Shown piece by piece: positions 1 through 59,839 of a DNA stretch of 59,839 nucleotides (position 1 is the first letter of the stretch; the number at the start of each line of letters is the position of its first letter). The stretch spans positions 1 through 59,839 of the forward strand of contig JACCTC010000303.1 in the NCBI GenBank assembly GCA_013812655.1, written 5' to 3'. Position numbers and translations under genes: made by a program. The notes under the pieces are model-generated. The model was not told the DNA's origin, ran no database searches, and was given only the letters and a program-made list of their open reading frames with translations. Origin of the DNA: Deltaproteobacteria bacterium. Lineage in GTDB: Bacteria; Myxococcota_A; Polyangia; Haliangiales; Haliangiaceae.

Positions 1-2
1 AG

Positions 3-692
3 GCCGGGACGCGCGCGCATCGCGAGATCGTGCCGGTGCTCGAGGAGTCCGCGGGCTTCGTCCGGATTGCGGACAATACGTGGATCGCCCGCGGGAGCCT
101 GCGCATCGCCCGCAAGCGCCCGCGGCCCGCCGTCGACGGCGCGCACGCCAGGTGGATCGATCTCGATCGCGACGACCAGGTCATGATCGCCTACGACGGC
201 GACACGCCGGTGTACGCGACGATGTTCTCGTCGGGCCGCCGCAAGCAGGACACGCCTGCCTCGATCTACCGGCTCCGCTCGAAGACGGCCGTCACCAAGA
301 TGGCCGCCGAGGAGCGCGAGGCCTCCCACTACGAGGTCTCCGAGGTCCCGTGGGCGACCCGCTTCCGCAGCGGCCTCTACTTCCACGCCGCCTACTGGCA
401 CGACCAGTTCGGCACCGCGATGAGCCACGGCTGCATCAACCTCTCACCGGTCGACGCGAAGTGGGTCTACGACTGGACCGAGCCCACGATGCCCGCCGGC
501 TGGAACGAGCTCGAGATCCGCCTCCCTGGATCGATGGTCGTCCGCGTCCACGACGCGAAGCATCCCGAGCCGCCCGTCTTCAACTACGCGCGCGAGGCGA
601 TCCAGCGCGTGAAGATCCGCAAGCAGGAGAAGGAGCTCAAGGCTGGCGCAGCGGCAGCGGCGGCGGCGGCGGCGGCACTCCCCACGCCGTGA
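3..692 (+). CDS. L,D-transpeptidase (YkuD fold), 5'-truncated by the window edge
   Basis: This is a peptidoglycan cross-linking or lipoprotein-anchoring L,D-transpeptidase acting in the periplasm. The reading frame is open to the window edge, so the signal peptide and true start lie outside; a GTG at 30 is internal. The catalytic signature is clear: a conserved His in FHAAYWHDQFG, followed by SHGCINLSPVDA, where Cys is the nucleophile and attacks the tetrapeptide donor stem. About 75 residues follow the active site, including a charged helix (IRKQEKELKAG) and a run of about ten Ala encoded by a GCG/GCA microsatellite just before the stop. No substrate can be assigned. The family call is secure; the physiological role is not. 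Confidence 0.9.
   Translation, partial: AGTRAHREIVPVLEESAGFVRIADNTWIARGSLRIARKRPRPAVDGAHARWIDLDRDDQVMIAYDGDTPVYATMFSSGRRKQDTPASIYRLRSKTAVTKMAAEEREASHYEVSEVPWATRFRSGLYFHAAYWHDQFGTAMSHGCINLSPVDAKWVYDWTEPTMPAGWNELEIRLPGSMVVRVHDAKHPEPPVFNYAREAIQRVKIRKQEKELKAGAAAAAAAAAALPTP
632..680 (+). repeat. GCG/GCA trinucleotide run encoding a poly-Ala tail
   Basis: A GCN-rich microsatellite encodes roughly ten consecutive alanines at the C-terminus of the L,D-transpeptidase. Such a run is prone to slippage in multiples of three, so its length probably varies between strains without breaking the frame. Confidence 0.7.
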
Positions 693-893
693 GGCGCGGT
701 CCATGGCGCGCATATCCGTCGACCATGTTCCAGAGCTCACGCACAGGATGCGGAGTCGGACTCCGCGGCGGTCATCGGGTATGTCGCGCAGCGTGCCAGA
801 CGCCGCGGGTGCTGTCGCGAGCGGACCTCGCTCTGATGTGGGGTGTCAGTGACGAGGCGACTGCGGGCCCGCCCAGCTCGCTAGCATGCTGAG

Positions 894-1661
894 GTGACGC
901 GAATCCTGGTGGCGTGTGCGGTGGTGGCCGCCCTGCTCGTCAATACGCGCGCCGCGGTGGCCTGCGTGTGCGCGGGTTATCGGATTGCCATCCCATCGGG
1001 GACCGAGGACGTGCCGATCAACCTCGCGAAGCTCTATGGATTCACCGGGGCCTCGTTGAAGACGTATGGCGACGAGGTTCCGCTCGGGCCTGCCGAGGTG
1101 CGCTGGCAAAGGGATCTGGTTGCCCGCCCTGTCACCGAGCTGCTGCTCCCGTCGCGGCGCTACGAGATCTGGAGCGGCAACGAACCAATCCGCGTGTTCA
1201 CGACCGCCCGCGAATCAGATCACGAGCCGCCTGGACCCGTCGAGCTCGTCGACGTGTCGATGGCCTGGCGTGACCGCGAGATGGACTTTGACTGCTCGCC
1301 GAGCGAATTGCAGATGAGCGGGCGCGTCGAGGGTGGAGCCGGAGCGGCACTCGTCGGGGTTCGCTTCGAACGTGACGGGGAGGCCATCGAGCGGATCCTG
1401 GAACCCGGCTACCGCGGGCTCTCGCAGCTCGGGACCGGCACCTGCGCCATCAACACGCCGCTGATCAAGGACGAGACCTATCTCGTCACGGCCTTCGCGA
1501 TCGATGCCGCCGGGAACGAGACCACGAGCGCCTCGGTCGAGGTGCGCGTCGTCCATGACGGCGGCTGCTCGACGACGCGACCGCTGGATGCGAGCGTGAT
1601 CGTCATCGCGGGATTCTTGCTGTTGCGCAGGCGGTTCGACCACCGCAGGCGCGCGGCCTGA
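894..1661 (+). CDS. Secreted protein with MYXO-CTERM-like sorting tail, function unknown
   Basis: A GTG-started protein of 255 residues. The N-terminus is a Sec signal peptide (VACAVVAALLVNTRAAVA). The body is beta-rich and may hold two Ig/fibronectin-like segments; the segment ending in TYLVTAFAIDAAGNETTSAS has the look of a bacterial Ig-type domain. The last 33 residues have the layout of a MYXO-CTERM signal: a GC dipeptide (HDGGCSTTR), a hydrophobic helix (VIVIAGFLLLRRR) and a strongly basic end. In myxobacteria this tail is read by the myxosortase MrtX/MrtC system, with processing at the Cys. I infer surface anchoring. The gene stands alone between an L,D-transpeptidase and an acyl-CoA mutase, with about 200 bp of featureless sequence upstream. 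Confidence 0.75.
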   Translation: MTRILVACAVVAALLVNTRAAVACVCAGYRIAIPSGTEDVPINLAKLYGFTGASLKTYGDEVPLGPAEVRWQRDLVARPVTELLLPSRRYEIWSGNEPIRVFTTARESDHEPPGPVELVDVSMAWRDREMDFDCSPSELQMSGRVEGGAGAALVGVRFERDGEAIERILEPGYRGLSQLGTGTCAINTPLIKDETYLVTAFAIDAAGNETTSASVEVRVVHDGGCSTTRPLDASVIVIAGFLLLRRRFDHRRRAA

Positions 1662-1710
1662 TCTCACGAACTCGTCGGCTCCGCCGGGAAAGCCGTGGTA
1701 AACCGGCGCC

Positions 1711-3342
<1,632 letters not shown>

Positions 3343-3351
3343 CCGCAACGA

Positions 3352-5343
3352 TCAGCCGCTAGCGGTTGGGCTGCGCTCGGGGAGATGAACCCGGAACGTG
3401 GTCCCGCTGTCGGTCGAGTCGACGTCGACGGAGCCGCCGTGGGCACGCACGATCTCGTGCACGATGTAGAGGCCGAGCCCGAGGCCGGTCGAGTTGTGCT
3501 CGTTGTCGTGGCCTCGACGATACGGGTCGAACAGCGTCCCGATCACGTGGTGCGGGATCGGGGTCTCGCGGATCACGTTGTGCACGCTGATCGTGACGTT
3601 GCTGCCGACCCGGGCGACGCCGACGGTGATCGGTGCGTTCCGCAGGCCGTACTGGACCGCGTTACCCGCGAGATTCGAGACGACCTGCGCGAGCCGATCG
3701 CCATCCCAGTAGCCGGTGACGTCCATCGGCGCGACCAGCTCGAACGGGGTGTGGTGGACCGCGGCGAGCTCGTCGATCACGGTCTTGATCAACGGCACGA
3801 GATGGATCTTGCGCGGGACGACCGGGATCCCGGCGCCGAGGCGCGCGCGCGTCATGTCGAGGAGCTGATCGACCATGCGGGTCATCCGGTTCGCGCTCGA
3901 CGCGATCCGCTTGACGACGGAGGCGGGAGGCGAGCCGGCCTCGAGATCGAGATCGAGGAGCTCGGTGCCGATCAGGATCGCGCCGAGCGGTGCGCGCAGA
4001 TCGTGGCCGACGATCCCGAGCATCTGCTGCTGGAAGCGCGCGCTCTCCTCGCGCTCGGCGTTGACCGCGTACTGGGCCGTGATGTCCTGGAGCACGGTGA
4101 CGCTGCCCGCCGACAATCCGCGGCCATCGACGAGCGCGACGCCGGACACCGCGAGCGCGAGCTGCTCGCCATCGTAGGGACGCCGGATCAGCGTCTCGAT
4201 GCGTCCGCCCCGCGCGAAGTCCTGCCACGCGGCCAGCGTGATCGGCGTGCCCTCGAACGTGGTCCACGTCGCTAGCCGGTGAACGTCGGCGAGCGGGACG
4301 CCGGTGCGGACGTCCGGAAACAGCCGGTGCGCGGCGGCGTTCGCGAGCGTGATCACACCATCCGCGTCGCTGACGATGATGCCGTTCGGCAGGCTGGTCA
4401 GCACGGCGTCGAGCTGGCCGCGGCCGGCTCGCTCGGCGTCGAACCGCACCGCGCTCTCGACGGCGAGGCTCGCGTACTCCATGCAGGTCTCGATCGTCGC
4501 GATGTCCTGGGCGTCGAACGGTGTCGAGCCACCGTCGCGCGTGACCGTGACGACGCCATGCAGGATCTCGCGGCTGCCGACGGGCAGGATCGCGAGGCCG
4601 CGCAGCCCAAACCGATCGATGTACGGCGTGTAGGCCGGTGGCAGCGTCCCACGCGCGTGCGCGGAGCTCTGGAAGCTGTGGACGACCGGATCGGCGAACG
4701 ACGAGATCGCGGCGAGTGCCTTCCCCGTCGGATCCGCGCGGTGACGCGTGGCGGCGGCGGCCGTGACCGGGCCGGGCAAGAGCAGGATCGAACAGCCATC
4801 GCAGAGGCCATTCGAGAGCACGGTGACGAGTGTGTCGAGGATCCGATCGACGTCGGTCCCGGCCTCGAACAGCGCGCGGCCGAGCTGGTTGATCGTCTCG
4901 AGCCGCTTGCGCTCCTGCTGCGCGATGTCACTGAGCTGCTTGGAGCGGATCGCGGCATCGACGCGGGCGCGCAGCTCCTCGTTCGCGAAGGGCCGCGCGA
5001 CGTAGTCGTTCGCGCCTACGGCGAGGCCGCGCGCGACGTCCGCGGTCTCCGTGCGCGACGCCGTGATCAGGATGATCGGCAGATCGACGGTGTCGGCGTG
5101 CGTGCGAAGAAACTTGCAGACCTCGTCGCCGGCCATGCCGGGCATCACCCAGTCGAGCAGCACGAGATCGGGTTGCGGGGCGCCGGCAGTGAGCCGCTCG
5201 ACGACGACCGCGCCGTCACCGAACCGCTCGAAGTCGAAGCCGTTGCCGAGCGCGCGCTCGGCGATCAACGTCTCGGTGTGGCTGTCGTCGACGATCCACA
5301 CGAGCGGTCGTCGACGCGGAATCTGGAGCTGCTGCTCAGACAC
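3352..5343 (-). CDS. REC-GAF-PAS sensor histidine kinase, last gene of the chemosensory operon
   Basis: A soluble 663-residue hybrid kinase. I place the start at the GTG at 5343: it has a GGAG sequence 10 nt upstream and overlaps the cheB stop by 8 nt; the longer upstream frame runs inside cheB. Domains in order: receiver (1-130, phosphoacceptor Asp64 in LLDWVMPG), GAF (about 145-300), PAS (about 312-420), HisKA with His447 in [13 protein letters not shown], and HATPase with [10 protein letters not shown] and [11 protein letters not shown]. In the receiver, the invariant Lys of the K-P motif is Arg (VARPF, Arg117), which may change its phosphorylation response. There are no membrane segments. 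Its position suggests that it couples the chemosensory output to a phosphorelay. Confidence 0.88.
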
Positions 5344-6349
5344 GCTTCTTGATCTCCCGGGCCATGTCGTCGAGCGGATAACTCGCAGCGCCGAGGCCGG
5401 CCTCGTCGACACAGCGCGGCATCCCGTAGACGACACAGCTCGCAGAAGATTCAGTCATCAAGGACCCGCCCGCGGCCGCGATGGCCTTGGACCCGACCAG
5501 CCCGTCATCACCCATTCCGGTCAACACGATGCCGAGCGTGCGCGCACCGACGACCTCGGCAGCGCTCAAGAACAGCTCGTCGACCGACGGCATGAAGGCG
5601 CGCAGGGGCAACATGCCGAGCCGGGCGACGAGCGCCGAGCCCACGCGCTCGATGCGCAGGTGCATGCCGCCGCGCGCCAGTATCGCCAGCCCGGGCCGGA
5701 GCTCCATGCCGTCCTCTGCCTCGGCGACGTCGAGCTGCGAGGCCTTGTCGAGCCGGCGTGCAAGGGCCTCGGTGTAGCCGGCCGGGATATGCAGCACGAT
5801 CGCGATCGGCGCGTCGAGCTTCGCGGGCAGCGCGGACATCAAGCGAGTCAGCGCCTGCGGACCACCGGTCGAGGTGCCGATCGTGATCAGATCGACCCGG
5901 CCGCCGATGACAGGCTTCTGCACCTGGAGCAGCGGGCTCGTCGGCTCGAGGAAGCTCGCGGCAGCAGCGAGCACCTTGGCGACGAGCTCGTCGCCGATCT
6001 CGTGCAGGCGCTCGGTTGCAAGTGCGGTTGGCTTCGCGACCAGGTCGATCGCGCCGAGCGAGAGCGCCTCGGCACCGATCTCGGTGTCGATCGTCGAGAT
6101 GCTGACGACGATCACGCGCGGGCGCGCCCTGCCCTGCAGCTCGCGGAGGACGGCGAGCCCATCCATTTCGGCCATCGTCAGGTCGAGGGTCACGACATCG
6201 GGGTCGAGTGCGGCGATCCGCTCGAGGCCATCCCGCCCGTCGCGCGCGGTCCCGACGATGTCGATCCGGTTGCTCGCGCGCATCAGCCGCGCCAGCACGG
6301 TGCGCGCGAACGCCGAGTCATCGATGACGACGACGCGCGGTCGCTTCAC
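5336..6349 (-). CDS. cheB: CheB-type protein-glutamate methylesterase/response regulator
   Basis: A 337-residue protein with an N-terminal receiver and a C-terminal methylesterase that removes methyl groups from the receptor glutamates added by CheR. The receiver phosphoacceptor is Asp56 (TLDLTMAEMDG; the usual MPEMDG Pro is Ala) and its Lys is in AKP. The catalytic triad is Ser160 (GTSTGGP), His187 (VLHIPAGYT) and Asp281 (GMGDDG). The ATG start overlaps the end of cheR by 4 nt (ATGA), and its stop is overlapped by the following kinase. The only receptor in the operon is the soluble MCP at 9501-12014, its probable substrate. Confidence 0.95.
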   Translation of the reverse strand: MKRPRVVVIDDSAFARTVLARLMRASNRIDIVGTARDGRDGLERIAALDPDVVTLDLTMAEMDGLAVLRELQGRARPRVIVVSISTIDTEIGAEALSLGAIDLVAKPTALATERLHEIGDELVAKVLAAAASFLEPTSPLLQVQKPVIGGRVDLITIGTSTGGPQALTRLMSALPAKLDAPIAIVLHIPAGYTEALARRLDKASQLDVAEAEDGMELRPGLAILARGGMHLRIERVGSALVARLGMLPLRAFMPSVDELFLSAAEVVGARTLGIVLTGMGDDGLVGSKAIAAAGGSLMTESSASCVVYGMPRCVDEAGLGAASYPLDDMAREIKKRV

Positions 6350-7167
6350 GCGCCGCTCCGGTAGAAGAACGCGTTACCGCGCTCCTCGCACACGAGCGAG
6401 GTGCCGAACCGCAGCAGCGACTCCGAGACGCCGACCGCGATCAGGCCGCCGGGCTCGAGCGAACGGGCCAGCCGCTCGAGGACCTTCAAGATCTGCGCGT
6501 CGTGGAAGTAGATCAGCACGTTGCGGCACAGGATGGCGTCGAACCGGCCGAGCTTGCGGACCGAGGCGTCGTCGAGCAGGTTGATCGTCGCGAACTTGAC
6601 CGCGTCGCGGATGCGCGGCACCACCGCGTAGCCCGCGGCACCGGCATCGAGGTAGCGGCTCGCGACCTCCGGAGGATGGCCGTCGCGCAGCGCGCGCTTG
6701 CCGTGGAGGCCGGCCTTCGCGCGCACGATGGTGTCGCTGCTGACGTCGCTCGCCACGATCTCGACGTGATCGAGGAGGCCGCGCTCCTCGAGCAGCATGG
6801 CGAGCGTGAAGGGTTCCTCGCCCGTGGAGCACGCTGCCGACCACACGCGCGCGCGACCACGCGTGCGGACGAGGTCGGTGAGGTAGTGATCGCAGAGCTG
6901 GACGAGCTGCCTGTACTCGCGAAAGAAGTACGTCTCGTGGACGAGGATCGCCTCGACGAGCTTGTGGAGCTCGACCGCGCCGGGGTCGTCGTAGCGAAGC
7001 CGATAGTAGTAGTCGAGCAAGCTGTCGAAGCCGAGCTCGGTCGCGTGGGTCGAGAGCTTGCTCTCGAGGATCGGTCGATCACCTGCGTCATAATGGACGC
7101 CACAGGCCTTCTCGATCAGGTCCGAGAAGATCGCGAACAGCGGCGGTGTGAGCGCAGGTTCCCCCAT
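6346..7167 (-). CDS. cheR: CheR-type chemoreceptor methyltransferase
   Basis: A SAM-dependent glutamate methyltransferase of 273 residues, the usual length. The N-terminal helical domain is followed by the SAM-binding motif ARVWSAACSTGEEPFTLAM and by the family signature DAILCRNVLIYFHD; the C-terminal part has LEPGGLIAVGVSESL. It starts 3 nt after the stop of the HEAT-repeat gene and overlaps cheB by 4 nt, so it is translationally coupled. With CheB it forms the adaptation pair of this operon. No pentapeptide-tether or TPR extension is seen. Confidence 0.95.
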   Translation of the reverse strand: MGEPALTPPLFAIFSDLIEKACGVHYDAGDRPILESKLSTHATELGFDSLLDYYYRLRYDDPGAVELHKLVEAILVHETYFFREYRQLVQLCDHYLTDLVRTRGRARVWSAACSTGEEPFTLAMLLEERGLLDHVEIVASDVSSDTIVRAKAGLHGKRALRDGHPPEVASRYLDAGAAGYAVVPRIRDAVKFATINLLDDASVRKLGRFDAILCRNVLIYFHDAQILKVLERLARSLEPGGLIAVGVSESLLRFGTSLVCEERGNAFFYRSGA

Positions 7168-7170
7168 GGA

Positions 7171-9504
7171 TCACGCGGCCACCAGTGCAGCGCAGACCCG
7201 GCGGACCTCGAGATCTGGGTCCTCGCGGGCGACTCGCGTCACGGCCTTGTAGGCACCGTCGACGGCCATCGCGATCAGCGTCGTCGCTGCGGCCCGGCGC
7301 GCGGCGGCATTGGTGAGCGTCAGCGCCTCGAACAGCGTCGTCGTCGCCGAACCCTCGTGCATGCGGGCCAGCGCCGACGCGAGAATCGGAGCGCGACGGT
7401 CATCGACGTTCGCGAGCCGGGCCGCGATCGCCGCGATCCGACACGCGCCTGGACGCGACAGCGTCAGGTGAACCGGATGCTCTTCGTCGCACGCGAGCGC
7501 GAGATCGACCAGCGCCTCGGCCGCCGCGCGGTCCCAGCGCTCGCCGAGCAGCGACAGCGCGGCATCGCGCACCTCGGCGACCGGATCGAGCGCTGCGACC
7601 GCGACGTGCTCGAGCGCCGAGTCCTCCGGACGCCGGGCGAGCCCCGAGAGCCCGATCAGCCGGGTCGCGACGTCGGTCGACTTCAGCGCCTCGAACAGGA
7701 ACGGCAAGGCGGCATCGCCGGGTCGCAGGCCCACGCTGATCAGGGCAGCACGGCGCTCGTCGGGATCGCCGGAGCGGATCACGGAGCACAGGGCCTGCCA
7801 GGCCGCCGCCGTCTCGAGGTGCGCGAGCGCCTCGATCGCGGAGATCCGGACATGGGGCGTGGCATCCGCGAGGCGCGCGATCAGCTGCTCGACAGCGTTC
7901 GCCCGGCCGATCCGGCCGAGGCCCTGGCAAGCGTAGTAGCGGACCCACGCGAAGTCGTCCGCCAGCCCGCGCTCGAGGAGCTCGCCGGCATTCTCGCCGA
8001 GCCGGTTCACCGCGGCTCGCATCGCCGCCGCACGCAGCGTCGGCGTCGGGCTCACTGCGATCTCGGCGAGCAACCCGTCGACGCGTGGATCGTTGATCGC
8101 GCCGAGCGAGGCGACCGCGAGCTCCGCGATCCGGGGGTCGGCATCGCTGATGGCGAGGCTGACCGGCTCGTAGGCCTCCGCGAACCCCATGTACGCGATG
8201 ATCCGGAGCGCGTACCGGCGCACCGCGGGCGAGCCGTGCTGGAGCGCCGCGATCACGCGCTTCGCGGTATCGGCGACGCCGAGCGATTGGATCGCCGCGG
8301 TCGCGGCGAGGGCCACCCGCGGGTTCGGATCGTCGAGCGTGGCGAACAGCTGAGGCACCGAGGCCGAGTCACCGATCCGAGCGAGCGCCTCGCACGCCCG
8401 CGCGCGGACCTCGCCGTTCTCGTCGCGGAGCAAAGCCCGCACACTCGCTGCGGCCGCCCGGCTGTTGACGATCGGGAGCACCGCGACCCGGGTGGCAGCG
8501 TCGACCGCGAGCGCGGCGATCTGCGCGGCGTCGTGGAGCTCGCCGATCCGCTGGATCGCCTCGGTCGCGATGGTGTGAAGCTCGGGATCGTCGAGCAGGC
8601 GCGCGAGCTCGGGAATCACGGATTCGTCGCCGATCCGGCCGAGCACGACCGCCAGCGCCGCGCGCTCCTCGGGATCGGACGCCCGCAGCGCGGCGGCAAA
8701 CCGCACGAGTGATGGACCGATGCACTCGCGCATCGTGATGACGACCTGCGCCGCGACGCCGATCCACTCGGCGCGGGTCACGAGATCCGCGAGCGCGAGC
8801 GCGATCAGCCGCACGATCGCATCGCCGCTGCGCGGCAGCAGAGATGCGAGCGGCGGGATCGCCTGCGCCGATCCGGTGCGACCGAGCGCGCGGACGGCCT
8901 CGAAACAGAACGTCTCGTCGTCGAGCAGGCTCGCGAGCGGGGCGACCGCGCGCGGATCGCCGGACTTCGCCAGCACCTGGAGCGCCGGGAACGTGCGGAA
9001 GAAGTTGCGGTGCCCCATCACCGCGATCAGCTCGTCGATCGCGGCGCTGCCGCCGATCGCGCCAAGCGCCTCGATCGCCGCGACCGCGACATTATCGTCG
9101 ACGTGCGAGATCGCCTTGCCGAGGATCGCGCACGCCTCGGTCGCGCGCCGCCTGCCAAGGATCTGCGCGGCGTCCGCGGCGATCGCGGGACGCGGGTCGG
9201 CGAGCATCGCCATCACCGCAACCGTCGTCGACTTGCCGATCGAGGCGGCGAGCGCGTCGACGGCCGCCGCGATCGAGTGCTCCTCGGTGCGCTGGTCGGA
9301 GAGCCAGGTGCAGAGTGGCCCGACCGAGTCGTCCCCGAGGGATGCGAGGGCCGCGACGCTCGCGCGCCGCACGGTCCAGCTCGGATCCGACATCGTCGAG
9401 ATCAGCTCGTCGACGCCCGACGGGCCGAGCGCGACCAGCTGATCGATGTGCTCGACGCGCGCCTGCTCCGCCGTCGTCAGCGTGAAAGTCCGGCTGACCG
9501 TCAT
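7171..9504 (-). CDS. HEAT-repeat (PBS-lyase-type) scaffold protein
   Basis: A 777-residue protein built almost wholly of roughly 31-residue alpha-helical HEAT repeats, over twenty of them, recognisable by the recurring pattern DP-x2-V/R-x-A-A-x2-A-L-G-x-I-G (for example [18 protein letters not shown] and [17 protein letters not shown]). There is no signal peptide, membrane segment or catalytic motif. It sits inside the chemosensory operon, between the receptor (4-nt overlap) and cheR (3-nt gap). The Myxococcus xanthus Che7 cluster is, as I recall, another chemosensory operon with a HEAT-repeat gene (cpc7). I infer a protein-protein scaffold or output adaptor. Confidence 0.88.
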
Positions 9505-12014
9505 GCGGGAGGCTCTCCGGCCCCATCGAGCCTCGACGACATCGCCTCGACCTGCTGGTTCGTGGTGGCCTGTAGCGAGGCAACCTCGCGCGCCACGGTC
9601 GCGACATCGACGACACCGGCGGCCGCGGACTTCGCCTGCGCGGCAAGCGCGGTCGCGATCTCGCGGGTCCGACCACGTACCACGTGCATCGCCTGGTTGA
9701 CCTCGGCCGTCGCGGTGGCCTGATCGCCGGTGATCCGTGCGAGGCCCTGGAGGGAGACCGTCTGCTTCGACACACTGCCGGCGAGGACGCTGAGCGCCTC
9801 GGCCTGCTCGCCGACGGTACGCGCCGTCTGCTTCGCGATCCGCCGGACCTCGTCGGCATCCTTGACCAGCGAGGTCACGCCGGACGCGTGCTCCGCGGTG
9901 GCCACCGTGATGTCGGCGGACAGCCGCGAGACGTCACGGATGCCGGCCTCGAGCTCCTTCGCGACCATCGCCTGCTCGGCGATCGCCCGCGCGTTCTGCA
10001 CCGCGTGCTTGCGCGCACCATCCATCGCGCGCGCGATCTCGGCGGAGCCGTTCGCCTGCTCGGCGATGCCGGCGACCATGCGCTGGGTCGCGCCGGAGAT
10101 CTCCTGCACGCTCGTCGACATCTGCGCGACGCCGCGGATCTGCTCGGTCAAGGCGGTCGCGGTGCGGAGCGTGGCGCCGCGCATCTGCACGGCCCCTCGC
10201 GCCAGCTCGGCCGCGCCGGTTGCCTGCTCCTCGGTCGCGCGCGTGACCTTCTCGGCCGTCGCGGTGAGCTGGGTGTTGCCCTTCACGAGCTCGCGCAGCG
10301 CACGCGCCTGCTCGCTGGTCGCGTCACGGGTCTGCTTGCCCATCGAGCGCAGCTCGCCTGCCGCACGCGCGAGGTTCTGGGTCGCCTGCGTCTGCTCGCT
10401 GCTCGCGCGGGCGATCGTCCGGCTCTCGATCTCGAGTCGCGCGGTCGTGCTCGAGACGGTCTGGACCGCGCGGGCCTGCTCCTCGCTGGCCATGCTGATG
10501 TTCTGGATCGAGCCGTCGAGGAGCTCGACGCCCTCGAGGATGGTCTGCAGGCCGCCACGGGCTTCCTCGCTGAGTGCGGCACCCTCGTCGGCGAGCCGCA
10601 GGCCTTCGGCGCTCGAGGTCAGCGCATCACGTGCTGCGAGCTGGAGGCCACGGACGATCTTCGCGACGTCGGTTGCCGCGGCCGCGGCGCGATCCGCGAG
10701 TGCGCGGACCTCCTCGGCGATCACCGCGAAGCCCCGACCGTGCTCGCCGGCGCGCGCGGCCTCGATGCTCGCGTTGAGTGACAGTAGATTCGTGCGGTCG
10801 GCGATCAGGTTGATCGCCTGCACCATGTCGCCGATCTCCTCGGCGCGGCGCCCGACATCCTTCATCACGCCGGCACCATCGATCATCGCCTGGCGGATCT
10901 TGATCAGGCCACCGATCGACCGACCGACGGTGATACCGCCGGCGCGTGCCGAGCCGGCGACGCGGGCCGAGGTGGTCCGGGTCTGCTCGACCACGCCACC
11001 GATCTTGCGGGTGACCGCCTCGAGCTGCATCGCCGCGGCCGCGCTCGACGACGCGAGCGTACTGACCTCACCGCCGGACTGCGCGACCCGCTGCGCGGAG
11101 CGCGCGAGCGCCTCGATCGCCACGGCGTTGCCGTCGACGACTGTCGCCATCTTCTCGGCGGTCGCGGCGACCTCCTCGACCGATGCGGCGACCTCGGCGA
11201 GGTTGCTGGCGGATGTGGTCGCGGCTTCCTCGAGCGTTCCTGCGAGATCCGAGACTCCGCGGAACGATCGTGCGAGCTCCTCGGCGGTGGCCGATGTCTG
11301 CTCGATCGAGCTCGCAGTCTCGGTCGTGTCCGAGGCGACGATCTCGAGCGCTCCGACGAGCGACTTGAACCCGGCCGCGATGTTGATGACCTTCTCGCCG
11401 ACCTGGCGCGAATCGGTCGCGAGCCGCGCCGAACCGGCCGCCATCTCCTCGACGGTGGTCGCGACTTCTTCGATCGTCGTCGCGGTCTCCATGCCGCGCG
11501 CCGCGGTATCGGCGACGCTCTTGCTGGTCTCCGTCACCGCGGCGACGAGGCGCACCGTGGTCTCGGTGAGCTCGCTCGCGTTTGCCGCGGTGGACTTCAG
11601 CGAGCGCGCTGACTCTTCGAGCACGGTCGCCGTCGACTCGCTGCCCCGCGCCAGGAGCTCGCAGTCGGTTCGCACGGTCGCGACCGAGAGCGCGAGCTGC
11701 TGTAGATCGGCCGCGCTGGTGTCGAGAGCCTGCAGCGTGTCGCGTGCACTCGTCGCGACCTCCTGCTGCGAGCGCGCGAGCTGTTCGGTCGCCGTCGCGG
11801 TCTGATCGAGGCTGTGCGCGATGTCCTCGAGCGCCGCGCTCGCGGTATCCGACGCCAGGCTCTGGTGCACACCACTCTCGGCCAGCCGTTGCGCGGCCCG
11901 CGCGATCTCGACGGCGTGCTCGCCGGTCTGCTGGAGCACTCGCGCCGCATCGTCGGTGCGGTGCATGCCGGTGATCTCGCCGTTCCGAGGTTCAGTGCGT
12001 TTGTCGTTAGCCAT
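9501..12014 (-). CDS. Soluble giant methyl-accepting chemotaxis protein with 28-residue repeats
   Basis: An 837-residue cytoplasmic chemoreceptor with no membrane segment, HAMP or recognisable ligand domain. The conserved hairpin tip ([19 protein letters not shown], about 410-428, then [16 protein letters not shown]) lies at the exact centre, so the whole protein reads as one antiparallel coiled coil with arms of about 400 residues, much longer than the usual receptor classes. In the C-terminal arm a dyad, usually Glu-Gln, recurs every 28 residues (four heptads) at 512, 540, 568, 596, 624, 652, 680, 708, 736, 764 and 792 without one slip. The variants are EH at 708, DQ at 764 and AQ at 792. 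The N-terminal arm has matching TATTIEE (183) and TASSIEQ (239), 56 apart. Many of these fit the Glu/Gln methylation consensus for CheR/CheB. The gene overlaps cheW by 8 nt and the HEAT gene by 4 nt. Confidence 0.93.
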
Positions 12015-12444
12015 GAGCGAGCTCCTCCCCGATCAGCCGGGGCACGTCGACGAGCAGAAATAGACGCTTGGTCACCGTCGCGACCGCGGTGACGAAGCCA
12101 GCACTTTGCCGTTCGATCATCTCGGGCGGCTTCTCGAAGCTGGTCTCGTCGATCCGCAGCACTTCACGGGCGCTGTCGACGAGCAGGCCCGCGACCCGCG
12201 TGCCGACCTGCACGACCAGCACGCGGTTGTCGATCGTGCGCTCGACCGGCGGGAGGCCAAACCGGACGCGCAGATCGACGACCGGCACCACGCGGCCGCG
12301 CACCTGCACGAGGCCGGCGACATACGCCGGAGCGCCCGGGACGAGCGTGGCGTTCTCGAACGACTCGAGGTGGAGCACCTGCGCGGCGGGGACCGCGTAG
12401 CTCGCGGTACCGACGCGAAACGTGACGTGGAGATCGTTGGTCAT
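12007..12444 (-). CDS. cheW: CheW-type chemotaxis adaptor
   Basis: A 145-residue single CheW (SH3-like) domain that links the receptor to CheA. Diagnostic parts are [40 protein letters not shown] and [14 protein letters not shown] use the ATG at 12444, which forms an ATGA overlap with the cheA stop; a longer frame upstream runs antisense-like inside cheA and has no family similarity. It overlaps the start of the receptor gene by 8 nt. The length is close to the family norm. Confidence 0.94.
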
Positions 12445-14474
12445 GATGCCACGCGGTCCCGGTAGACCGACGCGAGCTCGTTGAGGTCGAGCATCAGCGT
12501 CGGCCGGCCGTCGCCCAGATCGGTCGTTCCGGTGATGCCGGGGACGGTGACGAGCGGATCGTCGATGCTGCGAACGACGACCTCCTGGCGGCCGATCATC
12601 CGATCGACGCTGAATGCCATCGGCTGGCCGTTGCGGCGAATCACGAGCGCCTTGCGTGCGCGCGCGCCACTGTCGATCTCGAGGAGGGCGCCGAGCGAGA
12701 GCAGCGGGATCGCCTGGCCGCGGTGCTCGAACAGCGAGACCGCAGAATTCGTCGAGGCGCCGGCGCCCGGGCGAGGTGGCGAGGGTCCGACCGAGACGGT
12801 CTCCGCGGAGACCTCGAAGATCTCCTCGACGAGCGAGGCCGGGACCACGAAGCACTGGGCGCCGCACTGGAACGAGAACACGTCCATCACCGCGATGGTG
12901 ATCGGCACGCGGAGCGTGAACGCGGTGCCCGCGCCGAGCGTGGTCTGCAACGCGAGCTCACCGCCGAGCTCGGCGACGGCGACCCGCTGCACGATGTCCA
13001 TCCCGAGCCCTCGGCCGCTCGTGGTCGTCGCGACCTCGCGCGTCGAGAACCCGGGCCTGGTCAACACCTCGAGCAGCTCCGCATCGCTGGCGATCGGGCG
13101 CTTCGCGCGGCGCGCGATCGCGTCGCGATCGATCCCCTGGCCGTCATCGCGGACGACGAGCTCGATGTGATTTGCCGCGACCGCGACGCACGACACCCGC
13201 ACGGTCCCGGTCGTGGGCTTGCCGGCGGCCGCGCGCTCCTCGGGGGCCTCGATCGCGTGATCGACGGCGTTGCGTACGAGGTGGATCAGGGCAGGCAACA
13301 GCCGATCGGCGACGGCCTTGTCGAGCTCGGTATCACCGGCCTCGAGGACCAGCTGGACCGGGCGCCGGGTCGAACGCGCGAGGCCGCGAACGAGCAGGTT
13401 CAGCGGCTCGAGCACGTCGGCGACACGCACCATACGCGCGCGCAGGATCGCGCGGCGCAGGTCGCGGAGCTGGCGCCCCTGGAGCTGCGCGATCTCGCGC
13501 AGCCGCCGCACGTCGTGACCGAGCTTCGCGATGGCCGCGATCTCGTGTTCGAGGCGGAACCTCGACACGATCAGCAGCGAGAGCTGCTCCTGCAGCTCGT
13601 CGAGGCGCGACAGGTCGACGCGCACGACCGCGCGCCCGATCGCGGTGACGTGATCGTCGCGGTCCGGCGCGCCAGGGGCATCGGGTGCGCCGCTGGCGGC
13701 AATCTCGGCGACGGCGGCGGCAGAGTGCGCGACGACGGCGACGATGTCGACGAGCTCCGTCGCAGCAGTCGCGGCGATGACGTCCCGGCTCGCCTTGCTG
13801 ATCAACAGCATGTCGAACGCAACACCCGTCGCATCCCCCGGTCCGGCGAGCGCGCGTGGAAACACCCGCACGAGCTCGCCGATCGCGGCGAGATCGCGGC
13901 GCACCGAGGCGATCGTGATCCCGCGTGTGACGTTGCTCGCGCTCGGCATGAACGTCACCGCCCACACCGGGATCGCGGTGTCGTGCGCGTGGTCGAGCTG
14001 CTGGAGCTCACCGACCGTCAGGCGCCCTTCCCAGCCGGACGGGATTTTCTTGATCAGGCGAGTCGCCGCGGGCTCCGCGTCGATCGAGGCGATCGTCGCG
14101 ATCAGCTGCACCGGAATCCCGGCGACTTGTCGGCGTTCGGCCACAGCCTGGACGCGCTCGGAGATCTCGCCGATGCCCTGGAGAGCAATCTCGACGGCCT
14201 TCGGGCTCAGCAGCCCGCCGGCGCGATCGGCGCTGCGGATCAGGGTCTCGAGCGCGTGCGCGATCTCGACGATCGGCTCGACGCCCATCATCCCCGCGAG
14301 CCCCTTGATCGTGTGGAGTGCGCGAAACAGGTCGCGCACGATCCGCGGGCGCGTCGTGCCCTCGGTGTTCGCGACCTCGATCTCGAGCAACGAGAGGTTC
14401 GCGGCAGCCGCCAGCTCTTCAGCCTCGGCCACGAACGCCCCGACGAATTCTTGCAGGTCGACGCGTTCGCTCAC
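12441..14474 (-). CDS. cheA: CheA-type chemotaxis histidine kinase
   Basis: A 677-residue soluble kinase. The N-terminal Hpt (P1) domain carries the phosphorylated His54 in LFRALHTIKGLAGMMG. The middle (about 115-285) contains no obvious P2 docking domain of known type. P3 dimerisation follows (VDLSRLDELQEQLSLL). The HATPase has HLVRNAVDHAIEAPEER (N box), DDGQGID (G1) and TSGRGLGMDIVQ (G2), and a C-terminal CheW-like domain ends the protein. There is no receiver domain. It overlaps cheY and cheW by 4 nt on either side. It should phosphorylate the CheY next to it, CheB, and perhaps the receiver of the terminal kinase. Confidence 0.95.
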   Translation of the reverse strand: MSERVDLQEFVGAFVAEAEELAAAANLSLLEIEVANTEGTTRPRIVRDLFRALHTIKGLAGMMGVEPIVEIAHALETLIRSADRAGGLLSPKAVEIALQGIGEISERVQAVAERRQVAGIPVQLIATIASIDAEPAATRLIKKIPSGWEGRLTVGELQQLDHAHDTAIPVWAVTFMPSASNVTRGITIASVRRDLAAIGELVRVFPRALAGPGDATGVAFDMLLISKASRDVIAATAATELVDIVAVVAHSAAAVAEIAASGAPDAPGAPDRDDHVTAIGRAVVRVDLSRLDELQEQLSLLIVSRFRLEHEIAAIAKLGHDVRRLREIAQLQGRQLRDLRRAILRARMVRVADVLEPLNLLVRGLARSTRRPVQLVLEAGDTELDKAVADRLLPALIHLVRNAVDHAIEAPEERAAAGKPTTGTVRVSCVAVAANHIELVVRDDGQGIDRDAIARRAKRPIASDAELLEVLTRPGFSTREVATTTSGRGLGMDIVQRVAVAELGGELALQTTLGAGTAFTLRVPITIAVMDVFSFQCGAQCFVVPASLVEEIFEVSAETVSVGPSPPRPGAGASTNSAVSLFEHRGQAIPLLSLGALLEIDSGARARKALVIRRNGQPMAFSVDRMIGRQEVVVRSIDDPLVTVPGITGTTDLGDGRPTLMLDLNELASVYRDRVAS

Positions 14475-14854
14475 GCGGTAGGTTGCTTGCCGGGCAAGAA
14501 CCGCCGCACGGCCTCGAGGATCTCGGCAGGCGCGAACGGCTTCGCCAGGAAGCCCGATGCACCCGCGTCGATCACCCGCGCGCGGCTCGCATCGTCACCA
14601 CGCGTGGTCACGACGACGATCGGCAGCGTGCGGAGGCGATCCTGCGCGCGCACGAACTCGATAACCTCGAGCCCACCGACATCGGGCATGTTGATGTCGA
14701 GGATCACGAGATCGAAACCTGCCAGCGCGAGCCGCTCGATGGCCTCGAGACCGGTCGCCGCGAACTCGAAGGCCACCTCGCCGAGGGGCCGCAGGCACGC
14801 CGCGACCATGTCGCGCATCAACTTGCTGTCATCGACGATGAGGAGACGCTTCAT
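14471..14854 (-). CDS. CheY-like single-domain response regulator, first gene of the operon
   Basis: A 127-residue receiver with the complete set of conserved residues: acidic pair in IVDDSKLMRD, phosphoacceptor Asp53 (VILDINMPDVGG), Thr in VVVTTRG and Lys in FLAKPFAP. There is no output domain, so it works through protein contacts. It is the promoter-proximal gene of the seven others on the minus strand and overlaps cheA by 4 nt. The 250-bp divergent region separating it from a Ser/Thr kinase is the only plausible place for the operon promoter. Confidence 0.93.
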   Translation of the reverse strand: MKRLLIVDDSKLMRDMVAACLRPLGEVAFEFAATGLEAIERLALAGFDLVILDINMPDVGGLEVIEFVRAQDRLRTLPIVVVTTRGDDASRARVIDAGASGFLAKPFAPAEILEAVRRFLPGKQPTA

Positions 14855-14954
14855 TGGCTCGACCGAGCGCTCAGGCTAGCACGCGCGTTTACGCGGTCGG
14901 TGGGCGGACGCCAGCGCCGGACGCTTATGACACGATGCCTACAACTTACGTACT

Positions 14955-14979
14955 GTGCGGGCGCGAGCGCCCCGCGCAC
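14955..14979. promoter_or_regulatory. Interrupted inverted repeat in the divergent cheY / Ser-Thr kinase region
   Basis: GTGC-GGGCG, a CGAG loop, then CGCCC-(CGC)-GCAC: nine paired bases with a three-base bulge. It lies between the divergent start of the chemosensory operon and the Ser/Thr kinase gene. It could be an operator or a hairpin in a leader RNA; there is no clear -10/-35 pair to anchor it. Confidence 0.3.
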
Positions 14980-15106
14980 TGTGACGCGAGCGCACGGTCG
15001 GTAAGTCAGAGGCTCGAGTGACGTCCGCGGGCCTGATCGATCTCGTCGATCGACCTGCGCGCCCATGTCCTGGGGTGGCTGCATTCGTGCACTAGACGAG
15101 CAAATC

Positions 15107-16231
15107 ATGGAGATGTTCACGTTCGGTCCGGGGACGATCGTCGGCCCGTACCGCATCGTGAAGCAGATTGGCTCTGGCGGCATGGGCGCGGTCTACGAGG
15201 CTGCTCACCTCGTGCTGCGCCGTCGCGCGGCGGTCAAGGTGCTGCACGCTCACCTGCGTGGCAAGTCAGGCCTCGACGCCCGGATGATCCAGGAGGCGTC
15301 GATCCTGGAGGATCTCTGTCACCCCGGGATCACGCGCATCTACGACTGTGCCGTGCTCGCCGACGGCCGGCCGTGGATCGCGATGGAGCTGGTCCCTGGC
15401 GAGAGCCTCGCGGTGCGGATGGCGCGGGAAGTCCGCATCCCGCATGCCGACCTCAGCAAGCTGATGTCGTCGATCGCCGATGTCCTCGCGACCGTTCACG
15501 TCCGCGGCATCGTCCATCGCGATCTCAAGCCCGATAACATCCTGTTCGCCGAGCTCCACACCGGCTTTCCGCTTCGCATCATCGACTGGGGAGTCGCCCG
15601 GCTCGGCCCGAGCGCGCGCCTCACCCAGGACGGTGTCACCTGCGGCACGCCGATCTACATGTCGCCCGAGCAGTGCGCCGGCAAGAACATCGCCCCCGCG
15701 TGCGACGTCTACTCGCTCGGCATCATGGCGTACGAGGCGCTGTGCGGCCATCCGCCGTTCGAAGGTGAAAACCTCGCCGAGGTCGTCAAGCTCCACCTGC
15801 ACGGCGCGGCCGCACCGCTCGCGACCAAGTGTCCGACGGCACCGCAGAAGCTGTGCGAGCTCGTCCACCAGATGCTCCACAAGGTGCCGACGATGCGGCC
15901 GACCGCGAGCACGGTGAGCCTGAGGATGAACGAGCTCGCGAACTCGATCACCGATGCGCGCCACGACTTCGCGCAGTTCGAGCTCGAGGAGCCACCGAGC
16001 GAGTTCGCCTCGTTCGAGATCACCGGCGGCGCCCCACAACCAGTGCGGGCCGCGAAGTTTGGCCCGTCGCACGCCCTCGACCAGATCCTGACCGAGACCT
16101 CCGACTCGGACACCACGGCGAAGTGGGCGTCCGATCCAGGCGGTCCCGATCGAAAACCCGAGCAGTCCGCGTCGGACTCCACCACCCGCGCGACGCGGAC
16201 CAGCGCCCAGGTCGAGAAGCTCGGGCGCTGA
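15107..16231 (+). CDS. Soluble Ser/Thr protein kinase
   Basis: A Hanks-type kinase with a full catalytic core: glycine loop IGSGGMGAVYEA, ATP-binding Lys (AAVKVLH), catalytic loop VHRDLKPDNIL, metal-binding DWG in place of DFG (IIDWGVARL, common in myxobacterial kinases), and the activation segment GTPIYMSPEQ. The remaining 85 or so residues after the kinase core are Ser/Thr/Glu-rich, low in complexity and without a membrane segment. I choose the ATG at 15107 (MEMFTFGPGTIVG), where the kinase similarity begins; an in-frame ATG at 15065 would add 14 residues. It converges with the histidine kinase on the other strand, leaving about 6 bp if that gene ends at 16238. Confidence 0.92.
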   Translation: MEMFTFGPGTIVGPYRIVKQIGSGGMGAVYEAAHLVLRRRAAVKVLHAHLRGKSGLDARMIQEASILEDLCHPGITRIYDCAVLADGRPWIAMELVPGESLAVRMAREVRIPHADLSKLMSSIADVLATVHVRGIVHRDLKPDNILFAELHTGFPLRIIDWGVARLGPSARLTQDGVTCGTPIYMSPEQCAGKNIAPACDVYSLGIMAYEALCGHPPFEGENLAEVVKLHLHGAAAPLATKCPTAPQKLCELVHQMLHKVPTMRPTASTVSLRMNELANSITDARHDFAQFELEEPPSEFASFEITGGAPQPVRAAKFGPSHALDQILTETSDSDTTAKWASDPGGPDRKPEQSASDSTTRATRTSAQVEKLGR

Positions 16232-16237
16232 CCCTGG

Positions 16238-17885
16238 TCACGCCTTCGCGAGCGGCAACGTGAGCTCGAAGGTCGCGCCCTGCCCTTCGGTGCTGACGAC
16301 CGATAGTCCCGCCGTGCGCCTCCGCGATCGCGCGGCTGATGTAGAGGCCGAGGCCCGTCCCCTTCGCCTCCCCGCGCTTCCCCGACCAGTAGCGATCGAA
16401 GACGTGCGGCAGGCTCTCCGCTGCGATCCCCGGTCCGGTGTCGGTGATCGCGAACCGTGCGAGCGAGCCATCGCGTGCCCCGCGCACGTGAATCGCGTCG
16501 CCCGCGCGACAGAACTTGATCGCATTGCCGAGCAGGTTGCCGAACACCTGGGCCACCCGGTTGCGGTCGCAAGCGAGCTGCACGCCCTGGAGCTCGCACG
16601 CGCGATGGATCGTGATGCCACGCTCTGCGGCGCGCGGTTCGTGGACGTCGAGGACCTCGGAGACGAGCTGGTCCGCGTCCTCGACCCCGACGTCGAGCGC
16701 GAGCCGACCCGCGTTGATACTCGAGAGGTCGAGCAGATCGTTGATCAGGTGCTCCATGCGATCCTTCGAGCGCTTGACGATCTCGAGATACTTGCGCGCG
16801 CCCGGAACGGGATCACAGGTCGGCGACAACATCGACGTCGCCAGCTCGATCGCTCCGAGCGGGCTGCGCAGATCGTGCGACACGATCGCCAGCACGTCCT
16901 CGCGCGCGCGCACGGCCTCCTGCGCTTCCGCGTACAGCCTCGCGTTATCCGCCGCGGTGCGCTCGGCGGCCTCGCGCAGCACGTGCTGGTGGATCGCAGC
17001 GGTCGCGCGGGCGACCATCGCGGCGAACACCCGCTTGTCCTGGTTCGAGAAGCCATTGGACGTCAACGAGCCAATCTTCGCCACGCCGATCACCTCGTCG
17101 CCATCGATCATCGGCACGCCGTAGACGACACGCAGCCCGGCACTCGCGAGCACCGGGCTGTGCAGATCGCGCGACGAGGGCGTCGTCATGGACTGCGGTT
17201 GCCTGGAGGTCGCGATCGAGCCCGCGAAGCTAGCCTTCAGAGGGATCGCGAAGCCTTCCTCGGTATCGCGATCGAGCCCGGTTGCGGCGCGAACGCGAAA
17301 CCCGTCGCTGTCGCGCAGCAGGATGGCGGCAGTGTCGACCGACAGCGTCGAGTCGCGCAGCACTTGCAACAATCGCCGTAGCAGCTCGGTCAGGTCGCGG
17401 CTCTCGAACGCCGCCGTCGAGATCCGGTCGAATGCGACCAGCGTGCGCTCCCGCACCGCGGTGTAACGCGCGACGCTCGCGAGGACCGAGAAATCGATCG
17501 CCTCGTCCAGCAGCCGGATCTCGGCGAGCGCGGGTGGTGCGGTCGCGGCGCGCTCCCAGACCTCGAGGATCGACACCCGGAGCATGCGGAACTCGGTCAC
17601 CACCTGGACCAGGTCGAAGCCTTCCTCGAGGCGCTCGAGCGCATGCCGCTCCGCGATCTCGATCGGGAGATGCGGCGAGCTCCCCGCGGCCAGCTCGCCG
17701 GCCATCGCGCCGATCCGATCGAGCAGATCGGGGACGTGATCGATCAGGCTCGGACGATCGAGCCCACGGGCCTGGGGAAGCGTCCTGACGCGGCGCTCCC
17801 ACTCGCACAGGATGTCGTCCCGCCGGAGCTCGAGCAGATCCACCAGCCGTCGCACCGAGTCGTGCCGTGAGCTGCTCGGCTGCAT
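16238..17885 (-). CDS. GAF sensor histidine kinase with a frameshift in the ATPase domain
   Basis: A soluble kinase. An N-terminal helical domain (about 10-150) resembles the RsbRD-type N-domain; GAF (about 160-300), HisKA with His337 (AIVSHDLRSPLGAIEL) and HATPase (GNLLGNAIKF, DTGPGI, GTGLGLYISRA) follow. The first frame is normal up to HGGTIG (about residue 528, near 16300), then turns into Arg-rich nonsense that would run antisense through the end of the neighbouring kinase gene to 16020. The next frame continues exactly as expected (VSTEGQGATFELTLPLAKA) and stops at 16238. A one-base gain or two-base loss near 16298-16310 explains this. Either the gene is a recent pseudogene with a damaged last strand, or the base call is wrong. 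Confidence 0.85.
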
Positions 17886-18121
17886 GTCGATGCCATGGTC
17901 GTGTTCAAGATTCAGTCCGCTCAGATCGGCGTTTCAGCCCTGTGGCGCGTCGCGGCGCTGACATGTCGTGCGTGGCGAGAATGTCGTCGACCACCGTGCG
18001 CTCTTGCGCGGTGTGACCGGTGGGCTCGCGAGGTCTGCGACGGACGTGAGGTCGCAGTTGGATCTCGAACGTCCTCGAACAATCCCAATACCCTCGATCA
18101 CGCCGACCGCTTCGGCACCGC

Positions 18122-19822
18122 ATGTCGAACAATCCAGACCTCGCGATCCCGACGGTGATCGACGACGTCGCGACGCAACCGGTCTCGCTTGGCCGCGAGA
18201 TCTTGATCGTCGATGACGTGCCGGCAAACCTCGTCGCGCTCGAGGCGGCACTCGCTCCGCTGCAGCGGCCGATCGTCAAGGCGAGCTCGGGACGCGAGGC
18301 GCTCGCGTACCTGCTCGACAAGAACTTCTCGCTGCTCCTGCTCGACGTTCAGATGCCGATCATGGATGGCTTCGAGACCGCCGCCTTGATCCGCGGTCGC
18401 GAGCGCACCAAGCACCTGCCGATCATCTTCATCACCGCGCATCACCACGATCAGGCGGCAGTGCTGCGCGCGTACCGGCTCGGCGCCGTCGATTTTTTGA
18501 CGAAGCCGATCGAGCCCGCGATCCTGCTCGCGAAGGCGTCGGTGTTCGTCTCGCTGCAGGATCGAACCGAGGAGCTCGCGTCTGAACGATTCCAGCGCGA
18601 GTTCGACGCGACGCGACGCGAGTACGAGAACGACGCGCTGCGCCGGCAGATGGAGCAAGAGCACGCCGCCAAGGTCGAGCTCGCGCGTCTCAACGCCGCC
18701 CTCGCCGAGACCGATCAGCACAAGGACGAGTTCCTCGCGATCCTCGGCCACGAGCTCCGTAACCCGCTCGCGCCGCTGCGCACCGCGATCGATCTCGTCA
18801 AGGGGCACCCCGACACGCCGCTGAGCGAGCGCACGATCGACATCCTCGATCGCCAGACCGAGATGCTGACCCGGCTCGTCGAGGATCTACTCGACCTGTC
18901 GCGGATCAACGCGAACAAGATCGAGCTTCGCCCCGAGCCCGGAGACCTGCGCACGCTCGTGCAGGCCGCGGTCGACACCAGCCGACCGGCGGTCGAGCAG
19001 CGTCGCCACGCGTTGGCGCTCGAGGTCGGCCCGGAACCCGTCCACGTGGTCGCCGATCGCGTGCGGCTGATCCAGGTCGTCACGAATCTGATCAACAACG
19101 CGGCCCGCTACACCGAGCTCGGCGGCAAGATCGCGGTCGCGTGCGGTATCGTCGACGGGCGCGCGTTCGTACGGATCTCCGACAACGGGATCGGGATCCC
19201 GGCCGAGCTGCTACCGCGGATCTTCGACATGTTCGTGCAGGAGCGCGTCCGCTCCGATGGCTCGGGTGGTCTCGGCCTCGGCCTCGCGCTGTCCCGCCAG
19301 CTCGTGCAGATGCACCACGGGACCATCACGGCCCGCAGTGGCGGCCGCGATACCGGCAGCAGCTTCGAGCTGAGGTTACCGCTCGCCGGCCCGCCCGATG
19401 TGCCCGCCGCCCATCTGCGGACCGATGCGGTGCAGCCGCTCGCGCGACCGGTGGTCACCGCACTACGAACCGTCGTCGTCGACGACAACGCCGACGCCCG
19501 CGAGCTGGTCGCGGATCTCCTGCGATCGCGCGGTCACGTCGTCATGACCGCGGGGGACGGCCACCAGGGTCTCGTGATGATCCGCGATCACCGTCCGGAC
19601 GTCGCGATCGTCGACCTCGGTCTGCCGGGCATCGATGGCCTGACGCTCGCGCAGCAACTCCGCGAGCAATGTCCCGATCTGCGAACCCGCCTCGTGGCGC
19701 TGACCGGCTACGGCCTCGCAGGCGATCTGCAGCGCACGAAGGAAGCCGGGTTCGATGCCCACCTCGTGAAGCCCGCATCGGCCGCGGCGATTCTCGCGGC
19801 GCTCGCGCCAGCGACGCCTTGA
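18122..19822 (+). CDS. Hybrid histidine kinase, REC-HisKA-HATPase-REC
   Basis: A 566-residue soluble protein. The N-terminal receiver has phosphoacceptor Asp75 (LLLLDVQMPIMDGFE) and Lys in TKPIEP. A coiled-coil signalling helix (about 145-195) leads to HisKA with His210 (LAILGHELRNPLAP), HATPase with NLINNAARYTE, DNGIGIP and GGLGLGLAL, and a C-terminal receiver with Asp498 (AIVDLGLPGIDG). A receiver at each end implies a relay that can take phosphate in and pass it on. There is no sensory or membrane domain. The gene is followed after 90 bp by a second REC kinase with a closely similar N-terminal receiver, suggesting duplication. Confidence 0.93.
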   Translation: MSNNPDLAIPTVIDDVATQPVSLGREILIVDDVPANLVALEAALAPLQRPIVKASSGREALAYLLDKNFSLLLLDVQMPIMDGFETAALIRGRERTKHLPIIFITAHHHDQAAVLRAYRLGAVDFLTKPIEPAILLAKASVFVSLQDRTEELASERFQREFDATRREYENDALRRQMEQEHAAKVELARLNAALAETDQHKDEFLAILGHELRNPLAPLRTAIDLVKGHPDTPLSERTIDILDRQTEMLTRLVEDLLDLSRINANKIELRPEPGDLRTLVQAAVDTSRPAVEQRRHALALEVGPEPVHVVADRVRLIQVVTNLINNAARYTELGGKIAVACGIVDGRAFVRISDNGIGIPAELLPRIFDMFVQERVRSDGSGGLGLGLALSRQLVQMHHGTITARSGGRDTGSSFELRLPLAGPPDVPAAHLRTDAVQPLARPVVTALRTVVVDDNADARELVADLLRSRGHVVMTAGDGHQGLVMIRDHRPDVAIVDLGLPGIDGLTLAQQLREQCPDLRTRLVALTGYGLAGDLQRTKEAGFDAHLVKPASAAAILAALAPATP

Positions 19823-19912
19823 GCCATAGGAAATTCCTGGGGCTCGGGCGATGGATCACGTGATCTCACGAGTTCTCCCGCACGCGGCGCGTACGGCGCC
19901 TCGATCTGTTGC

Positions 19913-21667
19913 ATGCTGGGGGGCGTGTCGCAGTACTCGGAGGACACCGCGCACGACGACGAGCTCGTCGTGCCGATCGGACAGGACATCCTCGTCGTCG
20001 ATGATGATCCGAAGAACCTCGTCGCGATCGAGGCTGCCCTCGGTCCCCTCGGACGACGCCTCGTGCTCGCACACTCCGGCACCGAGGCGTTGAGCCGGCT
20101 CCTCGAGCAAGACTTCGCGCTGATCCTGCTCGACGTGATGATGCCGAAGATGGATGGCTTCGAGGCTGCCAAGCTGATCCGCTCCCGCGAGCGGAACCGA
20201 GCGACGCCGATCATCTTCATCACCGGGCTCGCATGGGAGGAGACCGACATCCTCCGCAGCTACGAGCTCGGCGCCTTCGACTTCCTGGTCAAGCCGGTAC
20301 GTGCCGAGGTGCTGCGCGCGAAGGCGTCGGTGTTCCTGTTACTCCAGGAGCGAACGCTCGCGCTGCGCGAGGCGCTGGCACGGATCCACGACCGCGAGCT
20401 CGCGAAGCTCTACCAGGCCGAGCAAGCGGCCAGGCTGCTCGCCGAGCTCGCGAAGCGTCGCGCGCTGTTCCTGTCGCAGGCGAGCGCGATCCTCGGCGCG
20501 TCGCTCGACATCGACGACACGTTGCGCAACGTGGCGCAGGCCGCGGTCCCCGGCATCGCGGACTGGTGCGCCGTCGAGCTCGTCGGCGAGGACGGCGTGC
20601 TGCGCCAGGTCGCGGTGGCGCACGTCGATCCGACGAAGATCACGCTCGCAAGGGAGCTGCGCGAGCGATACCCGACGCCACCGGACGCGCCGACCGGCGT
20701 CCCGAACGTGATCCGCACCGGCACGTCGGAGCTCTACACCGAGATCCCGGACGCCATGCTCGTGCAGGGAGCGCGCGACCCCGAGCATCTTCGACTCATC
20801 CGCGAGCTCGGGTTGCGGTCGGCCATGATCGTGCCGATCTTCGATCGGGGACGAGCCGTCGGCGCCATCAGCTTCGTCACCGCCGAGTCCGGCGAACGCT
20901 ACTCCGCCGACGACCTGCAGATGGCGGAGCAGCTCGGCGAGCGAGCGAGCGTGGCCATCGCGAACGCCCGGCTGTACGAACAGGCCAAGGTGGCCATCCA
21001 GCTCCGCGACGACTTCGTCTCGATCGCCGGGCACGAGCTGCGGACGCCACTCGCGACGCTCTCGCTGCAGATGGAGGCGCTGCTCCAGATCCGGGACGAC
21101 ACCCCGATTGCCGAGGTCCGGCACCGCGGCACGAAGCTCGCCAAGCAGGTCGCGCGGATGTCGTCGCTCGCCGATCAGCTGCTGGACGTCAGCCAGCTCG
21201 CGACAAAGCGGCTCGAGCTCGCTCACGAACGCTTCGATCTGGGCGCGCTCGCGCGGGAGATCGTCGCGCGCATCACGGACGAAGTTCCCGACGCGCGGAT
21301 CTCGATCGACGCTCGCGAGGTCGTCGGCAGGTGGGATCAGGCTCGCATCGACCAGGTCGTGACCAACCTCGTCACCAACGCCATCAAATACGGCGACAGC
21401 AAGCCGGTGTCCGTGCGCGTCGACGGCGACGCCACGGAGGCCATCCTCACGGTCGCCGACCAGGGCATCGGCATCGCGACCGACGACCAGGCGCGGATCT
21501 TCGAGCGCTTCGAGCGTGCGGTCTCACCACGGCGCTTCGGCGGGCTCGGGCTCGGGTTGTGGATCGTGAAGCAGCTCGTCGACGCCCACGGCGGCTCGAT
21601 CAACGTCGCCAGCACGCCCGCGACCGGCACGACGTTCACGGTAACACTTCCACGACAGCCCGCATGA
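19913..21667 (+). CDS. REC-GAF sensor histidine kinase
   Basis: A 584-residue soluble kinase. The receiver (Asp74 in ILLDVMMPKMDGFEAAKLIR) resembles that of the kinase just upstream, including the shared linker AKASVFxxLQxRT. A GAF domain (about 185-355), HisKA with His374 (VSIAGHELRTPLATL) and HATPase (NLVTNAIKYGD, DQGIGI, FGGLGLGLWIV) follow. The first possible start is the ATG at 19913; a GTG at 19925 lies directly behind a G-rich stretch and may be used instead. It is followed after 13 bp by a single receiver, so the two are probably cotranscribed. Confidence 0.92.
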   Translation: MLGGVSQYSEDTAHDDELVVPIGQDILVVDDDPKNLVAIEAALGPLGRRLVLAHSGTEALSRLLEQDFALILLDVMMPKMDGFEAAKLIRSRERNRATPIIFITGLAWEETDILRSYELGAFDFLVKPVRAEVLRAKASVFLLLQERTLALREALARIHDRELAKLYQAEQAARLLAELAKRRALFLSQASAILGASLDIDDTLRNVAQAAVPGIADWCAVELVGEDGVLRQVAVAHVDPTKITLARELRERYPTPPDAPTGVPNVIRTGTSELYTEIPDAMLVQGARDPEHLRLIRELGLRSAMIVPIFDRGRAVGAISFVTAESGERYSADDLQMAEQLGERASVAIANARLYEQAKVAIQLRDDFVSIAGHELRTPLATLSLQMEALLQIRDDTPIAEVRHRGTKLAKQVARMSSLADQLLDVSQLATKRLELAHERFDLGALAREIVARITDEVPDARISIDAREVVGRWDQARIDQVVTNLVTNAIKYGDSKPVSVRVDGDATEAILTVADQGIGIATDDQARIFERFERAVSPRRFGGLGLGLWIVKQLVDAHGGSINVASTPATGTTFTVTLPRQPA

Positions 21668-21680
21668 TGCGATCGTTGGC

Positions 21681-22082
21681 GTGCATGCAAGATCGGCCAG
21701 CGCCGTGACCCCAGCCGTGACCGATCCGTGCGTCCTGGTGGTCGAGGACGATACCGACCTGCGCGAGACGCTCGCGGAGCTGCTCGCGATGTCCGGGTAT
21801 CGGGTCGAGACCGCCGAGCATGGCCGGGCCGCGCTCGACAACATGCAGACCAAGAAGCCATGTTTGGTGTTGCTCGACCTGATGATGCCGGTGATGGACG
21901 GCTGGCAGGTCATCGAGGCGATGAAGCACGACCCCGAGCTCAAGGACATCCCGGTGTGCGTCGTCTCGGCGCAGGCCCAGTCAGCGCCGCCCGGGAGCAA
22001 GTGCGTGATCAAGAAGCCAACCGCGCTATCGGCGCTGCTCGGTGTCGTCGCCGAACATTGTCTGCTGCACCACCCTCCCTGA
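21681..22082 (+). CDS. Single-domain response regulator
   Basis: A 133-residue receiver: VVEDDTDLRETLAEL, phosphoacceptor Asp66 in VLLDLMMPVMDGWQV, Ser in VVSAQAQ and Lys in IKKPTAL. There is no output domain. The start is uncertain: GTG at 21681 or GTG at 21705, the latter beginning just before the domain. It lies 13 bp behind the REC-GAF kinase and is its likely partner. It converges with the NtrC-type regulator after 76 bp that hold no evident hairpin. Confidence 0.88.
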   Translation: MHARSASAVTPAVTDPCVLVVEDDTDLRETLAELLAMSGYRVETAEHGRAALDNMQTKKPCLVLLDLMMPVMDGWQVIEAMKHDPELKDIPVCVVSAQAQSAPPGSKCVIKKPTALSALLGVVAEHCLLHHPP

Positions 22083-22158
22083 GCTGCTTCGAGCCGAGTG
22101 TTCGATCCTGACGTCGGGGATCACGAGCGCGATCGAGGAGGCGCGGCTGCGTCGGTGG

Positions 22159-23532
<1,374 letters not shown>

Positions 23533-23589
23533 GGCACGGTTTTACTCGGCTGACAGGACCCCGTCCATCGCTAACAACCCGTGATCAAT

Positions 23590-23613
23590 GGAAACCTGGG
23601 GTTAGCCGACGTC
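23590..23613 (+). promoter_or_regulatory. Weak candidate ECF-type promoter upstream of the sigma factor
   Basis: GGAAAC at 23590-23595 and CGTC at 23610-23613 resemble the -35/-10 pair of ECF sigma promoters, but the 14-bp spacer is about two bases short of the usual range. If real it would allow autoregulation by the downstream sigma factor. No sigma-54 (GG-N10-GC) element is evident here. Confidence 0.22.
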
Positions 23614-23691
23614 GTGTTGCCGGCCGTGAGGTTTCGGGAAAACTCGCCGTCCTTATCCCGGGCAACCAGTTACAAGATGAAGAGGTACACG

Positions 23692-24339
23692 ATGCTAGAC
23701 GACGAGGAGCTCGAAACGCTCGTGGTGGCGGCGGCGGCGGCTGATGAGGCCGCATGGCAGCGACTGTGGGCGACGATCGAGCCCCCGCTGTCGCGCATCA
23801 TCGCGCAGCCGCGGTTCCTCGGCCGGCTCGGCCAGCGCGAGGACGATCGCCGCAACATCGTGGTCGCCGTCATGAGCCGGCTGCGCGCCGATCAGTTCAA
23901 TCGTTTGCAGCTCTACCTCGAGGCACGCCGGACCAACCCGCGCCTCCGGTTCCTGAGCTGGCTGCGCGTCGTCGCGAAGCGGGTCGGCATCGACTACCTG
24001 CGCGCGCATCCCGATTACGTGCGGCGCCATGACAAGGACGCGAGCCGGCCAGGGGTGTGGATCGATCCGAAGACGCTGCCGCCGGCGAGCCAGATCTTCG
24101 GCGAGCGACCGCCGGTCACGACGCGCGGCACCGCCCACGAGCTACTGCGGTACGCGGCCGGCGCGATCCCCGACGATCAGCGCCGCGCCCTCGAGCTGTG
24201 GGCGCAGAGCGAGAGCTTCGAGGACATCGCGCGCGTGCTCGGGCTCGCGAACGCCGCCGAGGCCGAGCGCACCGTGCGCGCGGTGATCGAGCGGCTGCGG
24301 CGCAAGTTCCGAGATCCCGACGTGGATCGCCTGTCATGA
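23692..24339 (+). CDS. ECF-like RNA polymerase sigma factor
   Basis: A 215-residue sigma-70-family protein. Region 2 covers about 15-115, with FLSWLRVVAKRVGIDYLRAH as the core-binding and -10 helix, and region 4 about 148-207 (DDQRRALELWAQSESFEDIARVLG, then ERTVRAVIERLRRKF as recognition helix). Region 3 is absent, as in ECF factors. I choose the ATG at 23692 because AAGAGG sits 6 nt upstream; an ATG at 23677 has no such site. The stop overlaps the start of the kinase gene (ATGA). The kinase protein also has zinc-finger-like motifs, so it probably controls this factor by binding, phosphorylation or both. The promoter targets are unknown. Confidence 0.82.
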   Translation: MLDDEELETLVVAAAAADEAAWQRLWATIEPPLSRIIAQPRFLGRLGQREDDRRNIVVAVMSRLRADQFNRLQLYLEARRTNPRLRFLSWLRVVAKRVGIDYLRAHPDYVRRHDKDASRPGVWIDPKTLPPASQIFGERPPVTTRGTAHELLRYAAGAIPDDQRRALELWAQSESFEDIARVLGLANAAEAERTVRAVIERLRRKFRDPDVDRLS

Positions 24340-27300
24340 ACGAGTGCCCCGAGCTCGGCGCGTTGGAGGGCAGCCCTCGCCCCCCCGAGCTGCGGGACCA
24401 CATCTCGCGCTGCGACTCGTGCAAGCTCGTCGTCGAGGTCTTCGATGCCGCGGACGGGCGGCTCGATCTCGAGGACTGCGTGCAGTTCGATGCGCTCCTC
24501 GCCGCGCGCGCGGACGGCACGCTGGGCCGTGCTGGCCGGAACCTGCTCGACCGCCACCTCGCGAGCTGCGAGTCGTGTCGCGAGGTCGCCGCGACGCTAT
24601 CGCCGACGCAGGACGCCGACGGCGACCAGCAGGCGTTGCCGAGCGTCGATCCGGCGTCGTACGCACTCGGCCTCGAGGTCGCGCGCGGCGGCATGGGCCG
24701 CATCCTCGCGGCACGCGATCTGCGGGTCGGCCGGCCGATCGCGATCAAGGAGCTGCTCGGACGCACGCCGCAGCTCGCGGCGCGGTTCGAGCGCGAGGCT
24801 CGCGTCACCGCCCGCCTCCAGCACCCGGGCATCGTCCCGATCTACGAGATCGGCAAGTGGCCCGACGGCACGCCGTTCTACTCGATGCGCATGGTCGACG
24901 GCCGGACGCTCGCGGATGCGATCAGCTCGGCGAAGTCGCTGGCCGCGCGGCTCGCGCTGCTTCCCGCGGTGATCGCGGCGACCGAGGCCGTCGCGTTCGC
25001 GCACGCCAAGCGCGTGATCCATCGCGACCTCACGCCGTCGAACGTGCTGGTCGGTGCGTACGGCGAGACCGTCGTGATCGACTGGGGCCTCGCCAAGGAT
25101 CTCGCAGACACGAGCGCGAGCGACGACGTCGACGCGGAGGCCTACACGTCACCCGAGTCGAGCTCCGAGCAGCTGACGGGGGTTGGAGCGGTGATCGGCA
25201 CGGCGGCGTACATGCCTCCCGAACAGGCACATGCGGTCCCCGTCGACGAGCGCGCGGACGTGTATGCGCTTGGCGCGATCCTCTATCACCTGCTTGGCGG
25301 CGTGCCGCCGTACCGCGCGAAGACGGCGCGCGAGCTCTTGCGCGCCGTCAAGACCGCACCGCCACCGCCGATCCAGGAAATCGCGCCTGGCACGCCGCGC
25401 GACCTGGTCAGCATCGTCAGCAAGGCGATGGCGCGTGATCCCGACGCGCGATACCCGAGTGCGCGCGAGCTCGCCGAGGAGCTCAAGCGGTTCCAGACCG
25501 GGCGCCTCGTCGAGGCCCACGCGTACTCGCGGTTCGAGCTGGTCCGCCGATTTCTGCGCCGCCACCGCGCGGCGGTCACCGTCTCGGCGCTCGCGTTCTT
25601 CGTGCTGGCGACCGTCGGGACGATCGCGGTCGCGAACATCCTGACGTCGCGAGCAGAGGCCCGCGCGATCGTTCGCGAGCTGATTCTCGAGAAGGGCCGC
25701 GTCGAGCTCCTCGCGGGCAACACGCAGCGCGCCCTCGCCTACCTGTACGAGGCCTACCAGCGCGGCGGCGATGGGCCGACGCTGCAGTTCCTCCTCGGCA
25801 GCGCGCTCTCGGGCTTCGCGTCGTCGGAGCGCACGCTCGATTGCGGCGGCAGCGTTCGCAGCGTCGAGTTCGATCCACTCGGCCGCTACGTCGCCGCCGG
25901 CTGTCATGACATCGCGAAGGTCTGGCGCCTCGACAACTACCAGGAGGTGGCGAAGTTCCAGGCGATCAAGCTCGATCGCGCGGCGAACGACTTCGACAGC
26001 GTGCGGTTCTCGCCGAAGCACGACGCGATCGCGACGTGGGGCGAGGACGGCACCGCGCGGATCTGGGACCTGACGACGGGTGCGCTGCGCGCGACGCTCG
26101 AGCATGGCGCGCACATCACGCGGCTCACGTTCACGCCCGACGGCGCGCGGGTCGCGACGACCGGCTACGACGGGATCGCGATCATCTGGGACGTCGCCGC
26201 GCAGCGCCCGCACCGCCGGATCGTCGCGAGCGAGGATGTGTTCCGCAACCTCTACGGCCTGCTCACCCCCGACGGCAAGATGCTGCTCACGGCGACGCTC
26301 GAGGGCAAGGGCAAGGGCTGGGACGTCGAGACCGGCAAGCCGTTCGGCGAGCGCGACCACGGCAGCTTCGTGATCGGCGGCGACGTCTCGCCGGATGGCG
26401 CGCTCGCGGTGACCTGCGGCAAGGACCATCGCACCAAGCTGTGGGACGCCCGCACCGGCGAGCTCGTGCACACGCTCGCAGGTCACACCGATGCCGTGTG
26501 GAAATGCGTGTTCAGCCCCGACGGCACGCTCCTGCTCACGACCGGTCACGACGGCACCGGCAACGTGTGGAGCGTGCGAACTGGCGGGCTCCTGACCTCG
26601 GTGCATCACGGCGACATCGTGATCAACGCTCACTTCGCGCCACCGGTCGCACGCATGTTCGTGACCGTCGGCGTCGGCGGCCGCCTCAAGGTCTGGGACA
26701 CCCGGTCGGGTGCGCTACTCGCGAGCCTCGACTCGGTGCGCGGCAAGGACGCGCGGTTCTCGTCCGACGGCCAGCGCCTGGCAGCGGCGCGTGGGGATGG
26801 GCGCATCCAGATCTGGCGAGGCGTTGGCCAGCAGCAGGCCGCGCTGCGGTTGCCGCCGGGCGCGGCGGTCGGCGCGATCTCGCGGGATGGATCGCGCGTC
26901 GTCCTCGAGACCCGCATCGGTCCTGACCTCGCGCTGTCGATCGCGCAGACCTCGACCGCGGCGGCGGTGCTGCACCCCGGCACCGGCCAGCTGCTCGCGC
27001 CGTACGCGCTCGCGACCGATACGGACGTGCTTGTCGCGTGGAGCGATGGCGGGCTCGAGGCGGTCGACGTGATGACCGGCCACCACCTCGGCCGGCTGCT
27101 CGTCGGCGATCGCGTCGAGGCGGTACAGATCGCGACGAACGGCGCGCGGATCGGCGTCACGTTTCCTGATCGCTGCGAGATCTGGGACCTCGCGACCCGC
27201 AGCCGCATCGCGATCCTCGCCGGGGCCCGCAACGTGATGCTGTCCGACGACGGCCGCCGCGCGATCACGTGGGGCGAAGCCGGCGTGCCCGCCACCGTGT

Positions 27301-28214
27301 GGAACGTCGACGGCCAGCTCCCGATCCGGAAGGTCACGGCGATCGGCAACTTCCGGCCGATCGGGTTTGCCGCCGGCGGGACTCGCGTCGCGCTCGTCGA
27401 GCAACTCGAGAGCGATATCCATACCGTGAGCCTGTGGAGCGTCGACTCGGGTGCGCTGCTCGGCCGCCGCCGCGATACCGGCCGCGCACCGTCGATCGAT
27501 CCGAGTGGGACGTGGCTGACCACGATCGACACCGATCACAGCGTCACCGTGTGGCGGACGTCGAATGGCAAGGTGCATGCCTCGTTCCTCGGCGAGCCCG
27601 TCGTGCAGGCGCGGGTCAACCGCGACGGCAGCCTGGTCGCCGCGGTTGCCGAGTACGGCACGGCGATCACGGTGTCGAGCGCGGTCGATGGCCGCTTGCT
27701 CGCGCGCTGGCCGATCGAGCACGAGGCGCCCGCGGTGTCGCAGGAGACGCTCCAGGTCGCGTCGAGCCGCGTCGCGTGGTCGCGCGATGGCGCCTCGTTG
27801 ATCAGCGTCGGCGTCGGCGTCAACGTGTGGAGCGTCGCGCGCAAGTACAAGCCGGCAGAGATCGCGCAGCTCGTGAAGCGCAACGTGCCGTGGCGGGTCG
27901 AGAACGGTCACCTCGCGTGGATCCGCAACAGCCGGCTGCACGGCACCGTGATCGAGGACGGCAAGCCAAGGCCCGGCGTCAAGATCCTCGTCGAGATCCG
28001 CACGCCGCCTGATGTCGGTGCCACGCCGATCAACTGGGAGTCCTCGAAGATCCGCGTGAGCACGCGCAACATCACGACCAACGCGCTCGGCGAGTTCGCC
28101 CTCGATGGCCTGGTTCCCGGCGAGTACGTCCTGACCGTGCACGAGCGCCCGTTCACCGCGCACGTCAGCGCCGAGGACGATCCCGTCGTGATCGATCTCA
28201 CCGCCGATCCGTGA
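24336..28214 (+). CDS. Zinc-finger / Ser-Thr kinase / WD40 membrane protein paired with the sigma factor
   Basis: A 1292-residue protein. At the N-terminus are two H-x3-C-x2-C motifs (His22/Cys26/Cys29 and His74/Cys78/Cys81), the layout of zinc anti-sigma domains. A Hanks kinase follows (about 110-390): ARGGMGRIL, Lys138, HRDLTPSNVLVG with Asp231 and a Thr at 233 where Lys is usual, and IDWGLAK. One membrane segment (413-436) precedes a large WD40-type propeller region (about 505-1180; repeats such as GEDGTARIWDLTTGALRATL). The C-terminal 80 residues look like a carboxypeptidase-regulatory beta-sandwich (TNALGEFALDGLVPGEYVLTV). The ATG start overlaps the sigma stop. I infer that the outside sensor half controls the kinase and anti-sigma half. 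The fusion is unusual; the function is inferred from architecture. Confidence 0.9.
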   Translation: MNECPELGALEGSPRPPELRDHISRCDSCKLVVEVFDAADGRLDLEDCVQFDALLAARADGTLGRAGRNLLDRHLASCESCREVAATLSPTQDADGDQQALPSVDPASYALGLEVARGGMGRILAARDLRVGRPIAIKELLGRTPQLAARFEREARVTARLQHPGIVPIYEIGKWPDGTPFYSMRMVDGRTLADAISSAKSLAARLALLPAVIAATEAVAFAHAKRVIHRDLTPSNVLVGAYGETVVIDWGLAKDLADTSASDDVDAEAYTSPESSSEQLTGVGAVIGTAAYMPPEQAHAVPVDERADVYALGAILYHLLGGVPPYRAKTARELLRAVKTAPPPPIQEIAPGTPRDLVSIVSKAMARDPDARYPSARELAEELKRFQTGRLVEAHAYSRFELVRRFLRRHRAAVTVSALAFFVLATVGTIAVANILTSRAEARAIVRELILEKGRVELLAGNTQRALAYLYEAYQRGGDGPTLQFLLGSALSGFASSERTLDCGGSVRSVEFDPLGRYVAAGCHDIAKVWRLDNYQEVAKFQAIKLDRAANDFDSVRFSPKHDAIATWGEDGTARIWDLTTGALRATLEHGAHITRLTFTPDGARVATTGYDGIAIIWDVAAQRPHRRIVASEDVFRNLYGLLTPDGKMLLTATLEGKGKGWDVETGKPFGERDHGSFVIGGDVSPDGALAVTCGKDHRTKLWDARTGELVHTLAGHTDAVWKCVFSPDGTLLLTTGHDGTGNVWSVRTGGLLTSVHHGDIVINAHFAPPVARMFVTVGVGGRLKVWDTRSGALLASLDSVRGKDARFSSDGQRLAAARGDGRIQIWRGVGQQQAALRLPPGAAVGAISRDGSRVVLETRIGPDLALSIAQTSTAAAVLHPGTGQLLAPYALATDTDVLVAWSDGGLEAVDVMTGHHLGRLLVGDRVEAVQIATNGARIGVTFPDRCEIWDLATRSRIAILAGARNVMLSDDGRRAITWGEAGVPATVWNVDGQLPIRKVTAIGNFRPIGFAAGGTRVALVEQLESDIHTVSLWSVDSGALLGRRRDTGRAPSIDPSGTWLTTIDTDHSVTVWRTSNGKVHASFLGEPVVQARVNRDGSLVAAVAEYGTAITVSSAVDGRLLARWPIEHEAPAVSQETLQVASSRVAWSRDGASLISVGVGVNVWSVARKYKPAEIAQLVKRNVPWRVENGHLAWIRNSRLHGTVIEDGKPRPGVKILVEIRTPPDVGATPINWESSKIRVSTRNITTNALGEFALDGLVPGEYVLTVHERPFTAHVSAEDDPVVIDLTADP

Positions 28215-29254
28215 TGGCACGCGCGCGGCTCGGTCGGATTCACGTGGTGCACGTGCTCGTGCTCGTGCTCGGCGCGATCGCGTTCGCCGTCGTCGTCGAT
28301 CGCGTCGGCTGGGATGCGATGCAACGCGCGGTGATCGGTGCGGGATGGTGGTTCGTCGTCATGGCCGCGCTCGATCTTGCATCGGTGTTCTGCGACGCCG
28401 CCGGCATCCACCAGTTCGTACGCGTCCACGAGCCGATCTCGTACTGGCGCGTGATCGCCGCGCAGGCGAGCGGGATGGCGCTCAACCGGCTGACGCCGGG
28501 CAACTCGGTCGGCGAGGCGCTCAAGGTCACGATGCTGATGGCGCACGTTCCGCGGACCACCGCGGTGTCCGCGATCGTCAAGTTCAACCTCGCGACGCTC
28601 TACGTCGCTCTCGCGGTGATCGTCATCGGCGTGCCGCTCACGCTCGTCAGCCTCGACCTGCCCGCGCGTGTGGAGCTCGCCGTATGGATCGGCACCGGGC
28701 TGCTCGTCGTCGTCGCGGTCGCGCTCGCGTTGGTCGTGCGACGCGGCGCACTCGCCACGCTCATCGAGGGCATCCGGCGCAGCCGGCTGATCTCGGCGGC
28801 GCGGGCCGCGCGCTGGCTCGACCGGATCCGTGCGATCGACGCGAACATCCGTGGCTTCGGCGATCCGCGGTCGCGGCGCGGCGTCGCATTCGTAATGGGC
28901 TCGCGGGTGCTGCACTGGATCGGCACGATCGTCGTGCTCGAGGCCGCCGGCGTGCCGATGACCGTGCCGCTCGTGATCGGCATGCTGTCGGTCGGGATCC
29001 TCGTGACGTGGCTCTCGAATGTGATCCCGCTCGGGATGGGCCTCGCGGACGGCGGTAACTACCTGCTCTATCCGGCACTCGGCTCGGCGGCGTCGGCTGG
29101 GCTCGACTTCACGATGGTCAACCGGACGCGGACCGTGATCATGGCGGCGCTCGGGCTCACGATCATGCTGCTCGCGACGCTGATCGATCGGTCGATCCGC
29201 ACGGCGTCCGGTGTCCGTCGCGATGCGGACAGCGTGTCCGAGCCTCGGCCATAG
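28211..29254 (+). CDS. Flippase-like / lysylphosphatidylglycerol-synthase-type membrane protein (UPF0104)
   Basis: A 347-residue integral membrane protein with about seven or eight hydrophobic helices (from HVVHVLVLVLGAIAFAVVV to TVIMAALGLTIMLLATLI). The family signature is NRLTPGNSVGEALKVTMLM, the P-G-x-x-G-E motif seen in LPG-synthase transmembrane domains and dolichol/glycolipid flippase-like proteins. There is no C-terminal aminoacyl-transferase domain. GTG at 28211 or ATG at 28214 both overlap the stop of the kinase gene, so it belongs to the sigma-kinase operon. I infer a role in lipid or glycan translocation; the substrate is unknown. Confidence 0.82.
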   Translation: MMARARLGRIHVVHVLVLVLGAIAFAVVVDRVGWDAMQRAVIGAGWWFVVMAALDLASVFCDAAGIHQFVRVHEPISYWRVIAAQASGMALNRLTPGNSVGEALKVTMLMAHVPRTTAVSAIVKFNLATLYVALAVIVIGVPLTLVSLDLPARVELAVWIGTGLLVVVAVALALVVRRGALATLIEGIRRSRLISAARAARWLDRIRAIDANIRGFGDPRSRRGVAFVMGSRVLHWIGTIVVLEAAGVPMTVPLVIGMLSVGILVTWLSNVIPLGMGLADGGNYLLYPALGSAASAGLDFTMVNRTRTVIMAALGLTIMLLATLIDRSIRTASGVRRDADSVSEPRP

Positions 29255-29319
29255 CCGCCTGCAAGTCCGCGATGCCACGATGCCTGCGGGCTGGCGCGCC
29301 ACGTGGATGACCACGCTGC

Positions 29320-29664
29320 ATGCGCAAGCGCCGCCCGCCCCATCCGCTCGAACATCATCCGTCGTTTCGCGCCGCGATCGCGGCCGCTCCACCGCTCGCC
29401 GAGCTCGCCTCGAAGATCGCCGCCGGTGATCTCGTCGGCACTCTCGCGGTCGCGTGCAGCGACCTCGCGGACGGCTTCGCGGCACCGCCCGACAGCCGGC
29501 GGCGCGTCCAGGCCCATCACCGCGCGTGGGTCGCGGTCCGCGAGATCGACCGCGCGGTCAACGCGCCGGGCCGCCGCCGGCTCGCCCCGAAGGAGCTGTT
29601 TCGAAAGGCCCAGCGGGCGATCGACCGGGCCGACGTACTGATCGGGGCGCTGCTTCCTTCCTGA
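29320..29664 (+). CDS. Small helical protein, function unknown
   Basis: A 114-residue basic protein with no signal peptide or membrane segment. It is predicted to be mainly helical (ASKIAAGDLVGTLAVACSDLADGF; RKAQRAIDRADVLIGALLPS) and could form a small bundle. Codon use shows the strong GC3 preference of real genes here. There is no clear ribosome site, so the ATG at 29320 is a best guess. I do not recognise the family. It is 65 bp downstream of the flippase-like gene and could be the last gene of that operon. Confidence 0.55.
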   Translation: MRKRRPPHPLEHHPSFRAAIAAAPPLAELASKIAAGDLVGTLAVACSDLADGFAAPPDSRRRVQAHHRAWVAVREIDRAVNAPGRRRLAPKELFRKAQRAIDRADVLIGALLPS

Positions 29665-29774
29665 CGGAATCTCCTACGGGTCACGTGATTTTTCGCGCAA
29701 CGATCCAGGCTGACGCGCGACATCGCCCCGCAACCCACCTCGAATCAGAGATACCATCACCTACTGGAGGTCTC

Positions 29775-30722
29775 ATGCGATTCAAGGTCGTGCTGATGTG
29801 CTGTGCGCTCGCGGCGGTTGCCGGTGGTTGCAAGAAGAAGGGCGGCGGTGGCGGCGGTGGCTGGTTCGTCGGCGAAGACGGCATGATGATGGACGTCAGC
29901 CACGACGGCACCCTCGGCGAGGGTTACGACCTCGGCGCGAGCGAGACCCTGAACGCGATCGCGTGTCGCTACCTCGATGAAGCGTGGGTCGCCGGCTCGA
30001 ACGGCACCTTCCTCCAGACCTCGGACGCCGGCGAGTCGTGGGAGAGCCATGACCTCGGCACGACCGCCGACCTGTATGCGATGGCGACGCAGGATGCCGG
30101 TCCCGTGTACATCGCCGGCGACGGCGTGTTCTTCACGGCGAACCCCGACCGCGCCACCGGCGCGGCGCAGTGGACGCAGCTCGCCGAGCCCACGACGAAC
30201 TTTCGCGGGCTGTCGGCCGCACAGCGCGGCACCACCGTCCTCGCGGTCTCCGCGGATGGCGGCATCTGGTCCTACGCCGACGGTCGCCTCGAGCGCCGCG
30301 GCACGCTCGCCGGGGTTCGCGCGGTCGCGGTGTCGCCCGACGGCACGTACGCGATCGCCGCGGGCGACGGTCTCGCGCGCAGCGTCGACGCGGGCCTGAC
30401 CTGGACCCCGCTCGCCGTCGACGCGGCGCTGCGCTTCGAGGACGTCCGGATCGATCACGCGGGCGAAGCGCTCGCGGTCGGCACCGGCGGTACCGTCGCG
30501 CGGATCGATCTCGACGGCCGCGTGCTCGTCCAGCGCGTCGGCACTGCGAACCTGCGCGCCCTCCACGTCGCCCCGTCGACGACCTACTCCGGCAGCGGCT
30601 TCGCCGGCGGCGACGGTGGCCAGACCTGGATCACGCACGACTCCGGCTGGACGTGGATCGAGGGTCCGAACCTCGGTCGCACCGTGCTCGGCGTCGACGA
30701 GATCGGCGACGGCCACAACTGA
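29775..30722 (+). CDS. Propeller lipoprotein, Ycf48/BNR-like
   Basis: A 315-residue lipoprotein. GGAGG four nt before the ATG at 29775 decides the start. The signal peptide ends in the lipobox AVAGGC, followed by KKK and a poly-Gly tract encoded by a GGC/GGT repeat. The rest is a beta-propeller of short repeats with Asp-box-like turns (TSDAGESWESH, SVDAGLTWTPL, THDSGWTWIEG), the pattern of Ycf48/BNR-type sialidase-like repeats. It acts at the outer or inner membrane surface; the ligand is unknown. It converges with a Cys-rich lipoprotein. Confidence 0.82.
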   Translation: MRFKVVLMCCALAAVAGGCKKKGGGGGGGWFVGEDGMMMDVSHDGTLGEGYDLGASETLNAIACRYLDEAWVAGSNGTFLQTSDAGESWESHDLGTTADLYAMATQDAGPVYIAGDGVFFTANPDRATGAAQWTQLAEPTTNFRGLSAAQRGTTVLAVSADGGIWSYADGRLERRGTLAGVRAVAVSPDGTYAIAAGDGLARSVDAGLTWTPLAVDAALRFEDVRIDHAGEALAVGTGGTVARIDLDGRVLVQRVGTANLRALHVAPSTTYSGSGFAGGDGGQTWITHDSGWTWIEGPNLGRTVLGVDEIGDGHN

Positions 30723-30758
30723 CGCCGGAAGGCGGCCGCCGGGCGCGAAGCGAACGGG

Positions 30759-30775
30759 CGCGTGCGAAGCACGCG
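30759..30775. terminator. GC-rich hairpin between convergent lipoprotein genes
   Basis: A perfect 7-bp stem (CGCGTGC / GCACGCG) closed by a GAA triloop lies in the 112-bp gap between two convergent genes. There is no T-tract, so it is either a bidirectional hairpin that helps 3'-end formation or a REP-like palindrome; the flanking sequence repeats GCGAA/GCGAG-type words. Confidence 0.45.
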
Positions 30776-30834
30776 AGCGGCAGTCGAGCCGGAGCGCAAC
30801 GGAGGCGAAGAACTAATACTGACCGCGACGCTCG

Positions 30835-31170
30835 TCAGTTCGTACAGACGAGCGAGTCACCGCCGTGGCCGCGGTTCTCCTTGCCGGCGCAGTTGTATCC
30901 GCCACGGCAATCCGCCGGTACGTCACAGCTCAGCAGGCAGATGCCACCCTCGGTGTTGATGCAGTGGGTGCCGTCCGGGCATTGGTCGTCGGTGGTGCAC
31001 GGCTTGACGCAGGTCCCCTGCGGGTAATCATCGCCGAGCTGGCACCGGTATTCGCAATCACCGCTGCTCGCACACGGCCCACCGACGACATCGCCCCCGT
31101 TGCCGACGCCGTCGCCTCCGCAGGCTGATGCGGCCACGAGCACGATGCAGATCAGAACGAGTCGATTCAT
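30835..31170 (-). CDS. Cys-rich small lipoprotein
   Basis: A 111-residue lipoprotein. The signal peptide ends in a lipobox (VAASAC), a Gly/Asp linker follows, and then ten cysteines in EGF-like or Dickkopf-like spacing (CASSGDCEYRC, CTTDDQCPDGTHC, CLLSCDVPADCRGGYNC), a type common in secreted myxobacterial proteins. The Cys are probably disulphide-bonded. AAGGAG lies 7 nt before the ATG at 31170. No catalytic motif is seen; a binding or surface role is likely. Confidence 0.82.
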   Translation of the reverse strand: MNRLVLICIVLVAASACGGDGVGNGGDVVGGPCASSGDCEYRCQLGDDYPQGTCVKPCTTDDQCPDGTHCINTEGGICLLSCDVPADCRGGYNCAGKENRGHGGDSLVCTN

Positions 31171-31200
31171 CAGCTTCTCCTTGATGGAACTAACCCGCTA

Positions 31201-31752
31201 GTTCACGCGGTCGCGCTCGCCGATCGCGAGCCGGCGGCCGGCGAGACGATCGAGATCGTCGTCGCGTATCGCGATCGCAACGGCACGGAGCACCCGATCG
31301 CACCGGTCACCGGTGACACCGATGACACCGGCGCGTTCGATACGCCGCTGACCGGCCTGACCTGGGACGGCATCGGCACGGTGACCGCCCGGATCGCGGG
31401 CACCACGATCGAGGCCAGCGCCACGTTCGCGGTCCTCGATCGCACCGCCCCCCAGGTCACGATCACGCCACCAGCGAGCACCCAGGTCCGGGCCGGTGCG
31501 GATCTCAAGATCCTCGTGCGCGTCGTGGACGAGATCGGCATCAGCCGCGTGCTGTTCGAGACCGCCGGCATCGTCACCGGCGATGACTCGACCGTCGTCG
31601 CGAGCGGCACGATGGACACCTCCTTGTCGTTCGACGTCTCGGTGCCCGACAACGCGACGGTGGGATCGAAGATCACGCTGTACGCGCTCGCGGCCGACCT
31701 GTCGCAGAACGAAGGCGCCGCCGCACCGGTGACGCTGACCGTGGTGCCGTGA
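31201..31752 (+). pseudogene. 5'-truncated paralogue of the Ig-like lipoprotein at 32750
   Basis: The + frame encodes a two-domain Ig-like region (AYRDRNGTEHPIAPVTG, GLTWDGIGTVTARI, ATFAVLDRTAPQVTITPP, VVDEIGISRVLFE) that aligns along its whole length with residues about 40-220 of the lipoprotein at 32750-34266. It has no start codon, signal peptide or lipobox: upstream the frame runs into the leader of the Cys-rich lipoprotein on the other strand. It also stops before the propeller that the paralogue carries. A GTG at 31381 could start a 123-residue fragment, but nothing supports its use. Its TGA overlaps the ATG of the next gene (ATGA). I read it as a decayed or rearranged copy. Confidence 0.72.
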
Positions 31753-32738
31753 TGCACGCGCGGAGTGCGTTCGTGCTCGTCGTCGCGACCACGGCGTTAC
31801 CAGCACAGGCACGTGCTGAAGCCCCGGTCGGGGTCGTGGTGAGTGGCGGCGGATCCATGCAGGCGCCGGTGGCGACGTCGATCGCGAGCCTGCTCCAGCA
31901 GCGCGGGCGCGAGGTCGTCACGTCACCGTTGCCACCCGAAGCTGTCGACACCCTGGGCGATTGCTTCGTGATCGAAGACGCCGGTTGCGCGCGCGCTGTG
32001 GTCGAACAACGCGCCACGACCCGCAGCGTGGTCTACGTGAAGCTCGATGACAGATCCGGTCGCGTCACGATGCACGTGTACTGGTTCGAGCACGGGCAGG
32101 CGCCGGTTCACCGCACGGCGTCGTGTGATGCCTGCACGTCGGCCCAGCTCATCGCGCTTGCCGACACCACGATCACGACCGTGGTTCCCGCACCCGCGCG
32201 TAGCGCATCGGCAGCGCCGGCCGCCGAGCCTACCGCGGCGGTGACGACGACCGCGCCCCGCGAGCGCGAGCCGGAGCCGGCGCACCATGGCTTGGCCATC
32301 GGTGCCGAGCTCGGCGAGCCGACCTCGCTCACCGTCGGCTGGTTTTTCGATCGGTTCTCGATCAACGGCGCGATCGGCACCGGCACGCTGGCCGGGCTCG
32401 GCGCGTCGTTCCATGTCGACGGGCACCTCGAGGTGGCTCGGCTGTCGCCCCGGATGCCGCTCTACGTCGGGCTCGGGGCTCGTTACTACCACCACGGGTA
32501 CGAGGCGATGTCCGTCGACGAGCTCCCCGATTCGCACTACGGGCTCCGCGTGCTCGGCGGGGTCGCGCTCGAGCGCGGTCCGCTGCAGTTCTACACCGAG
32601 CTCGCGCCGGGCATCGACGTTCGTCGCACGCAGAGCTGCGCGCTGCTCGAGGGACCGAACAGCATCTGCCCACATACCCAGAGCACGCCGCTGTTCGTGC
32701 ACTTCGTCATCGGTGTTCGTTGGTTCGTCTCCCACTGA
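31752..32738 (+). CDS. Secreted protein with C-terminal outer-membrane barrel, function unknown
   Basis: A 328-residue exported protein (signal peptide SAFVLVVATTALPAQARA). The first 130 residues form a small alpha/beta domain with paired Cys (DCFVIEDAGCAR, CDACTSAQ). A Pro/Ala/Thr-rich linker (about 145-180) separates it from a beta-rich segment of alternating hydrophobic residues ending in an aromatic (HFVIGVRWFVSH), the look of an outer-membrane barrel. The ATG overlaps the stop of the truncated Ig-like copy, and the Ig/propeller lipoprotein follows 11 bp later. I do not recognise a family. Confidence 0.7.
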   Translation: MHARSAFVLVVATTALPAQARAEAPVGVVVSGGGSMQAPVATSIASLLQQRGREVVTSPLPPEAVDTLGDCFVIEDAGCARAVVEQRATTRSVVYVKLDDRSGRVTMHVYWFEHGQAPVHRTASCDACTSAQLIALADTTITTVVPAPARSASAAPAAEPTAAVTTTAPREREPEPAHHGLAIGAELGEPTSLTVGWFFDRFSINGAIGTGTLAGLGASFHVDGHLEVARLSPRMPLYVGLGARYYHHGYEAMSVDELPDSHYGLRVLGGVALERGPLQFYTELAPGIDVRRTQSCALLEGPNSICPHTQSTPLFVHFVIGVRWFVSH

Positions 32739-32749
32739 CAGGAGCCTTC

Positions 32750-34266
32750 ATGCGTCTCATTTGCCTGGTCACGATCCTTGCTTGCGCGGCCTGCGGTGGC
32801 GATCCGGACACCGTCCGGGTCGAGCTCAGCCCCTCCGTGATCTCGTCACTCGACGGCACGACCGTGGTCTCGGCGATCGTGAGCGACGGCACGACGCCGC
32901 TCGAGGATCAGCCCGTGCAGATCTCGATCGTCTACAAGGACCGCAACGGCACCTCGCACGACGTCGCTCCGGTCGAGGGCCGGACCGATGAACGCGGCGT
33001 GTTTCACGCGACGTTGATGGGACTCGTCTGGGACGGCATCGGCACGGTGACCGTCTCGACGGCTCCCGAGGTCTCCGGCACCGCGACATTTTCGGTGCTC
33101 GATCGCACCCCGCCCAAGATCGAGATCTTGCCGCCCACCACCGACAAGCGTGTCGGGCCCGGACTGCCACTCGATGTCCAGGTCCGGGTCACCGACGAGA
33201 TCGGCGTCAGCCAGGTCACCCTCGACGGCACGTCGACGATCGATGGCGGCCGGACGACGCTGATCGCGAGCGGTACGCAGGAGACCACGCTGACGTTCCG
33301 CATGCAGGTCGATGCCGGCGCCACACCTGGGCCGACGATCACCCTCCACGCGCTGGCGAGCGACCTGTCGGGCAACCTGGCCACGGCCACGGCGATGACG
33401 CTGACGGTCGATCCCGCGATCACGATCGCCACTCCGCCGGGACTGACCGGCAACCTGCTCGCCGATGGCACGGCGCAGCGGCTCGTCGATCCACGCGCGA
33501 TCGTGCGGTCGCTGAAGGATGGCAAGCTCTACATCGCCGACCACGCCGGGACCGGCGCGTGCAGCCCGTCGTGTATCTGGCGGGTCGACGCGACGACCGG
33601 CGCGATCGATACGGCGCCGGTCGTGGTCGGCATCGATCTGATCGAGGGCGTCGCGCTCGATGCGCTGGCGGACAATCTGTATTACAGTGATCGCCAGAAC
33701 CGGACTCGCCGGCTGACCTGGAACGGCACGGCGTACGCAACCCCCGTGGACTGCAACGACAGCGGCCAGCAGCGGCCGGCGGACCCGTTTCACCTGATCT
33801 TCGACGCGGCGCTCGGCCTGCTGGCCGCCGACGACAACGACAAGGACGTCGTCCGGGTCGCCACGTGCACGACGACCACCCAAGGGCAGGTGTTCTCGAA
33901 CGGCAACTACGACAGTCCTCGCGGCATCGCCGCAGGACCGGCGGGCGAGCTCTACGTCTCCGACTTCGGACGCGATCTCGTGACCCGCGTCGACCGCACG
34001 AACGGGGCGGTGACGGTGTTCCAGAACGACATCACGGAGCCGTACGGGATGGACTGGGTCGCCGGCACGACGTCGTGGGCGAATTCGTTGCTCGTCGCGT
34101 CGTTCGGTGACCGCGTGATCGAGTCGACCAAGGCACCGGATCCCTCGTCGCCACCTACCTGCGGAACTCGCCGATCGATGTCGCCGTCGACGGCGGCACG
34201 CTGTACATCCTGACCGCGGCCTCTGCGGGAGATCGCGGACGGGTCTACAAGGTCACCGGGTTCTGA
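32750..34266 (+). CDS. Ig-like plus NHL-propeller lipoprotein with a frameshift near its end
   Basis: GGAG upstream of the ATG at 32750 sets the start. The lipobox is ACAAC. Two Ig-like domains (about 25-220) precede an NHL/SMP30-like propeller (VDPRAIVRSLKDGKLYIADH, DLIEGVALDALADNLYYSDR, PRGIAAGPAGELYVSDFG). Near 34132 the frame breaks: the first frame ends at 34213 in a Ser/Pro-rich stretch, while the next frame gives the expected last blade (GTGSLVATYLRNSPIDVAVD, then GGTLYILTAASAGDRGRVYK) and ends at 34266. Loss of one G from a GGG run restores the fold, so the intact form is about 505 residues. This is either a young pseudogene or a sequencing error. It forms a unit with the barrel gene that follows. 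Confidence 0.78.
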
Positions 34267-34288
34267 ACGCCAACACGTGAGGTTACCC

Positions 34289-35047
34289 ATGTCGGTCTCT
34301 TCGCTCTCGCGAACGATCATCCTGACAGCCCTCGCGTTGACCGCGAGCGCTCCGGCCGGCGCCGACGACAAGGCGTCATCGACTCCCATCGAGTACGGGA
34401 TCGGCCTTCGACTCCGAGCTGTCCGGATCCCGAAGGGGCTCCTCGAGCTGGTGATGGAGCGCGCCCCCGGTCCCGTGAAGTCGCACGGGATCGGCGTCGA
34501 GCTCTCGCGACGCCGAGGCGACCTGGAGCTCCAGCTCGGCGCCGAGTTCGAGTACCTCCAGCCCGCCGAGGGCGTGTACATCGAGAGCAATGCGGACGTC
34601 GCGGCCGGCGACGAGGCCGATTTCATCCTCAGCCCAAAGCACAACGGGCAGCGCAAGCTCGGCTGGTTCACGGTCGAATTCACGTTCCTCAACCACGCGG
34701 CGATCACCGACTACCTCGCGATCCGGTACGGCGCGGGCCTCGGCATCGGCATCGTCACCGGCGAGCTCGGGCGCTACGACGTGATCTGCAACGGCGCGAC
34801 CAATCGCAGCCCCGAGCCAGGATGCGTGCCGCCCGGCCCGCCGTTCGACGGCGCGGGTACCTACAGCGACGACGGCGGCACGATCGCGCCCGGCACGATC
34901 GCGACCTACGACCTGCCACCCGTATTTCCGGTCGTCAACGCGATCGTGGGCCTCCAGCTCAAGCCGTTCAAGAAGATGACGATCAACGTCGAGGGCGGCA
35001 TCCGGACGGTGCCGTTCTTCGGCGTCAGCACTTCGATCTTCTTCTGA
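34289..35047 (+). CDS. Outer-membrane beta-barrel protein, function unknown
   Basis: A 252-residue exported protein. I choose the ATG at 34289, with GAGG 7 nt upstream; a GTG at 34277 adds four residues. The signal peptide is RTIILTALALTASAPAGA. The mature part is made of alternating amphipathic strands (IGLRLRAVRIPKGLLELVM, LGWFTVEFTFLNHAAITDYL, YGAGLGIGIVTGEL) and ends in Phe-Phe, as outer-membrane barrels do. One loop carries a Cys pair and is Pro/Gly-rich (CNGATNRSPEPGCVPPGPP). It lies 22 bp behind the Ig/propeller lipoprotein, which may be its partner. Confidence 0.72.
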   Translation: MSVSSLSRTIILTALALTASAPAGADDKASSTPIEYGIGLRLRAVRIPKGLLELVMERAPGPVKSHGIGVELSRRRGDLELQLGAEFEYLQPAEGVYIESNADVAAGDEADFILSPKHNGQRKLGWFTVEFTFLNHAAITDYLAIRYGAGLGIGIVTGELGRYDVICNGATNRSPEPGCVPPGPPFDGAGTYSDDGGTIAPGTIATYDLPPVFPVVNAIVGLQLKPFKKMTINVEGGIRTVPFFGVSTSIFF

Positions 35048-35124
35048 TACGAGCCGTGTTGGATGTCTCGCTGGACGTGCCGTTGCCGGTAACGCCTGGA
35101 CACCACCCCGGCTTCCGCTGGACG

Positions 35125-35628
35125 ATGTCGGTCATGAAGGGTCGTCCACTTCCCACCATCGACGCTGGCTGTCCCTCGTGCTCGCGCCGCGAGCTCCTCG
35201 CCGGGACAGGCGCGCTCGCCGCATCGCTGCTCGTCGGCTGCGGCGGGGGCGATGCCGAGCCGATGGCCGACGCCGCGATCACCACCGGCGGCAACGAGAT
35301 GTGTGGCGCGGGCTGGTGCGTCGATCTCGCGCATCCAGCGAACGCTCCGCTCCTCGAGATCGAAGGCCAGCGCGCGCTCGTGGTACCGGGTGACAAGATC
35401 ATCGTGGTCCGCACGTCGGCGACCGAGTTCGCGGTGGTGTCCCGGGTCTGCACGCACAACGGGTGCTCGGTAGCGTACGCACCGGCGAGCGACCTGCTGG
35501 TCTGCCCGTGTCACGGCTCGCGTTTCATGCTGACCGGCGCGGTGGAGCGCGAGCCCGCCACGCGAGCGCTGCGGCGCTACGCGAGCACGTTCGACGAGAC
35601 GACGCAGATCCTCACGATCACGCTGTGA
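35125..35628 (+). CDS. Rieske [2Fe-2S] lipoprotein
   Basis: A 167-residue exported iron-sulfur protein. The N-terminus has twin arginines (CSRRELLAGTGALAASLLVG) and then a Cys in lipobox position (LVGCGG), so it looks Tat-exported and lipid-anchored. The Rieske signature is complete: Cys109-Thr-His111-x2-Cys114 and Cys127-Pro-Cys129-His130, giving C-x-H-x15-C-x2-H ligands plus the Cys114-Cys129 disulphide of bc1-type Rieske proteins. No cytochrome b or other complex subunit is nearby, so its electron partner is unknown. ATG at 35125 or 35134 could start it. Confidence 0.88.
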   Translation: MSVMKGRPLPTIDAGCPSCSRRELLAGTGALAASLLVGCGGGDAEPMADAAITTGGNEMCGAGWCVDLAHPANAPLLEIEGQRALVVPGDKIIVVRTSATEFAVVSRVCTHNGCSVAYAPASDLLVCPCHGSRFMLTGAVEREPATRALRRYASTFDETTQILTITL

Positions 35629-35768
35629 CCACGACGCGCTGACAGCGTGCGCGCGTCCGCGCTGCCCGGCTGGCACACCGATCGCCAACCGAGCCGGTCG
35701 CGCGTGTGTCGTGTCGCGAGCTTGGCGCAACCACGACGTTGGCCCGCCGCTTGGTATGCGAGGTGGGC

Positions 35769-37967
35769 ATGTGGAATCACCGGAGCCGCCGCGCGGTCTC
35801 GATCGTCATCCTCGCGCTGTCGATCGCGCCTTGCGATGCGCTCGGCAAGGAGTCAGCGGACCCGCCCGCCGGCCTCGAGGCTCCCGCGGCTGGCGAGGAC
35901 GAGGCGCTCTACCGGTGCAAGAGCCGCTCGGCGGAGGTCGCGATCAACTTCAAGCCCGAGCTCGACGTCAAGGAGCTCATGGCGTGGGTGGTCGGCTTCA
36001 CGTGCAAGAACTTCATCCTCGATCCGCGCATCGTGACGACCGGCAAGAAGGTCACGGTGATCGCGCCGAACAAGATGAGCGCCCCTGAGGCGTACCGGGT
36101 GTTCCTGGTCGCGCTGTCGACGATCGGGCTCACCGTGGTCCCCAAGGGCAACGTGGTGCGGATCGTCGACGCCGGCGCCGCGCGCCGCGACACCGTACCG
36201 ATCTATCGCAAGGGCTTGCCGCCCGACGGCGACCAGGTCGTGCGCTACCTGCTGCGCCCCGCGTACGCAGGGCCCGAGACGCTCGTCCAGGCGTTCGCGA
36301 CGATGAAGTCCGACATCGGCGAGGTCCAGCAGATCGGCACGATGATCCTGATGACCGACTACGCCGGCAACGTGCGCGACATGATGTCGCTCGCGCGGCT
36401 CGTCGACGTCTCGACGGGCAGCGACGGCATCTACACGATCGTCGTGCAGCACGCCGACGCGACGAAGCTGTCCGAGAAGATCGGCGGCATCCTCGGTATC
36501 GGCGCGGCCACGCCCGCGGCAGCCGCGACGGCCGGCAAGCCGGCGACGACCAGCGCGGCAGTCCCGTCGAAGGTCATGGTCGACGAGCGCACGAACACGC
36601 TGATCGTCGCGTCGAGCGAGGCCGGTTATCTGCGCTTCAAGGCGCTCGTCGAGCGGCTCGACGTCGCCCTCGACATCGAGGGTGGCTCGTCGATCCACGT
36701 CTACCGGCTCGGCAGTGCGATCGCCGACGAGCTCGCGAAGACCCTGAACGACGCCCTCGGCCAGGGCACCACGCGCACGCAGCCCGCGAAGGGCACAGGT
36801 CCCCTGCCCGCGCCATCGGTGGCCGAGGGCCTGGGTACCGCGATCGAAGGCCAGGTCCGCGTGATCAGCGACGCCCCGACGAACTCACTGATCGTGATGT
36901 CGACCGGCCGTGACTTCCTCGCGATCAAGGAGGTGATCGCGCAGCTCGATCAGCCGCGCCGCCAGGTCTACATCGAGGCGGTGATCCTCGAGGTCACGAT
37001 GAGTGACGGCCTGTCAGCCGGCACCAGCTCGCACGGCGGCATCCCGTGGGGCGACACCGGCCTCGCGATCGGTGGCGTGCAAGCGCCCGAGCTCAAGTCC
37101 CTGAACCCGCTGACGCTGACCGGCGCCGGCGGCCTCATCGGCGGCCTGATCAGCTCGAGCACGAAGACGATCGTCGGCAAGAGCATCCCGTCGTACGGCA
37201 TCTTGTTCCAGGCGCTCGCGGACAGCTCGCACACGAACGTGCTGTCCGCGCCGAGCCTGATCGCGCTCGACAACTCGGAAGCCAAGTCGAAGATCGGCAC
37301 GAACATCGGCTTCGTGCGCGGCCTGTCGTTCGGCGGCCTGACCGGCGACTCGCCGACCGGCTCGGTGAACCAGAACATCGAGCGCATCGATCTGCTGCTC
37401 GAGCTCAACATCAAGCCCCACATCTCGATCGACGACACGATCCTCCTCGAGATCAAGCACGACTCCAAGGAGAGCGGCGGCGAGGACCGGTTCGGACCGA
37501 TCTGGAACACGCGCAGCATCGAGACCCGCGTGCTCGTGCGCGATCAGCAGACCGTGGTGATCGGCGGCCTCATGCAGGAACGCGAGATCTCGAAGGCGAC
37601 CAAGGTCCCGCTCCTCGGTGACATCCCGCTGATCGGCTACCTCTTCAAGTACTCGACGAAGAGCAAGCGCAAGTCGAACATGCTCGTCATGCTGACGCCG
37701 TACATCGTCAAGGACCAGATGGACCTCCAGAGCCTGCACGCCCGCAAGCTGCGCGACCACGACGAGTTCGTGCGGTCGTTCAAGACGCTCGACGGCATGA
37801 AGTACCAGCCGAAGATCGACTACGGCCGCAAGCGTGGGCTCGTCGAGGAGATCAACCGAGCGGTGCTGGGCGTCGACGAGGACGCGGCCGCGCGCGCCGC
37901 CCTCCGCCCGCGGTCGGAGATCCCTGGCGGCGTGATCGAGATCCCCGCCGGTGTCGACGATCGCTGA
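35769..37967 (+). CDS. gspD: Type II secretion system secretin GspD
   Basis: A 732-residue outer-membrane channel of the type II secretion system. GAGG before the ATG at 35769 marks the start; the signal peptide is AVSIVILALSIAPCDALG. The N0 domain (INFKPELDVKELMAWVVGFTCKNFILDPRI) and three N1-N3 KH-like domains (HADATKLSEKIGGILG, VDERTNTLIVASS, VISDAPTNSLIVMST) precede the secretin core (SYGILFQALADSSHTNVLSA, VVIGGLMQERE, VPLLGDIPLIGYLFK). The roughly 80 residues after the core may hold the pilotin-binding S-domain. No other gsp gene is in the window, so either the operon is split or gspD stands alone. Confidence 0.94.
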   Translation: MWNHRSRRAVSIVILALSIAPCDALGKESADPPAGLEAPAAGEDEALYRCKSRSAEVAINFKPELDVKELMAWVVGFTCKNFILDPRIVTTGKKVTVIAPNKMSAPEAYRVFLVALSTIGLTVVPKGNVVRIVDAGAARRDTVPIYRKGLPPDGDQVVRYLLRPAYAGPETLVQAFATMKSDIGEVQQIGTMILMTDYAGNVRDMMSLARLVDVSTGSDGIYTIVVQHADATKLSEKIGGILGIGAATPAAAATAGKPATTSAAVPSKVMVDERTNTLIVASSEAGYLRFKALVERLDVALDIEGGSSIHVYRLGSAIADELAKTLNDALGQGTTRTQPAKGTGPLPAPSVAEGLGTAIEGQVRVISDAPTNSLIVMSTGRDFLAIKEVIAQLDQPRRQVYIEAVILEVTMSDGLSAGTSSHGGIPWGDTGLAIGGVQAPELKSLNPLTLTGAGGLIGGLISSSTKTIVGKSIPSYGILFQALADSSHTNVLSAPSLIALDNSEAKSKIGTNIGFVRGLSFGGLTGDSPTGSVNQNIERIDLLLELNIKPHISIDDTILLEIKHDSKESGGEDRFGPIWNTRSIETRVLVRDQQTVVIGGLMQEREISKATKVPLLGDIPLIGYLFKYSTKSKRKSNMLVMLTPYIVKDQMDLQSLHARKLRDHDEFVRSFKTLDGMKYQPKIDYGRKRGLVEEINRAVLGVDEDAAARAALRPRSEIPGGVIEIPAGVDDR

Positions 37968-37982
37968 CCTGCTGGCGACGCC

Positions 37983-39008
37983 CTACTCCATGGGCGGCTC
38001 GAGCATGACCTCGAGCTCGACCTTGTCACCGGCCGCGGCACTCGAGATCGCGATGTCGCGGAACTTGTTGCGCACGCAGGCGTCGGCACCGGTGTCGCCC
38101 GTCGTGACCTTGTAGACGCTCGCCTTGCCACCGCGCAGCGCCACGCCGACCTTGGTCAGCGTCGCCTTCGGCTTGCCGTCGGTGCAGCCGAGCAGCAGCT
38201 CCTTGCGCGAGCGCACCGCCGTCGTCAGCGCGTCGCGCAGCAGGTCGGCCTTCGTGAGCCCAGCGACATCGGTCCGCGGCGCGAGCGGCTCCGCCGGCTT
38301 GCCGATCGCGAGCTGCATCCACATCGCGGAGTCCGGCGCGGGCAGCTTGACGCCATCGAGCGCCTTCGCGATGCAGCTGTCGTAGCCGCGATTGCCGGAC
38401 TGGACGACCGCCTGCTTGCCATCGATCCACGCGAGTGCCGCCGCGGGCTGCGCTGTCTTGCCGCGGAGCTTCGCGCACGCTGCGATCGCCGTGTTGCGGC
38501 CATCGAGCGCGCCCGCGATGTCCTGCGCGCGGTTCGACGTGTAGCCGATGCGATTGACCGTGACCTGCCACGGCGCCCCCTTCGCATCGATCACGACCGC
38601 CGCGCTCGAGATCCGCGGTGACGCCAGATAGCTCGTGGTCCCCGGCTCGAGCAGATCGATCCTCCCGACGATCGCGACCGCAGCCGTCAGCTTCTCCGCG
38701 GTCGTCAGCTTCGCGAGCGCCTTGCCGAGGCACGCATCGAGCGCGGGCTTGCCGGTCCCAGCCACGCGCGCTCTGGTCGCGACGCCCTGCTTGCCGACGT
38801 CGACCCAGAATAGCGCGCTGCCGCCAGGCGGCGTCGCCGCGAGGCATGCCGCGATCGGCCCCGCCGCCTTGGCCTCGTCGAGCACGCGGCGATCCGCGGG
38901 GAGCTCCATCCCGAGCGCCCCATCCTCGACGATGCGATACGCCGGCGTGTCCGCACGGGCAGTGGCAGCGAGCCCGACGAGCGAAGCGATCACGAGGCAG
39001 CTGCGCAT
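37983..39008 (-). CDS. Secreted protein with three AgmX/TonB-like repeats
   Basis: A 341-residue exported protein. The ATG at 39008 starts a signal peptide (MRSCLVIASLVGLAATARA); the frame upstream has no coding features. The mature protein holds three similar segments of about 75 residues, each opening with a Cys (IAACLAAT, IAACAKLRG, LLGCTDGK) and ending in a Cys-containing helix (ALDACLGKAL, GYDSCIAKAL, ADACVRNKF). This is the layout of the AgmX/PglI C-terminal domain found in myxobacterial motility and adventurous-gliding proteins, which is TonB-like. It ends 15 bp from the end of gspD on the other strand. Function unknown. Confidence 0.65.
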   Translation of the reverse strand: MRSCLVIASLVGLAATARADTPAYRIVEDGALGMELPADRRVLDEAKAAGPIAACLAATPPGGSALFWVDVGKQGVATRARVAGTGKPALDACLGKALAKLTTAEKLTAAVAIVGRIDLLEPGTTSYLASPRISSAAVVIDAKGAPWQVTVNRIGYTSNRAQDIAGALDGRNTAIAACAKLRGKTAQPAAALAWIDGKQAVVQSGNRGYDSCIAKALDGVKLPAPDSAMWMQLAIGKPAEPLAPRTDVAGLTKADLLRDALTTAVRSRKELLLGCTDGKPKATLTKVGVALRGGKASVYKVTTGDTGADACVRNKFRDIAISSAAAGDKVELEVMLEPPME

Positions 39009-39142
39009 CCCGTATTGATGGCATGGGAGCCCCCGCCTGGTTTGAATCGTGTCCGGTTTGCTGCCGAAATCATTAGCCCGCGAGCTCTCCGGCCAAACCG
39101 CGGAACGGTCCGGCGCCACCGAGATGCCGCGGCGATTGGAGC

Positions 39143-39325
39143 TCAGAACAGCTTCAGCAGGATGAAGATGAGGAGGGCTAGCCCGAGCCCGCCGCCAAAG
39201 AGCCAGACGAGGAACGCGATGCCGATCGCGCCCTTCTCCTGCCGGGGAGCGGTCGCGAGCTCCTGCGCTGGCGGAATGGAGGGCAACGCGGGGGTCTCCT
39301 GGAATTTCGTGCTTGGCGTTTCCAT
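39143..39325 (-). CDS. Small single-pass membrane protein, function unknown
   Basis: A 60-residue protein. GGGAG 7 nt before the ATG at 39325 decides the start; the upstream frame to 39421 lacks one. A hydrophilic Pro-rich N-terminus leads to one strongly hydrophobic C-terminal helix with a Gly run (IAFLVWLFGGGLGLALLIFI). It is C-tail-anchored in form. No family is recognised. About 230 bp without a gene lie upstream, holding no evident feature beyond ordinary promoter space. Confidence 0.6.
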   Translation of the reverse strand: METPSTKFQETPALPSIPPAQELATAPRQEKGAIGIAFLVWLFGGGLGLALLIFILLKLF

Positions 39326-39556
39326 ATCAAGCTCCCTTTTCGAGTTGCCGCTGCGTAGCGCCGCGGCGAGGAGCTCGCGACGGCTAGCGTTCGCGAGAAA
39401 CCTTGTCAGTACATGATGCAATGGCGGGGCCGAACCGAAGAGAGCACTCCTCGAGCACGATGCGCGGTTGCGCTCGTCGTGGATTCGCTGGTGAGTCCGG
39501 CGGTCGCGATATTCGATCGCGTCGATGACGCCAGTGCGACTCTCCCGCTGGCGCGC

Positions 39557-41191
39557 TCAGCTACTGCACGACAGCATCGAGCAGCCGGGCTTGTGGCGTG
39601 CCCATTCGGGGCGCTTCGCCGCGTACTTCGCGCGTCCCGGTTGCTCGCTGTACGGCCGGCGCAGCACGTCGAGCAGCTCGAGCACGGCGGTGCGATCGCC
39701 CTGCTCGGTCGCCTCGATCACCTCCTGGACGAGGTAGTTCCGCGGGACGTAGAGCGGGTTGATCGCGTCCATGCAGGCGCGCCGCTCGCGATCGTCGAGC
39801 GCCTCGACCGGAACCCGGGCGGCGTAGGCGCGGCGCCAGTCGTCGAGCATCGCGCGCTGGATCGCGGTGATCGCGTCGGGCTCGTAGTAGGCCTCGCGGA
39901 GGATCGCGAAGGCCTCGTCGGGACTCGCGCGGAGCGGGACCTGCGCGAGCTGGCGGAAGAACAGTGTCATGTCGGTCTCGACCTCGACGAGCAGCGCGCC
40001 GAGGCTGGAGAGCAGCTCGTCGTCGGCGGCGAGTGTGTCGCCGCGGCCGCAGAGCCCGATCTTGCGGAGCATCGTGTGGCGGTAGAGCGAGCCGAGCTCG
40101 CCCGGGTAGATGTCGAGCGTGCGGCGGATGTCGTCGAGGTGGTCGGGGGCGAGCGGAGCAAGTGCGCGCGCGAGCTGCGCGAGGTTCCAGTGCCCGACCT
40201 GCGGCTGGTTGCCAAACCGGTAGCGACGACCCGAGGCGTCCGTGATGTTCGGCGTCCAGTCGAGATCGAACGGCTCGAGCCAGCCATAGGGGCCGTAGTC
40301 GATCGTGAGCCCGAGGATCGACATGTTGTCGGTGTTCATGACGCCGTGCACGAAGCCGACACGCATCCACTCCGAGATCATGAAGGCAGTCCGCCGGACG
40401 ACCTCCTCGAGGAAGCCCGCGATGTCCATGCGCTCGCCGTCGAGGTACTGCGGGTAGTAGCGCTCGAGCGTGAACCGTACGAGCTTGCGCAGCGTGTCGT
40501 GATCGTCGCGCGCGGCGTGGATCTCGTAGTTGCCGAAGCGGAGAAACGTCGGCGCGACGCGGCAGACGACCGCGCCGGGCTCGAGCCGCGCGTTGCCGTC
40601 GTAGAGGAGATCGCGTTGCACGGGCTGACCGGTCAGCACGAGCGACAGCGCGCGCGTCGTCGGCACGCCGAGGTGATGCATCGCCTCGCTGCACACCAGC
40701 TCGCGGAGCGACGAGCGCAACACGGCGCGGCCATCGGCGCGGCGCGAGTACGGGGTGGGGCCGGCGCCCTTGAGCTGGATCTCCCAGGTCTCGTGCGCGC
40801 GGTTCTCGACCTCGGCGAGCGTGATCGCGCGGCCGTCGCCGAGCTGACCGGCCCAGGTGCCGAACTGATGACCGCCGTAACACGCCGCGTACGGCGCCAT
40901 CCCGGGCACGACGCGGTTGCCGCCGAGCACCTCGGCCAGCTCGGGGGTCGGGGTCGGGTCGAGATCGAGGAGCTCGGCGACCTCGGGCACGAGCACGACG
41001 AGCTCGGGTTCGGGCACCGCGGTCGGCGCGACCCGCGAGTAGCACGCCTTGAAGACCTGGCGGATGCGGCTGTCGTCGCTCCGATCGCCCGGCAGCTCGC
41101 GCACGAGGCGATCGGTGAACCGGAGGTCCGTGATCGTGCGTGCTGGCTCGGGTCCGCTCGCAGGGCTGATGCCGTCGGGCTGCGCGGACAT
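39557..41191 (-). CDS. selO: SelO-family protein adenylyltransferase (YdiU/UPF0061)
   Basis: A 544-residue pseudokinase-fold enzyme that transfers AMP to Ser/Thr/Tyr of target proteins and is linked to redox control. Family motifs: YGGHQFGTWAGQLGDGRA, IQLKGAGPTPYSRRADGRAV, and the active site HGVMNTDNMSILGLTIDYG, with Asp288 as the base-like residue, Asn289 and metal-binding Asp298 ten residues later, as in Pseudomonas SelO. The C-terminus has a Cys (MLSCSS) where some homologues carry selenocysteine, so this is the Cys form. The start is the ATG at 41191; longer upstream frames overlap the divergent TPR gene. It is divergently arranged from that gene, with about 170 bp between them. Confidence 0.95.
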   Translation of the reverse strand: MSAQPDGISPASGPEPARTITDLRFTDRLVRELPGDRSDDSRIRQVFKACYSRVAPTAVPEPELVVLVPEVAELLDLDPTPTPELAEVLGGNRVVPGMAPYAACYGGHQFGTWAGQLGDGRAITLAEVENRAHETWEIQLKGAGPTPYSRRADGRAVLRSSLRELVCSEAMHHLGVPTTRALSLVLTGQPVQRDLLYDGNARLEPGAVVCRVAPTFLRFGNYEIHAARDDHDTLRKLVRFTLERYYPQYLDGERMDIAGFLEEVVRRTAFMISEWMRVGFVHGVMNTDNMSILGLTIDYGPYGWLEPFDLDWTPNITDASGRRYRFGNQPQVGHWNLAQLARALAPLAPDHLDDIRRTLDIYPGELGSLYRHTMLRKIGLCGRGDTLAADDELLSSLGALLVEVETDMTLFFRQLAQVPLRASPDEAFAILREAYYEPDAITAIQRAMLDDWRRAYAARVPVEALDDRERRACMDAINPLYVPRNYLVQEVIEATEQGDRTAVLELLDVLRRPYSEQPGRAKYAAKRPEWARHKPGCSMLSCSS

Positions 41192-41362
41192 CCTCGCAGC
41201 TTGACCGTGCACGTCGCCGCCAGCAACCGCCCACGCCTGAGAAGAGCCCGCAGCGGGCGCCAGCGCTGGCCCCTTCGATCGTTCGCGACGATGACCAAAC
41301 GCACGAGCCGGCAGCATCATCAGGAGCTTCTGTCGGGGGGGGATCGCGGTACCATCGGCACG

Positions 41363-42235
41363 ATGCGGACGCTGGTGCTGCTGACGCTGCTCGCGTTGCT
41401 CGGAACCGCGGCCGCCGCTCCCCCGCGCGCGGTCCGCAAACCGCCGCCCGCGAACATCTCGGCCGAGGCTCTCGACCAGCTTGTCTACGCCGTGCTCGCC
41501 GACAAGGCGGGCGACTATGACGATGCGCTGCGGCTGTACGAGAATGCGAACCGCTCGGCGCCGCACCCGAACATCACCTACAACATTGCCGATCTGCACC
41601 GCCGGCTGGAGAAGCTCGATCGCGCGATCGAGGGCTACAAGAAATACATCGAGCTCGCGCCGACCGCCCCCGATCGCGCCGCCGTCGAGAAGCTGATCGC
41701 TGAGCTCGCGCGGACGCCGGGCGTCGCGGTGATCGACGGTGAGGACCTCGACGCCATCGTGTTCGTCGACGGCAAGTTGATCGGCCCCTCGCCGGTCGTG
41801 ATCTCGCTTCCCGAGGGTCGTCACGTCTTCGAGCGGATCGGCCCGCGCAGCTACGGCTCGCAGGAGATGACCGTGAAGCCAATGAGTCGCCATCATGTCT
41901 CGCTCGGCTCGTCGCGCGACGAGGGCGGCAACGTCGTGTTCCACGGCCCGCCCGGCACCACCCGCGGTAGCTGGGAGGATCGCGGTCACAAGTTCAGGAT
42001 GGCAGGCCGCTTCACGCTGCCGCCGGGCCGCCACGATACGTTTCTGTTGAGTCCGGGGCGCGCGTGCACGCCGATCGCGTTCGATGTGCCGCCGGGTGAT
42101 GACGTGGTGGTCCACGTGTTCATCGACATGAAGCCGGTCAAGGGCACCGGCTGCATCCCGATCACCGTGCGGGCGAACAAGATCGTGTTCCCGCCACGTG
42201 CCCGCGACGCCGCGATCCGGGAGGTGGCGCCATGA
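41363..42235 (+). CDS. Secreted TPR protein (first of a pair)
   Basis: A 290-residue exported protein: signal peptide MRTLVLLTLLALLGTAAAA, then two TPR-like repeats (AGDYDDALRLYENANRSAPH, LEKLDRAIEGYKKYIELAPT) with the ITYNIADLHRR element typical of myxobacterial PEGA/TPR proteins. A PEGA-like segment (DAIVFVDGKLIGPSPVVISL, GRHVFE) and a beta-rich C-terminus follow. It is translationally coupled to a paralogue by an ATGA overlap at 42232. No enzymatic motif; an envelope scaffold role is likely. Confidence 0.75.
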   Translation: MRTLVLLTLLALLGTAAAAPPRAVRKPPPANISAEALDQLVYAVLADKAGDYDDALRLYENANRSAPHPNITYNIADLHRRLEKLDRAIEGYKKYIELAPTAPDRAAVEKLIAELARTPGVAVIDGEDLDAIVFVDGKLIGPSPVVISLPEGRHVFERIGPRSYGSQEMTVKPMSRHHVSLGSSRDEGGNVVFHGPPGTTRGSWEDRGHKFRMAGRFTLPPGRHDTFLLSPGRACTPIAFDVPPGDDVVVHVFIDMKPVKGTGCIPITVRANKIVFPPRARDAAIREVAP

Positions 42236-43167
42236 CGCGGTCACTCGGCCTCTCGATCGTCGCCGCGATCTCGCTGCTCGCGCTGGAGCACGACGCCGGC
42301 GCGCATCCCGCGACCACCACCGGCGCTGCGAAGCGCAAGGCGACGCCCGACAAGTTCGCGAAGGCCGCCGGCGAGGCGTTCGCTGCCGCGGTCACGGCCG
42401 ATCAAGCGAACGATCTACCGACCGCGCTCGGCCTCTACCAGAAGGCATACGGGATCTCGCCGCACCCGAGCACGGTCTACAACATCGCCGACGTTCAGCG
42501 GCGCCTCGCGAACCTGCCGCTCGCGATCAAGAGCTACGAGACCTATCTCCTGCTGTCGCCGAACGCGCGCGATCGCGCCGATGTCGAGGCGCTGCTCGAG
42601 CAACTGCGGCGCACGCCGGGGACGCTGCTGGTCTCCACCGGACCGGCAAGCAACCCGAAGTCGATCGATCTGCCGGCCGCGTACGTGCTGGTCAGCGGCC
42701 GGATCGAGAAGAAGCCCGGGCCGCTCGCCACGCCGAAGACGAAGACCTCCGATGATCCGGTCATCGAGCTGTTCGTCGCCGCCGGCGAGCACACGATCGA
42801 TGTGGTGACGCCGCTGACCTATGGCCGCAAGCAGTGCAACGTCCAGCCCGGCGCGGTCACCCGCTGCGAGGTGTTCGCGCCGCCGCGGATCGATGGCGCC
42901 GTGATCGTCAGCGGCGATCGCCGGTTTCGCACCTACCGCAACGCGGACCGCCGCACCGGGGATGTCGTCGGCGAGCGCTTCGAGCTCCCCGCGGGCCGGC
43001 ACAAGCTCGCGCTGCGCGATCGCTCGTACGAGTGCGCGCCGATCGTGCTCGACGTCGGCGCCGTGAACACGGTGGCATATGTCTACGTGTCGTCGGCCGA
43101 GTACCACGGCCTGCAGCGCTGCCGCACGCTCGACACGAAGCACCACCGGTTGCAGTTCGATCCATAA
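42232..43167 (+). CDS. Secreted TPR protein (second of a pair)
   Basis: A 311-residue paralogue of the preceding protein. It has a signal peptide (SIVAAISLLALEHDAGA), TPR repeats (NDLPTALGLYQKAYGISPH, TVYNIADVQRRLANLPLAIK) and a beta-rich C-terminus with Cys near 200, 207, 264 and 302. The middle PEGA-like part carries a longer insert (KKPGPLATPKTKTSDDPV). Both end with a similar segment of the form P-G-R-H-x-L plus a late Cys. Coupled expression suggests that the two act together or as a heteromer. Confidence 0.75.
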   Translation: MTRSLGLSIVAAISLLALEHDAGAHPATTTGAAKRKATPDKFAKAAGEAFAAAVTADQANDLPTALGLYQKAYGISPHPSTVYNIADVQRRLANLPLAIKSYETYLLLSPNARDRADVEALLEQLRRTPGTLLVSTGPASNPKSIDLPAAYVLVSGRIEKKPGPLATPKTKTSDDPVIELFVAAGEHTIDVVTPLTYGRKQCNVQPGAVTRCEVFAPPRIDGAVIVSGDRRFRTYRNADRRTGDVVGERFELPAGRHKLALRDRSYECAPIVLDVGAVNTVAYVYVSSAEYHGLQRCRTLDTKHHRLQFDP

Positions 43168-43185
43168 AGCGTACGATGCGCGCGA

Positions 43186-44442
43186 ATGCGCATCATCCTC
43201 CTCGCGCTCGTGCTCGCGTCGTTCGGTTGTCAGCGCGACACCGGCGAGTCATCCAAGGCCACCGGATCCGGATCTGCCGCCTCTACCGCCGGGACCGACC
43301 TCGACAGCAAAGACATCCTCGCGCGCACGACGACCGCGACCGCGGTGCAGGTCAAGCACGTGCTGATCGGCTGGAAGGATCTCGCCGCGGCCTATCGCGG
43401 CCAGATGGATCCGCGCGCGGCCGCGCGTACCGAGGCCGAGGCCGCGAAGCTGGCGCGCGAGATCGCCGCCCAGCTCCGCACCAAGCCGGCGATGCTCGAC
43501 GAGCTCGTCAAGAAGCACTCCGAAGATCCGGGGTCGCAAGGCGGCGTGCCCTACGACGTCAAGGCCGACACGCCGTTCGTGCCCGAGTTCAAGAACCTCG
43601 CGCTCCGCCTCAACGAGAACGAGGTCGGCATCGTCAAGACGAGCTACGGCTACCACGTGATGATGCGGCTGCCGCCGCCACCGCCGGACGCGCTCGAGTC
43701 CGCGGACATGCTCGCGCGGCCGCTGTCCGAGAAGCCGACGAACGCACACGTCCAGCACGTCCTGGTGTCGTGGAAGGACGCGCCGGGCGCCCGCGATCCG
43801 CGCGCGCAGGCCCGCACCAAGGCGGACGCCGACAAGCTCGCGAAGGAGCTCCTCGACAAGGTGCGCGCGGGCGGTGACATGGCGGCGTTGATGAAGGAGC
43901 ACTCGGAGGATCCCGGCTCGAAGGACAACGCGCGCGTCTACGAGGTCACGCCCGACGCGCCGATGGTCGAGCCGTTCAAGAACCTCTCGCTGCGGCTCCA
44001 GGAAGGCGAGGCTGGCCTCGTCAAGTCGCCGTTCGGCTGGCACGTCATCAAGCGCGTGCCGCCACCACCGCCTGATAGCCTCGAGTCGAGGGAGATCCTC
44101 GCGCGCGAGCCGGCGACCGACAAGGCGAAGGTCAAGCACATCCTGCTCGGCTGGACCGATAGCCACACCGAGGATCCGCGTGGGACCAAGCGCACTCGTG
44201 CCGAGCTCGAGAAGCTGGTCAAGGCCACGGTTGCCAAGCTTCAGAAGGGCGCGAAGATCGAGCCGCTGATGGCCGAGCTCTCCGAGGATCCGGGCTCCGC
44301 GAAGTCCGGTGAGGGCTATGACGCGACCCCGGATGCTGGCCTGGTCCCACCGTTCAAGAACCTCGCGCTCCGGCTGAAGGTCGGCGAGGTCGGTGTGGTG
44401 AAGACCGACTTCGGCATGCACATCATCAAGCGCGTCGAGTGA
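43186..44442 (+). CDS. Lipoprotein with three parvulin-type peptidyl-prolyl isomerase domains
   Basis: A 418-residue lipoprotein (lipobox LASFGC, Cys15). Three parvulin domains follow in series, about 45-162, 175-287 and 305-418. Each opens with a HVL/HIL motif (VKHVLIGW, VQHVLVSW, VKHILLGW), has a K/E-HSEDPGS or ELSEDPGS turn and ends in a xxHxxxR motif (YGYHVMMR, FGWHVIKR, FGMHIIKR), the paired histidines of the PpiC/SurA fold. Poly-Pro linkers (PPPPPDALES, PPPPPDSLES) separate them. It should assist folding of envelope proteins, like PrsA or SurA. A three-domain tethered form is uncommon. It lies 18 bp behind the TPR pair and may be co-expressed. Confidence 0.88.
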   Translation: MRIILLALVLASFGCQRDTGESSKATGSGSAASTAGTDLDSKDILARTTTATAVQVKHVLIGWKDLAAAYRGQMDPRAAARTEAEAAKLAREIAAQLRTKPAMLDELVKKHSEDPGSQGGVPYDVKADTPFVPEFKNLALRLNENEVGIVKTSYGYHVMMRLPPPPPDALESADMLARPLSEKPTNAHVQHVLVSWKDAPGARDPRAQARTKADADKLAKELLDKVRAGGDMAALMKEHSEDPGSKDNARVYEVTPDAPMVEPFKNLSLRLQEGEAGLVKSPFGWHVIKRVPPPPPDSLESREILAREPATDKAKVKHILLGWTDSHTEDPRGTKRTRAELEKLVKATVAKLQKGAKIEPLMAELSEDPGSAKSGEGYDATPDAGLVPPFKNLALRLKVGEVGVVKTDFGMHIIKRVE

Positions 44443-44470
44443 CTCGTCGCTGCCGCGCCCGTGACCGCGG

Positions 44471-45145
44471 CTACTCGATGATGTCGAACACCATCCGCGC
44501 CTCGACATCCGCGAACGTCGCGGCACGCAGCGCGCTGGCATCGACCTGACCCAGCGAGCCAGCGCCGATCGAGGTCTCGGCGACGATCTTGCGCGTCTGC
44601 GACGTGCACGTCGTCATGCACGACGCGGCCGCCGAGCTCTCGGCGCTGCTGCGGCACGCCGCCGCGGATGCACTCGCGCCGCACGAGGCCTCGGCGTCAG
44701 CGCGCGCGCTCGCCTCGCAGTAGGTCTGACAGTTTTGCGTGGTGGCGGTGAGCTCCGCCCGCAGCACGATGTCGGTCACCACACCGACGGTGAGCTCCGG
44801 GATCTCGCAGCCCGACGGCGTGACGATCTCGCCGGCCGCGAGCGCGGTGAGGTACGCGCCGTCGCTGCCGATGTCCATCGTGCCGGCATAGCGCGCCTCG
44901 AAGCGCCCGACCGGATCGGTGGCGCATTGCGGATCGACCTGCGGGATCGTGGCGTTGCCCTTCACGACGAGCGTGAGCTTCGCGTCCTGCGCGGGTGGTG
45001 AGGATGCCTGGCGTGGTGTGCCGTCGTGGGCCGTCGCCGAATCACGGTAGACCGCCGCGCCCGAGACCGCAGCGGTTCCCTCGCTGCCACCATCGTCCGT
45101 ACAACCAAGAGCAGCCGCGGTCAGAAGATAGAGATAGCTACGCAT
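44471..45145 (-). CDS. Cys/Ala/Ser-rich lipoprotein, function unknown
   Basis: A 224-residue lipoprotein. GGAGGG sits 6 nt before the ATG at 45145; an in-frame upstream start would hide the signal peptide MRSYLYLLTAAALGC, whose Cys is the lipobox. A disordered Gly/Ser/Ala linker, a domain of about 100 residues, then a short helical stretch rich in Ala, Ser and Cys (CQTYCEASARADAEASCGAS, AACRSS, SCMTTCTS), which could be a disulphide-stapled coiled coil. I do not recognise the family. It is divergent from an M3 peptidase with 142 bp between. Confidence 0.7.
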   Translation of the reverse strand: MRSYLYLLTAAALGCTDDGGSEGTAAVSGAAVYRDSATAHDGTPRQASSPPAQDAKLTLVVKGNATIPQVDPQCATDPVGRFEARYAGTMDIGSDGAYLTALAAGEIVTPSGCEIPELTVGVVTDIVLRAELTATTQNCQTYCEASARADAEASCGASASAAACRSSAESSAAASCMTTCTSQTRKIVAETSIGAGSLGQVDASALRAATFADVEARMVFDIIE

Positions 45146-45287
45146 GGGTTCCCTCCAGTTGCCCATTGGACGATGACCGCGCTGGCACGCGCGTGTGGCT
45201 CTCGGGCATCTCACGGTGTTCGGTGATCGCGACTACGTGGTCGCGCGCACGTGAACCGCCGCACATGTAGGGATCGGATATCTTGGC

Positions 45288-47366
45288 GTGGTGACCGCAG
45301 ACCTCGACGATCCATCGCTCGCCCCGTTGCTCGCACCTTGGGCCGGCGATCACGGCGGCCTTCCACCGTTTCACGCGATCACCGTCGCGCACTTCAAGCC
45401 GGCGATCCTGCACGCGATGGCGCTGCAGCGTCGCGAGCTCGCCGCGATCACCGCGAACCCGGAGCCGCCGACGTTCGCGAACACGATCGTGGCGTTCGAG
45501 GACTCGGGGCGGGCTTATGTCCGCGCGACGAACGTGTTCGGGATCTACGCGACGACGCTCGCGGATGACGAGGTCAAGGCGATCGAGACCGAGCTCGCGC
45601 CGATGTTCGCGGCGTTCCGCGACGAGGTCACGCAGAACGCGGCGCTGTTCGCGCGGATCGAAGCGGTGTACGCCGCGCGTGCGACGGCGAGCCTCGCGCC
45701 CGACCAGCTGCGCCTGCTCGACGTCACTTATCGCAACTTCGCGCGCCACGGTGCTGCACTCGGCGACGCCGCGAAGGCCCGGCTCACCGCGATCAACGGG
45801 CGGCTCGCGACCCTGTTCACCGTGTTCGGGCAGAACGTGCTCGCCGACGAGGAGAGCGGCCTGCTCGTGCTCGACGCCGAGGCCGACCTCGCCGGGTTAC
45901 CGGCGTCGCTGCGCACAGCCGCGCGAACCGAGGCCGAGGCCCGCGGCCACGCGGGCAAATGGGTGATCACGAACACGCGGTCGTCTGCCGAGCCGTTCCT
46001 GACGCTGTCGACCCGGCGTGACCTACGCGAGCGCGCATACCAGATGTGGATCAGCCGTGGCGATCACGCCGGCGCTCACGACAACAAGCAGGTGATCGCC
46101 GAGATCCTCGCGCTCCGCGGCGAGCGCGCGAAGCTGCTCGGCTTCCCGACGCACGCCCACTGGATGCTGCAGGACACGATGGCGCAGACGCCCGAGGCGG
46201 CGACCGCGCTGCTGATGAAGGTGTGGCAGGCCGCCGTCGCGCGCGTCCGCGAGGAGGTCGCCGACATGCAGCGGATCGCGGACGCCGAGGGTGCCGGCAT
46301 CACGATCGAGCCGTGGGACTACCGGTTCTACGCCGAGCAGGTTCGCAAGGCGCGCTACGACCTCGATCAGAACGAGGTCAAGCCCTACCTCCAGCTCGAG
46401 CAGATCCGCGACGCGATGTTCTGGATGGCACACGAGCTCTACGGGCTGACGTTCACCCGCCTTGGCGGCGTGCCGGTCTACCACCCCGACGTCACCGCCT
46501 ACGAGGTGACCCGCGGCGCGACCCGCGTCGGCGTCTGGTATCTCGACCCCTACGCACGCGACGGCAAGCGCTCGGGCGCGTGGATGAGCGAGTACCGCAC
46601 GCAGGAGTCGTTCCGCGACGCAGTGACCCCGATCGTGTCGAACAACGCGAACTTCGTGAAGGGCCAGCCCGGCGAGCCCGTGCTGATCTCGTGGGACGAC
46701 GCGGTCACGATGTTCCACGAGTTCGGGCACGCGCTCCACGGCCTGCTGTCGGCGATCCGGTTCCCGACCCTTGCCGGGACCAACACGCTGCGCGACTTCG
46801 TCGAGTTTCCGAGCCAGCTCCACGAGCACTGGCTCGCCACGCCGGAGCTGTTGAACGCATTCGCGCGCCATCACGAGACCCGTGCACCGATCCCCGCAGC
46901 ACTGGTCGCGAAGATCCAGCAGGCGAAGAACTTCAACCAGGGCTTCAAGACCGTCGAGTACCTCGCCGCCGCGATCTACGACATGCGGATCCACACCGAG
47001 CCCACCGACGCGCCGATCGACGCCGCCGCGTTCGAAGTGCGCACGATGGAGGAGATCGGCGCGCCGCGCGAGATCGTGATGCGGCACCGGCCGACGCAGT
47101 TCGCCCACGTGTTCTCCGGGGACGATTACTCCGCGGGCTACTACTCGTACCTGTGGGCCGACACGCTGACCGCCGATGCTGGCGAGGCGTTCGCCGAAGC
47201 GGGGAGCTATTACGACCGCGACGTCGCGCGCAAGCTGCACGACGCGATCATGAGCGCGGGCAACGCCGTGCCACCCGAGGAGGCGTTCCGCGCGTTCCGC
47301 GGCCGCGACGTCGACACCGACGCGCTCATGCGTGATCGCGGGTTCCCGGTCGCGCGTCCAGGTTGA
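45288..47366 (+). CDS. M3-family oligopeptidase (Dcp/PrlC-like)
   Basis: A 692-residue zinc metallopeptidase that cleaves short peptides, cytoplasmic by the lack of a signal peptide. Zinc ligands His477 and His481 with catalytic Glu478 lie in TMFHEFGHALHGLLS; the third ligand Glu follows in FVEFPSQLHEHW. The C-terminal YSAGYYSYLWADTLTADAGEAF is typical of Dcp/PrlC. The length agrees with peptidyl-dipeptidase Dcp (about 680). GTG at 45288 or 45291 both start it. It helps recycle peptides from protein turnover. Confidence 0.93.
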   Translation: MVTADLDDPSLAPLLAPWAGDHGGLPPFHAITVAHFKPAILHAMALQRRELAAITANPEPPTFANTIVAFEDSGRAYVRATNVFGIYATTLADDEVKAIETELAPMFAAFRDEVTQNAALFARIEAVYAARATASLAPDQLRLLDVTYRNFARHGAALGDAAKARLTAINGRLATLFTVFGQNVLADEESGLLVLDAEADLAGLPASLRTAARTEAEARGHAGKWVITNTRSSAEPFLTLSTRRDLRERAYQMWISRGDHAGAHDNKQVIAEILALRGERAKLLGFPTHAHWMLQDTMAQTPEAATALLMKVWQAAVARVREEVADMQRIADAEGAGITIEPWDYRFYAEQVRKARYDLDQNEVKPYLQLEQIRDAMFWMAHELYGLTFTRLGGVPVYHPDVTAYEVTRGATRVGVWYLDPYARDGKRSGAWMSEYRTQESFRDAVTPIVSNNANFVKGQPGEPVLISWDDAVTMFHEFGHALHGLLSAIRFPTLAGTNTLRDFVEFPSQLHEHWLATPELLNAFARHHETRAPIPAALVAKIQQAKNFNQGFKTVEYLAAAIYDMRIHTEPTDAPIDAAAFEVRTMEEIGAPREIVMRHRPTQFAHVFSGDDYSAGYYSYLWADTLTADAGEAFAEAGSYYDRDVARKLHDAIMSAGNAVPPEEAFRAFRGRDVDTDALMRDRGFPVARPG

Positions 47367-47602
47367 CGATGCGGTTCACCCGCGCAAACCGTGAGCTGGA
47401 TCTTTGCCGTGCAGCTACGCCACGCTCTCGAACGCCACGCCGTTCGAATCGGGCGTCAGCGCCCGGTCAGACGCCGAAGTGCACCCAGCCCCCTCGAATC
47501 CACGGCAAAACAGGCGTTAATGCGTCAGGCAACCGATACGTACAGCGGTACGCGGCCTGCACACCAACACCCCGCTGTCTCATGGGAGCACTCGCGAAAA
47601 CG

Positions 47603-49186
47603 ATGACAAGCCTGGCGCGACCTCGCGCGATTGCTCTGTTCCTTGCCTTCACGATCGTCGGGACCACGTCGGTCCACGCGCAGCCGGCGCCACCGCCGCC
47701 AGAGCCAGCGCCCACCCCGGCACCGCCGGCGCCGGAGCCAACGCCGCCCAAGCCCGAGCCTGCACCCGAGGCCACGCCGGACGCCAAGCCGGGCGACACC
47801 AAGCCCGCCGACGCCAAGCCGGGCGACGACACAGCCGACGCCAAGCCCGACGAACCGGACTGGTCCTCCGCACCGCGCCCCGATCAGTCGCGCGGCGTCG
47901 TCCACGAGGAAGCACCAGCGCTCGGCGACCGCCTCCGCTGGGTACCGCGCGTCGTGCTGTTCGTCCCGCGCTGGGTGTTCTGGGTCGCGATGCAGCCGGT
48001 CCGGTTCACCGCATACGTCTACGAGCGCTACAACCTGCCCGGCCGGCTGAAGGCCACGCTGTTCAACGTCGAAGAGACCTTCGGCATCTATCCGGTCCTC
48101 AAGTACGACACGGCCTATGGTTTCACGGCCGGTATCCGGATCGTGCATCGCGACATGTTCGGCGCCCGCGAACGCCTCCGGCTCGGCGCCGACTTCGGTG
48201 GCGAGTTCCGGCAGGCCGTGAGCGGCAGCCTGCGTAGCGGAAAGCGGTTTGGCGAGCGGTTCACGGCGGAGCTCAGCGCGCTCTACGAGCGCCGGCCCGG
48301 CGAGCGGTTCTACGGCATCGGTAACGGCGAGAAGCTCGCGAACCGCCCGTCGAGGTTGATCGACCCCAGCATCGACGACACGGCCTACCCCACGAGGTTT
48401 CACGAGGATCTAGCGCGCGTCCTCGTGGCGGCCGAGGGGCACGCGACCAAGAGCCTCACCGCGCGCGTGACCGGCGCGTTCGTCAAGCGTGACTTCGGGC
48501 GGCGCTTCGGCGATCTGACCAGCATCGAGCGGATCTATCTGACCAGCCAGCTCGCCGGCTACGACAGCGGCGTCGACAACATCTACGTCGAGGGGGACGT
48601 GACCTACGACACGCGGCGACCGACCTCGCGCTACCATACGCAGATCGTCGACGCGACCGGGTGGTTCGTGAACGCGCACGTCGGTGGTGCCAAGGGTGTC
48701 GGTGGCGATCCGACCGATTACTACCGCTACGGTGCGGAGGTCCAGCGCTACTTCGACCTCTACCAGGGCAACCGCGTGCTCGCGTTGCGGGCCATCGTCG
48801 ACTCGGTCGGTGGTACCGACGGTCGCGCCGACGGCGAGATCCCGTTCGTCGAGCTCCCCCGCCTCGGTGGCGCGGAGCTCTTGCGCGGCTTCCCGCACGG
48901 CCGGTTCCGGGATCGCGCGACCACACTGGTCAGCGCCGAGTATACGTGGGACCTCTCGAACCACGCCGCGGCGTACGTGTTCGCCGACGCCGGGCGCGCG
49001 TGGCGATCGCTGCGCGACGTCCAGATCGACAACAGCCTGCGCGTCGGCTATGGCGGCGGCATTCAGCTGCACACGTCGCGTAGCTTCCTCATGCGCGTGC
49101 AGGTCGCCGCCTCCGAGGAGAACTTGTTATTCGAGCTCAAGCTCTCGCCGGCATATGGTCGCCGCGAGCGCGCGGGGAGGTATTGA
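47603..49186 (+). CDS. Omp85/BamA-superfamily outer-membrane barrel
   Basis: A 527-residue exported protein (ATG at 47603; one at 47582 would add seven residues). Signal peptide IALFLAFTIVGTTSVHAQ, then a Pro-rich linker and DAKPGD-type degenerate repeats (about 30-100). The rest is a 16-strand-like barrel (FGIYPVLKYDTAYGFTAGIR, VEGDVTYDTRRP) with the Omp85 signature LLRGFPHGRFRDR and the end strand motif YVFADAGRAWRS. No POTRA domain is visible, so it resembles the barrel-only surface-antigen branch rather than BamA itself. It is followed after one base by a kinase-like lipoprotein and was probably co-expressed with it. Confidence 0.82.
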   Translation: MTSLARPRAIALFLAFTIVGTTSVHAQPAPPPPEPAPTPAPPAPEPTPPKPEPAPEATPDAKPGDTKPADAKPGDDTADAKPDEPDWSSAPRPDQSRGVVHEEAPALGDRLRWVPRVVLFVPRWVFWVAMQPVRFTAYVYERYNLPGRLKATLFNVEETFGIYPVLKYDTAYGFTAGIRIVHRDMFGARERLRLGADFGGEFRQAVSGSLRSGKRFGERFTAELSALYERRPGERFYGIGNGEKLANRPSRLIDPSIDDTAYPTRFHEDLARVLVAAEGHATKSLTARVTGAFVKRDFGRRFGDLTSIERIYLTSQLAGYDSGVDNIYVEGDVTYDTRRPTSRYHTQIVDATGWFVNAHVGGAKGVGGDPTDYYRYGAEVQRYFDLYQGNRVLALRAIVDSVGGTDGRADGEIPFVELPRLGGAELLRGFPHGRFRDRATTLVSAEYTWDLSNHAAAYVFADAGRAWRSLRDVQIDNSLRVGYGGGIQLHTSRSFLMRVQVAASEENLLFELKLSPAYGRRERAGRY

Positions 49187-49187
49187 G

Positions 49188-50885
49188 ATGAAGTACGCCA
49201 TCATGCTTCCGGTCGTGCGCGCAGTCGGTGCGTGCTGGCTCGCCATCGTGGTCGCCGGTTGCAGCCGGTCAGCCGCGGGCGAGCTGCGGTTCGCGAACGA
49301 GCCGCCGGTCTGGCAGGTCAACGATCGCAAGCAGCTTCCGGAGATCCCGAAGGAGCGCCTGTACTGGCGCACGCTCTATCACGTGGACGGCTTCTTCGTG
49401 CGCCGGATGACCCGCGCGATGGACGTCAAGGACCCGGTGCGCGCGCGCGACGTGAACGCGCTCGACGAGGTGCCGGACTCGACGTGGTTCGTCAACCGCA
49501 TCGGCGTGCGCGACATGTCGATCGAGGAGATCAAGCGCGGGGCGAACCTGGCGCCGAACCCGTTCGATCACCGGCCGTGGCAGATCACCGGCGGCAAGAC
49601 CGGCGGCCTGTCGATCGGCTTCACGTTCAAGGATGCGCGCGGCGACAAGTACATCCTCAAGTTCGACACTCCCGACCGTCCCGAGATGGAGACCGCCGCT
49701 CACGCGCTCGGCCACCGGATCATCTGGGCGTGCGGCTACCACGTCCCCGAGGACTACATCGGGTACATCCGCCGCGAGGACCTCGTCATCAAGCCCGGCA
49801 CCGTCCACAAGGTTCCCGGAGGCGGCGAGCACGCGATGACCGTCGAGGTCGTCGATCGCGCCCTCGCGAAGATCCACCAGGAGCCCGATGGCCGCATCCG
49901 CGTGCTCGCGAGTCGCTACCTCCCGGGCAAGCCGATCGGCCCGTATGCGCGTGAGGGGACGCGAGACGACGATCCGAACGATCTCATCGCGCACGAGCAT
50001 CGCCGCACCCTCCGCGGTCAGTTTCCGATCTTCTCGTGGCTGAACCACACCGACATGCAGGAGGACAACACCCTCGACGCGTTCATCGCCGACAAGACCG
50101 ACAAGAAACGCGGTCACGTGATGCATTACCTGATCGACTTCGGCAAGGCGTTCGGCGTGATGGGCTGGGGCATCGGCTGGAAGACCGTCGGCTACACGTA
50201 CCGGATGGATGTCAACTACGCGCTGCGCAGCCTCCTCACGTTCGGGCTGTGGGAACGGCCGTACGACGACATCGAGTCACCGCCGCTACGTGGCGTCGGA
50301 CTCTGGGAGGCCGATCACTACGATCCCGGCGAATGGCGCCCGAACAGCCTGTACTGGCCCTACGAGGAGAAGGACCGCTTCGACGCATTCTGGGGCGCGA
50401 AGATCCTGATTCGCTTCACGCGCGAGCAGCTCGCGGCGATCGTCGACGAGGCGCAGTACAGCGATCCACGGTCGGCGCAGTACATGCTCGAGGTGCTGAT
50501 CCAGCGCCAGCGCAAGACCGCGCGCTACTGGTTCGATCAGGTCGCGCCGCTCGATCGGTTCGCTGTCGAGGCCGCACCCGATGGCAGCGCCCGCGTGTGC
50601 TTCACCGATCTGACGCTGCACTACAACCTCCGCACGGTCACGACCCGCTACACCGGTGAGGCCTTCGATCACACGGGCAAGGCGCTCGGGTGGACGCGCG
50701 AGGCGCAGCCGGGACCCGAGGGCCGGACCTGCGTCGATGGCCTGCAGCCACCGACCGCCAATGACGGCTACACGATCGTGAAGCTCGAGGTGCGCCGCAA
50801 CGCGCAGGTCATGCCGCCGGTGCGCGTGCACCTCGCGCGCGACGCCAAGGGTCAGCTCGCCGTGATCGGCCTGCGCCGCTACTAA
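49188..50885 (+). CDS. Lipoprotein with kinase-like motifs, next to the Omp85 barrel
   Basis: A 565-residue lipoprotein; GGGGAGG 7 nt before the ATG at 49188 sets the start, and the lipobox Cys25 is in VVAGCS. The central part has motifs of a protein/PI3-4-kinase-like fold: a glycine-rich strand pair with an invariant-looking Lys (GGKTGGLSIGF to YILKFD, Lys158), a catalytic-like segment HTDMQEDNTL (Asp289, Asn294) and a metal-site-like HYLIDFGKAFG (Asp317). HipA and CotH kinases share this layout. A periplasmic location without ATP makes the chemistry unclear, so a pseudokinase role is equally possible. The C-terminal third is beta-rich. It is coupled to the Omp85-like barrel upstream. Confidence 0.72.
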   Translation: MKYAIMLPVVRAVGACWLAIVVAGCSRSAAGELRFANEPPVWQVNDRKQLPEIPKERLYWRTLYHVDGFFVRRMTRAMDVKDPVRARDVNALDEVPDSTWFVNRIGVRDMSIEEIKRGANLAPNPFDHRPWQITGGKTGGLSIGFTFKDARGDKYILKFDTPDRPEMETAAHALGHRIIWACGYHVPEDYIGYIRREDLVIKPGTVHKVPGGGEHAMTVEVVDRALAKIHQEPDGRIRVLASRYLPGKPIGPYAREGTRDDDPNDLIAHEHRRTLRGQFPIFSWLNHTDMQEDNTLDAFIADKTDKKRGHVMHYLIDFGKAFGVMGWGIGWKTVGYTYRMDVNYALRSLLTFGLWERPYDDIESPPLRGVGLWEADHYDPGEWRPNSLYWPYEEKDRFDAFWGAKILIRFTREQLAAIVDEAQYSDPRSAQYMLEVLIQRQRKTARYWFDQVAPLDRFAVEAAPDGSARVCFTDLTLHYNLRTVTTRYTGEAFDHTGKALGWTREAQPGPEGRTCVDGLQPPTANDGYTIVKLEVRRNAQVMPPVRVHLARDAKGQLAVIGLRRY

Positions 50886-50907
50886 GACGCGGTATCCTCG
50901 GCGCGCG

Positions 50908-51354
50908 ATGGCGATCGATCGCGGCGACTACCACGTCGACTCGGCGGGCACGATCGAGCTCGCGTGCCGGCACATCGGGCTGTACCTGTGGTGGGCCGCC
51001 GAGCGTGGGCTCGCCTCGACCGCGCACGATCCGGCGGAGGTCGCGCAGGGACCGACCGGCTACTTCATCCGGATCTGCGATGCCAAGCTGTGGGACGAGG
51101 ACTTCAACGACGAGGGGCTCGCGTTCACCAAGTCGGTCTACGAGAGCTACCTCGGCGAGCTGTCGCGGTACGCGCGCGAGCTCGGGGTCGATGACTATCA
51201 GGTGCCGGAGACTGCTGCGCTGAAGGACCACTTCTCCGGGTGGCTCGACCGCAAGCTCGAGATCTGGAAGGCGTCGGCATCGCGGACGTCTGCGCGGCAC
51301 GTCCCGGCGGACAAGGCCGCGAAGCTACGGGCCGCGAAGCGCAAGAAGCGCTAG
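50908..51354 (+). CDS. Small conserved protein, resembles the DUF7832 type
   Basis: A 148-residue cytoplasmic protein that opens with a His/Ile-rich motif (ACRHIGLYLWWAAERGLAS) and an acidic stretch (DAKLWDEDFNDEGLAFTKSV), the arrangement I remember from the DUF7832 group (WHYG...ATHIGMFLAW). The C-terminus is basic (KLRAAKRKKR). There is no signal peptide or catalytic motif. It lies 22 bp behind the kinase-like lipoprotein. The family assignment is tentative. Confidence 0.55.
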   Translation: MAIDRGDYHVDSAGTIELACRHIGLYLWWAAERGLASTAHDPAEVAQGPTGYFIRICDAKLWDEDFNDEGLAFTKSVYESYLGELSRYARELGVDDYQVPETAALKDHFSGWLDRKLEIWKASASRTSARHVPADKAAKLRAAKRKKR

Positions 51355-51402
51355 GTCGGTGCCCGGGTCGGTGCCGGGTCGTGCCGGTCGGTGCCGGGTC
51401 GG
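51354..51402 (+). repeat. Degenerate 10-12 bp tandem repeat before the macroglobulin gene
   Basis: About four copies of a unit like GGGTCGGTGCC run from the stop codon of the small gene to just before the alpha-2-macroglobulin start region. The copies differ by one or two bases. A second tandem array of other sequence lies at the 3' end of the same gene. Confidence 0.75.
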
Positions 51403-51458
51403 ATGGGTGAGTGACCGATCGGCGGGAACCAGGACCGGCGCGTGGTGTCACGAGGCCG

Positions 51459-54400
51459 ATGCGCCGCAGCCGCCTGCATTCGCTGATCTGCGTCTGGGCC
51501 GCCACCTCGGTGGCCACCGGAGGTTGTCGGAACCCGGCGCCGACGCCGATCAAGTCGCCGCCCCGCCCTGTCGCCGCGCAGATCACGCCGGCACCCGCGA
51601 GCGACGGCGGTCGCGCGACGGTGCCATTTGTCACCTTCGCGGTCGCCCGGCCCGACGGCCTCGCTCCCCTACGGTCAATCGATACTGCGGCAGCGGGCGG
51701 CATCCTGACTGTCACCGTCCCCGATACGGCGCAGGTGCAAGCCGGCACCACCACCGCACCACTCACGCCGGACGAGACCCGCACGCTGATCGCGCGCCTC
51801 GAGCCGCTGCCGGATCTGAGCGCGCAGCACGCGAGCGCCCCGGCGCTGCGACCGCCGTCGGCCCCGCCGCCGCGCACCGGCACGACCCAGCCGATCGCGT
51901 TCGTGGTCTCGCGCGGCAAGCCGATCGATGACGCCGCGCCGACGCGTGCGATCCCGACCAAGCCGCTCGCGCTGCCGCAGATCACGCCACAGGGCGAGAT
52001 CGCCGCCGAGTCCGAGGTGCGGATCCGGTTCGACGAGCCGATGGTGCCGGTCGCGGCGGTCGGCAGCACCGCCAAGCCGAAGCAGCCGTTCGCGACGATC
52101 GCGCCGGCGATCGCAGGCACGTGGCGGTGGATCGACACGCGGGTCCTCACGTTCACGGTGACGCCACGGTTTCCGCAGGCGACCGAGATCACGGTGACCG
52201 TCCCGCCCGGTGTCCGCGCGCTGAGCGGGGCCACCCTCGCGACTGCCGCGACGACGACATTCACGACGCCGCCGCTCGCGCTCGCCGGTACCTGGCCACC
52301 GACGCAGCTGCGGCCCGACTCGCCGGTGCTCGTCAAGCTCGACCAGGACTTCGACGCCGACCAGATCATCCCGCTTTTGCGCGTCACCGATCAGCGACAT
52401 CGCAAGCTCGCGTTCCGCAAGATCTCGATGGCCGAGGCCACGCCGCTCTGGGCGAAGAACCCGAGCATCCAGCTCGACCTCAGCCAGGTCGGCTGGCGCT
52501 ACGTGATCCTCGCCCCCGTCACCGCGTGGCCCGCCGACACCGAAGCTCAGGTGGTGCTCGCGGCAAAGGCGCCGTCGCGCGAGGGGCCCCGGCTGTCGAC
52601 CCGCGAGAGCTTCGCGCGCTTCGATGTCGCGCCGGCATTCACGGTGCGCGGGATCAGCTGCGACGAGCACTACGACCCGCGCATGACCGGCCGGCGCTGC
52701 GGCGCGAACGGTCACCTCGACGTCCAGTTCGCGAACCCGATCGCGCAGCACTCGTATCGCTCGCGCAAGGTGCAGATCGCCGGCATGCCGTTCGCGGATC
52801 ACACCGCGAGCGGGAGCTCGGTTGGCATCGGGGTACCGGCCGAGGTCGGGCGCACGTACTCGATCGCGATCGCCGGCGATCTGGTCGACGTCTACGGTCA
52901 GCCGCTCGTCGGCCCACGCGATCCGTCGTTCACGACCACGCGCGAGCGGTTCCTGCCGCAGGTCACCGCGCCGACCGGCCTCGTCGTCCTCGATCCGCGC
53001 TTCGAGATCCCGCAGTGGGTCGTGCGCGCGGAGGCCGTGATCGCGCTGCGCGTGCAGCTGTTCGCGGTCACCCCGGCGGACTACTTCGCGTACGAGGCCT
53101 ACGAGCGCGGCGAGCGCGCCACGCCTCCAGGTCGCCGGCTCCTGGACAAGACGTATGCGGTCGGGGCGCGCCAGGGCGCCGAGCTCCGCACCGATCTGCG
53201 GCCGGCGCTGAACCGCGCGGGTACCGGGCACGTGATCGCCGTGCTGACCGCCGATCCTGCCGGCGCAAAGCATGACTGGTTCACGCCGAAGCACGTCGCG
53301 TGGATCCAGGTCACGAAGCTCGGCGTCGTCGCGCGCACCGACGGCGAAGAGGTGCACGCGTGGGTCCAGGACATCACGCCGGGATCGGCGTTCTTGCGGC
53401 CAAGCCCGGGCGCGCTGACAACGCTCGTGGTCGAGGGGCGCGCCGACGCGAGCACCCCGGTCGCCAGCGATGCCAGCGGTCACGTCAGCTTCGCGTTACC
53501 AGGGAGACGAGACAACCGCCAGCCGGTACGCGGCAAGCAAGCGCGGCAGCCGAGTGCGCTGCTGCAGGTGCAGTCGGCGACCGACACCGCCTTCGTTGCA
53601 GTCGGCGGCGAGTACGAGAAGGCGATCCGTCACCACGACGCGCGGTGGTACGTCACCGACGATCGCTTCACCTACAAGCCCGGCGAGAAGGTCTACGTCA
53701 AGGGCTGGGTCCGGTGGTCGCACGACGGCCGCAACCCTGATCTCGTGCTGCCCGCGACCGGCGACGTCGTCACGTATCAGCTCGCCGATCCACGGGGAAA
53801 CAAGCTCGCGACCGGAACCGCCGCGCTGACCGCACAGGGCGGCTTCGATCTCGAGGTCACGCTGCCGCCGAACGTGAACCTCGGCACTGCGTCCTTCACC
53901 TTCGAGACCAAGCAGCAGGTGCATCGCCACGCGATCTCGATCCAGGAGTTCCGCACGCCGGCCTATGCGGTCACCTTGAACGACGACGTCACCCACGCGG
54001 GCGCGACGCCGCTGATCCTCGGCGAGCGCATCGAGATGCTCGCGAGCGCGAAGTACTACAGCGGCGGCGGGTTGCCCGGCGCCGGCCTCGCGTGGTCCGC
54101 GACGCTGAGCCCGGCCTCGTACCGCCCGCCGGGCTGGGACGAGCTGACGTTCACGCCTCCCGCGCCGCGCTCGTCACAACAGACCTGGCGGGGTCGCAAG
54201 CGCGTGCGCTCCGGTGGCGCGATCACGATGGCACGTGACACCACGCTGTCCGGCGCCTCCGCCGCGAGCATCGCGTATGGCATCACCGCGCTGCCCGACA
54301 ACGCGCCGAGCGTGCTCGCGGTCGACGCGACCGTCGCCGATGTCGATCGCATGCGGATCCGCGCGTCATCGCGGCCGATCCTCGTGCACCCGAGCGCGTA

Positions 54401-57400
54401 CTACGTCGGCGTCCGGCTCAAGCCCGAGACCAGTGACGTGCTCGAAGCGATCGTCACCGACATCGACGGCACGGTCGTGCCCGGCGTACCGATCGACATC
54501 ACGCTCGATGGCGTGCTCGGCTCCGAGCGCTACCGCGACGACGCGAAGCTCGTGATCACGCATCACTGTGCGGTGAAGAGCCAGGCGACACCGGTGACCT
54601 GCCGGTGGACGCGCGACGATCTGAAGATCGCGTTCACCGCGACGGCGCGGGTCGCCGATCCACGGGGCCGCGCCAACGTCACGCAGTACGAGGTGCCGTG
54701 GTACGCGCCGGAATCGGACCGCGAGGATCTCGCGATCGTGCCCGATCGTCCGAGCTATCGTCCCGGCGACGTCGCGAAGCTCGAGCTGCGCTCGCAGGTG
54801 ATCCCGGCCACCGCGCTCGTGACGTTCGCGCGCGGCGGTGTGATCGGCCAGCAGCGCATCGAGCTCACGAAGCCGAGCACGATCGTCGAGCTGCCGATCC
54901 AGCCGTCGCACCTCAAGAACGTGCACGTCCTCGTCGATCGGTGGGCTCGCCAGCGCAAGCCACCGCTGCCGAACCTGCCACCGCTCGTCGAGCACACGCG
55001 GACGGCGATCGATCTGGCGGTCGACGTCGAGAGCGCCCGCCTGTCGATGCGAACGCGCGCGCTGCGCCCGCTCGTCGAGCCCGGCGCCGAGGCGACGTTC
55101 GAGGTCGAGGTCAAGCACCGCGGCAAGCCCGCGGTCGGCGCCGAGGTCGCGCTGATCGTCGTCGACGAGGCGATCCTCGCACTGTCCGCCGGCGCGCACG
55201 CCGATCCACTCGCGCCGTTCTATCGCGACGTCCCGGATGGCACGACGGCGCATTCCTCGCTGCAGCTGCTCCAGGATTCCGCCGAGGACCTCGCCGGCAA
55301 GCCCGGGTTCTCGCGCTACCGGCTGGCGGACGGCCACGGCGGGTTCGGCTACGGCTCGCTCGGCAGCGGCGAGGGCGGCGGCGGCTTTGGCTACGGTTCC
55401 GGTACCGGCACGGGCATCGTCGTCGCGCGCAAGGACTTCCGGCCGACCGCCGCGTTCTCGCCACGGCTCCTCACCGACGCACGCGGCAAGGTCCGGTTGA
55501 CCGTCACCATGCCGGACAGCCTGACGCGGTTTCGCGTGGTCGCGCTCGCGACGTCGGAGACCCGGTACTTCGGTAAGGCCGAGAACACGATTGTCACCCA
55601 GCGCACGGTCAACGCGCGGACGGTCGCGCCGCGGTTCCTGAACCAGGGCGATACGTTCGCGCTGCCGATCGTCGTCCAGAACCTCGACACCGCGCCGCGC
55701 ACGGTCGACGTCGCGGTGCGCGCCGCGAACCTCGCCAGCATCGGTGCCACCGACCCCGGGGCCGGCAGTGGATCCCGGCCCCTCCATCTCGGCAAGCGGA
55801 TCACGATCCCCGGCGGCCAGCGCGCCGAGGTCCGCTTCGACTTCACGACCGTCGAGCGCGGCCGCGCGGTGATCCAGACGATCGCGACGTCCGGCGACTT
55901 CGCGGATGCATCGACGGTCGAGCTGCCGGTGTACGAGCCGGCGACCACCGAGGCATTCGCGACGTACGGCATCGTCGACGAGGCACCGCAGTTCGAGCGG
56001 CTCGAGGTTCCCGCCGACATCTTCCCGGACGTCGGTGGCGTCGAGGTCGAGCTCGCCTCGACCCAGCTGCAGTCGCTGACGGATGCGTTCTGGTACCTCT
56101 ACGCGTATCCGTACGAGTGCGCCGAGCAGCGGTCCGCGCGGATGCTCGCGACCGCAGCGATGTTCGACATCCTCGACGCGTTCGCCACGCCCGGCCGGCC
56201 GACGCGCCACGAGATCGCCGAGACCATCGCGGCCGACCTTCGCAAGCTCGCCAAGGACCAGCTGTCCGACGGCGGCTGGGGCTACTTCAACGGCATGACG
56301 TCCGATCCGTTCGTGACGATGCAGGTGCTGATGGCGCTCGCGGCGCATCGCCAGACGGGTCCCGTCATCAAGAGGGCCACGGCGTTCGTCCACCGCGAGG
56401 CGACCGCGCTCCTCACGAGGCTCGACAAGGCCGTCGCGAAGCCTCCCGCCGATCGCCGTGATCGCGATCAGCACGGCTACGCGGTCTCGCTCGCGGCGAC
56501 CGCGCTCGCGGCTCTCGCGACCACCGGTACCGACGTACGCGGGCGTGCGTCACGCTTGCACGCGGTGGCCGTCGCGCTCGGCGCGTATCCGATCGACGCG
56601 AAGGCCCGCGTGCTCGCGATGCTCGCGAAGCACCCCGCCGCGCAGCCAGCCCGTACGAAGCTGCTCGCCGATCTGCTGTCCGCTACTCACGAGACCGCCG
56701 CGGCAGCGACCGTCACCGCGCGCTACCAGGAAGCCGAGCGGCTGCTGCTGGTCTCGAGCAACAAGACGACCGCGCTCGCGCTCGATGCGCTGATGCGCGA
56801 GGCTCCCGAGCACGCACTCGTCCCCAAGCTCGCGCGCGGCGTGCTCGACGCCCGGCGTGGCGGCCGGTGGTCGACGACGCAGGAAAACCTCGTCGTGCTC
56901 GCGACGATGCGCCGCTTCTTCGACACCTACGAGAAGGCGACCCCGAACTACCAGGGCAAGCTGTGGTTCGGGCGCGCCGCCTACGCCGAGCAGGCGTTCG
57001 TCGGCCGCAGCGGTGTCCGCGGCCAGGTCGCGGTCGACTGGACCAAGCTCCCCGCCGGCTCGCTGCACGACCTCGCGCTCGAGAAGACCGGGCCCGGCCG
57101 CATGTACTACCGGGTCGGGATCACCTACGCGCCCAGGCGCACCGACCTGCCGGCGCTCGACGCTGGCTTCGTGGTGCGCCGCTCCTACACCGCCGTCGAC
57201 GATCCGGCCGATCTCGTGAAGCTCCCCGATGGCCGCTGGAAGGTGAAGCTCGGCGCGCGCGTCCTCGTCACGATCGAGGCACTCAACACGACACTGCGCC
57301 ACGCGGTCGCCGTCGTCGATCCGCTCCCGGCCGGCTTCGAGGCCGTCAACGACAACCTCGCGACCTCGGAGCGCACCGTCGCGACGATTCCCGACACCAG

Positions 57401-57596
57401 GTGGGACTTTCGCAACATGCGCGACAGCCGCAGCGAGGTGTTCGCGATGCAGCTCCGCGAGGGCTCGCACCGCTTCACCTACACCGCGCGCGCGACGACG
57501 CCAGGTACGTTCTTCGCCGCGCCCGCAAAGGCCGAGGAGATGTACGGCCCCGAGACCTTCGGTCGGTCCGCCGGTCAGACCATCGTGATCGAGTGA
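51459..57596 (+). CDS. Giant alpha-2-macroglobulin-family lipoprotein
   Basis: A 2045-residue protease trap. Lipoprotein signal MRRSRLHSLICVWAATSV with Cys in ATGGC. A Pro-rich linker and a long series of macroglobulin (MG) domains follow. A bait-like segment around residue 1290 is Gly-rich (GFGYGSLGSGEGGGGFGYGS), followed by SPRLLTDARGKVRLTVTMPD and LTRFRVVALATSETR, the conserved core after the bait. The thioester is intact: Cys1554-Ala-Glu-Gln1557 in YPYECAEQRSARM, so it can bind proteases covalently. The usual partner PbpC (1C penicillin-binding protein) is absent. The start is taken as the ATG at 51459 with GAGG close upstream; an upstream GTG at 51411 lacks a signal. Short tandem repeats flank the gene at both ends. 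Confidence 0.93.
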   Translation: MRRSRLHSLICVWAATSVATGGCRNPAPTPIKSPPRPVAAQITPAPASDGGRATVPFVTFAVARPDGLAPLRSIDTAAAGGILTVTVPDTAQVQAGTTTAPLTPDETRTLIARLEPLPDLSAQHASAPALRPPSAPPPRTGTTQPIAFVVSRGKPIDDAAPTRAIPTKPLALPQITPQGEIAAESEVRIRFDEPMVPVAAVGSTAKPKQPFATIAPAIAGTWRWIDTRVLTFTVTPRFPQATEITVTVPPGVRALSGATLATAATTTFTTPPLALAGTWPPTQLRPDSPVLVKLDQDFDADQIIPLLRVTDQRHRKLAFRKISMAEATPLWAKNPSIQLDLSQVGWRYVILAPVTAWPADTEAQVVLAAKAPSREGPRLSTRESFARFDVAPAFTVRGISCDEHYDPRMTGRRCGANGHLDVQFANPIAQHSYRSRKVQIAGMPFADHTASGSSVGIGVPAEVGRTYSIAIAGDLVDVYGQPLVGPRDPSFTTTRERFLPQVTAPTGLVVLDPRFEIPQWVVRAEAVIALRVQLFAVTPADYFAYEAYERGERATPPGRRLLDKTYAVGARQGAELRTDLRPALNRAGTGHVIAVLTADPAGAKHDWFTPKHVAWIQVTKLGVVARTDGEEVHAWVQDITPGSAFLRPSPGALTTLVVEGRADASTPVASDASGHVSFALPGRRDNRQPVRGKQARQPSALLQVQSATDTAFVAVGGEYEKAIRHHDARWYVTDDRFTYKPGEKVYVKGWVRWSHDGRNPDLVLPATGDVVTYQLADPRGNKLATGTAALTAQGGFDLEVTLPPNVNLGTASFTFETKQQVHRHAISIQEFRTPAYAVTLNDDVTHAGATPLILGERIEMLASAKYYSGGGLPGAGLAWSATLSPASYRPPGWDELTFTPPAPRSSQQTWRGRKRVRSGGAITMARDTTLSGASAASIAYGITALPDNAPSVLAVDATVADVDRMRIRASSRPILVHPSAYYVGVRLKPETSDVLEAIVTDIDGTVVPGVPIDITLDGVLGSERYRDDAKLVITHHCAVKSQATPVTCRWTRDDLKIAFTATARVADPRGRANVTQYEVPWYAPESDREDLAIVPDRPSYRPGDVAKLELRSQVIPATALVTFARGGVIGQQRIELTKPSTIVELPIQPSHLKNVHVLVDRWARQRKPPLPNLPPLVEHTRTAIDLAVDVESARLSMRTRALRPLVEPGAEATFEVEVKHRGKPAVGAEVALIVVDEAILALSAGAHADPLAPFYRDVPDGTTAHSSLQLLQDSAEDLAGKPGFSRYRLADGHGGFGYGSLGSGEGGGGFGYGSGTGTGIVVARKDFRPTAAFSPRLLTDARGKVRLTVTMPDSLTRFRVVALATSETRYFGKAENTIVTQRTVNARTVAPRFLNQGDTFALPIVVQNLDTAPRTVDVAVRAANLASIGATDPGAGSGSRPLHLGKRITIPGGQRAEVRFDFTTVERGRAVIQTIATSGDFADASTVELPVYEPATTEAFATYGIVDEAPQFERLEVPADIFPDVGGVEVELASTQLQSLTDAFWYLYAYPYECAEQRSARMLATAAMFDILDAFATPGRPTRHEIAETIAADLRKLAKDQLSDGGWGYFNGMTSDPFVTMQVLMALAAHRQTGPVIKRATAFVHREATALLTRLDKAVAKPPADRRDRDQHGYAVSLAATALAALATTGTDVRGRASRLHAVAVALGAYPIDAKARVLAMLAKHPAAQPARTKLLADLLSATHETAAAATVTARYQEAERLLLVSSNKTTALALDALMREAPEHALVPKLARGVLDARRGGRWSTTQENLVVLATMRRFFDTYEKATPNYQGKLWFGRAAYAEQAFVGRSGVRGQVAVDWTKLPAGSLHDLALEKTGPGRMYYRVGITYAPRRTDLPALDAGFVVRRSYTAVDDPADLVKLPDGRWKVKLGARVLVTIEALNTTLRHAVAVVDPLPAGFEAVNDNLATSERTVATIPDTRWDFRNMRDSRSEVFAMQLREGSHRFTYTARATTPGTFFAAPAKAEEMYGPETFGRSAGQTIVIE

Positions 57597-57646
57597 TGTC
57601 GGTCGAGTGATGCCGAGTGACGTCGAGTGATGTCGATCGAGTGACC
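57588..57646 (+). repeat. Degenerate 10-14 bp tandem repeat at the end of the macroglobulin gene
   Basis: About five copies of a unit containing GAGTGA (TCGAGTGATG and variants) begin in the stop codon of the macroglobulin gene and run into the gap. Each copy carries TGA, so the stops lie in a repeated array. No terminator hairpin is evident here. Confidence 0.75.
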
Positions 57647-57823
57647 AGAGCTGCGCAGGCGCTCAGTCAGCTCTCAGATATCTGAGGCGCGCCGACAACC
57701 GAGTCGCGGCGGGGTCGAGCCACAACGCCAGCAAACGGTGGTTTGGGCGGGGTCTGGCAGGAACGCCCGTTGCACGGGTCGTCGCGGAACGACGATACTG
57801 ACTCGGGCACCCGGAGGTGGACT

Positions 57824-59656
57824 ATGGCGCGCGTGAAATGGATCCTGCCACTCGCTCTCTTGATCGGCTGCAGTGAACGCGGCCAGACGCCGCCTCCCTG
57901 GGGTGTCCCGATCACCGGCGGCACGATGATGGTCACGCGGGACGGCAGCCATGCCGTGATCGCGGATCCCGATCGTGATCGCATCGTGTCGGTCGATCTG
58001 ATCACGAGGACCGTCGTCGCCGAGATCGCGCTGACACCCGGTGACGAGCCCGGTCGCGTGATCGAGGATGGCGCAGGCCGGATCCATGTCGCGCTCCGCC
58101 GTGGCGGCTCGCTGGTCACGCTCGCCAGTGCGAATGCGACGGCGATCACCGAGCGGCGCTGGGCCTGCGGTGAGCCGCGTGGCCTCGCGTACCAGGCATC
58201 GACCGACGCCGTGCACGTCGCGTGTGCCGGTGGCGAGCTCGTCACGTTCGCCGCAGCCGGCGGCGATGCCGTCCGCAGCCTCCGCATCGAGCGCGACCTG
58301 CGCGACATCGTCGTGCGCGGCGAAGAGCTCGTGGTCACCCGCTTCCGCACCGCCGAGCTCTTGACGATCGACGCCCAGGGCGTGGTGCTGGCGCGAGAGA
58401 AGCCGCCGATCGTCCAGCGCTTCGGCGGGTTCGGAGGTCCGCAGCCCGACGGCAGTGGTGCCGGAGATGCCGGCGCACCGTCCGAGTCCGGTGGCCTCGT
58501 CAACGCGGTCGCCGCGATCGCGTGGCGCACGATCGCGCTCCCCGACGGGCGCATCGTGATGACGCACCAGCGCCAGGTCCAGGACACGCTCGACGCCGAG
58601 CAAGAAGGCGGCTACGGCAGCGACTGCGGCGGCGGCCCCGTCGAGACCGCGCTCACGGTCGTCGCGCCCGGCCAGCTTCCGTTCCCCGTGCAGTCGCTCG
58701 CCCGCGGCGCGCTGCCCGTCGACATCGCGACCACGCCCTCGGGCGATCGCATCGCGGTCGTCGTGGCGGGCCGCAAGACCGTGCAGGTGATGGACACCGG
58801 CTTCGCGCTCGGCTCGCCCGATCGTGGCGAGTGCCCGCCGCCGGATCCGATGGAGCCGCCCGACGACGACGACGACGACGACAAGGACGACGATACCGAC
58901 GAGGGCGTCGGCGCGCCGACCTCGGCCGCGTTCCGTCCGAACGGCGAGCTGATCGTGTTCTACCCGGAGAAGCCGGCGATCGAGATCCGCGCCCCCGCGG
59001 GCGCACCGTCGCTGTTCGTGCGGCTGCCCGGCCACCGTGGCGCCGATGCCGGACGCGCCGTGTTCCACGCGCAGACCCAGATCGGCGTGTCGTGCGCGTC
59101 GTGTCACCCCGAGGGCCGCGAGGATGGCCTGGTATGGGACTTCGCCGAGTTCGGCAAGCGCCGCACGCAGAGCCTGGCCGGTCACATCCTCGAGCGCGCG
59201 CCGTATCACTGGAGCGGCGACATGGCGTCGCTGCCCGTGCTGATGGACGACGTGTTCGCCGTGCGCATGGCCGGCGGCCAGCTGACCAGCGCGCAGAAGT
59301 CGGCGCTCGGACCATGGCTCGATCGGATCCCTGCACCGCCGGCGATCGCCACTGCCGACGTCGCCGCCGTCGACCGTGGCCGCGACATCTTCGAGAGCGC
59401 GGATGCCGGCTGCGTGGCCTGTCACAACGGTGACCTCTACTCGAACAACAAGCTCGTCAACGTCGGCACCGGTGGCCTGTTCAAGGTGCCGAGCCTGCTC
59501 GGCGTTGGCGCCCGCGCGCCGTACATGCACGACGGTTGCGCGCAGACGCTGATGGATCGCTTCACGGTGTGCGGCAACAGCGCGGCGCACGGCCAGACGT
59601 CGCATCTCGCGCCGGCCGAGCTCGGCGATCTCGTCACGTACCTCGAGTCGCTCTAG
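57824..59656 (+). CDS. Di-haem cytochrome c lipoprotein with an N-terminal propeller
   Basis: A 610-residue lipoprotein; GGAGG seven nt before the ATG at 57824 sets the start and the lipobox is LLIGC. The first 400 residues form a beta-propeller (NHL/YVTN-like repeats: SHAVIADPDRDRIVSVDLIT, GRIHVALRRGGSLVTL). An acidic run of Asp (DDDDDDDKDDDTDE), encoded by GAC repeats, precedes two c-type haem sites, Cys424-x2-Cys427-His428 and Cys530-x2-Cys533-His534, and the APYMHDG motif shared with di-haem peroxidase/MauG-like proteins. It is probably an outer-envelope electron carrier or peroxidase; the partner is not in the window. Confidence 0.88.
   Translation: MARVKWILPLALLIGCSERGQTPPPWGVPITGGTMMVTRDGSHAVIADPDRDRIVSVDLITRTVVAEIALTPGDEPGRVIEDGAGRIHVALRRGGSLVTLASANATAITERRWACGEPRGLAYQASTDAVHVACAGGELVTFAAAGGDAVRSLRIERDLRDIVVRGEELVVTRFRTAELLTIDAQGVVLAREKPPIVQRFGGFGGPQPDGSGAGDAGAPSESGGLVNAVAAIAWRTIALPDGRIVMTHQRQVQDTLDAEQEGGYGSDCGGGPVETALTVVAPGQLPFPVQSLARGALPVDIATTPSGDRIAVVVAGRKTVQVMDTGFALGSPDRGECPPPDPMEPPDDDDDDDKDDDTDEGVGAPTSAAFRPNGELIVFYPEKPAIEIRAPAGAPSLFVRLPGHRGADAGRAVFHAQTQIGVSCASCHPEGREDGLVWDFAEFGKRRTQSLAGHILERAPYHWSGDMASLPVLMDDVFAVRMAGGQLTSAQKSALGPWLDRIPAPPAIATADVAAVDRGRDIFESADAGCVACHNGDLYSNNKLVNVGTGGLFKVPSLLGVGARAPYMHDGCAQTLMDRFTVCGNSAAHGQTSHLAPAELGDLVTYLESL
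58861..58898 (+). repeat. GAC-type trinucleotide run encoding poly-Asp
   Basis: Seven consecutive GAC codons and then mixed GAC/AAG/GAT codons encode an acidic linker, possibly a Ca-binding loop, inside the cytochrome lipoprotein. In-frame length changes by slippage are likely here. Confidence 0.75.
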
Positions 59657-59716
59657 AGCGGCGAACGCGACCCGGCTCACGGCGGGGTGTTACGATGCCC
59701 CCGAGGTGCGCCACTC

Positions 59717-59839
59717 GTGGGTCGCGTGAACCATCCGCTCGTCGAGCAAGCGCGCGCGGCCTTGCGCCAGCTCGCCACGGCGCCACCGGCCGCCGACGCC
59801 GCCCGCACCGCCAGCGCGGAGGTCGAGGCGATGTGGGGC
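59717..59839 (+). CDS. Start of an unknown gene, cut by the window edge
   Basis: From a GTG at 59717 (or GTG at 59726) an open frame runs to the window edge: VNHPLVEQARAALRQLA, then Ala/Pro-rich. Third positions are G/C-rich, as in the real genes here. The 41 residues are too few to assign a family. Confidence 0.4.
   Translation, partial: MGRVNHPLVEQARAALRQLATAPPAADAARTASAEVEAMWG

Follow-up and report, generated by a model that had tools for sequence, protein, structure and literature searches.

The window, a stretch of 59,839 nucleotides (contig JACCTC010000303.1 of a Deltaproteobacteria bacterium), encodes a soluble chemoreceptor in which an acid-Gln dyad recurs every 28 residues along the C-terminal arm. 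We read this gene, with a probability of about 0.68, as that of a cytoplasmic Che7-type receptor forming a hairpin rod of 28-residue modules, in which the Gln layers are structural and adaptation takes place at heptad position c of the N-terminal arm. The reading builds on observations of the lattice, the heptad phase, their conservation, the operon and the pattern of Glu/Gln exchange. Che7-type systems are known but little studied in myxobacteria, and the long receptor of 28-residue modules is probably their receptor. If so, a conserved class of chemoreceptors of nearly double the length is absent from the accepted length classes, and the receptor published as 40H (Mcp7) would fall into it. 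Such a class would offer a natural test of how far signal and adaptation reach along a coiled coil, in a ruler-like protein that may lengthen or shorten by steps of 28 residues, and the Myxococcus xanthus Che7 system and Gemmatirosa would make it testable.

The receptor is encoded in a Che7-type operon

The operon has the gene order CheY-CheA-CheW-receptor-HEAT-CheR-CheB (Table 1). Across 38 orthologous loci, the receptor gene is accompanied by genes for HEAT (38 loci), CheW (38), CheA (37), CheB (36), CheY (35) and CheR (35); the complete order from CheA through CheB is found in 29 of these loci, and the HEAT gene directly follows the receptor gene in 36. Gene order, similar protein sizes and a receptor lacking HAMP are shared with M. 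xanthus Che7, for which PMC3945109, in the sections covered here, gives CheB7, CheR7, Mcp7, CheW7, CheA7 and CheY7 as MXAN_6959, 6960 and 6962-6965, and describes Mcp7 (MXAN_6962) as a protein of 821 aa with an MCP domain at 317-534 and no transmembrane segment or HAMP listed. We infer that MXAN_6961 is the gene for the HEAT protein Cpc7, reported in part of PMC11514114 to interact with CheY7. Because the window operon agrees with that of M. xanthus Che7 in gene order and approximately in protein sizes, its receptor is most likely an Mcp7 orthologue, as judged by gene order, size, solubility and the HEAT gene; the window locus shows the Che7-type order around a receptor of the expected size, about 820 aa, without HAMP. 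The chemosensory system is probably of Che7 type and non-flagellar. FliF had no match in the host genome (93.5% complete), where six matches to the PilT family lay above the cut-off. In the literature searched, Mcp7 occurs together with Che7 and Myxococcus in one paper, and a 2025 review of M. xanthus names neither Che7 nor Mcp7.

Table 1. Features of the operon and of the receptor gene in the window
Feature	Coordinates	Strand	Remarks
CheY-like single-domain response regulator	14471..14854	(-)	127 aa
CheA	12441..14474	(-)	677 aa; Hpt, dimerisation, HATPase and CheW domains
CheW	12007..12444	(-)	start taken at in-frame ATG
Chemoreceptor	9501..12014	(-)	837 aa; Mcp7-like, without HAMP or sensor domain; heptad phase continuous; tip E424
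N-arm adaptation-type stretch, residues 106-302	11109..11699	(-)	Glu/Gln exchange among orthologues at c
Hairpin tip, residues 393-440	10695..10838	(-)	conserved; inside PF00015 match; predicted CheA/CheW contact region
C-arm lattice, residues 512-793	9636..10481	(-)	acid (heptad c) followed by Gln (core d), each 28 residues
HEAT-repeat protein	7171..9504	(-)	777 aa; Cpc7-like
CheR	6346..7167	(-)	273 aa
CheB	5336..6349	(-)	337 aa

The receptor is predicted to form a very long hairpin rod

The only Pfam match of the receptor is MCPsignal (PF00015), at residues 378-527 with 138 bits (cut-off 34.6), which places the protein in that family, and the conserved hairpin tip is present. The preliminary description had put this tip at the centre of the protein and had seen neither HAMP nor sensor domain; both observations were borne out by the position of E424 and by MCPsignal being matched alone. 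Residues 10-834 contain no proline, and hydropathy has a period of 3.500 in both arms, its phase staying near-constant over windows 36-830. The highest 19-residue Kyte-Doolittle mean, 1.64 from residue 209, is about at the customary membrane cut-off of 1.6; since this stretch contains N, K and E and keeps the heptad phase, we read it as coil despite its mean.

Counted from the continuous hydropathy phase and not from class HMMs, the coil would comprise about 55 heptads per arm and about 110 in total, in a rod of about 58 nm. A count of about 110 by this method lies outside the named MCP classes, 24H-64H, which run up to 64H in the part of PMC6943060 covered here; part of PMC6628036 mentions some rare receptors that exceed 32 paired heptads. 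Mcp7 itself is assigned to class 40H in PMC3945109, which in the sections covered gives neither the lattice nor the total coil length. Thermotoga maritima TM1143 (2ch7, 44H) and Escherichia coli Tsr (1qu7, 36H) have the same tip as the window receptor and share an EQ motif, which hand counts on alignments place 88 (TM1143) and 74 (Tsr) residues from the tip, but their arms are far shorter, with bundles of about 260 Å and 210 Å (PMC2577667, in part) against about 580 Å estimated for the window receptor.

The very long, ruler-like coiled coil of the preliminary description thus survives as a long, hairpin-type and proline-free coil with unbroken heptad phase that may be continuous; the single-sequence AlphaFold2 model is of low confidence (mean pLDDT 53.7, pTM 0.28), too poor to compare folds. 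Helix makes up nearly all of this model, interrupted at 419-424 and also in low-confidence stretches such as 321-358. Neither charge pairing nor core volumes yielded a clear sign that the two arms pair as a hairpin. Comparison of core volumes between the arms at an assumed register gave a mean of 137.5 for the N-arm partners of the Gln layers (n = 10) versus 118.9 for the others (n = 30), contrary to the expectation of small partners at this register.

A 28-residue lattice runs through both arms

The dyads are exact to the residue with the eleven positions originally described at a 28-residue period: EQ at 512, 540, 568, 596, 624, 652, 680 and 736, EH at 708, DQ at 764 and AQ at 792, or ten [ED][QH] dyads and one AQ. 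Their Glu falls at heptad c and their Gln at core position d. None of 20,000 shuffles preserving heptad position brought ten [ED][QH] dyads into a single 28-phase (maximum 7). In a family profile of 38 orthologue rows, from which one frameshifted orthologue (L104) was excluded, none of 2000 heptad-block shuffles of either arm reached the observed excess in self-similarity at multiples of 28; steps of 14 and 42, whose multiples overlap with those of 28, were also raised, and steps of 21 and 35 were not. Both kinds of shuffle rule out chance or heptad composition as the source of the dyads.

The preliminary description had made its case depend on homologues keeping the period, and the 38 orthologues retain 7-11 dyads. 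EQ is found at 540 and 596 in 38 of 38 orthologues and at 652 in 37 of 38, and the Gln at 513, 541, 569, 597 and 625 is invariant in all 38 rows. Column 792 is not conserved, and the lattice is weaker at the outer end of the C arm. Thirty of the 38 rows are free of indels across residues 60-815 of the window protein. The lattice, at 28/56 residues and in the same heptad phase, is present in the N arm also. Conserved charges stand at 56-residue spacing in both arms: Arg at R556, R612, R668 and R724 in the C arm, and E133, E245 and E301 with R137, R249 and R305 in the N arm, where, between 133 and 245, one place is unfilled at this conservation level.

We propose that the rod was built by serial extension of a 28-residue (four-heptad) module of which some ordinary receptors have one or two copies; both arms share one 28/56-residue lattice. 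Each C-arm module would contribute a core Gln layer (d) flanked by exposed acid (c), and these layers and acids would be structural, holding the helix register along the rod, rather than serving as adaptation sites. The receptor would dimerise, its hairpin arms pairing into the rod; its tip would bind CheW and CheA, and receptors would assemble into cytoplasmic arrays whose thickness far exceeds the roughly 30 nm of known arrays. The HEAT protein may be a partner, as Cpc7 is of CheY7 in M. xanthus.

Alternatively, the 28/56-residue charge bands could bring adjacent rods of a bundle or array into alignment, or dock the HEAT protein alongside; a 28-residue charge repeat aligns myosin rods. The conserved charged columns at 56-residue spacing in both arms and the HEAT gene in 38 of 38 loci are consistent with such lateral packing, which we consider rather unlikely, since the strongest element of the lattice is the core Gln, and this speaks for internal packing.

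Glu/Gln exchange is concentrated in the N arm

As judged from the alignment, adaptation-type exchange between Glu and Gln is concentrated at heptad c of the N arm, in some ten places that lie 122-318 residues away from the tip: positions 106, 134, 155, 162, 183, 190, 239, 246, 281 and 302, although the window protein itself has R at 155 and A at 302. In a single parsimonious reconstruction, with ties broken arbitrarily, these columns changed on the tree 65 times between Glu and Gln, 15 times between Glu and Asp and 34 times otherwise, whereas 50 other Glu-rich columns gave 34 Glu-Gln and 166 Glu-Asp changes. The strict methylation consensus occurs 4.33 times per N arm (4.22 at c) versus 1.70 in shuffles, and each of the 40 proteins has more than expected; in the C arm, too, 31 of the 40 proteins surpass their shuffles, but most of these C-arm matches are out of register, with 0.47 of 2.05 located at c. 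As controls, a second MCP family (12 proteins, looser choice of columns) displayed a weak exchange pattern, with 10 Glu-Gln versus 7 Glu-Asp changes at N-arm c, and among ordinary MCPs just 4 of 15 sequences were in register, too few for the comparison.

In our main reading, the CheR and CheB of the operon would modify Glu/Gln at these c positions, 18-47 nm from the tip. More tentatively, we suggest a class of receptors with adaptation sites arranged as a ladder, about ten in number and all on the N arm, at this distance from the tip and not beside the kinase-control region; Gln layers each 28 residues would hold the two arms of the rod, about 110 heptads in total, in register. If this were true, cytoplasmic arrays would reach a thickness on the order of 110 nm, and the modification signal would have to cross tens of nanometres of coiled coil.

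The preliminary description had instead taken the repeated Glu/Gln pairs of the C arm as candidate methylation sites, which would make the dyads a ladder of about ten such sites on a long soluble receptor with CheR and CheB at hand in its operon. In Tsr (1qu7), the Glu of a conserved DEQ precedes by 28 residues (hand count) residue 493, which we take, in numbering likewise assumed, to be a methylation site. The dyad Glu shares heptad position c with the known sites, as in Rhodobacter sphaeroides TlpT (class 36H; PMC6829392, in part), and in M. xanthus FrzCD, TPR-less FrzF methylates E168, which opens an EQ pair, in vitro (PMC2535941, in part). Both are soluble receptors with mapped modification sites, as the window receptor is soluble, FrzCD being much shorter at 417 aa (PMC3945109, in the sections covered). 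Against these parallels, the dyad Glu never varies at 540, 596 and 652 in the rows scored, and elsewhere it was exchanged with Asp 16 times, with Gln 3 times and otherwise 10 times. Position b is seldom Glu or Gln at most lattice places (exceptions being 596, 46%, and 512, 23%), and the strict consensus is seldom matched there. Because the near-invariant Gln sits in the core and the Glu turns to Asp rather than to Gln, methylation probably does not take place at the C-arm dyads; the original proposal is not supported on this point, and a C-arm ladder appears improbable.

Module number is graded among relatives

The 28-residue modules of other MCPs begin at the same place, +88 from the tip, and their number is graded: of the 15 ordinary MCP ORFs listed, 3 have 1 to 2 and the remaining 12 none, with 2 to 4 in the second MCP family, 8 in Gemmatirosa and 7 to 11 in the family of the window receptor. 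That the lattice is a mere relic of repeated 28-residue duplication, kept by coiled-coil constraints and with no function of its own, would agree with fewer copies of the same module at equal distance from the tip, but is unlikely, since the units have diverged to mean identities of 0.22 (protein) and 0.45 (DNA), with no tandem repeat left at the DNA level, yet several dyad columns are near-invariant in 38 orthologues, which argues that selection holds the dyad positions.

Six short peptides of the window protein, searched among GTDB contigs, led to four loci, all encoding MCPs of ordinary length, in a search that may have left out near records. Searches in other classes of the phylum, at differing thresholds (1e-20, 1e-15, 1e-12 and 1e-10), found in turn a long relative in 1 of 57 genomes, two partial matches in 90 genomes, both to the profile's first half, and none in 71 and 52 genomes; an empty result of such a search is not informative by itself. 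A draw across the phylum matched at least 40 of 377 genomes, at least 12 over most of the C arm; the best five candidates per genome were scored, so that misses say little. The phrase '28-residue repeat' occurs in none of the eight matches listed, out of 206, in a literature search, and the terms chemoreceptor, heptad, 28-residue and methyl-accepting occurred together only for a linker in another protein.

Gemmatirosa kalamazoonensis KBS708, a Gemmatimonadota isolate, probably of another phylum than the window's host, carries on plasmid 2 (NZ_CP007130.1) a like operon, CheY-CheA-CheW-receptor-HEAT-CheR-CheB, with blastp matches to the window genes. Its receptor has dyads each 28 residues from +88 of the tip, as in the window receptor, and four strict consensus sites, all in the N arm and all at c. 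It differs in its length, 688 aa from the chosen Met, and in its 8 dyads, and the accompanying HEAT ORF is seemingly longer at the N terminus than that of the window.

The lattice and its conservation

The dyad positions reported in the preliminary description matched exactly on direct inspection of the receptor, and all ten [ED][QH] dyads of the C arm (residues 470-830, following the tip at E424) share a single phase of 28; shuffles preserving heptad composition placed at most seven dyads in one phase over 20,000 trials. In the family profile, the best six heptad lags of the C arm (168, 56, 112, 28, 84 and 140) are all multiples of 28, the best four of the N arm are 168, 56, 112 and 28, and the excess at 28 and at 56 was reached in 0/2000 heptad-block shuffles each, in both arms. 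The dyads thus represent one side of a lattice that spans the N and C arms.

A C-arm search of the class matched 40 of 317 genomes, including the genome of origin. The analysed set comprises 38 of the 39 others, with truncated G007 excluded and G002 yielding no C-arm match. Within the genus, six of 15 other genomes harbor the long receptor, whole in G004, G010 and G014, cut by contig ends in G002 and G007, and split by a frameshift in G015. Thirty of the 38 orthologues are free of indels between window residues 60 and 815, and the 28-residue period is kept among these homologues, each row filling 7 to 11 of its 10 or 11 lattice places with dyads (median 10 over 39 rows), and EQ standing at 540 and 596 in 38/38; column 792 is not conserved among the 38.

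Beyond the class, a long receptor with nine dyads was found in L117, and of 72,556 plasmid records searched, Gemmatirosa kalamazoonensis plasmid 2 alone matched at an E-value of 1e-3 or lower. The operon on this plasmid matches that of the window; its receptor spans 688 residues (from the Met chosen in the analysis) against 837, with eight dyads starting, as in the window, 88 residues from the tip (+88). The adjoining HEAT protein (locus L138, 7686-12440) bears an apparent N-terminal PAS-like extension, as judged by eye from the translation.

Two to four units of the same lattice are present in a second MCP family of the phylum (L011-L021 and L024; ORFs of 506-717 aa, tip with AQAG), the 12 members of which align gap-free over 380 columns. 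For 11 of these proteins, the counts with a dyad are 11 at +88, 10 at +116, 11 at +144 and 5 at +172; most also carry off-lattice dyads, such as +122 or +178. Neither of the two other MCPs in the genome of origin presents [ED][QH] at lattice places, one having QQ at +88. These comparisons suggest that the lattice extends a module already present in MCPs.

Coil anatomy and length

Hydropathy has a period of 3.500 residues in both arms (mean over 39 aligned proteins), and its phase hardly varies (-102 to -153 degrees) across windows 36-830. No proline occurs between residues 10 and 834, and MCPsignal (378-527) was the sole Pfam domain found. With core positions lettered a at p mod 7 = 6 and d, three residues later, at p mod 7 = 2, the dyad Glu falls at c and the Gln at d, in the core. 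One run of 19 residues, starting at 209, averages 1.64 on the Kyte-Doolittle scale, close to the usual threshold for a membrane segment; it contains N, K and E, and is read as coil. The very long continuous coil proposed earlier is favored by an unbroken, proline-free heptad phase, but the AlphaFold2 single-sequence model, nearly all helix, is of low confidence (mean pLDDT 53.7).

Each arm comprises ~55 heptads (counted between the tip and about residue 36 on one side, and about residue 815 on the other), which at 10.5 Å per heptad pair (PMC6628036) yields a length of ~580 Å. The heptad count suggested in the preliminary description hence places the receptor beyond 64H, the last of the named classes as listed in PMC6943060 and equivalent to 336 Å; a few rare longer receptors are mentioned, without description, in the relevant part of PMC6628036.

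Candidate adaptation sites

According to the published consensus, methylation falls on heptad position c (PMC6829392). Across 40 proteins (39 rows and Gemmatirosa), strict consensus matches in the N arm average 4.33 per arm, 4.22 of them at c, versus 1.70 in heptad-preserving shuffles (above expectation in 40/40), and in the C arm 2.05, 0.47 of them at c, versus 0.89 in the shuffles (above expectation in 31/40). Exchanges were scored by parsimony on a tree of 38 proteins, in columns with at least 40% Glu and excluding the tip (375-475).

Parsimony changes in Glu-rich columns, by arm and heptad position
Position	Columns	Glu-Gln	Glu-Asp	Other
N-arm c	14	65	15	34
N-arm b	19	13	59	49
C-arm lattice c	10	3	16	10
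Other C-arm c	7	5	30	20

By changes, N-arm c columns differ from the 50 others with an odds ratio of 21 (Fisher, p ~4e-24); the column-wise test is safer, because individual changes are not independent, and finds Glu-Gln exceeding Glu-Asp in 10/14 N-arm c columns versus 7/50 others (p 8e-5). Glu/Gln exchange nearly without Asp is the pattern expected of sites deamidated by CheB and methylated by CheR. Columns 106, 134, 155, 162, 183, 190, 239, 246 and 281 each show four to eight Glu-Gln and no Glu-Asp changes, and column 302 shows ten Glu-Gln, with Glu in only one third of rows; columns 92, 148 and 232, also at N-arm c, change mainly to Asp, unlike these. Candidate sites recur at 56-residue spacing (134-190-246-302, 183-239 and 106-162).

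The original proposal that the C-arm EQ dyads could themselves be methylation sites appears improbable: their c columns changed mostly to Asp or other residues, even though in vitro methylation is reported for E168 of FrzCD, which also sits in an EQ pair (PMC2535941), and the exchange pattern is weak in the second MCP family, used as a control.

Proposed organization

The best explanation, to which we assign a probability of about 0.68, is a Che7-type receptor forming a long hairpin rod with structural EQ layers and N-arm adaptation sites; the value was lowered from 0.70 in view of the high hydropathy from 209 and the uneven behavior of the N-arm c columns. The EQ layers would hold the register of the rod, the tip would contact CheW and CheA, as established for this receptor family, and the N-arm ladder, judging from its exchanges, would be the adaptation region. 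A modification signal would then have to travel to the kinase from sites 18-47 nm away from the tip. Known cytoplasmic arrays have baseplates ~30-31 nm apart (PMC3964821); with this receptor, a two-layered end-to-end arrangement might reach ~110 nm. The architecture is conserved and unusual, and the family's best-known likely member has already been studied; the literature searched, mostly at listing level, does not describe this architecture.

Operon and genomic context

The genes are ordered CheY-CheA-CheW-receptor-HEAT-CheR-CheB, with ORFs overlapping or nearly touching. Among the 38 orthologous loci, some with genes cut by contig ends, same-strand matches at ≥35% identity were found for CheW and HEAT (38 each), CheA (37), CheB (36), CheY and CheR (35 each); HEAT directly follows the receptor in 36 and the full CheA-to-CheB order is kept in 29. 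The M. xanthus Che7 genes are MXAN_6959, 6960 and 6962-6965, and their products are of similar length (Table; PMC3945109). In that study, all M. xanthus MCPs except DifA and McpK were classed as 40H, Mcp7-GFP clusters were mobile, and the Mcp7-CheW7 interaction served as positive control. CheY7 has as partner the HEAT protein Cpc7 (PMC11514114), which we infer to be MXAN_6961. FliF was not matched in the genome of origin (93.5% complete) and six PilT-family hits exceeded the cut-off, making a flagellar output unlikely.

Features of the window and lengths of M. xanthus counterparts
Feature	Position (strand)	Length (aa)	Counterpart (aa)
Receptor	9501-12014 (-)	837	Mcp7 (821)
CheY		127	CheY7 (125)
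CheA		677	CheA7 (683)
CheW		about 145	CheW7 (148)
CheR		273	CheR7 (273)
CheB		337	CheB7 (348)
Four histidine kinases or hybrids flanking the che operon	3352-5436, 16020-17885, 18122-21667		
ORF upstream of CheY, no Pfam or NCBIfam match	14851-15183 (-)	110	
Ser/Thr kinase domain and WD40-type propeller matches	24057-28214 (+)	1385	
Three PPIC-type peptidyl-prolyl isomerase stretches	43186-44442 (+)	418	
Bacterial alpha-2-macroglobulin-like, with Big_5 domain	51411-57596 (+)	2061	

The 110-aa ORF is perhaps not a gene. Many of the 38 relatives also have kinase-like ORFs close to the operon (~27-51% identity), which may reflect general kinase likeness only.
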